Of a stretch of 35,610 nucleotides of DNA, positions 1 to 35,610 are shown one piece after another. Source of the stretch: Caulobacterales bacterium (GTDB taxonomy: Bacteria > Pseudomonadota > Alphaproteobacteria > Caulobacterales > Caulobacteraceae); contig JACRBD010000139.1 of NCBI GenBank assembly GCA_016234625.1, positions 1 to 35,610 of the forward strand. The letters run 5' to 3'. The translations under genes were made by a program, and so were the position numbers. The notes beneath the pieces are model-generated. The model was given only the letters and a program-made list of their open reading frames with translations, did no database searches and was not told where the DNA came from. Numbering within the stretch: the stretch's first letter is position 1; each line of letters starts with the position of its first letter.

Positions 1-814
1 GCAGCAGGGCCATGGCGCGGGCCCGGTTCTTGTGCTGCGAGCGCTCCTCTTGGACGAACACCACGATGCCGGTGGGCAAGTGGGTGATGCGGATCGCCGA
101 CTCGGTCTTGTTGACGTGCTGGCCGCCGGCGCCGCTGGAGCGGTAGGTGTCGATGCGCAGGTCGGCGTCGTTGATCTCGATTTCCACGTCCTCGACCTCG
201 GGCAGGACGGCGACGGTGGCGGCGCTGGTGTGGATGCGGCCCTGGGCCTCGGTGGCCGGCACCCGCTGGACCCGGTGCACGCCGCTCTCGAACTTCAGCC
301 GGCCGAACACGCCATCGCCGGTGATCGAGGCGATGATCTCCTTGAAGCCGCCCATCTCGCCTTCGGAGATGCTGTCGATCTCCACCCGCCAGCCGCGGCT
401 GGCGGCGTAGCGCTGGTACATGCGGAACAGGTCGCCGGCGAACAGGGCCGCCTCGTCGCCGCCGGTGCCGGCGCGCACTTCCAGGATGGCCGAGGCGTTC
501 TCGTCCCTGTCGCGCGGGGCGAGCAGCAGGGCCACGTCGCGCTCCATGTCCGGCAGCTTCGCTTCCAGCCGCTCCAGCTCGTCGCGCGCCAGTTCGGATA
601 TGTCTGGGTCGCTGTCGGCGGCCATGACTTCGAGCTCAGGCTTCTCGGCCAGCACCTTCTCCAGGGCCAGCACCGCCTCGGCGACGGGCCTCAGCTCGGC
701 ATGCTCCTTTGACAGCCGCACGATCTCCGGACCCTCCGTGGCCGCGCCCATGCGGGCCTCGATCTCGCGGAAACGGTCGAGCACCTGGTCGAGGCGGGCC
801 TGGGGAAGACGCAA
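1..814 (-). CDS. prfA: Peptide chain release factor 1 (3' end outside window)
   Basis: Class I release factor that reads UAA and UAG in the ribosomal A site and triggers hydrolysis of peptidyl-tRNA. The first 271 codons are present; the family is about 355-360 residues, so the C-terminus lies beyond the left edge. The PAT stop-codon recognition tripeptide is at residues 186-188 and the catalytic GGQ at 230-232, followed by HVNKTESA, matching RF1 spacing. The start is read as TTG at 814, giving [15 protein letters not shown], which looks like the normal N-terminus; the next ATG is about 20 codons inside the conserved helical domain. The gene is intact as far as it can be seen. RF1 reads UAG, which bears on the amber codon in fliG in this window. 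Confidence 0.96.
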
Positions 815-894
815 GGTTGGCTATCCGGAGTGGGCGGCGGGAAGGGGCCGCTGTTTACAGCGACGGGTGGCGTGCTGTCGATGGAGCAGACAAT

Positions 895-1072
895 CCTCCC
901 CGTTTGCGGGGAGGGGGACCATGCGGAGCATGGTGGAGGGGGCGGCGCCGCCGCGGCCGGATCGTCCCGATTACCGCTGCCGGCCGAGACCGGCGTTCTG
1001 GCTCCGACCGCCGAAGCCGGTGCTGCCCCCTCAGTCAGGCTCCGCCTGACAGCTCCCCGGCAAGCGGGGAGC
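895..1072. repeat. Cluster of GC-rich hairpins between prfA and the M23 peptidase gene
   Basis: Four inverted repeats lie in under 180 bp: CCTCCCCG/CGGGGAGG (895-902/907-914), CCATGC/GCATGG (919-924/928-933), GTCAGGC/GCCTGAC (1034-1040/1044-1050) and GCTCCCCG/CGGGGAGC (1052-1059/1065-1072). The outer two share the CTCCCCG core in mirrored order, so the block looks like one composite palindromic element. It fills most of the space between the M23 stop and the prfA start. Such intergenic palindromic units are common in Caulobacteraceae; no coding potential is evident. Confidence 0.6.
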
Positions 1073-1083
1073 GTAGAGGAGAA

Positions 1084-2487
1084 TCACCCCGCCCGCGGAC
1101 GCAAACCCGCGCGCGGGGCCGAGAAGTCCGAGCCGGCCAGCTTCTTGGTCGGGCCGGGTTCGGCCGGCGCCTTGGGCGCGGGGATCGAGGCGGCCGTGCG
1201 GCGCGGGGCGATCAGGGCCTCGACGCGTTTCTTGGTGGCGTTGAAGTTGGCCACGTCGCGCGGATCGACGCTGGTCCCGGTCGGAATCTTGGCGCCGAGC
1301 GGATTGACCCGGCGGCCCTTGAGCCAGACCTCGTAGTGCAGGTGGGGGCCGGTGGAGGCGCCGGTGGAGCCCGACCAGGCGATCACCTGGCCCTGGCTGA
1401 CGCGCTGTCCCGCCCGGCAGCCCTTGCCGAAGCGTGACAGGTGGCCGTAGCCTGTCTCGTAGCCGCCCGCATGGCGGATGCGCACCCAGTTGCCGTAGCC
1501 GCCCCAGCGGCGGCACTCGACGACGACGCCGTCGCCGGCGGCCAGGATCGGCGTGCCCGTGCCGACCCCGAAGTCGATGCCCTGGTGCATCTTGTTGTAG
1601 CCGAGGATCGGATGCCGGCGGAAACCGAAGCTGGAGGTGATCCGGGCGCCGTCGACCGGCGCGCGCAGCAGGAAGCCCTTGATGCTCTTGCCGATGGAAT
1701 CGAGGAAGGTCCGCTTCCCGTCGGCGCGGGTGAAGCCGTAGAAGCGCTGGCCCTTGATCTCGGCGTACTGCAGGCCGCCGGCCTCGACCGTGCGGCCGCT
1801 CTCGGTGACCTTGCGGTCGAACACCAGGCAGAACGGGTCGCCGGCCTTGATGTCGCTCGAGAAGTCGATCTTGTGCGAGAACAGCTTGGAGGCTTCGGCC
1901 ACGACGGCGGCGTTGGCGCCGACGGCCACCGCGCTCTCGTGGAACGAGCCCTGCATCCGGCCGCAGGTGGCGACGGTCTCGGGTTTGACGGTCTCTTCGA
2001 GCTCGCGCAGACGCAGGGCGCCGTCGAAGGTGCGCGAGACGGTCAGGGTGCTGGCCGCGCCGGTGCGCATCGACAGGCCGATCAGGCGGGCGGGTCCGCG
2101 ACGGCCGTGCGGCTTGGCCACCGAGGCGACGAAGTCCATGCCGGCGCGGATGTTCACCGTGTCCATGGCCTGGGCCAGGACGCGGACGGCCAGGCGGGCG
2201 TCGGTGGGGGCCACGCCGCTGCGCAGCACGGCCGCCTCAAGGGTCTCGCCGGGGCGGACCTCGACGGCGATGTTCTGGCCACGGTCGAAGCCCGGCTGGG
2301 CCTCGGCGCGGGCGAAGGCGATATGCTGCAGGGCCGCCAGAGCGGCGGCGTCGAGGGGCTGGGCGACCGTGCCGACGGGGCCGCCGGTCAGGTTCCAGCA
2401 GAGGCCAAGGACGGCGAACCCGCCAACGGCGACAAGGATCTTCGGCGCGAAGCGGAGCGTCGGTCGCCTGGGATCGAATTCCTGCAT
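1084..2487 (-). CDS. Membrane-anchored M23 family metallopeptidase (murein endopeptidase)
   Basis: Predicted periplasmic zinc endopeptidase acting on peptidoglycan cross-links. Of 467 residues, about 14-36 form an N-terminal signal anchor. Residues about 65-135 resemble the OapA/LysM-like module that precedes M23 domains (PGETLEAAVLRSGV). The C-terminal lysostaphin-type catalytic domain starts near residue 285. Expected zinc and catalytic residues are visible: H301 and D305 in HQGID, and H382 and H384 in HLHYEV. The peptidase therefore looks active, unlike EnvC-type degenerate members. The tail after about residue 420 is low-complexity, rich in Ala and Pro. It is transcribed towards prfA, but the hairpin block separates them. 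The cellular role (division, elongation or other) cannot be told from sequence. Confidence 0.9.
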   Translation of the reverse strand: MQEFDPRRPTLRFAPKILVAVGGFAVLGLCWNLTGGPVGTVAQPLDAAALAALQHIAFARAEAQPGFDRGQNIAVEVRPGETLEAAVLRSGVAPTDARLAVRVLAQAMDTVNIRAGMDFVASVAKPHGRRGPARLIGLSMRTGAASTLTVSRTFDGALRLRELEETVKPETVATCGRMQGSFHESAVAVGANAAVVAEASKLFSHKIDFSSDIKAGDPFCLVFDRKVTESGRTVEAGGLQYAEIKGQRFYGFTRADGKRTFLDSIGKSIKGFLLRAPVDGARITSSFGFRRHPILGYNKMHQGIDFGVGTGTPILAAGDGVVVECRRWGGYGNWVRIRHAGGYETGYGHLSRFGKGCRAGQRVSQGQVIAWSGSTGASTGPHLHYEVWLKGRRVNPLGAKIPTGTSVDPRDVANFNATKKRVEALIAPRRTAASIPAPKAPAEPGPTKKLAGSDFSAPRAGLRPRAG

Positions 2488-2635
2488 CGTTCCCCCGTCA
2501 GTTTACGATGCCGTACTGGGTTCAAATTGGCACGGCTGGGTAGCCCCCCAGCAACTCGCGCGCCGTTTTCTGCCCGGTCACGCCCCCGAAACGCAAGCAA
2601 TATTCGGTGCTTCGGCCCTTTTGTCACGCCCACCG

Positions 2636-3040
2636 TTAAGGTTTTGGCGCCACCCGCTCGCCGTCTTCCTTGACGAACGCCGCCGGCGGATTGTCGAGCA
2701 GGCCAAAGACGATTTCCGAGGGCCGGCAAAGGGCCACGCCCCTGGGGGACTCGACGATCGGCCGTTCGACCAGGATCGGGTGGGCGACCATGGCGTCGAG
2801 GATCGCGTTAACACTTTTCGCGGGGTCGGTGAGGCCCAGGTCCTCGGCCGGCGTGCCGCGCACCCGCAGGATGTCGCGCGGCGTCTTGCCCATCCGGGCC
2901 AGCAGCGCCTTCAGCTGGGGCCTGGTCCAGCCCGCTTTCAGGTATTCGACAACCACCGGTTCGACGCCGGACTCGCGGATCATGGCCAGGGTGTTGCGGG
3001 AGGTGCCGCAGGCGGGATTGTGGAAGATGGTCACGATCAT
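2636..3040 (-). CDS. arsC: Arsenate reductase, glutaredoxin-linked ArsC
   Basis: Reduces As(V) to As(III) in the cytoplasm using glutathione and glutaredoxin. The 134-residue protein follows the E. coli plasmid R773 ArsC pattern closely: NPACGTSRNT with catalytic C11, then HPILVERPIV and CRPSEIV near the C-terminus. The ATG at 3040 was chosen because it starts exactly at the conserved MIVTIFHNPAC; a further-upstream ATG at 3067 would add nine non-conserved residues inside the aquaporin gene. The start overlaps the aqpS stop by 4 bp, so the two are translationally coupled. The As(III) produced would leave through the neighbouring channel. Confidence 0.95.
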   Translation of the reverse strand: MIVTIFHNPACGTSRNTLAMIRESGVEPVVVEYLKAGWTRPQLKALLARMGKTPRDILRVRGTPAEDLGLTDPAKSVNAILDAMVAHPILVERPIVESPRGVALCRPSEIVFGLLDNPPAAFVKEDGERVAPKP

Positions 3041-3714
3041 GGGGCCGGTTTCTCCTTCAGCAGCCATCCGAAGGCAAGCAGGGCCGCCACCGCGCCGACC
3101 AGTTGGCCGAGCAGAAAGCCCGGGACGGAGGCCGGCGCGATCCCCGCGAAACTGTCGCTCAGCGACCGGGCCAGGGTCACGGCCGGGTTGGCGAACGAGG
3201 TCGAGGCGGTGAACCAGTAGGCGGCGGTGATGTACAGGCCGACGCAGACGGCGGTCAGGTCCGGCCGGAATTTCGAGACGCCCAGGATGGTCCCGACCAG
3301 GCCGAAGGTCGCCACCGCCTCGCTGAACGCCTGGGCCGGTCCTTCGCGCAGCTTCTCCGACACCTGCAGGATCGGCATTGCGAACATGGCGTGAGCGACC
3401 CAGACGCCGAAGACCGCGCCGACGGTCTGGGCGGCGGCGTAGGCCAGGGCGGCGACGGGCGCGATCTCCTGCTTCAGCGCCATCACCAGCGTCACCGCCG
3501 GATTGAAGTGGGCGCCGGAGACCGGGCCGAACACCGTGATCAGCACCACCAGCCCCGCGCCGGTGGCCAGGGTGTTGCCCAGCAGGGCGATGGCGACATT
3601 GCCGCCGGCCAGGGTCTCGCCCATCACCCCCGAGCCGATGACGACGGCGAGCAGCAGGGCGGTCCCAAGAGCCTCGGCGACGAGGCGGCGGGCCAGTGTG
3701 AAGGGCATCAGCAA
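3037..3714 (-). CDS. aqpS: Aquaglyceroporin of the ars operon (AqpS-like arsenite channel)
   Basis: MIP-family channel of 225 residues with six expected membrane segments and two NPA boxes, at 71-73 (HFNPAVTL) and 176-178 (FANPAVTL). It lies between arsR and arsC, and no arsB or acr3 pump is in the operon, so it probably releases arsenite down its gradient as described for Sinorhizobium meliloti AqpS. The residue after the second NPA, usually Arg in water-selective aquaporins, is Val179, which suits a wider pore for uncharged As(OH)3. The ATG at 3714 overlaps the arsR stop codon region; an ATG two codons later is also possible. The arsenite role is inferred from context, the channel family from sequence. 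Confidence 0.88.
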   Translation of the reverse strand: MLMPFTLARRLVAEALGTALLLAVVIGSGVMGETLAGGNVAIALLGNTLATGAGLVVLITVFGPVSGAHFNPAVTLVMALKQEIAPVAALAYAAAQTVGAVFGVWVAHAMFAMPILQVSEKLREGPAQAFSEAVATFGLVGTILGVSKFRPDLTAVCVGLYITAAYWFTASTSFANPAVTLARSLSDSFAGIAPASVPGFLLGQLVGAVAALLAFGWLLKEKPAP

Positions 3715-4058
3715 ACCTTCGCGCCGCAGGTCTGGCCGCCGGTGAATCCCGCCAGCGAACCGCAGATGGCCGGCTCGCCCTGGCAGCAGTCCTCGACCAG
3801 GAAGGTCAACAGGCCGCGCATGACGTCGTAGTCGGCGGTGTAGATGATCTGCCGGCCGTCGCGCCGCGAGCGGGCCAGGCCCGCCTGGGTCAGGATGTTG
3901 AGATTGGCCGACAGGGTGTTGCTCAGGCTGCCCGTGGCCTCGGCGATGCGACCGGCCGGCAGGCCCTCCGCCCCGGCCTTCACCAGCAGGCGGAAGACCG
4001 CCAGCCGGCCGGGATGGGCAAGCGCCGACAGGGCGACGACGGCGTCAGTCTGTTCCAT
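3708..4058 (-). CDS. arsR: ArsR-family arsenite-responsive repressor
   Basis: Winged-helix repressor of 116 residues. The family core is visible (LAHPGRLAVFRLL at 13-25, then the recognition region SLSNTLSANLNILTQAGL and a wing with RRDGRQIIYTAD). Five cysteines sit in the C-terminal third: C91, C92, C99, C111 and C116. The C91-C92-x6-C99 arrangement resembles the C-terminal As(III) site described for Acidithiobacillus ferrooxidans ArsR rather than the R773 site in helix 3. The ATG at 4058 gives the normal family N-terminus; upstream in-frame sequence falls within a repeat element. It overlaps aqpS, and the operon order is arsI-arsR-aqpS-arsC. Confidence 0.93.
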   Translation of the reverse strand: MEQTDAVVALSALAHPGRLAVFRLLVKAGAEGLPAGRIAEATGSLSNTLSANLNILTQAGLARSRRDGRQIIYTADYDVMRGLLTFLVEDCCQGEPAICGSLAGFTGGQTCGAKVC

Positions 4059-4089
4059 GATTCGAGAATAGCGGAATTTTGTGACAGAC

Positions 4090-4203
4090 GTGCGTGGTTC
4101 GACACGCGCTCTTCGAGCGCTGCTCACCATGACGTGGAGGGGTGGTTCATCACAAATGCACGTCATCCTGAGCAGGCCCGCAGGGCCGTGTCGAAGGACG
4201 CAC
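4090..4203. repeat. Long imperfect hairpin repeat between arsI and arsR (family 2, copy 1)
   Basis: The outer arms are 4090-4105 and 4188-4203 (14 of 16 positions pair; right arm GTGTCGAAGGACGCAC). The inner arms are about 4119-4136 and 4159-4177 (CACGTCATCCTGAGCAGGC side). The same sequence recurs at 27629-27725. It begins exactly one base after the arsI stop codon and fills most of the 145-bp gap before arsR, so transcripts running from arsI to arsR must pass through a strong hairpin. Confidence 0.75.
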
Positions 4204-4647
4204 TCAGCCGCAGCAGCCCGCCACCGCGGGCGCCGGCGCAGCCAAGGCCGCCGCCACATGGGCCTGTTCGCCCTCGCCATAGGTGGTGGCCTCGCCGAAG
4301 GTGTGGAAGGTCTCCCAGCGCACGCCGGACGGATCGACCACCCAGCTCTTGTCGCCTTTGGCGTAGCAGCAGGTGATCGCTTCCTGGTCGAGGGTGGTCT
4401 CGCCGGCCGCCTTCAGGCGCGTGGCCATTTCGGCCAGCTCGGCGGACGTCTCGGCCTGGACGCCGACATGGTCGATGCCGGCGGCCCGGTCGCGCTGCGA
4501 GATGGCCAGGTTCACCCGGGGGTCCTCGAGCATCCATTTGGCGTAGTCGTCCTTCACCACCGACGGCTGGGCGCCGAACAGGGTGGAATAGAAGCCGATC
4601 GAGCGGTTCAGGTCCTCGACGGCGATATGCAGGTGCAGGCGTTTCAT
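4204..4647 (-). CDS. arsI: ArsI-like organoarsenical C-As lyase (VOC/glyoxalase fold)
   Basis: A 147-residue VOC-superfamily protein. ArsI enzymes are Fe(II)-dependent dioxygenases that cleave the C-As bond of trivalent methyl- and aromatic arsenicals. The expected metal ligands are H5, H60 and E112, and the substrate thiol pair is C93-C94 (ITCCYAKGDK), almost the same spacing as H5/H62/E115 and C96/C97 in characterised Bacillus ArsI. The older name for this family is CadI (cadmium-induced protein). The C-terminus adds an Ala-rich tail ending GCCG, possibly another thiol site. It is the first gene of the ars operon and is preceded by an AT-rich promoter. The presence of arsI suggests the operon handles methylated as well as inorganic arsenic. 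Confidence 0.88.
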   Translation of the reverse strand: MKRLHLHIAVEDLNRSIGFYSTLFGAQPSVVKDDYAKWMLEDPRVNLAISQRDRAAGIDHVGVQAETSAELAEMATRLKAAGETTLDQEAITCCYAKGDKSWVVDPSGVRWETFHTFGEATTYGEGEQAHVAAALAAPAPAVAGCCG

Positions 4648-4666
4648 GGCGATCTCCTATAAATCG

Positions 4667-4703
4667 ATAATTCCAGAAATATAGAAATATAAGATCAAGT
4701 CAA
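4667..4703 (-). promoter_or_regulatory. Predicted arsI promoter with ArsR-type operator
   Basis: On the minus strand, TTGACT (4703-4698) is followed after 16 bp by TATTTC (4681-4676), a plausible sigma-70 promoter in an AT-rich pocket that contrasts with its surroundings. TATATTTC occurs twice in tandem across the spacer and -10. An imperfect palindrome centred on TTCTGGAA covers 4667-4682, where an ArsR dimer could block RNA polymerase. A ribosome-binding site (TAGGAG) lies just before the ATG at 4647. This is inferred; no footprint is known. Confidence 0.6.
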
Positions 4704-4729
4704 GAGGTGGAACCGAGCGGGTCGTGGCC

Positions 4730-7123
4730 CTACCAGGTTAGCGTTGTCTTGCCCGTGGTGACGGTCGAGTCCGAAAGGTCGAACGGCATCACGTCCGAGG
4801 GGCGTGGGGGCAGCGGTTTGGCCTTCGTGGGCCAGGACTCCTCGACCAGGGCGAAGCGAACATCGACGGATCCCGGCCCGGCCGGCGTCAGGAAGATCTG
4901 ATTGGCCCTGGGCCCTCCCACCAACCGAATATGCACCCACTCGTTTGCCTTGGGCTTCAAGGTCGAAACGGCGCGGTCAATCTGGACCAATCCGATCGCG
5001 GCGGTTGACCGGATATCGAGGGCCACAACCCTGTAGGGCGCGGTGCGTACGCCGATCCGGCCGTCCGGCAGCCGGTAGGCCGAGACCTGAGGTGGTCCCA
5101 TGGAGCCCGGCCGCGCCGGCGCGGCCCAGGAAGGTCGGCGTCCGAACGGCCTGAGGTCCTGCTTATTGATCTTGCCCCCCTCCGCTTCGAGTGCCTTTCG
5201 GGTCCAGGGAGAGAGTGTCGATTCCGTCGACGCCAGGACGGTCTTGCCCGTGTCGATGTCGCGTACGTGGAACACCGTGGTCGCCTGCGGGTGGCGCGGG
5301 GTCCACGGATCGCTGAACCGCACCACGCCGACCAGCGCCACCCCCAGCGCCAGCAGGACCACGGCCGGCGCCAGCGACAGGCGCGGCATCGAGCCCGGCC
5401 AGGCCAGCGGCCAGACCAGGAAGGCGCCCAGCCACAGGTACAGGCCGAGGATCTCCGGCATGTCGAGGCCCTGGGAGACCACATGGAAGAACACCGCCAG
5501 CCAGCCACCGCCCAGGGCGGCCAGAAGCACCAGGCCGGCCGTGCGGGAGCGGTCCATCCGCGTGCCCATCAGGCTCGCCGCCGCGCCCAGGCCCGCCAGC
5601 GCCAGCGGCCAGGCCACCAGGAAGGCCACCGCCGGCAGCATGGCCTGCAGGACTGTCCCTACGGTCAGCCCGGTGAGCAGAACCCCCAGCCAGGCGCCGG
5701 GCAGCTTCGCCGGCTTGCCGAACGCGCCATAGCCGAGGGTCGCCGTGGCCAGCCCCAGGATGACGCCCTTGATGTCCCAGCCGCCGAAGGCCAGGCACAG
5801 CAGCCCGCCCATCAGGCCCGCGCCGGCCAGCCACAGCCGCGTCCGGGGCCGCGCAAGCAGGCCAGGACCCAACAGCAGGGCGCCCAGGCCCAGCGTCGCC
5901 AGCGCGGTCTCCCACAGGCTCCATCGCGCCAGCAGCGGCCGCTGCTCCATGAAGCCGAACTCCACGCCCGTGGCCAGCCGCGCCATGTGCAGCAGCAGGG
6001 CCGCCCCGACGAGCAGGAACAGCGCCGCCCCAGCGCCGCGCGCCACGTCCGGCCATTTGAAATCCTCAGACGCCCGCCCGCGCGCCCAACCCAGTCCGAT
6101 CAGGCCCGCCGCGATCAGCAGGGCGATCCAGCCGCCCCAGGCCGGGTAGGCCAGCACATGATCACCGAAGGTCCCGCTGTAGACCGCGTCCGGCGCCTTG
6201 CCCGGCAGGGTCTCGGCGAAGGCGAGGTCCGATGCGGCGGCCAGGGCCTGCTGGCCCATGCTGTCGACCGATCCACGGTCGAGATTGGCCAGGGTCGAGG
6301 TCGGCGAGTGGTAGTCGAACTGTCGCCCGATGAAGGCGAAGTTCAGCCCGCGAATGCCGGCATCCTTCGACACGGTGAAGTCGGTGTCGTTGGGCATCTG
6401 GCTGTAGAGGAACACGGCCAGAGAATTGCTGATCGGCCTGACCGCCGAGCGGGCGAAGACCGGGATCAGGGCGCCATTGCCCGGGCCGGTCTGGAACATG
6501 TTGGCCCGGCCGCCGCCGCCCCGGCTCTCAAGGTTGATCAGCAATCCGATGCGTTTGCGCAGGGGATGCTCGGCGAAGAACAGCCGCGCGCCCAGTAGGC
6601 CCGCCTCCTCGCCGTCGGTGAGGATGACGATGACGTCGCGTTCGGGCGTTCCCTTCGCCTTGAGGGCGCGGACCACCTCCAGGACCACGGCCACGCCGGT
6701 CGCGTCGTCGGCGGCGCCGGGGGAGGCGGGCACGCTGTCGTAGTGGGCCATCAGGGCCAGAGCCGGCTTCGATCGGTCCTTTCCGGGCAGGACGCCGACG
6801 ATGTTCTCGACGTTGCCGCCGACGATCCAGGCCTCCTTGCCATAGGTGTTGGACTGCAGGCCGAGGCCCGCCTGGACCGCCGGCTGAAGGTCCAGGGAGG
6901 TCATCCGGCCGATCAGGTAGTCGCGCACGGCGGCGTTGGCCGGCGAGCCGATCGGATGCGGACGGGCCGCGATGCGCCGGATGTCCAGCAGGGCGATGGG
7001 CGTGTTGAAGCCGGTCGTGGACAGATCGACGGGGACCACTGTCGGGTCCGGCGCCCGCGCGCCCAGCCAGGCGACCAGCATGGCGCCCGCCAGCGCCGCC
7101 GCCAGGGCGATTGTCCGTCCCAT
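4730..7123 (-). CDS. Multi-spanning membrane M28 family aminopeptidase
   Basis: A 797-residue protein with an N-terminal signal anchor (about residues 4-22), an M28 zinc-peptidase domain (about 55-320), then a C-terminal half with many hydrophobic segments and a soluble C-terminal domain of about 190 residues. Di-zinc and catalytic positions are visible: H127 and D129 in HYDSVP, D139 in GAADDATG, the E172-E173 pair in TDGEEAGLLG, E199 in NLESRG, and the late HSPTST histidine. The overall layout resembles eukaryotic Pff1/ERMP1 vacuolar or ER membrane proteases. The ATG at 7123 is preferred because GGGAGGAAC precedes it and hydrophobic signal sequence follows; the longer reading from 7183 lacks both. 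Substrate unknown; probably peptides in the periplasm. Confidence 0.87.
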   Translation of the reverse strand: MGRTIALAAALAGAMLVAWLGARAPDPTVVPVDLSTTGFNTPIALLDIRRIAARPHPIGSPANAAVRDYLIGRMTSLDLQPAVQAGLGLQSNTYGKEAWIVGGNVENIVGVLPGKDRSKPALALMAHYDSVPASPGAADDATGVAVVLEVVRALKAKGTPERDVIVILTDGEEAGLLGARLFFAEHPLRKRIGLLINLESRGGGGRANMFQTGPGNGALIPVFARSAVRPISNSLAVFLYSQMPNDTDFTVSKDAGIRGLNFAFIGRQFDYHSPTSTLANLDRGSVDSMGQQALAAASDLAFAETLPGKAPDAVYSGTFGDHVLAYPAWGGWIALLIAAGLIGLGWARGRASEDFKWPDVARGAGAALFLLVGAALLLHMARLATGVEFGFMEQRPLLARWSLWETALATLGLGALLLGPGLLARPRTRLWLAGAGLMGGLLCLAFGGWDIKGVILGLATATLGYGAFGKPAKLPGAWLGVLLTGLTVGTVLQAMLPAVAFLVAWPLALAGLGAAASLMGTRMDRSRTAGLVLLAALGGGWLAVFFHVVSQGLDMPEILGLYLWLGAFLVWPLAWPGSMPRLSLAPAVVLLALGVALVGVVRFSDPWTPRHPQATTVFHVRDIDTGKTVLASTESTLSPWTRKALEAEGGKINKQDLRPFGRRPSWAAPARPGSMGPPQVSAYRLPDGRIGVRTAPYRVVALDIRSTAAIGLVQIDRAVSTLKPKANEWVHIRLVGGPRANQIFLTPAGPGSVDVRFALVEESWPTKAKPLPPRPSDVMPFDLSDSTVTTGKTTLTW

Positions 7124-7278
7124 GCCGTTCCTCCCCGAACCGCTCGAAGGGGCAAGGGGTACACGCCCCCGCGCGCCAGGCAATCGGCGATCGGCGCCTC
7201 GACGAACACGGGTCTTGGTCGCCGTCGCCCACGGGTGCTAGCCTTCGCCACTGTCGAGGCCGAGGTCAGGAGCCACCC

Positions 7279-7839
7279 ATGAAGACCGGATATGTCGTCG
7301 CCTTCGTCGCCGCCCTGAGCGCCAGCGCCGTCGCCGCCCGGGCCCAGCCGGTGCAGATTCCCGGCGGCAGCTACCGCGCCAGCTGCAGCAACGTGAACGC
7401 CTATCGCGGCCCGAACGGCGGCAAGATCGTCACCGCCCGCTGCCGCATGGCCAATGGCGGCTGGTTCCAGAGCAGCCTGCGGTTCGACGGCTGCCGGGGA
7501 GACATCGCCAACATCAACGGCCGGCTGATCTGCGGGTCGAACCCCGGCCCGGTCCCCGGCGGCAACCCGGGCCCGCTGCCGCCCGGCAGCCTGACGCTGT
7601 TTGGCCAGCCCGGCTACCGCGGCTCCAGCGTCGTGCTGCGCGGCCCGGCGCCCTCGCTGACGCCCTGGGGGTTTGGCGACAAGGCCAAGTCCCTGCAGAT
7701 TCGCGGCCGCGGCCGCTGGCAGGTCTGCACCAAGGTCAACTACGGCGGCCGTTGCGAGATCATCGGCGACAGCGTCTACGATCTGGCGACCTGGCAGCTG
7801 CGCAACCAGATCTCCTCGGCCCGACCGGTGGGGCGGTAG
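7279..7839 (+). CDS. Secreted protein with CVNH lectin-like and beta/gamma-crystallin domains
   Basis: A 186-residue exported protein. The signal peptide is residues 1-22 (cleavage after ARA). Residues about 29-87 match the cyanovirin-N homology pattern: a GSYRASCSNV start, paired cysteines C36/C55 and C72/C86, then SSLRFDGC and INGRLICG. A Gly/Pro linker (88-103) leads to a beta/gamma-crystallin-like domain at about 104-183 (LTLFGQPGYRGSSVVL, KSLQIRGRGRWQVC) with a likely C150-C159 bond. CVNH domains often bind mannose-type glycans; crystallin folds often bind Ca2+ or stabilise extracellular proteins. The start follows AGGAG. It is divergent from the M28 peptidase gene. Function unknown; surface or extracellular sugar binding is an inference. 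Confidence 0.78.
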   Translation: MKTGYVVAFVAALSASAVAARAQPVQIPGGSYRASCSNVNAYRGPNGGKIVTARCRMANGGWFQSSLRFDGCRGDIANINGRLICGSNPGPVPGGNPGPLPPGSLTLFGQPGYRGSSVVLRGPAPSLTPWGFGDKAKSLQIRGRGRWQVCTKVNYGGRCEIIGDSVYDLATWQLRNQISSARPVGR

Positions 7840-7854
7840 TCCGGGACCGCTTTT

Positions 7855-7925
7855 GGTGTCCCTCGGGACACCATTAGCTGTCCCTCTAGCGCCATCGGGG
7901 ACAGGAAATCATGTCCCGAGGGACA
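7855..7925. repeat. Three TGTCCC/GGGACA hairpins in tandem
   Basis: The region downstream of the crystallin gene carries GGTGTCCC-TC-GGGACACC (7855-7872), then CTGTCCC/GGGGACAG with a 12-bp loop (about 7879-7905), then TGTCCC-GA-GGGACA (about 7912-7925). All share the TGTCCC core that ends the double-hairpin elements elsewhere in this window, but flanks and spacing differ. It lies between two converging genes and could add to termination of the crystallin gene. Confidence 0.55.
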
Positions 7926-7947
7926 CGATATCCAGTCCCCGATGCAG

Positions 7948-7986
7948 AAAAAGACAACGCCCGCCGGCGGAACCGGCGGGCGTTGT
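7948..7986 (-). terminator. Rho-independent terminator of ctrA
   Basis: A perfect 14-bp stem (7954-7967 with 7973-7986) and a 5-nt loop; read on the minus strand it is followed by CTTTTT. This is a strong intrinsic terminator 28 bp beyond the ctrA stop codon. On the plus strand only GTTT follows, so it acts mainly on ctrA but may also stop the converging transcript. Confidence 0.88.
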
Positions 7987-8013
7987 TTACGCGTACGCTA
8001 CTGAAAGGGTGGA

Positions 8014-8709
8014 TCAGGCCGCGACGATGGCTTCCTGCGGATCGCGCAGTACATAGCCGCGGCCCCAGACCGTCTCGATGTGATGCTGGCCGCCCGAGGC
8101 GGTCGCCAGCTTCTTGCGCAGCTTGCAGATGAACACGTCGATGATTTTCAGCTCCGGCTCGTCCATGCCGCCGTAGAGGTGGTTGAGGAACATCTCCTTG
8201 GTCAGGGTCGTGCCCTTCCGCAGGGAGAGCAGCTCCAGCATCTGGTATTCCTTGCCGGTCAGGTGAACGCGCATGCCGTTCACTTCGACCGTCTTGGCGT
8301 CCAGGTTCACGGCGATCTCGCCGGTGTGGATGACCGCCTGGGCGTGGCCCTTGGAGCGGCGCACCACGGCGTGGATGCGGGCGACCATCTCGTCCTTGTG
8401 GAACGGCTTGGTCATGTAGTCGTCGGCGCCGCCGCCCAGGGTCTTCACCTTGGTGTCGATTTCGGCCGAGCCGCTGAGGATCATGATCGGAGTGTTGATC
8501 TTGCCGTTGCGCAGGGTGCGCAGCACGTCCATGCCGCTCATGTCCGGCAGGTTCAGGTCAAGCAGGATGAGGTCGTAATCGTAGATCTTGCCCAGATCGA
8601 CGCCCTCCTCGCCCAGGTCCGTCGTGTAGACGTTGAAGCCCTCGGACTTCAGCATCAGCTCGATGGTCTGCGCCGTTGCGCTGTCATCCTCGATCAACAG
8701 TACGCGCAT
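8014..8709 (-). CDS. ctrA: Cell-cycle response regulator CtrA
   Basis: OmpR-family regulator that controls cell division, DNA methylation, chemotaxis and flagellar class II genes in Caulobacterales, and silences the replication origin. Its 231 residues equal the C. crescentus length. The receiver has D51 as phospho-acceptor and the KPF signature lysine. The DNA-binding domain (about 130-222) is almost identical to known CtrA ([36 protein letters not shown]). The C-terminus ends in VAA; two terminal alanines are the ClpXP degradation signal in C. crescentus. The ATG at 8709, behind GAGGGG, gives the canonical [15 protein letters not shown]; the longer reading adds ten non-family residues. Methylation- and CtrA-dependent control is suggested by the upstream region. 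Confidence 0.98.
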
Positions 8710-8758
8710 CGATCCCCTCCACGCGGCAACCCGCGTCAACGTTGTCAGGCGTGAGGCG

Positions 8759-9037
8759 GAATCCGCCTCCGAAGCTCGATCCCGACATTGGAATTAAGCT
8801 GCTTTAAGACTGGTTAATGGTGAACCGCCCGTTGGAAAGAATCGTTAAGCCGATTTGCGAATCGCGAGCAAGCGGCCATCGCCCGATCCGGAGTCGCACC
8901 GCCGATGACTCTTTCGTGATCGCGGAATCTCCAGCGATTCAAAGGAGATTCGGCAAACCCTTGCGAGGGTGGGGAGCCGACTCCCCCTGCGCGCTCCTGT
9001 CGCGGGGACGGGTCGCGAAAACGCGGCCGCGTGAGTC
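8759..9037. promoter_or_regulatory. ctrA upstream region: ten GANTC methylation sites
   Basis: This stretch lies in a 397-bp gap without a credible gene (8710-9106). GANTC, the CcrM target, occurs at 8759, 8839, 8859, 8891, 8907, 8925, 8936, 8947, 8979 and 9033. About one would be expected by chance. In C. crescentus, ctrA P1 is sensitive to the methylation state of a GANTC near its promoter, so part of this cluster probably has that role; the density is unusual. A 75-codon open frame on the plus strand (8817-9044) has no family resemblance and is judged not a gene. Confidence 0.65.
8794..8817 (-). promoter_or_regulatory. Three TTAA motifs at 10-bp intervals, probable CtrA binding region
   Basis: TTAA stands at 8794-8797, 8804-8807 and 8814-8817, that is TTAA-N6-TTAA-N6-TTAA. 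Read on the minus strand, the upstream one is part of ATTAACCA, close to the TTAACCAT half-site. A fourth TTAA is at 8845. The classic CtrA box is TTAA-N7-TTAA, so spacing here is one base shorter. Position 85-108 bp before the ctrA start codon fits autoregulation as in C. crescentus P2. Confidence 0.55.
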
Positions 9038-9106
9038 AAGATGACGCGGCGGGGTCGCGACGGCGCGTCGGAACACGATGAAAGATGAAGGTCGGTTGTT
9101 AACCGG

Positions 9107-9391
9107 TCAGACCAGCTCGACATTGACCTTTCGCCCCAGGACGGCCGCCGCGCGCTGCAGCGTGACGATCGTCACATTGCCGTCGCGAGGGTCGAGGATA
9201 CGGTCCACCTGGGTTCGACTGGTGCGCATCAGCTCGGCAAGCTTGCGTTTGCTGAGCTTCCGATCCCTCATTGCCTGGTCGAGTTGCCAGGCGATCACCT
9301 CCTTGATGGCGAGGGCCTGGACTTCCTCAAGCACGCCTTCATCGCGCAGGAAGTCGTCAATGCCGGAGCCCGCGTGCCGGTTGTCAGCCAT
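9107..9391 (-). CDS. XRE-family antitoxin (HigA-like)
   Basis: A 94-residue protein with a helix-turn-helix at about residues 43-85 (LSKRKLAELMRTSRTQVDRILDP then VTIVTLQRAAAVLGRKV). Its 5' end overlaps the upstream RelE/HigB-like gene by 8 bp, the usual toxin-first arrangement of HigBA-type modules with Gp49-like toxins. It is expected to bind and neutralise the toxin and repress the shared promoter. No terminator was seen before the ctrA upstream region. Confidence 0.82.
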   Translation of the reverse strand: MADNRHAGSGIDDFLRDEGVLEEVQALAIKEVIAWQLDQAMRDRKLSKRKLAELMRTSRTQVDRILDPRDGNVTIVTLQRAAAVLGRKVNVELV

Positions 9392-9740
9392 TCTCGACCT
9401 CCTTCATGCGTTTGCGCGCGATATGCAGCGCGGATGGCGGCGCCTTCTGCATCTTCTTGACGAAGGCGTGCAGGGCGTAGAGCCGGCCGTCGTGAAAACA
9501 GACGAGCACCCGGGCGATGGCCTTGCTGGACTGGGTGGTGCGAACTTCCCAAAGCCCGCCGCCGAGTGATCGGCAGAGCGGCATTCCAACCGGCCATCGA
9601 TACTGGACGCGGAGCAGGTCAGCCCCGACCACAAGTCGGTGGTCTCGGTTCAAGGTCTTCAACCAGTCGCGAACGGGCTCGGCGCCCGCGTCGCTGCGGT
9701 AGGAGACCAGCGGAATCTTCGGTGGCTCGCTCCGGCGCAA
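9384..9740 (-). CDS. RelE/HigB-like toxin, phage-derived Gp49-like family
   Basis: A 118-residue basic protein with the family pattern: IPLVSYRSDAGAEPVRDWLKTL at the start, a central GMPLCRSLGGGLWEVRTT, then RVLVCFHDGRLYALHAFVKKMQKAP and the lysine/arginine-rich HIARKRMKEV end. Such toxins are mostly ribosome-dependent mRNA interferases. The only in-frame start that keeps the whole domain is TTG at 9740, immediately after an in-frame TGA, and no clear ribosome-binding site precedes it, so expression may be weak or the true start uncertain. An 18-bp palindrome lies just upstream. Confidence 0.78.
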   Translation of the reverse strand: MRRSEPPKIPLVSYRSDAGAEPVRDWLKTLNRDHRLVVGADLLRVQYRWPVGMPLCRSLGGGLWEVRTTQSSKAIARVLVCFHDGRLYALHAFVKKMQKAPPSALHIARKRMKEVENG

Positions 9741-9762
9741 TCAGGGCTCATCACGATTGAAC

Positions 9763-9780
9763 GGCACCATAAATGGTGCC
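9763..9780 (-). promoter_or_regulatory. Operator palindrome of the HigBA-like pair
   Basis: GGCACCAT-AA-ATGGTGCC is a perfect 8-bp inverted repeat with a 2-bp centre, 22 bp before the toxin start. TTGACA, a perfect -35 hexamer on the minus strand, is at 9790-9785, so the palindrome covers the spacer and -10 zone. No clear -10 hexamer was found. Autorepression by the antitoxin is the likely use. Confidence 0.65.
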
Positions 9781-9855
9781 AATTTGTCAAGGGTCGTATC
9801 GACGCGACCATAGAGCGCGTATTATCGGGATACAACAATCAGGAGCGGTTGGACT

Positions 9856-11025
9856 CTAGCTCGCCCGCACCGCGCTCGCGATGAACCCGCCGCCCAGCAC
9901 CCGGCTGGGGTCTTCCGGCGCATAGAGGACGCAGGCCTGGCCGGGGGCCACGCCTTCCTCCAGCACGTCGAGCTCGATCCCGACGCCGCCGTCGATCATC
10001 GCCAGCCGGCCGGCCACCGGCTCACGGGTCGAGCGGACGCGGGCCAGCACGGGCCGGCCGGCCATGGCGGCGGCTTGAAGGGTCGCCTCGTCGCCCAGCC
10101 AGTTCTCTTCCTTCAGGGTCAGGGCCCGGGTCAGCAGGGCCTCGCGCGGTCCGACGATCACCTGGCGTTTGTCGGCGTCGATGCGCACCACGAACAGCGG
10201 GTCGCCGCCGCCGATGTTCAGGCCCCGGCGCTGGCCGATGGTGTAGCGGGTGACGCCCTCGTGGCGGCCCAGCACCCGGCCGTCCAGGTGCACGATGTCG
10301 CCCGGCTCCGCGCCATGCGGACGCAGGCGGTCGATCACCGTGTGGTACTTGCCCTCCGGCACGAAACAGATGTCCTGACTGTCGGGCTTGTCGGCGGCGG
10401 CCAGGCTCATGCCCGCCGCCACGCCGCGCACCGCCGGCTTGGGCAGGCCGCCGAGCGGAAAGCGCAGGAAGTCCAGCTGCTCGCGGGTGGTGGCGAACAG
10501 GAAATAGCTCTGGTCCCGATTGGCGTCGACCGCCCGGTGCAGCGTCGGCCCGTTCGGCGTGTCTTCCCGGCGCACATAGTGACCCGTCGCCATGGCCGAG
10601 GCGCCCAGGTCCCGGGCCACGTCCAGCAGGTCGCGGAACTTGACGGTCTGGTTGCAGCGTACGCAGGGGATCGGCGTCTCGCCGCGCAGGTAGGCGTCGG
10701 CGAACTCCTCGATCACCTGGTCTTTGAACCGACTTTCGTAGTCGAGCACATAGTGGGGAATGCCGATGGCCTCGGCCGCCTGGCGGGCGTCGAGGATGTC
10801 CTGGCCGGCGCAGCAGGCGCCCTTCTTCTGGATCGCCGCCCCGTGGTCGTAGAGCTGCAGGGTCACGCCCACCACGTCATAGCCGGCCCGCGCCAGCAGG
10901 GCGGCGGTCACCGTCGAATCCACCCCGCCGGACATGGCCGCCACCACCCGCGACCCGGTCGGCAGGCCGACGGCAGCGCGCACGACGTCGTCGGCGATGT
11001 CCAGAGAGGGCAGGGGCGCGTTCAT
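9856..11025 (-). CDS. mnmA: tRNA-specific 2-thiouridylase MnmA
   Basis: Adds sulfur to U34 of tRNA-Lys, -Glu and -Gln in the cytoplasm. The PP-loop ATP-binding motif SGGVDS is at residues 32-37. The catalytic cysteine pair is visible: C124 in [11 protein letters not shown] and C218 in [10 protein letters not shown], matching E. coli C102 and C199. The 389-residue length is slightly above the usual 360-370 because of an N-terminal extension of about 20 residues, common in alphaproteobacteria. It lies 43 bp downstream of vapC on the same strand and may be partly co-transcribed with it, although it is a housekeeping gene. Confidence 0.96.
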
Positions 11026-11068
11026 CGGCCGCTATGTAGAGCCTCGGGCCGCAAATTGCGACCGGGGG

Positions 11069-11467
11069 TCAGGCCAGCAGCCGGGCGGCTACCTTGTTGG
11101 CCGTCAGTAGCGCCACGGCATCCTTGTCGAAGGACACGAAGAGTTCGCCCCCAAGACGCCGACCCTCATAGGCGATGACCGCATCCGCGAAGTCGCCGCC
11201 GGCATCAAGCGCCTCCAGCCCGGCGTCGACCGCCGGCCCGTCGATGACCACGCCCGCGCCTCCGATCAACACCCGGATCGCCATGGCGATGTGGGTCGGC
11301 GGATACCGGTACAGGCGCGACAGGACCCAAACCAGCTCACAAAGTGTCGGCAGGGTGAGGGCCATGGTCTCCGCGCGAACCAGCGCCGCTTCCGCGATCC
11401 TTGCCTGCCGCTTTTCATCCCGGGTCAGCACCCTGACCAGGACATTGGTGTCCGCCGTGATCTTCAC
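11069..11467 (-). CDS. vapC: PIN-domain ribonuclease toxin (VapC-like)
   Basis: A 132-residue PIN-domain protein. The four-acid metal site can be followed: D6 (ITADTNVLVR), E44 (LCELVW), D92/D95 (GDFADAVIA) and D114 (FVSFDKDA). VapC toxins cleave specific tRNAs or rRNA. The start codon overlaps the antitoxin stop by 4 bp (ATGA), so the toxin is translated in step with the antitoxin. The gene appears intact, with all acidic residues kept. Confidence 0.9.
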   Translation of the reverse strand: MKITADTNVLVRVLTRDEKRQARIAEAALVRAETMALTLPTLCELVWVLSRLYRYPPTHIAMAIRVLIGGAGVVIDGPAVDAGLEALDAGGDFADAVIAYEGRRLGGELFVSFDKDAVALLTANKVAARLLA

Positions 11468-11715
11468 CGTTCGCCGGCCCAGCCCTTGGCGATCGCCTCA
11501 TTGATTTCCTCGATCGTGAAGCTGGGACCATCCGGGCGATGGAGGAGGCCGAAGGCATCGGAAATCTTGCCCGTCGGGCTCGCCGCGCGAACATCAAGAT
11601 GGCCGTTGGGCAGCAACTGGACGCTGACCCTGTCGCCCGGGCCGACGCCAAGATGCCGCAATAGATCCTTGCGCAGGGTGACCTGCCCCTTGGCGGTGAT
11701 GGTGAGGGTGCTCAT
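11464..11715 (-). CDS. vapB: AbrB/MazE-fold antitoxin (VapB-like)
   Basis: An 83-residue protein with an N-terminal SpoVT-AbrB DNA-binding domain (LTITAKGQVTLRKDLLRHLGV, then GDRVSVQLLPNGHLDV) and a C-terminal segment (about 48-83) likely to wrap the PIN toxin. It is coupled to vapC by a 4-bp overlap. A perfect 20-bp palindrome starts 10 bp before its start codon and is the likely autoregulatory operator. Confidence 0.88.
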   Translation of the reverse strand: MSTLTITAKGQVTLRKDLLRHLGVGPGDRVSVQLLPNGHLDVRAASPTGKISDAFGLLHRPDGPSFTIEEINEAIAKGWAGER

Positions 11716-11724
11716 GCCGAGAAA

Positions 11725-11744
11725 GTAAGGCGATATCGCCTTAC
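11725..11744 (-). promoter_or_regulatory. Perfect 20-bp palindrome, VapB operator
   Basis: GTAAGGCGATATCGCCTTAC is its own reverse complement over all 20 bases and has no spacer. It sits 10 bp upstream of the vapB start, where it would overlap a promoter (TTGCCA lies just upstream on the minus strand). Binding by the AbrB-fold antitoxin is inferred from position and symmetry. Confidence 0.72.
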
Positions 11745-11764
11745 TGGCAAGTTCACCGAATTCG

Positions 11765-12526
11765 TCAGCCCATCACCAGCAGCTCGCTCTCCCCCGTGTC
11801 GGGGTGGTCGTCCGGATGGGCGGCGACATGGGCGTCCATCCGCGCGAAGCCTTCCTCGATCTCGGCCTCGGTCATGTGCTCGAAGGTCGAGATGGCCCGC
11901 AGGCGCAGCTTGGCCGCCGCTTCGGTCGCGTTGGCGGCATAGGTCTCGTTGACCACCTCTAGCGCGATGGTTTTGAGGCCGACGGCCTCGAACACGCCGG
12001 TCACCTCGGCCAGCGTCGGGAACATCTGCCGTTCGATCTCCAGGGCGCGGGGGAAGAACCGCTGCCACCAGCCGCCGTTCATCCGGTCGGAGAACGGGCT
12101 GCGCACCAGCACCCGGCCGCCGGGCTTCAGCACCCGGGCGATCTCGACCGCCGCCGCGGCGCGGTCGGGCACATGGTGGATGGAGAGGAACATCAGCACC
12201 GCGTCGGCGCTGTCATCGGGCAGGGGAATGCGCGCGCCCTCGCCTTCGCGGTAGCGTACCGCGGGATGACTGGCCGTCGCCTCGGCGATCTCGCGCATCC
12301 TGGCCGAGGGCTCCACGCCCCAGACGGGTCCGCCGAAGGTGTCGGCGAGGGCCGGGGTCAGGCGGCCGACGCCGCAGCCAAGGTCAACGACGGCCAGCGG
12401 CCGGCGCTCCGGCAGATGCTCGGCGAACCGCGCCATCCAGCGCGCCAGCGCCTCCGGCGGCATCCGCCGTCCCTTGGCGTAGTTGACGTGCTGGCTGTCG
12501 TCGTAGTCGACCCGTTTCAACACCAT
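11765..12526 (-). CDS. Class I SAM-dependent methyltransferase
   Basis: A 253-residue protein with a Rossmann-type methyltransferase core (Methyltransf_11 type). Motif I is VVDLGCGVG at 46-54; the acidic loop VEPSAR follows, then DDSADAVLMFLSIHHV and VLKPGGRVLVRSPF. No membrane or targeting segment is seen. GGAGG lies 7 bp before the ATG. The substrate cannot be told from sequence; relatives act on small molecules or quinones. It stands alone between vapB and the flagellar gene flgL, on the same strand as flgL, with 49 bp between. Confidence 0.85.
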   Translation of the reverse strand: MVLKRVDYDDSQHVNYAKGRRMPPEALARWMARFAEHLPERRPLAVVDLGCGVGRLTPALADTFGGPVWGVEPSARMREIAEATASHPAVRYREGEGARIPLPDDSADAVLMFLSIHHVPDRAAAAVEIARVLKPGGRVLVRSPFSDRMNGGWWQRFFPRALEIERQMFPTLAEVTGVFEAVGLKTIALEVVNETYAANATEAAAKLRLRAISTFEHMTEAEIEEGFARMDAHVAAHPDDHPDTGESELLVMG

Positions 12527-12575
12527 AATGTCCTCCCTGGGGGGAGGATATCACAGCCGCCGCCAGGCGGTTTGC

Positions 12576-13499
12576 CTACGACAGCAGGTTCAGCAGGGAG
12601 CTCTGGCTCAGGCTGTTGAACACCTGGGCGCTGGCCTGGACGGTGGTCTGGGCCTGTTGCAGGCGGCTGATGGCCTGCGCCATGTCGACGTCGGTGATGC
12701 CGCCGACCATGCCCTCGAGCATCGACTGGCGGTCGGTCTGGATGTCCATGGTCTTGTCGACGCGGTTCTGGATCAGGCCGTTGCGGGCGGTGGCGTCGGT
12801 CAGGCCGACGCCGGCGGCGTCGAAGTCGTCGAGCATGCCCTGCAGGAAGGTGGTCTGGGTCGCGGTCAGCTGGCCGGTGAAGGCGCCGTTGACGTCGACG
12901 AAATCCTGCACCTGGCGGAAGGCCGTGAACAGGTCGCCGCCCAGCTGGTCGGCGAGGAAGCCGGACTGGATGGTGGTCGACTCGTCCAGCTGGTTCGTCG
13001 GGATCAGGTTGTCGTTGTTGAAGAAGGCGGCGACCGTGGGCTGGGTGGTCAGGTCGGCCAGCGAACCGGCGGTGACCGGCGGGCTGTCCACCTGGCCGCC
13101 GGCGAACAGGTAGCGGCCGCCGAACTTGGCGTTCAGCGAGTCCGCGGCCGAGGAGAACCAGCTCGACAGCTCGCTCATCAGCGCCTCGCCGCGACCGGTG
13201 GCCAGGGCTTCGGCAATGGCCTGGCGGGCGCCGGTGGCCGCCTCGGCCGTCTGCGACAGGGCCAGGTTCTGCGATTCCAGCCTGGAGGTGAGGATCTTGC
13301 CCTGGGTCAGGAAGGCCTCGACCTTGGTCTGGATCGAACGGGTGGCCAGCAGGGTTTCGGCCTGTTTGGCGAAACCCTTCAGGTCGCTGGCGGTCTTCCC
13401 GCTGGAAACCTGGGCGTTGGCCTCCGACTGGCGCACCTGGGCGCGCATCAGGTCATTGAGGACCGAGGAATAGTTGTTGCCGGTGGCGACGCGGTTCAT
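12576..13499 (-). CDS. flgL: Flagellar hook-filament junction protein FlgL (HAP3)
   Basis: Second junction protein between hook and filament; exported by the flagellar type III system. The 307-residue protein has the flagellin-like N-terminal coiled coil (RVATGNNYSSVLNDLMRAQVRQ, VSSGKTASDLKGF) and C-terminal coiled coil (MAQAISRLQQAQTTVQASAQVF...SLLNLLS), with a variable centre. No signal peptide, as expected. It starts 4 bp after the flgK stop, so the two form an operon, probably driven by the sigma-54-type promoter upstream of flgK. Confidence 0.94.
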   Translation of the reverse strand: MNRVATGNNYSSVLNDLMRAQVRQSEANAQVSSGKTASDLKGFAKQAETLLATRSIQTKVEAFLTQGKILTSRLESQNLALSQTAEAATGARQAIAEALATGRGEALMSELSSWFSSAADSLNAKFGGRYLFAGGQVDSPPVTAGSLADLTTQPTVAAFFNNDNLIPTNQLDESTTIQSGFLADQLGGDLFTAFRQVQDFVDVNGAFTGQLTATQTTFLQGMLDDFDAAGVGLTDATARNGLIQNRVDKTMDIQTDRQSMLEGMVGGITDVDMAQAISRLQQAQTTVQASAQVFNSLSQSSLLNLLS

Positions 13500-13503
13500 G
13501 CGC

Positions 13504-15621
13504 TTACCTCACCATCATGAGCAGGACATCGTACATGTCCTTGCTGGCCTGAACGAGCCGGGCGGCGGCGTTGAACGCCTGCTGGTAGGTGGTCATGCTG
13601 ATCAGCTCCTGATCCAGGTTGACCCCTTCGGCGGAGCTGCGGCGTGTGTCGGCTTCGGAGGCCACCGCCTCCGCGATGGTCTGGCGCGAGGCGGCGGCGT
13701 CGGCCTTGCGGGCGATCGACCCGGCCAGCTCCGAGGCGTAGCGCGACACGGTCATGGTCGAGGCGGCGAGGCCTCCGGAGGCGTCGAAGCCGGTCATGGT
13801 TTCGCCGGCCTGGGCCAGCCGGACCGCGCCACGGCCGTCGCCGACCGCCAGCACCGGCTTGCCGGCCAGGGCCTGGCTGAGGTCGAAGTTGGCCAGGGCT
13901 AGTTTCAGCGGATTGGCGGCGATGTCGGCGCGAATCTCGAACCGTTCCGACCGCGTGCCGCGCTGGGCCAGGCCAACGCCGAACAGCTCGGAGATCGACG
14001 GCCCTCCGGCGCCGCGCTCGGTGTCGTCGTTGAGCACCGACAGGCTGGCGCCCTTGGCGTTGGCGGTGAACAGCATCGCGCCGTCGGCGTCGAGGCTGAA
14101 GGCTCCGTAGAGACCGACGCCGGTGGTGTTGTTGTTCAGGGCGTCGAGCAGGTCCTGCATCGCGCCGCCCGCGGGCACCGCGACGGTGACGTCCTTGACC
14201 CGCACGCCGTCGCCGTCGGCTACCCGCAGGCTGATCGTGTCGCCGGTGGTGAAGCCGTGGGCGCTCGCGGCGGTCATGCCGGTCTCGTAGAAGGGATAGC
14301 CGCCGGAACTGACCAGGTCGTTCAGGCCGAAGAAGTGCGAGAAGCCCTTGCCGGCTTTCAGCGAGGGGTTGGTCGCGTCGTCAGCGATGGCCACGCCCGC
14401 GCCGCCAGAGGCGGACAGGCTGAGGGCGCCGTTGGCGAAACTGGCGGCGCCGAACACGCCCAGCGCCGTATTCAGGTTCGTCAGGAAGCTGGCCGTGGTG
14501 AAGGCCGTCGCCGCGCCGCCATCGACGCTCATGGTCCAGGCGTCGAAATCAATGGCCACCTGGCGCTGCAGGATGCCGTCGGCGCCGACCACGCCCACCG
14601 TCGTCGCGCCGGTGAAGCCGCTGATGGCCGTTCCGATGTCGAGGCCGGTGTCGTGGCCGGTCAGGCTGGCCGGCGCCGGCACGCTGGAAGAGCTGTTATG
14701 GGCCCGGTTCAACTCATCGACGGCGCGGGTGACGAACTCCGACAGCTGGTCGCCCAGGGCCGGCAGTTCGCGGTCGCGCAGGTCGAGCAGGCCGCGGATC
14801 TCGCCGGAGGTCAGCCGGGCCCGCAGGGACGTCTGGCCGGCCGCGTCCGGCAGGGTCACGGCGATTTCGCCCGAGGCCCCGTCCGCGCGCACGTAGGAGA
14901 GGGTCGCCGCGCCGCCGTTGCCGGCCAGCACCGTGCCGTCCGAGGCGCGGATCACCGAGCCCCCGTTGGAACGGGTGTTGACGCTGACGTCCATCAGACC
15001 GCTGAGCTCGTCGATCAGCTGGCCCTGGATGTTCTCCGAGCCGGTGGCGTCGCGGCCCTCGACCTGGGCGCGGCTGATGTCGGCGTTCAGGGCGTCGATC
15101 TGGCTGAGCAGCTCGTTGGCCCGATCGACCGCGCCGCCGATGCGGGCGTCGGCCTCGGTGGCCAGGCTCTTGAGCGAGGTTGAGATGCGTTTGGCTTCGG
15201 TGAGGAAGTCGGTGACGCTGTCGATGGCCGCGCCGCGCTGGATGGTCGAGGCGGCGTCCCCGCCGGCGGCGGAGAAGGCGGCGTAGACCTCGTCCAGCCG
15301 GCTGAAGAAGGAGCTGCCGCTTGACGGGTCGCCGAACAGGGCCTGGGCGCGGTCGAATGCGTCGGCCTGGGCCCCGGCCGAGGCGCTGCTGGCCCGGGCG
15401 TTCAGCGCGGCGCGTTGCAGGAAGGCGTCGGCGGCGCGGCTGATGCCGGTGATGTCGACGCCCACCCCCATGCCGGCCGAGACCAGCGGGGCCTGTTGGA
15501 CCACCTTGCGCACGTAGCCGGTGGTGTTGACGTTGGCGATGTTGTCCGAGACCGTCCGCAGACCGGTCTGGGCGGCCATCAGGCCGCTGGTCGCCGACGA
15601 CATGATGTTGGCGATGCTCAT
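13504..15621 (-). CDS. flgK: Flagellar hook-associated protein FlgK (HAP1)
   Basis: First hook-filament junction protein, 705 residues. The N-terminal rod/hook signature is clear (MSSATSGLMAAQTGLRTVSDNIANVNTTGY), and the C-terminal motif SAEGVNLDQELISMTTYQQAFNAAARLV is typical of FlgK. The middle (about 330-560) is long, Ala/Gly/Asp-rich and variable, as in other alphaproteobacterial FlgK proteins. It is transcribed divergently from fliK across a 391-bp region that holds paired sigma-54-type promoters. Confidence 0.95.
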   Translation of the reverse strand: MSIANIMSSATSGLMAAQTGLRTVSDNIANVNTTGYVRKVVQQAPLVSAGMGVGVDITGISRAADAFLQRAALNARASSASAGAQADAFDRAQALFGDPSSGSSFFSRLDEVYAAFSAAGGDAASTIQRGAAIDSVTDFLTEAKRISTSLKSLATEADARIGGAVDRANELLSQIDALNADISRAQVEGRDATGSENIQGQLIDELSGLMDVSVNTRSNGGSVIRASDGTVLAGNGGAATLSYVRADGASGEIAVTLPDAAGQTSLRARLTSGEIRGLLDLRDRELPALGDQLSEFVTRAVDELNRAHNSSSSVPAPASLTGHDTGLDIGTAISGFTGATTVGVVGADGILQRQVAIDFDAWTMSVDGGAATAFTTASFLTNLNTALGVFGAASFANGALSLSASGGAGVAIADDATNPSLKAGKGFSHFFGLNDLVSSGGYPFYETGMTAASAHGFTTGDTISLRVADGDGVRVKDVTVAVPAGGAMQDLLDALNNNTTGVGLYGAFSLDADGAMLFTANAKGASLSVLNDDTERGAGGPSISELFGVGLAQRGTRSERFEIRADIAANPLKLALANFDLSQALAGKPVLAVGDGRGAVRLAQAGETMTGFDASGGLAASTMTVSRYASELAGSIARKADAAASRQTIAEAVASEADTRRSSAEGVNLDQELISMTTYQQAFNAAARLVQASKDMYDVLLMMVR

Positions 15622-15638
15622 GCGTTCTTTGCCCTGTT

Positions 15639-15679
15639 CCCGGCAAAGCCTGACTCGCCTTCCGGCGTTTTTTGCCGGG
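15639..15679. promoter_or_regulatory. Inverted pair of CCCGGCAA motifs in the flgK leader (candidate ftr sites)
   Basis: CCCGGCAA at 15639-15646 faces TTGCCGGG at 15672-15679. A third copy is at 15831-15838. They resemble the GC-rich ftr elements bound by FlbD in Caulobacter. This pair lies downstream of the predicted flgK promoter and within its leader, where binding could repress, or the arms could pair in the RNA. FlbD binding is an inference. Confidence 0.45.
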
Positions 15680-15771
15680 CGAACGCGACCGCGCTCGCGA
15701 GGGCCAAGTCTAACCTGTTGAAATTCATGGCATTTACAATCCGACCGTCAAACGGCTCGGAAGTGTGCAGC

Positions 15772-15786
15772 GCAAGACCGGCGCCA
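15772..15786 (-). promoter_or_regulatory. Predicted sigma-54 promoter of flgK-flgL
   Basis: On the minus strand TGGCGC-N5-TTGC matches the -24/-12 consensus TGGCAC-N5-TTGC with exact GG-to-GC spacing. It is about 150 bp before the flgK start, leaving a leader of roughly 140 nt. Sigma-54 control of late flagellar genes is established in Caulobacter. Confidence 0.6.
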
Positions 15787-15830
15787 CAGCCCGCCGGGCG
15801 GCAAGGATGGGCCCTGAAGGACGATTGCGG

Positions 15831-15838
15831 CCCGGCAA
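15831..15838 (+). promoter_or_regulatory. CCCGGCAA motif between the divergent sigma-54 promoters (candidate FlbD site)
   Basis: This copy lies between the flgK and fliK promoters, about 45 bp upstream of the first and 87 bp upstream of the second. That is a usual enhancer distance for sigma-54 activators, so one FlbD site could serve both directions. Confidence 0.45.
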
Positions 15839-15924
15839 AACCCTCCACCAGGGACTCGCCGACATGGCCAGTGAAGCCAGAAGAACATGTGTCAAAACAG
15901 TGTGTTGAGGGCGGTCACGGAAAC

Positions 15925-15939
15925 TGGCCCGGCGGTTGC
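15925..15939 (+). promoter_or_regulatory. Predicted sigma-54 promoter of the fliK-flgD-flgE operon
   Basis: TGGCCC-N5-TTGC followed by T fits the -24/-12 consensus with exact spacing; GG is at 15926-15927 and GC at 15938-15939. It lies about 74 bp before the fliK start. In Caulobacter the hook operon is a sigma-54, FlbD-activated class III unit. Confidence 0.68.
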
Positions 15940-16012
15940 TTTGACAGGTTCGAATGATCCGGGCGCAGCAGGCGCCGACCGTTTCCCACCCCCAAGGCGA
16001 CTTCGCCCGTCC

Positions 16013-17557
16013 ATGACCGTGTCCGCGTTCAACCTGCTTGCCGTCCTGCCCGGCGCGCCGCCCTCCCCGACGGGGACTGGCGTGGCCGCGTCGTCGGACG
16101 ATGGCGGCCTGTTCGAGGGTTTGCTGGCCGGAGCGATTCAGGCGGAGCAGGGCGGTTGGTTGGCCGCCAGCGGCGCCTCTGACGATCAGCATCCGGCCGA
16201 GGTCGCCAACACCGACGAAACAGGCCCCGCTATCGATGCCGGCACGCTGTTGCTGATGTTCGCCCCGGTCGCGGCGCCAATCCCTGCGCCGCTCGCGCCG
16301 TCTGCCGCGCCGGCTCCGTCGGGCATCATTGAGGCCGAGGCTCCCGCCACCGCGCCCGCCGCCGCCGGCTGGGGCGAAACCACCTTGTCCGCCTCGCGCC
16401 CGCCGGTTGTCCTCGCGCCGGTCGCCAATGACATCGCGGGCGCCCTCGGACCCGACACGACCGGCCTCTCAACGACCGGCGACGCCGAAGATTTGGCCTT
16501 GCCTGACGAAATCCGCGCGCCGGACGGCGCCGGACGGTCCGGCGATCTGGCCGGTCTCATCGCCAGGGCCGGCCAACGCGACTCCGCGCCGGCGAGGACC
16601 GCCCCCGTCGGCCCTGTTGCGCCGCCACCCGCGACCTCTGCGGCCCAGGCGGCCGTACAGTCCGCCCCGCTCGCGTCGGTTCCAGTCGCGCCGGTTCCGG
16701 TCGCACCGCCCCTCGTCGCGCCCACCGCGCCCGCGATGGTCGATGACGTCGGAGCGGTCGAAGTGGCCGGCGTCACACTCCCACCGCCCGGTTCCGTCAA
16801 AGCAGGCTCCACCGAGGGCGAAGGCCGCCGCGCCCCCGGCGCCGCGCGGGCCGATCGGCGGGACGGCGCTACTCGCGTGGGTGCTGCCTCGACGAGTCCG
16901 TTCTCACCCAAGGCGGATCTGCTCTCCACCTCCGGCGCCATCTCGACCAGCTCGACGATGGAGGCGGCGGACGCCGCTTCCGAACCGGCGCCGCATCCGG
17001 CCGCCCTCGACACCGCGGAGGCCCCGGAAGCCCGGCAGCCCGCGCTGATCGCCGAGACCCGCGCCCAGGCAACCCAGGCGACCGCGGCGGCTGTCGATGC
17101 CGCCGCCGTGCGTGGATCACCCGAGACGGTCGCCAAAATGGCCGCCGACATCGTGCGCAAGCTCGACGGCCAGAGCACCCGTTTTGACCTGCAGCTCAAC
17201 CCCGTCGGCATGGGCAAGGTCGATGTGGCCATCGAGATCGATCAGGCCGGCAAGCTGACCGCCGCCATGTCGTTCGACTCGGCCCAATCGGCGTCAGACC
17301 TGCGTGGCCGGGCCGGCGAACTGCGTCTGGCGCTTGAACAGGCCGGGTTCGACATCGCCGAAGGCGGCCTGACCTTTGATCTCTCCGGCCATGGCGCCGG
17401 CCTCGGCGGCCGCGAGGCTGGACAGCAGGAGCGCGCCTGGAGCGGCCGCGCGTTCCAGCGCGCCCAGTCCGGCGCCGACGACGCCGACCTGTCCCTGGCC
17501 GCCACCCCATCCACCCCGCTCCGCTGGACCCGGTCCGGCGTCGATATCCGGATCTGA
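16013..17557 (+). CDS. fliK: Flagellar hook-length control protein FliK
   Basis: Molecular ruler exported by the flagellar apparatus; it sets hook length and switches export specificity. The 514-residue protein has a long, Pro/Ala-rich, low-complexity N-terminal part (about 1-370) and a compact C-terminal domain of the Flg_hook type, recognisable by FDLQLNPVGMGKVDVAIEID and the following GRAGELRLALEQAGFD. The ATG at 16013 was chosen because it follows the predicted sigma-54 promoter by 74 bp; a longer frame from 15887 would begin before that promoter. It is followed after 8 bp by flgD. Confidence 0.9.
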   Translation: MTVSAFNLLAVLPGAPPSPTGTGVAASSDDGGLFEGLLAGAIQAEQGGWLAASGASDDQHPAEVANTDETGPAIDAGTLLLMFAPVAAPIPAPLAPSAAPAPSGIIEAEAPATAPAAAGWGETTLSASRPPVVLAPVANDIAGALGPDTTGLSTTGDAEDLALPDEIRAPDGAGRSGDLAGLIARAGQRDSAPARTAPVGPVAPPPATSAAQAAVQSAPLASVPVAPVPVAPPLVAPTAPAMVDDVGAVEVAGVTLPPPGSVKAGSTEGEGRRAPGAARADRRDGATRVGAASTSPFSPKADLLSTSGAISTSSTMEAADAASEPAPHPAALDTAEAPEARQPALIAETRAQATQATAAAVDAAAVRGSPETVAKMAADIVRKLDGQSTRFDLQLNPVGMGKVDVAIEIDQAGKLTAAMSFDSAQSASDLRGRAGELRLALEQAGFDIAEGGLTFDLSGHGAGLGGREAGQQERAWSGRAFQRAQSGADDADLSLAATPSTPLRWTRSGVDIRI

Positions 17558-17565
17558 GGCTGACC

Positions 17566-18240
17566 ATGACCTCCACCATCGATCCCACCGCCGCGGCCAG
17601 CAATTCGGTCAACGACAAGCTGAACAGCTCGCGCAACCGCCTGGCCGACAGCGAGCAGACCTTCCTGTCCCTGTTGACCACCCAGCTGAAGAACCAGGAC
17701 CCGCTGTCCCCGCTCGATTCCAACCAGTTCACCGCCCAGATCGTGCAGATGACCGGGGTCGAGCAGCAGCTGATGACCAACGACCTGCTGAAGATGCTGG
17801 TCGGCATGAGCGACGGCGGCCTCGCCGGCTCGGTCAACCTGATCGGCAAGTCGGTGACCGCGGAGTCCGACCAGGCGTCGATCGCCGATGGCGCGGCCAG
17901 CTGGGCCTATGACCTCGACCGCAACGCCACCAGCGTGAAGTACGAGATCCTCAACTCCGCCAGTTCAACCGTCTGGAGCCGCACTGACGCCAGCGTCGCC
18001 GGCGGCGAGCACACTCTCGACTGGGACGGCGTCACCAGCGCCGGCCAGCAGCTGCCCGACGGCGGCCCCTACACGCTCAAGATCACCGCCACCGGTTCCG
18101 GCGGCGAGACCATCAACGCCTCAGGCCACGTCAGCGGCGTGGTTACCGGCGTCGAGACCATCGACGGCGAGACGGTCGTCTCGGTCGGCAAACTCAAGAT
18201 CCCCGTGTCTTCGATCACCGGCGTGGCTTCCACGTCGTGA
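17566..18240 (+). CDS. flgD: Flagellar hook assembly scaffold FlgD
   Basis: Hook-capping scaffold of 224 residues that guides FlgE polymerisation and is removed later. The N-terminal motif is typical (QTFLSLLTTQLKNQDPLSPLDSNQFTAQIVQMTGVEQQL). The C-terminal half holds the FLG-Ig-like/Tudor-like domain (LDWDGVTSAGQQLPDGGPYTL). It lies between fliK and flgE with short gaps, so co-transcription is expected. Confidence 0.95.
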   Translation: MTSTIDPTAAASNSVNDKLNSSRNRLADSEQTFLSLLTTQLKNQDPLSPLDSNQFTAQIVQMTGVEQQLMTNDLLKMLVGMSDGGLAGSVNLIGKSVTAESDQASIADGAASWAYDLDRNATSVKYEILNSASSTVWSRTDASVAGGEHTLDWDGVTSAGQQLPDGGPYTLKITATGSGGETINASGHVSGVVTGVETIDGETVVSVGKLKIPVSSITGVASTS

Positions 18241-18272
18241 TCCAGGTCAGTCAGAAGGAAGGATAACCTCCC

Positions 18273-19679
18273 ATGAGTATCAACAGCGCCATGCTCGCCG
18301 GCGTGACCGGCCTGGTCGCCAACTCCTCATCGCTCGCCGCGATCTCGGACAACATCGCGAACGTCAACACGGTCGGCTACAAGCGCAGCCAGGCCAATTT
18401 CCAGACCCTGGTGACCTCGCGGGCTTCCAACGCCTCCTACGCGGCGGGCGGCGTCACCGCCCAGACCAGGCGGTTCGTGACCACCCAGGGCCTGCCGACC
18501 CAGACCACCTCCAGCACGGACCTGTCGATTTCCGGCCAGGGGTTCTTCACCGTCACCGAGAAGGCGGAGGACCTGCAGCCAACCGACGTGCGCTCGTTCA
18601 CCCGCGCCGGGTCGTTCCAGCTCGACAGCCTGGGCTACCTGCGCAACGACGCCGGACTCTATCTGCAAGGCTGGCTGGTCGATGACGACGGGGTGATCAC
18701 CTCCGACCCGTCGGACATCACCCGCCTGAAATCGGTCAACGTCTCCTCCGTCGGCGGCGCCGCCGAGCAGACCACCCGGGCCACCGTCAACGCCAACCTG
18801 CTGTCCAGCCAGGCCCTGTCAGCGGACGTCGGGACCTACGACCCCACGACCAACGCCATGGCCATGTACGATCCCGACCTCGGGACCGGCGTGCGGCCGG
18901 ACTTCTCGATCCAGGTGCCGGTGTCCGATTCCAAGGGCGGAAAGCGAACCGTCCAGGTCGACTTCCTCAAGAGCGCCAATCCCAACGAGTGGTACGCGGA
19001 AATCCGGGCTGTCCCGGCCAGCGACGTCGTCACTGGCGCGGGCCTGATCAACGGCCAGCTGGCCACCGGCCTTGTGGTGTTCACCCCGGACGGCCGTCTG
19101 GACAGCACCGCCACCACCCTGTTCCCCGACCCCGACAACCCCCTGCTGACGTTCGGCGCCTCGGCCGACGCCGCGCCGGGGGCGGGGGCGTTCAAGTGGG
19201 CGGACGGTCTGGGCGTCGGCGCCCAGGAAATCAGCCTCGACCTGGGCGGCGCGGCCGGCGGCCTGACCCAGTTCGACAGCCAGTCGCTGGTTCAATCGGT
19301 GGCCACCAACGGCACCGCCTTCGGCAACCTGACCAACATCGAGATCGATGAACGCGGCTTCGTCACCGCCATCTTCGACAACGGCATCTCGCGTCAGATC
19401 GCCCAGGTGGCCATCGCCACCTTCCCGAACGCCGATGGATTGGCGCCGATCAGCGGCAACGCCTACCGGGTTAGCCAGGAGAGCGGCACGTACAACTTCA
19501 AGACCCCGGGCAGCGGCGGCGCCGGTTTCATCTCGCCCTCGACGCTCGAAGCCTCGACCGTCGACCTCTCCAGCGAGTTTACCGGCCTGATCACCACGCA
19601 ACGGGCCTATTCGGCCTCGTCGAAGATCATCACCACGGCTGATCAAATGCTGGAAGAGCTTCTGAGCATCAAGAGATAA
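18273..19679 (+). CDS. flgE: Flagellar hook protein FlgE
   Basis: Structural subunit of the hook, 468 residues. The N-terminus has the rod/hook signature (AMLAGVTGLVANSSSLAAISDNIANVNTVGYKRS), and the C-terminus has the conserved STVDLSSEFTGLITTQRAYSASSKII. The D1 and D2 regions between are present and uninterrupted. AAGGAAGGAT precedes the ATG by about 8 bp. It is the last gene of the fliK-flgD-flgE unit; a weak stem-loop follows at 19708-19726. Confidence 0.96.
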   Translation: MSINSAMLAGVTGLVANSSSLAAISDNIANVNTVGYKRSQANFQTLVTSRASNASYAAGGVTAQTRRFVTTQGLPTQTTSSTDLSISGQGFFTVTEKAEDLQPTDVRSFTRAGSFQLDSLGYLRNDAGLYLQGWLVDDDGVITSDPSDITRLKSVNVSSVGGAAEQTTRATVNANLLSSQALSADVGTYDPTTNAMAMYDPDLGTGVRPDFSIQVPVSDSKGGKRTVQVDFLKSANPNEWYAEIRAVPASDVVTGAGLINGQLATGLVVFTPDGRLDSTATTLFPDPDNPLLTFGASADAAPGAGAFKWADGLGVGAQEISLDLGGAAGGLTQFDSQSLVQSVATNGTAFGNLTNIEIDERGFVTAIFDNGISRQIAQVAIATFPNADGLAPISGNAYRVSQESGTYNFKTPGSGGAGFISPSTLEASTVDLSSEFTGLITTQRAYSASSKIITTADQMLEELLSIKR

Positions 19680-19688
19680 TCTTGAAGT

Positions 19689-19779
19689 TTAGAGTGCTTT
19701 AATTCGAGTGTTTCAAGATGAAACACAGTTATTAACTTGGAGGCGATAGTGGTTACCTGCTTTTTTACTATCGCGATTC
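19689..19779 (+). promoter_or_regulatory. sciP upstream region: TTAA motifs and two stem-loops
   Basis: TTAG at 19689 and TTAA at 19699 stand 10 bp apart, as in the ctrA upstream array; a further TTAA is at 19732. GTGTTTC-N5-GAAACAC (19708-19726) may act as a weak terminator of flgE. GCGATAGT/ACTATCGC (19743-19750/19767-19774) encloses a loop with six T's. GATTC, a CcrM-type site, is at 19775. In Caulobacter sciP is CtrA-activated, so a CtrA site is expected here; which motif is used is not clear. Confidence 0.4.
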
Positions 19780-19844
19780 ACGCGCTGTTATCGCCGGCCG
19801 CCTATGGTTCTCCTCAACAGTGATCGTGAGAGAGGCCTAGAGCC

Positions 19845-20126
19845 ATGCTTCAGCAGCAGCGTGTGAACAACAGGGGCGAAAAATACGTGATCGGTCCCAC
19901 CGGTGCGCCGTTGACGCTGTCCGACCTGCCGCCCGCCAACACCGAGCGTTGGGTGATCCGACGCAAGGCCGAGGTGGTCGCGGCGGTGCGCGGAGGTCTG
20001 CTCTCGCTCGATGACGCCTGTGATCGGTACAGGCTGACCAACGAGGAATTTCTGACCTGGCAGAAGTCGATCGACCGTCATGGCCTGGCAGGCCTGCGGA
20101 CGACCCGTCTGCAACAGTATCGCTGA
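19845..20126 (+). CDS. sciP: SciP-like CtrA inhibitor (DUF1153)
   Basis: A 93-residue helix-turn-helix protein. SciP binds CtrA or CtrA-controlled promoters and blocks transcription of CtrA-activated genes in swarmer cells. The family core is highly conserved (YVIGPTGAPLTLSDLPP, RWVIRRKAEVVAAVRGGLLSLDDAC, EFLTWQKSIDRHGLAGLRTTRLQQYR). The position between flgE and fliF is the same as in C. crescentus. GAGAGG lies upstream of the ATG. With ctrA also in the window, activator and antagonist are about 11 kb apart. Confidence 0.93.
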   Translation: MLQQQRVNNRGEKYVIGPTGAPLTLSDLPPANTERWVIRRKAEVVAAVRGGLLSLDDACDRYRLTNEEFLTWQKSIDRHGLAGLRTTRLQQYR

Positions 20127-20160
20127 GCCGCTCCGCCCCTTTCCAAACTGGCTCGCGACA

Positions 20161-20194
20161 GACGGCCGCGCCCCGCCCCCCGGGCGCGGCCGTC
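20161..20194. terminator. GC-rich hairpin after sciP
   Basis: A perfect 13-bp stem (GACGGCCGCGCCC with GGGCGCGGCCGTC) and an 8-nt C-rich loop, 34 bp after the sciP stop. No T-run follows on either strand, so it may be a factor-dependent terminator or transcript stabiliser rather than an intrinsic terminator. Confidence 0.5.
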
Positions 20195-20220
20195 GCCCAT
20201 TCACAGGCAGGACCGGGAAC

Positions 20221-20250
20221 TTAAGGCCCCGTTTACCACGCACCCGGTAA
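20221..20250 (+). promoter_or_regulatory. Candidate CtrA box and FlbD-like motif upstream of fliF
   Basis: TTAA-N7-TTTAC at 20221-20236 differs by one base from the CtrA consensus TTAA-N7-TTAAC. CCCGGTAA at 20243-20250 differs by one base from the CCCGGCAA motif found near the late promoters. This matches C. crescentus fliF, where CtrA activates and FlbD represses through an overlapping site. It is about 80 bp before the fliF start. Confidence 0.55.
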
Positions 20251-20312
20251 TTCCTGCCTAGCGGTCCGACCCGGTCGGCGCCGTTTGTCCAATGCGTTGG
20301 GGGCAGGCCCGA

Positions 20313-21980
20313 GTGGAACAGTTCATGAGCGCCTTGCGCGGGTTCGGCCTGGGCCGTCTCGCGGCGCTGGCCGGGATCGGGATCGGCCTTGCCGCCGCGC
20401 TCGTGGCCCTGACCCTCAACATCGGCACGCAGCCCAAGGCGCTGCTCTATTCGAACCTCGACCTCAAGGAGGCCTCGGCGGTCGTCCAGGCCCTGGAGCA
20501 GGCGGGCATCAAGTACGACGCCCAGGGCGACGGCTCCACCATCATGGTGCCTCGTGATGTGGTCGCCTCGACCCGCCTGATGATCGCCAGCAAGGGCCTG
20601 GTGAGCTCCGGCTCGATCGGCTACGAAATCTTTGACCAGGGCGCGACCCTGGGCCAGACCGACTTCGTCCAGCAGCTCAACCGCCAGCGGGCGCTCGAAG
20701 GCGAGCTGGCGCGCACCATCAAGAGCATCGACGGGGTCACCTCGGTGCGGGTGCACCTCAACCTGCCGCGCCGCCAGCTGTTCGAGCAGGACGCCGCGCC
20801 CGCCACGGCCTCGGTGACGATCGGCGTCGGCGGTCGCAAGCCCTCGGACGACCAGGTCCAGGCCGTGCAGAGCCTGGTGGCGTCGTCGGTGCCCGGTCTG
20901 AAGGCCGAGCAGGTGGCGGTGATCGACCAGCACAGCGGCAAGGCGCTCTCCACCGGCGGCGACGGCTCCATGGCTGGCAAGATGGCCGACGACCGCAAGT
21001 CCGAGATCGAGCGCCGGATGACCGCGCGCATCAAGGAACTGGTCGAGGGGATCGTCGGTCCGGGCCGCGCCAGGGTCGAAGTCAGCGCCGACATCGACAT
21101 GGCCCAGGTGACCGAACAGAAGACGGTCTTCGATCCGGAGGGTCAGGTCGTCGTGTCCGAGCAGACCGGCGAGGAAACGGCCAGGGAAAATCAACCGGAC
21201 GGAGCCAACGCCGTTTCGGCCACCGGCAACATCCCCGGCGCCGCCGCCGGCGCGGCCGGCTCACTGACCACCTCGGACACCGGGCGTCAGGAATCGACCA
21301 CCAACTACGCCAACAGCCAGACCATCACCACGGAAGTCCGCCAGCCGGGCGCGGTGAAGCAGATCTCGGTCGCCGTGGCCGTCGATGGGGTGACCGCTCC
21401 CGGCAAGGGCGGCAAGCCCGGCGCCTGGACGCCCCGCTCGGAAAAGGAACGGGCCGAACTCGAGGAACTGGTCAAGGCCGCCGTCGGCTTCGACGCGGCG
21501 CGGGGCGACACCGTCAAGGTGACCAACGTGCGTTTCGCCCGCGAGGCCATCGACGAGGCCGGCGTCACCGCCAAGGCCGGCCTGCTGAGCGGATTCGACA
21601 AGAACGACATCATGCGGGCCATCGAGCTGGGCATCATGGCCGTCCTGGGCATCCTGCTGATGCTCTTCGGGGTCCGGCCGCTGCTCAAGGGTCTGACCGG
21701 CGGCGGGGGCGGGACGCTGCCAGCCTTGTCCAGTTCGGCCGGCGGCGTGACCACCCGGCTGGTGAGCACGCCCGACGGCGGCACCATGCAGATCGCGGTG
21801 GATCCGCAGACAGGCGAGCCACTGGCGCTGCCCGGACCCGACATGGACCAGCGCATCGACATCGCCCGCATCGAGGGCCAGGTCCGCGCCTCGTCGGTCA
21901 AACGCGTCTCGGATTTCGTCGACAAGCACCCCGACGAGTCCGTCTCCATCCTCCGTTCCTGGCTGCATGAAACGGCATGA
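20313..21980 (+). CDS. fliF: Flagellar MS-ring protein FliF
   Basis: Forms the MS ring in the inner membrane, the base on which the rotor and export gate assemble. The protein of about 555 residues has an N-terminal membrane helix (about 13-36), ring-building motifs ([41 protein letters not shown]), a Gly/Ala-rich periplasmic loop, a second membrane helix ([18 protein letters not shown]) and a cytoplasmic FliG-binding tail ([25 protein letters not shown]). The start is uncertain: GTG at 20313 follows GGGGGCAGG and gives [15 protein letters not shown] at 20292 lacks an upstream ribosome-binding site; ATG at 20325 is also possible. First gene of fliF-fliG-fliH-fliN-flbD-flhA. Confidence 0.94.
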
Positions 21981-22068
21981 TCGCCCTTTACCAAAGCATG
22001 GGAGGCCAGGACCTCCCCCTGAATGAACCGAAGGCCGGCCCGGCCTCGCCTGACGGCGCGAGGCGTCC

Positions 22069-22974
22069 ATGGCGATAGGACCGCGCGGCAAGAACAAGGC
22101 CGTCGTCGACACCGCGAAGCTGGGCGGCCCTGAAAAGGCGGCCATCGTCCTCCTGTCGCTCGGCGAGGAACACACCGCCATCTGGGAGGCCCTGGACGAG
22201 GAGGAGATCAAGGAAATCTCCCAGGCCATGGCGACTCTGGGCACGGTCTCGGCGTCGGTGGTCGAGGAACTGCTGGTCGAGTTCGTCTCGGGCATGTCGT
22301 CCAGCGGCGCGATCATGGGCAGCTTCGAGCAGACCCAGCGCCTGCTCGGCGCCTTCATGCCGACCGAGAAGGTCGACTCCCTGATGGAGGAGATCCGCGG
22401 TCCCGCCGGTCGCACCATGTGGGACAAGCTGGGCAACGTGAACGAGGCGGTGCTCGCCAACTATCTGAAGAACGAATACCCGCAGACCGTCGCGGTAGTG
22501 CTGAGCAAGATCAAGTCCGAGCACGCCGCCCGGGTGCTGGGCTCGCTGCCCGAGGACTTCGCCCTGGAATGCGTCCAGCGCATGCTGCGAATGGAGCCGG
22601 TGCAGCGCGAGATCCTCGACAAGATCGAACAAACCCTGCGGACCGAGTTCATGTCCAACCTGGCGCGCACGTCCAAGCGCGACAGCCACGAGATGATGGC
22701 GGACATCTTCAACAACTTCGACCGCCAGACCGAGGCCCGCTTCATCGCGGCGCTGGAAGAGCGCAACCGCGAGAGCGCCGAGCGCATCCGGGCGCTGATG
22801 TTCGTCTTCGAAGACCTCAACAAGCTCGATCCGGGCGGGGTCCAGACCCTGCTGCGGGCGGTCGAGAAGGACCAGTTGGGCCTGGCGTTGAAGGGCGCCT
22901 CCGACGCCCTGCGCGAGATGTTCTTCTCCAACATGTCCGAGCGGGCCAGCAAGATCATGCGCGAGGACATGTAG
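22069..22974 (+). CDS. fliG: Flagellar motor switch protein FliG, ended early by an amber codon
   Basis: Rotor protein that joins FliF to FliM and meets the stator to make torque. The reading frame encodes 301 residues from the N-terminal FliF-binding domain ([18 protein letters not shown]) through the middle domain ([40 protein letters not shown]) and into the C-terminal torque domain ([20 protein letters not shown]). At 22972 a TAG stands after REDM, where homologues have Glu followed by xMGPVRL. The same frame then continues with 42 family-typical residues to a TGA at 23104. Family length is about 335-345, equal to the sum of both parts. The torque helix charges are kept, but the last helices of the domain are cut off. 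Real nonsense mutation, readthrough, or sequencing error cannot be told apart here. Confidence 0.9.
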
Positions 22975-22977
22975 AGC

Positions 22978-23106
22978 ATGGGCCCCGTGCGCCTGCGCGA
23001 CGTCGACCAGGCGCAGATGTCGATGGTCCAGGCGGCCAAGGATCTGGCAGCCAAGGGCGAGATCATGCTGGCGGGAGCCGGCGGCGATGACGAGTTGATC
23101 TACTGA
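22978..23106 (+). pseudogene. fliG: Detached C-terminal segment of FliG (42 codons)
   Basis: In frame with fliG, directly after TAG-AGC, an ATG opens [20 protein letters not shown] and runs to DDELIY, the expected FliG C-terminus. The final TGA overlaps the fliH ATG (TGATG), the coupling expected of an intact fliG-fliH junction. The sequence shows no other damage, so the interruption is either recent or tolerated. Termination followed by restart at this ATG, 3 nt after the stop, would give a split FliG; only weak ribosome-binding sequence (GAGG) lies upstream. Confidence 0.7.
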
Positions 23107-23765
23107 TGACCGGCCAGACCCCCACCCGCTTCAGCTTCGACACGGTGTTCGACGACTCCGGGTCGGTCGCCTATCAGCCGGTCGCGCGAAAGCGATCCTG
23201 GACTTCGGAGGAGGTCGAGCAGATCCGCGCCGCCGCCTTCGCCGAGGGCGAGCGCTCCGCCGTCGCCCAGGCCGAGGCACAGGTCGCCGACGCCCTGGCC
23301 GATATCGCGCGCGCCGCCCGGTCGGCCATGACGGCACTGGCCGGCGTGGCGCATGAACACCGGGTCGGATCGGCGAACCTGGCCCTGGCCGCCGCCCGCG
23401 GCATCGCCGATGCAGCGCTGGAGCGGTTCCCGGACGCCCCCGTGGCGGCGGCCCTCGAATCCCTGGCCCGCGAGGTCGAGGCCCAGCCGCGGCTGACCGT
23501 GCGCGTCGCCGCTGGCCTCGAAGGCCGGGTCCAGGCGGCCCTTGACCAGACCGCCGAGGCGATCGGCTTCACCGGACAGATCACCGCCCGGGCCGACGCT
23601 ACCCTGCCGCCCGCCGCTTTCGTCCTGGACTGGGGCGACGGCAAGGCGGCGTTCGATCCCCAGGCCGCCGCCGAACGCGTGGCCGCCGCCCTCGACGCGG
23701 CCCTCGCCGCCGAGGGGCTGCACGCCGAACCCCTGATTCCCGCCAGCGAGGCCGACAATGGCTGA
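23106..23765 (+). CDS. fliH: Flagellar export ATPase regulator FliH (FlbE-like)
   Basis: A 219-residue protein in the position of Caulobacter flbE/fliH. FliH binds the export ATPase FliI and links it to the C ring. The N-terminus is polar ([11 protein letters not shown]), the middle is Ala/Glu-rich and probably helical ([37 protein letters not shown]), and the C-terminal part has the FliH-like repeated [11 protein letters not shown] / [13 protein letters not shown] pattern. The start overlaps the fliG TGA, and the 3' end overlaps fliN by 8 bp. FliI and FliJ are encoded about 9 kb away on the other strand. Confidence 0.86.
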
Positions 23766-24099
23766 TGAAAACAATCTCACGCTCGACGAGTTCGCGGCCG
23801 ATGAAAAGCTCGCCTCGGATATGCAGGTCGATAACGAAGGGAAGTCCGCCGCCGACCTGGCCCCGGTCTTCGACGTGCCGGTCAACATCTCAGCGGTGCT
23901 GGGCCGGGCCAACCTCTCGGTCGCCCAGCTGCTGCAGCTGGGCCAGGGCAGCGTCCTGGAACTCGACCGCAAGGTCGGCGAGGCCATCGACATCTATGTG
24001 AACAACCGGCTGGTCGCCCGGGGCGAGGTCGTCGTCGTCGACGAGCGCCTGGGCGTGACCATGACCGAAATCATCAAGGACGGCGACTCGGCCGCCTGA
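23758..24099 (+). CDS. fliN: Flagellar motor switch protein FliN
   Basis: C-ring subunit of 113 residues. The C-terminal SpoA/SURF domain is clear ([70 protein letters not shown]). The N-terminal 40 residues are acidic and variable. It overlaps fliH by 8 bp. FliM, the usual partner, is not in this window. Confidence 0.95.
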
Positions 24100-24129
24100 A
24101 CGGCGGACGTGGCGTAAAGGAGAATACCT

Positions 24130-25500
<1,371 letters not shown>

Positions 25501-25527
25501 GGCGCTAGCCCTTAGGTCCGAACCAGC

Positions 25528-27621
25528 ATGGCTGACATCGGCCTCTCAGGGATTGGCGGTCAAAAACCCTCGGCGGGTCGCGTCTGGGGCTGGCTGGTGC
25601 GCGGCGAGGTCGGCCTGGCGGTCGGCGTTATCGGCATCATCATCCTGCTGATCCTGCCGATTCCGGCCTGGACGCTGGACATCCTGCTGTCGCTGTCGAT
25701 CACCAGCGCGGTCCTGATCCTGATGACCGCCCTGCTGATCAAGAAGCCGCTGGAGTTCACCGCCTTCCCGACCGTTCTGCTGGTCACCACTCTGTTCCGG
25801 CTGGGCCTGAACCTCGCCTCGACCCGGCTGATTCTCAGCCATGGCCACGAGGGCCCTCACGGCGCCGGCCAGATCATCAAGGCCTTCGGCGAGCTGATGA
25901 TGGGCGGCAACTACATCATCGGGGTGATCGTCTTCGCCATCCTGGTGATCGTGAACTTCGTGGTGGTCACCAAGGGTTCGGGCCGCATCGCCGAGGTGGC
26001 CGCCCGGTTCACCCTCGATTCCATGCCCGGCAAGCAGATGGCTATCGACGCCGACCTGTCGTCAGGCCTGATCGATCAGGACACCGCCAAGCTGCGCCGC
26101 AAGGAGCTGGAGCAGGAATCGACCTTCTTCGGGGCCATGGACGGCGCCAGCAAGTTCGTCCGCGGCGACGCCGTGGCCGGCCTGATCATCGTCGCCATCA
26201 ACATTGTCGGCGGCTTCCTGATCGGGGTCATCCAGCACAAGATTCCGGCCGGCGAGGCGGCCACCACCTACACCCTGATGACCATCGGCGACGGCCTGGT
26301 CAGCCAGGTTCCGGCCCTGGTGATCTCCATCGCCGCCGGCTTCCTGGTCTCCAAGGCCGGGGTCGAGGGTTCGGCCAACAAGGCGCTGGTCACCCAGCTG
26401 GCGATGAACCCCATCAGCCTGGGCATGGTCTCCGCCTCGGCCGGTGTCATCGCCCTGATCCCGGGCATGCCGACGGCGCCCTTCCTGGTCGTGGCCATCG
26501 CCGCCGGCGTGCTGGCCTGGCGACGAACAGTCATGGAGAGCGAGCCAGAGATCGTCATCGAGACCGCGCCCGCCGCCGAGATGGAAGAAGAGCCGATCGC
26601 CAATTCCCTTGCCATCGACGACGTGAAGATCGAGCTGGGCTATGGCCTGCTGGCGCTGATCAACGACCTCGACGGCCGCAAGCTGACCGACCAGATCCGC
26701 GCCCTGCGCAAGACCCTGGCGGCGGACTTCGGCTTCGTCATGCCGCCGGTGCGCATCCTCGACAACATGCGCCTGCCGACCCAGGGCTACGCTATCCGCA
26801 TCAAGGAAATGGAATGCGGCGCGGGCGAGGTGCGCATCGGCTCGCTGATGGCCATGGACCCTCGCGGCGGCCAGGTGGAGCTGCCCGGCGATCATGTGCG
26901 TGAGCCGGCCTTCGGCCTGCCGGCCACCTGGATCGACGACGGGCTGAAGGAAGAGGCGACCTTCCGCGGCTACACCATCGTCGACCCGGCCACGGTGCTG
27001 ACCACCCACCTGACCGAGATCCTCAAGGACAACATGGCGGACCTGCTCTCCTACGCGGAGGTGCAGAAGCTGCTGAAGGATCTGGGTCCGGAGCAGAAGA
27101 AGCTGGCCGACGACGTCATCCCGGCCATCGTCACCGGCACCAGCTTCCAGCGGGTGCTGCAGGCCCTGCTGCGCGAGCGGGTCTCGATCCGCGACCTGCC
27201 GACCATCCTCGAAGGCGTCGCCGAGGCCGCGCCGCATACCGCCTCGATCACCCAGCTGGTGGAGGCCGTCCGGGCGCGCCTTGGCCGCCAGCTGTGCTGG
27301 TCCAACCGCGGCGAGGACGGCGCCCTGCCGATCGTCACCCTGTCGCCCGACTGGGAGGTGGCCTTCAGCGAGGCCCTGATGGGCCAGGGCGAGGACAAGC
27401 AGCTGGCCATGGCGCCCAGCAAGCTGCAGGAGTTCATCCGCGGCGTCCGCGAAGCCTTCGAGCGCGCGGCCTTGGCCGGCGACCAGCCGGTCCTGCTGAC
27501 CAGCCCGCAAATCCGCCCCTACGTCCGTTCGATCATCGAACGCTTCCGCGGCCAGACCGTGGTGATGAGCCAGAACGAGGTCCATCCGCGCGCGCGGCTG
27601 AAGACGGTGGGGCAGGTTTAG
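25528..27621 (+). CDS. flhA: Flagellar export gate protein FlhA
   Basis: Core of the flagellar type III export gate, 697 residues. The N-terminal half has about eight membrane segments (from VGVIGIIILLILPIPAW). The conserved FHIPEP-family block PTVLLVTTLFRLGLNLASTRLIL is present, as is the cytoplasmic loop with FFGAMDGASKFVRGDAVAG, containing the conserved Asp used in proton-driven export. The C-terminal cytoplasmic domain (about 360-697) forms the substrate-docking ring. It is the last gene of the fliF operon; a hairpin repeat begins 8 bp after its stop. Confidence 0.97.
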   Translation: MADIGLSGIGGQKPSAGRVWGWLVRGEVGLAVGVIGIIILLILPIPAWTLDILLSLSITSAVLILMTALLIKKPLEFTAFPTVLLVTTLFRLGLNLASTRLILSHGHEGPHGAGQIIKAFGELMMGGNYIIGVIVFAILVIVNFVVVTKGSGRIAEVAARFTLDSMPGKQMAIDADLSSGLIDQDTAKLRRKELEQESTFFGAMDGASKFVRGDAVAGLIIVAINIVGGFLIGVIQHKIPAGEAATTYTLMTIGDGLVSQVPALVISIAAGFLVSKAGVEGSANKALVTQLAMNPISLGMVSASAGVIALIPGMPTAPFLVVAIAAGVLAWRRTVMESEPEIVIETAPAAEMEEEPIANSLAIDDVKIELGYGLLALINDLDGRKLTDQIRALRKTLAADFGFVMPPVRILDNMRLPTQGYAIRIKEMECGAGEVRIGSLMAMDPRGGQVELPGDHVREPAFGLPATWIDDGLKEEATFRGYTIVDPATVLTTHLTEILKDNMADLLSYAEVQKLLKDLGPEQKKLADDVIPAIVTGTSFQRVLQALLRERVSIRDLPTILEGVAEAAPHTASITQLVEAVRARLGRQLCWSNRGEDGALPIVTLSPDWEVAFSEALMGQGEDKQLAMAPSKLQEFIRGVREAFERAALAGDQPVLLTSPQIRPYVRSIIERFRGQTVVMSQNEVHPRARLKTVGQV

Positions 27622-27628
27622 GGGTCCT

Positions 27629-27725
27629 TGCGTCCTTCGACACGCGCTTCGCGCTGCTCAGGATGACGGGCATTCCGTGTTCGTCATCCTGAGCAGCAGC
27701 CGGAGGCTGCGTGTCGAAGGACGCA
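27629..27725. repeat. Long hairpin repeat after flhA (family 2, copy 2)
   Basis: The outer arms TGCGTCCTTCGACACGC (27629-27645) and its exact complement (27709-27725), and inner arms GCTGCTCAGGATGAC (27653-27667) and its exact complement (27683-27697), give a 97-nt near-perfect hairpin. The same arms occur at 4090-4203. Both copies start within 8 bp of a stop codon. It could act as a transcript-end structure or be a non-autonomous mobile repeat. Confidence 0.8.
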
Positions 27726-27772
27726 CTCTGTCGACGCCCCCTCTCTTGATCACCCACTCAACCCGTGCTTAC

Positions 27773-27788
27773 TTGAACGCTCAATCAA
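27773..27788 (+). promoter_or_regulatory. Candidate TetR operator
   Basis: TTGA-ACGC-TCAATCAA lies 14-29 bp before the TetR start. TTGA-N4-TCAA is an inverted repeat typical of AcrR/TetR operators. It would let the regulator repress its own three-gene unit. No clear -10 hexamer was identified. Confidence 0.4.
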
Positions 27789-27801
27789 ATGAGCCGTCGC
27801 C

Positions 27802-28428
27802 ATGGAACCGACCCGCGAGCGCATTCTCTTCGCCGCCATGACGCTCTTCTCGGAGAAGGGCTACCTGTCGACCTCGGTGGCCGACATTCTGCGCGAGGCG
27901 GGGGCCAATTCCGGCAGCCTGTACCACTTCTTCCCGACCAAGCAGGACGTGCTGCTGGCGGTGCTGGAGATGTACCGCGACGGCATCTACCCGATGCTGC
28001 TGGCGCCGGCCTGGGAGGGCGTGGACGATCCCATCGAGCGGGTGTTCGCCCTGCTGGGCGCCTATCGCAACGCCCTGAAGACCACCGCCTGCCTGTACGG
28101 CTGCCCGATCGGTTCGATCGCCCTGGAGTTGCATGAGCCCGACCCGCCGGTGCGGGAGATGCTGTCGGTCAATTTCGAGGGCTGGGTTCGCCATGTGAAG
28201 GGCTGCCTCGACGCCGCGAAATCCCGCCTGCCCGCCGGAACTGACACCCACGCCCTGGCCACCTTCGTCCTGACCACCATGGAGGGCGGGGTGATGCAGT
28301 CGCGCACCCACCGCACCCTGGCCGCCTTCGACGCCTCGGTGGCCGGCCTGCGGAACTACTTCACCCTGCTGCAGAACGCCGCCGGGGTCGCCGCTGCGCC
28401 CGCCGCCCGGCAGGAGACCGGAACATGA
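27802..28428 (+). CDS. TetR/AcrR-family transcriptional regulator
   Basis: A 208-residue repressor with an N-terminal helix-turn-helix (RERILFAAMTLFSEKGYLSTSVADILREAGANSGSLYHFFPTKQDVL). The C-terminal ligand-binding region resembles the LmrA/YxaF type (TTACLYGCPIGSIALELHEPDPPVREML). Three cysteines/loops in that region could sense a small molecule, but the ligand is unknown. Its stop overlaps the start of the next gene by 4 bp, so it leads a tight unit with a START-like periplasmic protein and a membrane protein, which it probably controls. Confidence 0.9.
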   Translation: MEPTRERILFAAMTLFSEKGYLSTSVADILREAGANSGSLYHFFPTKQDVLLAVLEMYRDGIYPMLLAPAWEGVDDPIERVFALLGAYRNALKTTACLYGCPIGSIALELHEPDPPVREMLSVNFEGWVRHVKGCLDAAKSRLPAGTDTHALATFVLTTMEGGVMQSRTHRTLAAFDASVAGLRNYFTLLQNAAGVAAAPAARQETGT

Positions 28429-29075
28429 AACGCCTGCTCGCCGCCGCCGCGGTCTCGATGCTGCTCGTCGCCCAGCCGGCGCGGGCGACCGATACGTTTC
28501 CCGACTGGCGCGCCTTCCGCGATGTGAGCAACAGCTCGTTCGACGAGCCGGGCGGCGGCCGGGTGCTGCAGCTGAGCATCGTTGTCAACGCGCCGCCCGC
28601 GGCGGTCTGGGAGGCCTTCACCACCAGCGAGGGCTTCCGCACCTGGGCGGTGCCGGTGGCCTGGGTCGACCTGCGCGTCGGCGGCATGATGGAAAGCAGC
28701 TACCAGCCCACCGCGAAGGTCGGCGATGCCGAGAACATCAAGAACCAGATCGTCGCCTATGTGCCCGGGCGACTGCTTTCGATCCGCAACGTCCAGACCC
28801 CGTCCGGCCTGAAGCACCGAGAACTGTTCGGCCAGGTGGTCCAGACCATCGAGTTCGAGGACTTCGGCGCCGGCCGCACGCGGGTGACCATGACCGGCGT
28901 GGGCTGGGGGCCGGGCGAGGGATTCGACTACATCTATCGCCACTTCGAATGGGGCAACGCCTATTCACTGGCCGAACTGAAGAAGCGTTTCGATACCGGC
29001 CCAGTCGACTGGGCGGCGATGTTCGCGCGCCGGAAGGCCGCGGCCGCTTCGGCCGTCGTCCAAGGGGGAAACTGA
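28425..29075 (+). CDS. Exported SRPBCC (START-like) domain protein
   Basis: A 216-residue protein with a signal peptide (about 1-22, ending ARA) and a START/AHSA1-like hydrophobic-pocket domain (LQLSIVVNAPPAAVWEAFTTSEGFRTWAVPVAWVDLRVGG). The family binds lipids, sterols or aromatic ligands. The conserved turn TRVTMTGVGWGPGEGFDYIYRHFEWGNAYSL is typical of periplasmic AHSA1-like members. It overlaps the TetR gene by 4 bp and is followed after 1 bp by a membrane protein. An exported SRPBCC protein is less common than a cytoplasmic one; its ligand may also be the TetR effector, but that is a guess. Confidence 0.82.
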   Translation: MKRLLAAAAVSMLLVAQPARATDTFPDWRAFRDVSNSSFDEPGGGRVLQLSIVVNAPPAAVWEAFTTSEGFRTWAVPVAWVDLRVGGMMESSYQPTAKVGDAENIKNQIVAYVPGRLLSIRNVQTPSGLKHRELFGQVVQTIEFEDFGAGRTRVTMTGVGWGPGEGFDYIYRHFEWGNAYSLAELKKRFDTGPVDWAAMFARRKAAAASAVVQGGN

Positions 29076-29076
29076 C

Positions 29077-29418
29077 ATGAACCGCAAGGCGCTCATCAAC
29101 GCGACCGTGATCGGCACGGTGCTTCAGCTCGTCATGGTCCTGGTGGGGCATTGGGTCCCGGCCGTGGCGGCCCTGTTCGCGCCCATCGGCATCCTGCTCT
29201 CGCTGATCGCCGGACTGCTCTACGCCCGCGCGGCGAAGGGCGGCTGGAGCGACAGCACCCTCGGCGGGGTGATTGCCGGCGCCGCCTGCGCGCTGATCGG
29301 CATTGCGGTGTCGGTTCTGCTGGGCGATGTCCCGCCGATCATCCTGGTCATCGGAACGCTCAGCTCCGCCGTCGGCGGCGTGGCTGGCGGGGCGATCGGG
29401 AAGCTGCTGGCGCGTTAA
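29077..29418 (+). CDS. Small four-helix membrane protein of unknown function
   Basis: A 113-residue hydrophobic protein with about four membrane segments (ALINATVIGTVLQLVMVLVGHWV, VAALFAPIGILLSLIAGLLYA, LGGVIAGAACALIGIAVSVLL, IILVIGTLSSAVGGVAGGAIG). The Gly-rich helices suggest tight packing. No family was recognised. It starts 1 bp after the START-like gene with GGGGGAAACTG as ribosome-binding site, so it belongs to the TetR-led unit. Confidence 0.72.
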   Translation: MNRKALINATVIGTVLQLVMVLVGHWVPAVAALFAPIGILLSLIAGLLYARAAKGGWSDSTLGGVIAGAACALIGIAVSVLLGDVPPIILVIGTLSSAVGGVAGGAIGKLLAR

Positions 29419-29428
29419 CCTCGGCCGA

Positions 29429-29506
29429 GGACATGCACTTCAGTGCGTGTCCCCATCCGCTTCAGAAAGCTGCAGGGGACACGTACCGAAGACGGTACAT
29501 GTCCCC
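29429..29506. repeat. Double-hairpin element (family 1, copy A)
   Basis: First hairpin: GGACATGCACT/AGTGCGTGTCC (29429-29452). Second hairpin: GGGGACACGTACC-N6-GGTACATGTCCCC (29475-29506). They are separated by about 22 bp. The element fills the gap between the ends of two converging genes and stops 4 bp before the crotonase stop codon. Copies B and C are at 34309-34388 and 35452-35537; the first hairpin of copy A is the most diverged. Confidence 0.82.
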
Positions 29507-29509
29507 TCC

Positions 29510-30325
29510 CTAAGCCTCCGCGAACTTCGCCGGCCGCTTCTCCATCGTCGACATGACCGCCTCGATCTGGTTCGGCGAGCCGATCAGCGCGCCCTGTTCC
29601 TTCGACTCGGCCAGCAGCACCGTGTGCTGGTCGGCGCCGCTGGCGGCCAGGTCGATCAGCCGCTTGTCGCCGCGGATGGCGTGGGGGTTCTTGCTGGCGA
29701 TCTCGGCCGCCAGGGCGAGGGCCTCGGCGCGCGGGTCGGCGCAGACGCGGGTGGCGAAGCCGTAGCCGACGGCTTCCTCGCCACTGAACTGGCGGCCGCT
29801 GTAGGTCAGCTCGCGAATGACGTCGTCACGAGCCAGGTGGCGCATCAGCACCAGGCCGGCCATGTCGGGCACCAGGCCCCATTTGATCTCCATGATCGAC
29901 ATCCTGGCGTCGGCGGTGACGTAGCGAATGTCCGCCCCCAGGGCGACCTGGAAGCCCCCGCCGAAGGCCACCCCGTGGATCGCCGCGATCACCGGCACGG
30001 GAATCTCGCGCCAGACCATGGCCGCCTGCTGGGCGCGGTTGGCGCCGCCCGGGGTGCGGGTGACGGTAATGAGGCCGGCGCCGCCCTTGCGCTCGCCCGA
30101 GGCCATCTTGCCGAAGTTGCCCATGTCCAGCCCGGCGCAGAAGGCCCGGCCGTCGCCCGACAGGACCACCGCCCGCACGCCGGCCTGCGTCTTGAGCCGC
30201 TCGCCGGTCTCGATCAGGGCCGAGAACATGGCGTCGTCGAGGGCGTTCATCTTGTCCGTGCGGATCAGGCGCACGTCGGCGACGCCGCCTTCGATGGTCA
30301 CGGAAACCCGGTCCTGCGTGCTCAT
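29510..30325 (-). CDS. Enoyl-CoA hydratase/isomerase (crotonase) family protein
   Basis: A 271-residue crotonase-fold protein. The oxyanion-hole segments are present (AFCAGLDMGNF at 61-71 and GVAFGGGFQVALGADIRY at 118-135). Of the two catalytic glutamates of true enoyl-CoA hydratase, the second is present (E146 in MEIKWGLVPD) but the first is Gln126 (GGGFQVA), so simple hydratase activity is doubtful and another acyl-CoA reaction is possible. The ATG at 30325 follows GGGAGG and starts MSTQDRVSV; upstream in-frame sequence to 30397 is not family-like. It stands alone. Confidence 0.88.
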   Translation of the reverse strand: MSTQDRVSVTIEGGVADVRLIRTDKMNALDDAMFSALIETGERLKTQAGVRAVVLSGDGRAFCAGLDMGNFGKMASGERKGGAGLITVTRTPGGANRAQQAAMVWREIPVPVIAAIHGVAFGGGFQVALGADIRYVTADARMSIMEIKWGLVPDMAGLVLMRHLARDDVIRELTYSGRQFSGEEAVGYGFATRVCADPRAEALALAAEIASKNPHAIRGDKRLIDLAASGADQHTVLLAESKEQGALIGSPNQIEAVMSTMEKRPAKFAEA

Positions 30326-30465
30326 GGCGCGCGCCTCCCTGTCATTGTTGGGGCGACCGTATCGGGCCGGGCCGACCCGCCGCAAGCCGTCACCCAAGGG
30401 AACCCGCCGACGGCTGGATGGTTATTGACGCCGGAGGGTCGGGGGCAGCCATGGAGCATGACCTC

Positions 30466-30942
30466 ATGACACGCAAATCCATCCTGCTCGGCCTCGGCGC
30501 CATCGGCGCGCTTGTCCTCGCCGGCAACGCGGGCGCCCAGATTGTCGGCGGCGCCGGCGGAACCGTGGGCGGCGCCGTCGGCGGCGTGACCGGTCAAGGT
30601 TCGGCCGCAGGCCAGGTGGCGGCGCCCATGCCCGCGACTCCGGCCGTTCCCGCCACGCCCGCCATCCCCAGCGCCGCCTCGGCCGGGGCCGACGCCAGCG
30701 CCACCGCCCGCGGCCGGTCCGATTTCCCGGCCGGCATGGTGGTGCGCGACTCGGCGGGGGTGCAGATCGGCACGGTCATGGATCCCGATCCGTCGATGAC
30801 CGCCAGCGGCCGGGTGACGATCAAGACCGGCACCGGCTTCATCACCGTCCCGCGCGGCAGCCTGACGATTCAGGGCGACGTGGCCGTCAGCAAGCAGACG
30901 GAAGCGGATCTGCGCGCGTCCGGCAAAACCAGGACGGAATAG
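30466..30942 (+). CDS. Exported small protein with PRC-barrel-like C-terminal part
   Basis: A 158-residue protein with a signal peptide (about 1-24, ending NAGA), then a Gly- and Ala/Pro-rich stretch of about 65 residues, then a conserved-looking block (DFPAGMVVRDSAGVQIGTVMDP, RVTIKTGTGFITVPRGSLTIQGD) that resembles PRC-barrel domains. The start at 30466 is chosen for the signal peptide; an ATG at 30451 is possible. Function unknown. Confidence 0.7.
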   Translation: MTRKSILLGLGAIGALVLAGNAGAQIVGGAGGTVGGAVGGVTGQGSAAGQVAAPMPATPAVPATPAIPSAASAGADASATARGRSDFPAGMVVRDSAGVQIGTVMDPDPSMTASGRVTIKTGTGFITVPRGSLTIQGDVAVSKQTEADLRASGKTRTE

Positions 30943-31067
30943 CCTCCGCGAGCGTCCCGGTCGTTTCGACGCGGCCGGGACCCTTCGTCGCCATTGCCCC
31001 GCGCCTCGCGCGCCGATAGAGATGCCGCCGTAAGGGCGGCGACGAGGCCGCCGGGGAAGACTTGCGC

Positions 31068-31457
31068 ATGGCTCCGGCCAGACCGAACAGAAAAAGAGGC
31101 TCCAACAGCGCCCTGCTCTGGGACCTGTTGACGTTTGACCGCTTGATGACCGGGCCGGTGATCCACCTGATCTATTGGGCGGGTCTGGGCGTGATCCTCA
31201 TCGGCATCTTCGGCGCCATCGGGGCGGCCGTGGGCGTGGCCCTGCAGGACACCAACATCATCGGCAAGCTGCTGGCCCTGCCGGTCGCCATCGCCGGCGT
31301 GCTGGTCGGCCTGGCGCTGAGCCTGCTGTGGCGGTCGTTCTGCGAGTTCTACGTGGCCATCTTCCGCATCGCCGACGACCTGCGCGCCCTGCGCCAGGCC
31401 AGCGACGCCGACCATGTTCTGAAAAAGCCGGTCACGCCGCCGCTCACCGACGTCTGA
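31068..31457 (+). CDS. DUF4282-like membrane protein
   Basis: A 129-residue protein with two or three membrane segments. The pattern LLTFDRLMTGPVIHLIYWAGLGVILIG followed by LWRSFCEFYVAIFRIADDLRAL matches the DUF4282 family layout as I know it (LTFDR before the first helix; E-x-x-x-x-F-R-I-x-D after the last). Function unknown. Its last 14 bp overlap the end of the convergent xylanase gene. Confidence 0.75.
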   Translation: MAPARPNRKRGSNSALLWDLLTFDRLMTGPVIHLIYWAGLGVILIGIFGAIGAAVGVALQDTNIIGKLLALPVAIAGVLVGLALSLLWRSFCEFYVAIFRIADDLRALRQASDADHVLKKPVTPPLTDV

Positions 31458-32496
31458 GGCCGTCGGCCACGGCGGCGAAGGCCGGCTTGGGCCGTCCCAG
31501 ATCGTCGAACAACAGCGGCGTGTCGGCGGCGTTCTCCCGTTTCAGCCAGCTGTCCCGGTCGCGCATGCCCCAGACGGTGAAGGCGAACTGCTGACGCTCC
31601 GGCAGGGCGGCGAAGGCCTCGACGGCTTCGGCGTATAGCCGCGCCTGGCGCTGCTCGGCCTCGGCGCGGTTGGCCAGCATCCCGCCCTGGACCGTCGAGA
31701 CGTCCATTTCCGACAGGTGGATCGGCAGGCCGAAGCCGGCCAGCGCCTTGAGGGTGGCGGCGATCGACCCCGCCGGCAGCTCCGACCAGCAATGGGTCTG
31801 ACAGCCGATACCGCCCAGCGGGACGCCCTCGCGGAGCAGCTGCTCGATCAGCTGCATGTAGCGGCGCAGCTTCGCCGGCCGGCTTTCCAGGTGGTAGTCG
31901 TTGACGAACAGCACCGCCGCCGGATCGGCCGCCTTCGCCGCCTCGAACGCCACCTTGAACTGGCCCGTCTGGCCCAGCTTGCGGCTCCACAGGCTCTCGC
32001 GCAGGCCCTCGCCGTTCTCCGTCACCGGCTCGTTGACCACGTCCCAGCCGGAGGCCAGGCCGCGATAGCGGGCGACCATGGCGGTGACATAGTTGCGCAC
32101 CGCCCCCTCGAAGGACTGCCGGCTTTCATCCAGCTTGAGGAAGCCCTCTGGTTCGTTGGCGTACCACAGCAGGGTATGGCCAAAGAGCCGCATCCCCTTC
32201 TGCCTAGCGAAGGCGGCGATGGCGTCGGCCCGGTCGAAGCGGAACGATCCGTCCGGCTGGACGACGTATTCCATCTTCATCTCCCACTCGGCGGTCAGTT
32301 GGGAGAAGTGGCGGGCGGCGAGGTCGGCGTAGGCCGGGTCGGCAAGCTCGGGCGCGCGAACGCAGGTCCCGATCGGGAAGGGCGCCAGCGACTTCAGCGG
32401 CGGCTCGGCGATCGGCTGACCCAACGCCGGCTCCCGCCCGCAGGCGGCCAGGGCGAGGCCGGAGGCGAGGATCAGGCGGCGCGAGAGACCGGACAT
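31444..32496 (-). CDS. GH10 endo-1,4-beta-xylanase, predicted lipoprotein
   Basis: Cleaves the xylan backbone. The 350-residue protein has a lipoprotein signal (LALAAC, lipidated C19) with an SRR pair before the hydrophobic stretch, so Tat export is possible. The GH10 barrel motifs are complete: LFGHTLLWY, the acid/base E156 in WDVVNEP, HCWSELP, and the nucleophile E263 in IHLSEMD, then FTVWGMRD. It is probably anchored in the outer membrane. It is 1 bp downstream of fliJ on the same strand, so it may be read through from the flagellar promoter although functionally unrelated. Plant-polymer use is common in Caulobacteraceae. Confidence 0.93.
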   Translation of the reverse strand: MSGLSRRLILASGLALAACGREPALGQPIAEPPLKSLAPFPIGTCVRAPELADPAYADLAARHFSQLTAEWEMKMEYVVQPDGSFRFDRADAIAAFARQKGMRLFGHTLLWYANEPEGFLKLDESRQSFEGAVRNYVTAMVARYRGLASGWDVVNEPVTENGEGLRESLWSRKLGQTGQFKVAFEAAKAADPAAVLFVNDYHLESRPAKLRRYMQLIEQLLREGVPLGGIGCQTHCWSELPAGSIAATLKALAGFGLPIHLSEMDVSTVQGGMLANRAEAEQRQARLYAEAVEAFAALPERQQFAFTVWGMRDRDSWLKRENAADTPLLFDDLGRPKPAFAAVADGLRRR

Positions 32497-32497
32497 T

Positions 32498-32908
32498 TCA
32501 ATGCCGCGCCGCCCGCCGCAGCCCGAGCTCGTCGAGGGCGGCGGTTTCGCGGCGGCCGGCTTCCTTGCGGGCGGCGACCCTGGCCGCTTCGGCCAAATGT
32601 TCGTATTTCTTCAGCGCCTCGAAGGCCTCGGCCAGGGCGTCGCGGGCGCCCAGCTCCTCCTGGGCGATGGCGTCGATGGCCGCCTGGGCGGTGGCTTTGC
32701 GCAGCTTCAGCCCCTCGCGGAAGCCGGCCATGTACCAGCCGGCCTCGGCGTCGGCGCGGGCGTTCTGCAGCTCGGATTCGCCCTCGGCCTCGAGCACGGC
32801 GAGGTGGATCTCCACCATGGTGCGGCGATCGACGATCTCCGCCAGGCGTTTCTGCAGTTCCTCGACTTCATGGGTCGAGATGCGGATGAGCGAGCCCATG
32901 GCCTTCAT
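32498..32908 (-). CDS. fliJ: Flagellar export protein FliJ
   Basis: A 136-residue, highly charged, predicted coiled-coil protein ([43 protein letters not shown]...). FliJ is the central stalk of the export ATPase ring and a chaperone escort. Sequence conservation is low in this family; the call rests on coiled-coil layout, length and the 4-bp overlap with fliI. The first ATG at 32908 overlaps the fliI stop; a second at 32899 (MGSLIRIS) is possible. Confidence 0.88.
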
Positions 32909-34272
32909 TGGACGCTGCCCAGGATGCCGTCGAGCTGAACGAAGGCGTCATCGAGGCTGGAGACCTCGTCCTTGTCCTGTGCCAGGAAGGCCTCGAGATC
33001 GGGATTGAGGGCGATGGCCCGGTCGACTTGCGGGTCGGCGCCGGCGCGATAGGCCCCGATGCGGATCAGCTCCTCCATGTTCGCCCAGGACGCCAGGGTC
33101 TGGCGGGCGTTGGAGACGATCTGGCGCTCATGAGGCAGCTGGCAGCCGGGCATGGTCCGACTTATGGACTTGAGGACGTTAATGGCGGGGAAGCGTCCGC
33201 GCTCGGCGATGGATCTTTCCATCACGATATGGCCATCGAGAATGCCGCGCACGGCGTCGGCGATCGGCTCGTTGTGGTCGTCGCCGTCGACCAGCACCGT
33301 GAACAGGCCGGTGATCGGCCCCGCCGTCGAGCCATCCGGCCGCACGGGGCCGGGCCCGGCGCGCTCAAGCAGCTTGGGCAGTTCGGTGAAGACGGTGGGG
33401 GTGTAGCCCTTGGGGGGCGGCGGCTCGCCGGCCGCCAGGCCGATCTCGCGCTGGGCCATGGCGAAGCGGGTCACCGAGTCCATCAGGCAGAGGACCTCCA
33501 GGTCCTGGTCGCGCATGGCCTCGGCCACGGCCATGGTCATGTAGGCGGCCTGCCGCCGCTTGAGGGCCGGCTCGTCGGAGGTGGCGACGATGACCACGGC
33601 GCGCTTGAGGCCTTCCTCGCCGAGGGTCTCCTCGATGAATTCGCGGACCTCCCGGCCCCGTTCGCCGATCAGGCCGACCACCACGGCGTCGCAGTCGGCC
33701 TGGCGGGCCAGCATCGACAGCAGCACCGACTTGCCGACGCCCGAGCCGGCGAAGATGCCCAGGCGTTGGCCGCGGCAGGTGGTGGTGAAGACGTTCATCG
33801 CCTTGACGCCCAGATCCAGCCGCGCGCCGACGCGGCCGCGGGCGTGGGCCGGCGGGGGCGGGGCGCGCAGGCTGTAGGGCGAGGCGCCCTGGGGCAGGGG
33901 GCCCTTGCCGTCGATGGGGTTGCCGAAGGCGTCGATGATCCGGCCCAGCCAGGCCTTGTGCGGCCGGACCATGCCGCCGTCGGGCTGGATGTTGATCTCG
34001 GCGCCGGGGGCCACGCCCTCGACCGGGCCGAAGGGCATCAAGAGGGCGCGGGTCTCGCGGAAGCCGACCACCTCGGCGGCCAGCGGCGGGGCGCTTCGCC
34101 GGATGATCTCCGCCCGGGCCCCGACCGCCAGATGGGTCAGACCGCCCCGCGCCTCGATCAGCAGCCCGTTCACCGCCGCCACCCGGCAGGAGATGGACAG
34201 CGGCTCGATACGCTCGACGGCGGCGATCAGACTGCGCAACGCGATGGCCCCGGGAAACCTGGCGGCCATCAT
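32905..34272 (-). CDS. fliI: Flagellum-specific ATP synthase FliI
   Basis: Hexameric export ATPase related to the F1 beta subunit; it unfolds and delivers substrates to the export gate. The 455-residue protein has Walker A AGSGVGKS at 175-182, [13 protein letters not shown] at 203-215, and Walker [15 protein letters not shown] with D265. The N-terminal beta-barrel domain is complete. The partner FliH and the gate protein FlhA are in the other operon. A TTAACCAT half-site lies 13 bp before the start, then a double-hairpin repeat, leaving only about 40 bp for a conventional promoter. Confidence 0.96.
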
Positions 34273-34284
34273 GGCAAGGTTGCT

Positions 34285-34292
34285 TTAACCAT
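34285..34292 (-). promoter_or_regulatory. TTAACCAT half-site upstream of fliI
   Basis: The 8-mer TTAACCAT equals a known CtrA half-site sequence. CtrA activates early flagellar genes in Caulobacter, so the site is credible, but it is very close to the start codon (13 bp) and no second TTAA was found at the usual distance. Confidence 0.35.
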
Positions 34293-34308
34293 AAATGAAA
34301 GGGGCGGA

Positions 34309-34388
34309 GGGGACATGTACCCCCTTGGGTACGTGTCCCCTAAACCAGCAACTCGATTGGGGGACACGTACCTGCGGTACATGTCCCC
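34309..34388. repeat. Double-hairpin element (family 1, copy B)
   Basis: Hairpin 1: GGGGACATGTACCC-N4-GGGTACGTGTCCCC (34309-34340). Hairpin 2: GGGGACACGTACC-N3-GGTACATGTCCCC (34360-34388). Spacer 19 bp. It begins 36 bp before the fliI start and ends 6 bp before the stop codon of the next gene, so it fills nearly the whole gap. Confidence 0.88.
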
Positions 34389-34394
34389 TGCGGC

Positions 34395-34796
34395 TCACCG
34401 CCAACGGTCTCCCGGCGCCGCCACATAGTTCACCCACACATATCCCCACGGGATGACGAGCGGGAAGATCGCGCCCATGCCGCAGGCCAGCAGGGTCTCG
34501 GCGGTCCCGGCGCTCATGCCGCCGGCCTGCCAGGCGGGAATGCCGACCAGGGCCAGCCACATGCCTTTCCAGATCATCTCGAACATCAGCAGCGGCAGCA
34601 TCTTCAGCGGGTAACGCAGGCCCAGCAGGGCCAGTAGCGAGACCGCCGCCAGCACGCACTGGACGACGCCATACATCAGCGGCCAGGGTTTTTCGGGATG
34701 GAGGATGCCCGGCCAGATCGTCAGGCCGAGGCCCACGGACATCAGCAGATAGGCGGCCCTAAGGGCATAGAGGCGCAACAGCGAGACCTGGGTCAT
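34395..34796 (-). CDS. Four-helix membrane protein of unknown function
   Basis: A 133-residue protein with four predicted membrane segments (AAYLLMSVGLGLTIWPGIL, YGVVQCVLAAVSLLALLGL, KMLPLLMFEMIWKGMWLALVGI, TLLACGMGAIFPLVIPWGYVWVNYV). The proline- and tryptophan-rich turns (HPEKPWPLM, KGMW) could mark a family, but I do not recognise one. It lies 45 bp after the small coiled-coil protein gene and is the last gene of the ArsR-led unit. Confidence 0.78.
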   Translation of the reverse strand: MTQVSLLRLYALRAAYLLMSVGLGLTIWPGILHPEKPWPLMYGVVQCVLAAVSLLALLGLRYPLKMLPLLMFEMIWKGMWLALVGIPAWQAGGMSAGTAETLLACGMGAIFPLVIPWGYVWVNYVAAPGDRWR

Positions 34797-34841
34797 GCCG
34801 GGAGTTCCTTGCAGAGATAGGAGAGGGAAAGGCCCCGGCGG

Positions 34842-35069
34842 TTAGCCGACGTCCTTGAGAATCTTCTCGATGGCGGAAAGGCGGGTCTCGATGGCGGCCA
34901 GGGCGGTCGCCTGTTCCCCGGCGACCTTCTCGACCAGATGGCGATAGGCCTCGTCGCCGGCGAGGCGGGCTTTCGCCTGCTGGATCTGGGCGACATAGCG
35001 CATGCCGAAGATCAGCAGGGCGGTCACGAACGGCAGCAGGGCGGTGAAGATGTAGATCGGCGTGGACAT
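34842..35069 (-). CDS. Small membrane-anchored coiled-coil protein
   Basis: A 75-residue protein with one N-terminal membrane helix (IYIFTALLPFVTALLIFGMRYVA) and a C-terminal amphipathic coiled-coil segment (HLVEKVAGEQATALAAIETRLSAIEKILKDV), expected in the cytoplasm. No family was recognised. It is 12 bp downstream of the ArsR-family gene, with AGGGGGACC before the ATG, so it is in its operon. Confidence 0.75.
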   Translation of the reverse strand: MSTPIYIFTALLPFVTALLIFGMRYVAQIQQAKARLAGDEAYRHLVEKVAGEQATALAAIETRLSAIEKILKDVG

Positions 35070-35081
35070 CGAAGGTCCCCC

Positions 35082-35411
35082 TCAGGTCTCGGGTTTGCTG
35101 GTCAGGGAGGCCGCCGCGCGGGCGATCGCCTCCGGTGTGAGTTGCAGGGCGAAGCCGGTGACTTCGAAGAAGTTGAGCGCCTTGCCGTCGGCGGAGAGTT
35201 CGAGCTGGCTGGCGACCAGCCCGGCCTCTTCAAGCTTGGCCAGATGCAGGTGCAGCAGCGGCCGGCTGATGCCGAGGTCGCGGGCCAGGGCGCTGATGTA
35301 GTTGCGCCCGCCCGTCTGCAGCGCCGCGATGATCCGCAACCGGTGCGGACTGGCCAGCGCCGCCAGTTTGGCCAGCAGTTGGTCTCCTGTCGGTGGCGGC
35401 GTCGCTATCAT
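35082..35411 (-). CDS. ArsR-family winged-helix regulator
   Basis: A 109-residue DNA-binding protein (LASPHRLRIIAALQTGGRNYISALARDLGISRPLLHLHLAKLEEAGLV). It has no cysteines, so it is not a thiol-type arsenic sensor; the C-terminal half (LELSADGKALNFFEVTGFALQL) may bind another ligand. The start at ATG 35411 has no ribosome-binding site, and TATTTC lies 6 bp upstream, which suggests a leaderless mRNA. The first 11 codons and the whole promoter are repeated in inverted orientation at 35495-35610. Confidence 0.88.
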   Translation of the reverse strand: MIATPPPTGDQLLAKLAALASPHRLRIIAALQTGGRNYISALARDLGISRPLLHLHLAKLEEAGLVASQLELSADGKALNFFEVTGFALQLTPEAIARAAASLTSKPET

Positions 35412-35417
35412 ATGTCA

Positions 35418-35446
35418 GAAATATCTGACGCATGTCAGGGAGTCAA
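35418..35446 (-). promoter_or_regulatory. Promoter and operator of the left ArsR-family gene
   Basis: On the minus strand TTGACT (35446-35441) and TATTTC (35423-35418) are 17 bp apart. The perfect palindrome GTCAGA-AATA-TCTGAC (35414-35429) covers the -10 and is the likely self-repression site. The ATG follows the -10 by 6 bp. Confidence 0.68.
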
Positions 35447-35451
35447 CAGGC

Positions 35452-35537
35452 GGGGACATGTGCCGTCTTCGGTACGTGTCCCCCAAACCCGCAGCCGCTC
35501 GAATGGGGGACACGTACCGAAAACGGCACATGTCCCC
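35452..35537. repeat. Double-hairpin element (family 1, copy C)
   Basis: Hairpin 1: GGGGACATGTGCC-N6-GGTACGTGTCCCC (35452-35483). Hairpin 2: GGGGACACGTACC-N6-GGCACATGTCCCC (35506-35537). It sits exactly at the centre of the large inverted duplication, so its two hairpins are also mirror copies of each other. Confidence 0.88.
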
Positions 35538-35542
35538 GCCTG

Positions 35543-35571
35543 TTGACTCCCAGACAAGCCTCAGATATTTC
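35543..35571 (+). promoter_or_regulatory. Promoter of the right ArsR-family gene copy
   Basis: TTGACT (35543-35548) and TATTTC (35566-35571) are 17 bp apart, the same as the left copy. The operator here is CTCAGA-TATT-TCAGAC, in which the inverted symmetry of the left copy is lost. The ATG at 35578 follows the -10 by 6 bp. Confidence 0.62.
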
Positions 35572-35577
35572 AGACAT

Positions 35578-35610
35578 ATGATAGCGACGCCACCACCGAC
35601 AGGAGACCAA
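35578..35610 (+). CDS. Second ArsR-family regulator, first 11 codons only (cut by window edge)
   Basis: The sequence from ATG at 35578 encodes MIATPPPTGDQ, identical to the start of the ArsR-family protein encoded at 35411 on the other strand. Nothing more is in the window, so whether it is a full paralogue, a fragment or an assembly fold-back cannot be decided here. Confidence 0.6.
   Translation, partial: MIATPPPTGDQ

Follow-up and report, generated by a model that had tools for sequence, protein, structure and literature searches.

The right end of the window (the whole stretch of DNA analysed here, 35,610 nt) carries one complete gene for an ArsR-family regulator, its promoter with an operator-like region, a REP doublet and, beyond the doublet, an inverted copy of the promoter and start of the same gene (Table 1). 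The window is the entire contig C51 (1-35610) of a draft assembly that comprises 3,772,238 bases in 365 contigs and is 91.75% complete. Thus, the mirrored sequence terminates exactly at the contig end, 35610 being the last base. To the left of these features, at 32498-34272, lie a gene for a FliI/type III-like ATPase (Pfam ATP-synt_ab, T3SS_ATPase_C) and then a FliJ-like gene (E = 4.4e-05, under Pfam's cut-off).

Table 1. Positions and supporting evidence of the arsR gene, its mirrored start and the REP elements of the window
Feature	Position	Strand	Evidence
arsR-family regulator gene, 109 aa; the only full copy	35082..35411	-	Pfam HTH_20 (6.6e-11) and HTH_5 (4.9e-10), both above cut-off
Left-arm promoter of arsR (TTGACT-N17-TATTTC) with operator-like region	35412..35451	-	9 loci of relatives share the spacing and most of the letters
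REP doublet (REPIN-like double hairpin); many such in the genome	35452..35537		13-mer matches, fold
Mirror of arsR promoter and first 11 codons	35538..35610	+	5 of 73 letters differ from left flank
Further copy of REP doublet	34306..34388		Sequence match
REP hairpin of this family, single	29475..29506		Sequence match

One regulator gene and its mirrored start

An inverted-repeat search of the window revealed two arms of 107 nt each, 35379-35485 and 35504-35610, which are 94% complementary and are separated by an 18-nt gap. The original prediction had described a 232-bp inverted repeat with about six mismatches, and exactly six of the 107 arm pairs are indeed mismatched (35397/35592, 35417/35572, 35429/35560, 35432/35557, 35437/35552 and 35467/35522). 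It had also placed on each arm a promoter, TTGACT-N17-TATTTC, followed after 6 nt by an ATG and the same 11 codons, and around the centre a double hairpin. Both descriptions hold: the two arms encode one shared peptide, all 11 residues of the arsR start being matched at 100% on the second arm, and the centre is the REP doublet. Folded as single-stranded DNA, the centre (86 nt) reaches -42.9 kcal/mol (z = -12.3) and the complete repeat (232 nt) -127.3 kcal/mol (z = -27.4), and none of 200 shuffles folded as well in either case; the inverted repeat is therefore far beyond chance.

The full gene is a member of the ArsR family as represented by Pfam HTH_5 and HTH_20, whereas the second "gene" amounts to 33 coding bases, which run up to the contig end. 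Does the rest of a second gene exist elsewhere in the assembly? A protein search of the own genome, in which all 23 candidates were scored, detected no second arsR, the next best match being 42% identical over query residues 9-69 and lying on another contig. Nor did a DNA search detect one among the best 40 of 147 candidates, which were scored. No contig was found to continue the mirrored sequence: matches outside C51 cover only query positions 139-252, that is, the element and its near edges. The two complete head-to-head genes expected of a divergent ArsR pair are accordingly absent from the assembly, which has one arsR. Matches to this gene at E <= 1e-10 occur in 8 of the 61 same-genus genomes, the own genome included (7 others).

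These results bear on the reading that the inverted duplication is real: a template switch at the REP hairpin, perhaps confined to part of the population, would have produced head-to-head arsR promoters, with a paralogue or a truncated stub under the control of the second. The fold energies are such that the hairpin could favour a switch of this sort, the arms differ and are hence no trivial copy, and a gene may be missing from an assembly of this completeness; set against the assembly without a second arsR and against the comparisons with relatives given below, such a duplication nevertheless seems very unlikely.

The REP element at the centre of the repeat

The central hairpin belongs to a dispersed family. 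The 13-mer GGGGACACGTACC has 137 exact matches (67 + 70) in the own genome, compared with 0 + 0 for the reversed control, and many of the 13-mers among the first 100 places listed form minus/plus pairs some 30-40 nt apart. Two short inverted palindromes with a spacer, dispersed in many copies, are what characterizes REP doublets, which have been named REPINs (PMC3116915). The same 13-mer is present in 11 of the 61 same-genus genomes (own included), with few matches in some of them; the reversed control gave a single match in each of 2 of the 61. All three REP sites of the window fall between ORFs.

RAYT genes have been described as lying between REPs in inverted orientation (PMC2817692), and this arrangement is also found in the present genome. 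Of its two matches to Y1_Tnp (PF01797), on contigs C264 and C365, the one on C264 (locus L136) is a RAYT-type gene at 1456-2064 (202 aa, PF01797 1.3e-10), with one single hairpin on either side (1378-1406 and 2064-2092), the two being oppositely oriented. Together, the dispersed 13-mer and the arrangement of the RAYT-type gene indicate that the central hairpin is real and of a known kind. With REP/REPIN and RAYT systems it shares the pair of inverted palindromes with a spacer, the many copies and the Y1_Tnp gene between inverted hairpins, but the hairpin of the window lacks a GT(A/G)G head such as PMC2817692 describes. A literature search on Caulobacter and REPs yielded nothing specific, judged by titles and abstract openings.

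The arsR neighbourhood in relatives and on contig C273

A scan of genome contigs yielded at least 15 arsR loci, and 14 loci of relatives were compared; since L033 and L047 represent one and the same contig (G026), these correspond to 13 genomes. The 400 nt upstream of each gene were inspected, and up to 1500 nt upstream, as far as the locus allows, were scanned for a mirror of the locus's own promoter and start. None of the 14 loci has such a mirror, the best matches reaching 29-43 of 73 letters, compared with 68 of 73 in the window. This speaks against a real duplication, as a divergent pair of ArsR paralogues should show the mirrored arrangement in relatives as well. With no second arsR in the assembly and no mirrored start in these 14 loci, the two divergent paralogous regulators that the original prediction had considered are not borne out.

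What lies upstream of arsR instead is a GFA-type gene pointing towards arsR in G026 (L033 = L047), G029 (L034) and L041, with a REP doublet between the two genes in G026 and other palindromes there in G029 and L041. The remaining relative loci have different sequence upstream of arsR. In 5 of the 13 loci of relatives (L033, L034, L041, L042 and L044), a strong palindrome that varies in sequence closely precedes the arsR promoter on its upstream side, as judged by a cut-off (score >= 19) that was set after the scores had been seen and that is reached by 4 of 425 background stretches of the same loci. Such palindromes may merely mark where repeats of this sort live, the background not having been restricted to intergenic DNA.

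When the upstream stretch of G026 was compared with the own genome, it matched a GFA gene at C273:8-429 with 87% identity. C273 opens with 42 nt of a REP element, a half-element, followed by this gene (PF04828, 6.8e-21). Six pieces of window 20109-35537 align in order with C26:1-16284 of G026, as do four pieces of C273:8-7082 with C26:16253-26181; two additional stretches of roughly 1-1.6 kb are carried by G026 further inside the C273 part. This collinearity implies that C51 and C273 meet within the REP element. In G029, window 29060-35452 is collinear with C20:143-6063 (32510-35452 corresponding to 3160-6063) and C273:48-6985 with C20:6172-13116, and a small further match of the window, 891-1058, lies elsewhere on C20. 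The synteny in both relatives thus indicates that C51 and C273 abut there with no second arsR between them. Window 35537-35610 matches the arsR start of G029 (6063-5990) once more, in inverted orientation, and window 35452-35609 does likewise with that of G026. A mirror at a contig end, with the expected neighbour on another contig, is what a fold-back should leave, and here the mirror is at the end of C51 and the GFA gene is on C273. For a real duplication, it is a further difficulty that a GFA gene adjoins arsR in G026 and G029 and that in the own genome, too, the GFA gene on C273 lies next to a REP element.

Judged from these sequence comparisons, the mirrored arsR pair is very probably a fold-back or mis-join at a natural REP hairpin beside one arsR, a reading that accounts only in part for the six mismatches; the terminal 73 nt are probably such a contig end rather than a second gene. 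The true order would probably run from the GFA-type gene through the REP doublet to arsR, the two genes pointing the same way. The REP doublet is a natural near-perfect hairpin, on which the end of a fragment or read may have folded back, copying the arsR side; alternatively, the assembler may have crossed between the arms. In either event, the contig would have been extended by the inverted arsR promoter and 11 codons and not by the GFA gene, with which C273 starts. Contig ends inside REP doublets can bear short mirrors of real promoters and gene starts that are mistakable for paralogous pairs, and a cheap test for similar cases is to compare them with a syntenic relative and to seek a contig that starts in the other half of the element.

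Details of the junction bear on a fold-back or mis-join of this kind from both sides. One is in its favour: read outward from the GFA gene, the terminal 31 nt of C273 are exactly window 35463-35493 read outward from arsR. A doublet with an asymmetric spacer cannot read identically outward on both sides, and therefore at least one join is wrong unless two elements are present. Two others count against it. The spacer orientation of G026 is that of the window on the arsR side and is opposite to that of the C273 end, so that the last bases of C273 may be the mis-joined ones. In addition, the half-element at the start of C273 is not unique in the genome. Nor does the hairpin loop tie C273 uniquely to the window, a link that was considered and rejected: the hairpin occurs 23 times in the genome with any loop base and 7 times with the same loop.

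Mismatches between the arms and other contig ends

The 73-nt flank holds five of the six mismatches (four in the promoter, plus a silent CCG/CCA difference), and the hairpin holds the other. The promoter differences could be placed against the 9 of the 14 loci that have the same ungapped spacing from a TTGAC-like box to the ATG (L037-L040 and the duplicate L047 were excluded). At positions -26, -21, -18 and -6, the letter of the left arm is found in 7, 6, 9 and 9 of these 9 relatives, respectively, and that of the right arm in none, which is one more point against a real duplication. At all six differences, a G or T is replaced by A or C in the right arm (+ strand), a pattern that counts against the fold-back or mis-join.

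Six mismatches in 107 pairs are also many for a simple copy of one molecule and weigh on the same side. The copy identity typical of a fold-back is thus not seen here (6/107 mismatched), although it is not required where read errors, repair changes or a second strain come into play. Library preparation has been reported to yield palindromic chimeric reads that bear mismatched bases (PMC10908179), so mismatches alone do not oppose an artefact. The window shares with the fold-back reads that PMC10908179 describes the mirror at a contig end, its position at an inverted repeat and the mismatched bases, whereas the chimeras in that description come from human targeted libraries and the present case is a bacterial draft. 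The original prediction took the mismatches to argue against a copy artefact. That argument is weak, in view of the right-arm promoter letters, which are found in 0/9 relatives, and of the mismatched chimeras on record in PMC10908179; still, no mismatches would be expected if one molecule had simply been copied. The six mismatches may represent read errors, repair noise or the letters of a second strain.

The last of these possibilities can be put as a special case of the artefact: in a mixture of strains, the right arm would come from a second strain, whose arsR promoter the assembler joined on via the shared hairpin. This would account for the mismatches without sequencing error, and the C273 end, the centre and the right arm would together give the expected order of GFA, REP and arsR. 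At all four promoter differences, however, the right-arm letter is missing from the 9 relatives, and two of these positions are invariant in 9/9; this would be odd for a working allele, and there is little chance that a strain mixture is the answer. Slighter still is the chance that the REP hairpin truly duplicated the adjoining promoter in inverted form, in the strain or in part of the population; REPs would then be a source of divergent operator copies, slightly altered, next to genes for regulators.

How do the other contig ends of the assembly compare? Seventy ends were examined, of which 6 were all N, leaving 64 readable; the sample was not random and consisted of 40 starts of C1-C40, 20 ends of contigs met earlier and 10 further ends at hand. 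The longest terminal inverted repeat among the readable ends is that of the window (232 nt), and two ends are clear fold-backs, the window's own and that of C47. The C47 end, 17831-17889, repeats exactly, in inverted form, 59 nt that lie 445 nt further inside. Among the matches listed, similarity stops at 747-759 of the 802-nt query in all four relatives, the fold beginning at 744, and in G025 and G029 the folded part aligns with the source region in inverted orientation. Thus, fold-back ends do occur in this assembly. The fold of C47 is exact and outside a REP element, unlike that of the window, and both this difference and the rarity of such ends (2/64) count against the fold-back or mis-join proposed for C51. 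A general fold-back habit of the assembly was considered and rejected, given two of 64 readable ends in a non-random sample.

Taken with C273, which supplies the missing neighbour in the order seen in two syntenic relatives, the C47 end leaves a fold-back artefact at the contig end, the other alternative in the original prediction, well supported; of the interpretation given there, this part stands and the divergent paralogous regulators do not. The terminal inverted repeats at C40, C214, C273 (both ends) and C238 resemble ordinary palindromic repeats, that of C276 is a distant 61% match, and all other ends have at most 65 nt. The palindromic repeats at the start of C40 and the end of C214 are about 125 nt long and differ in sequence from the REP doublet.
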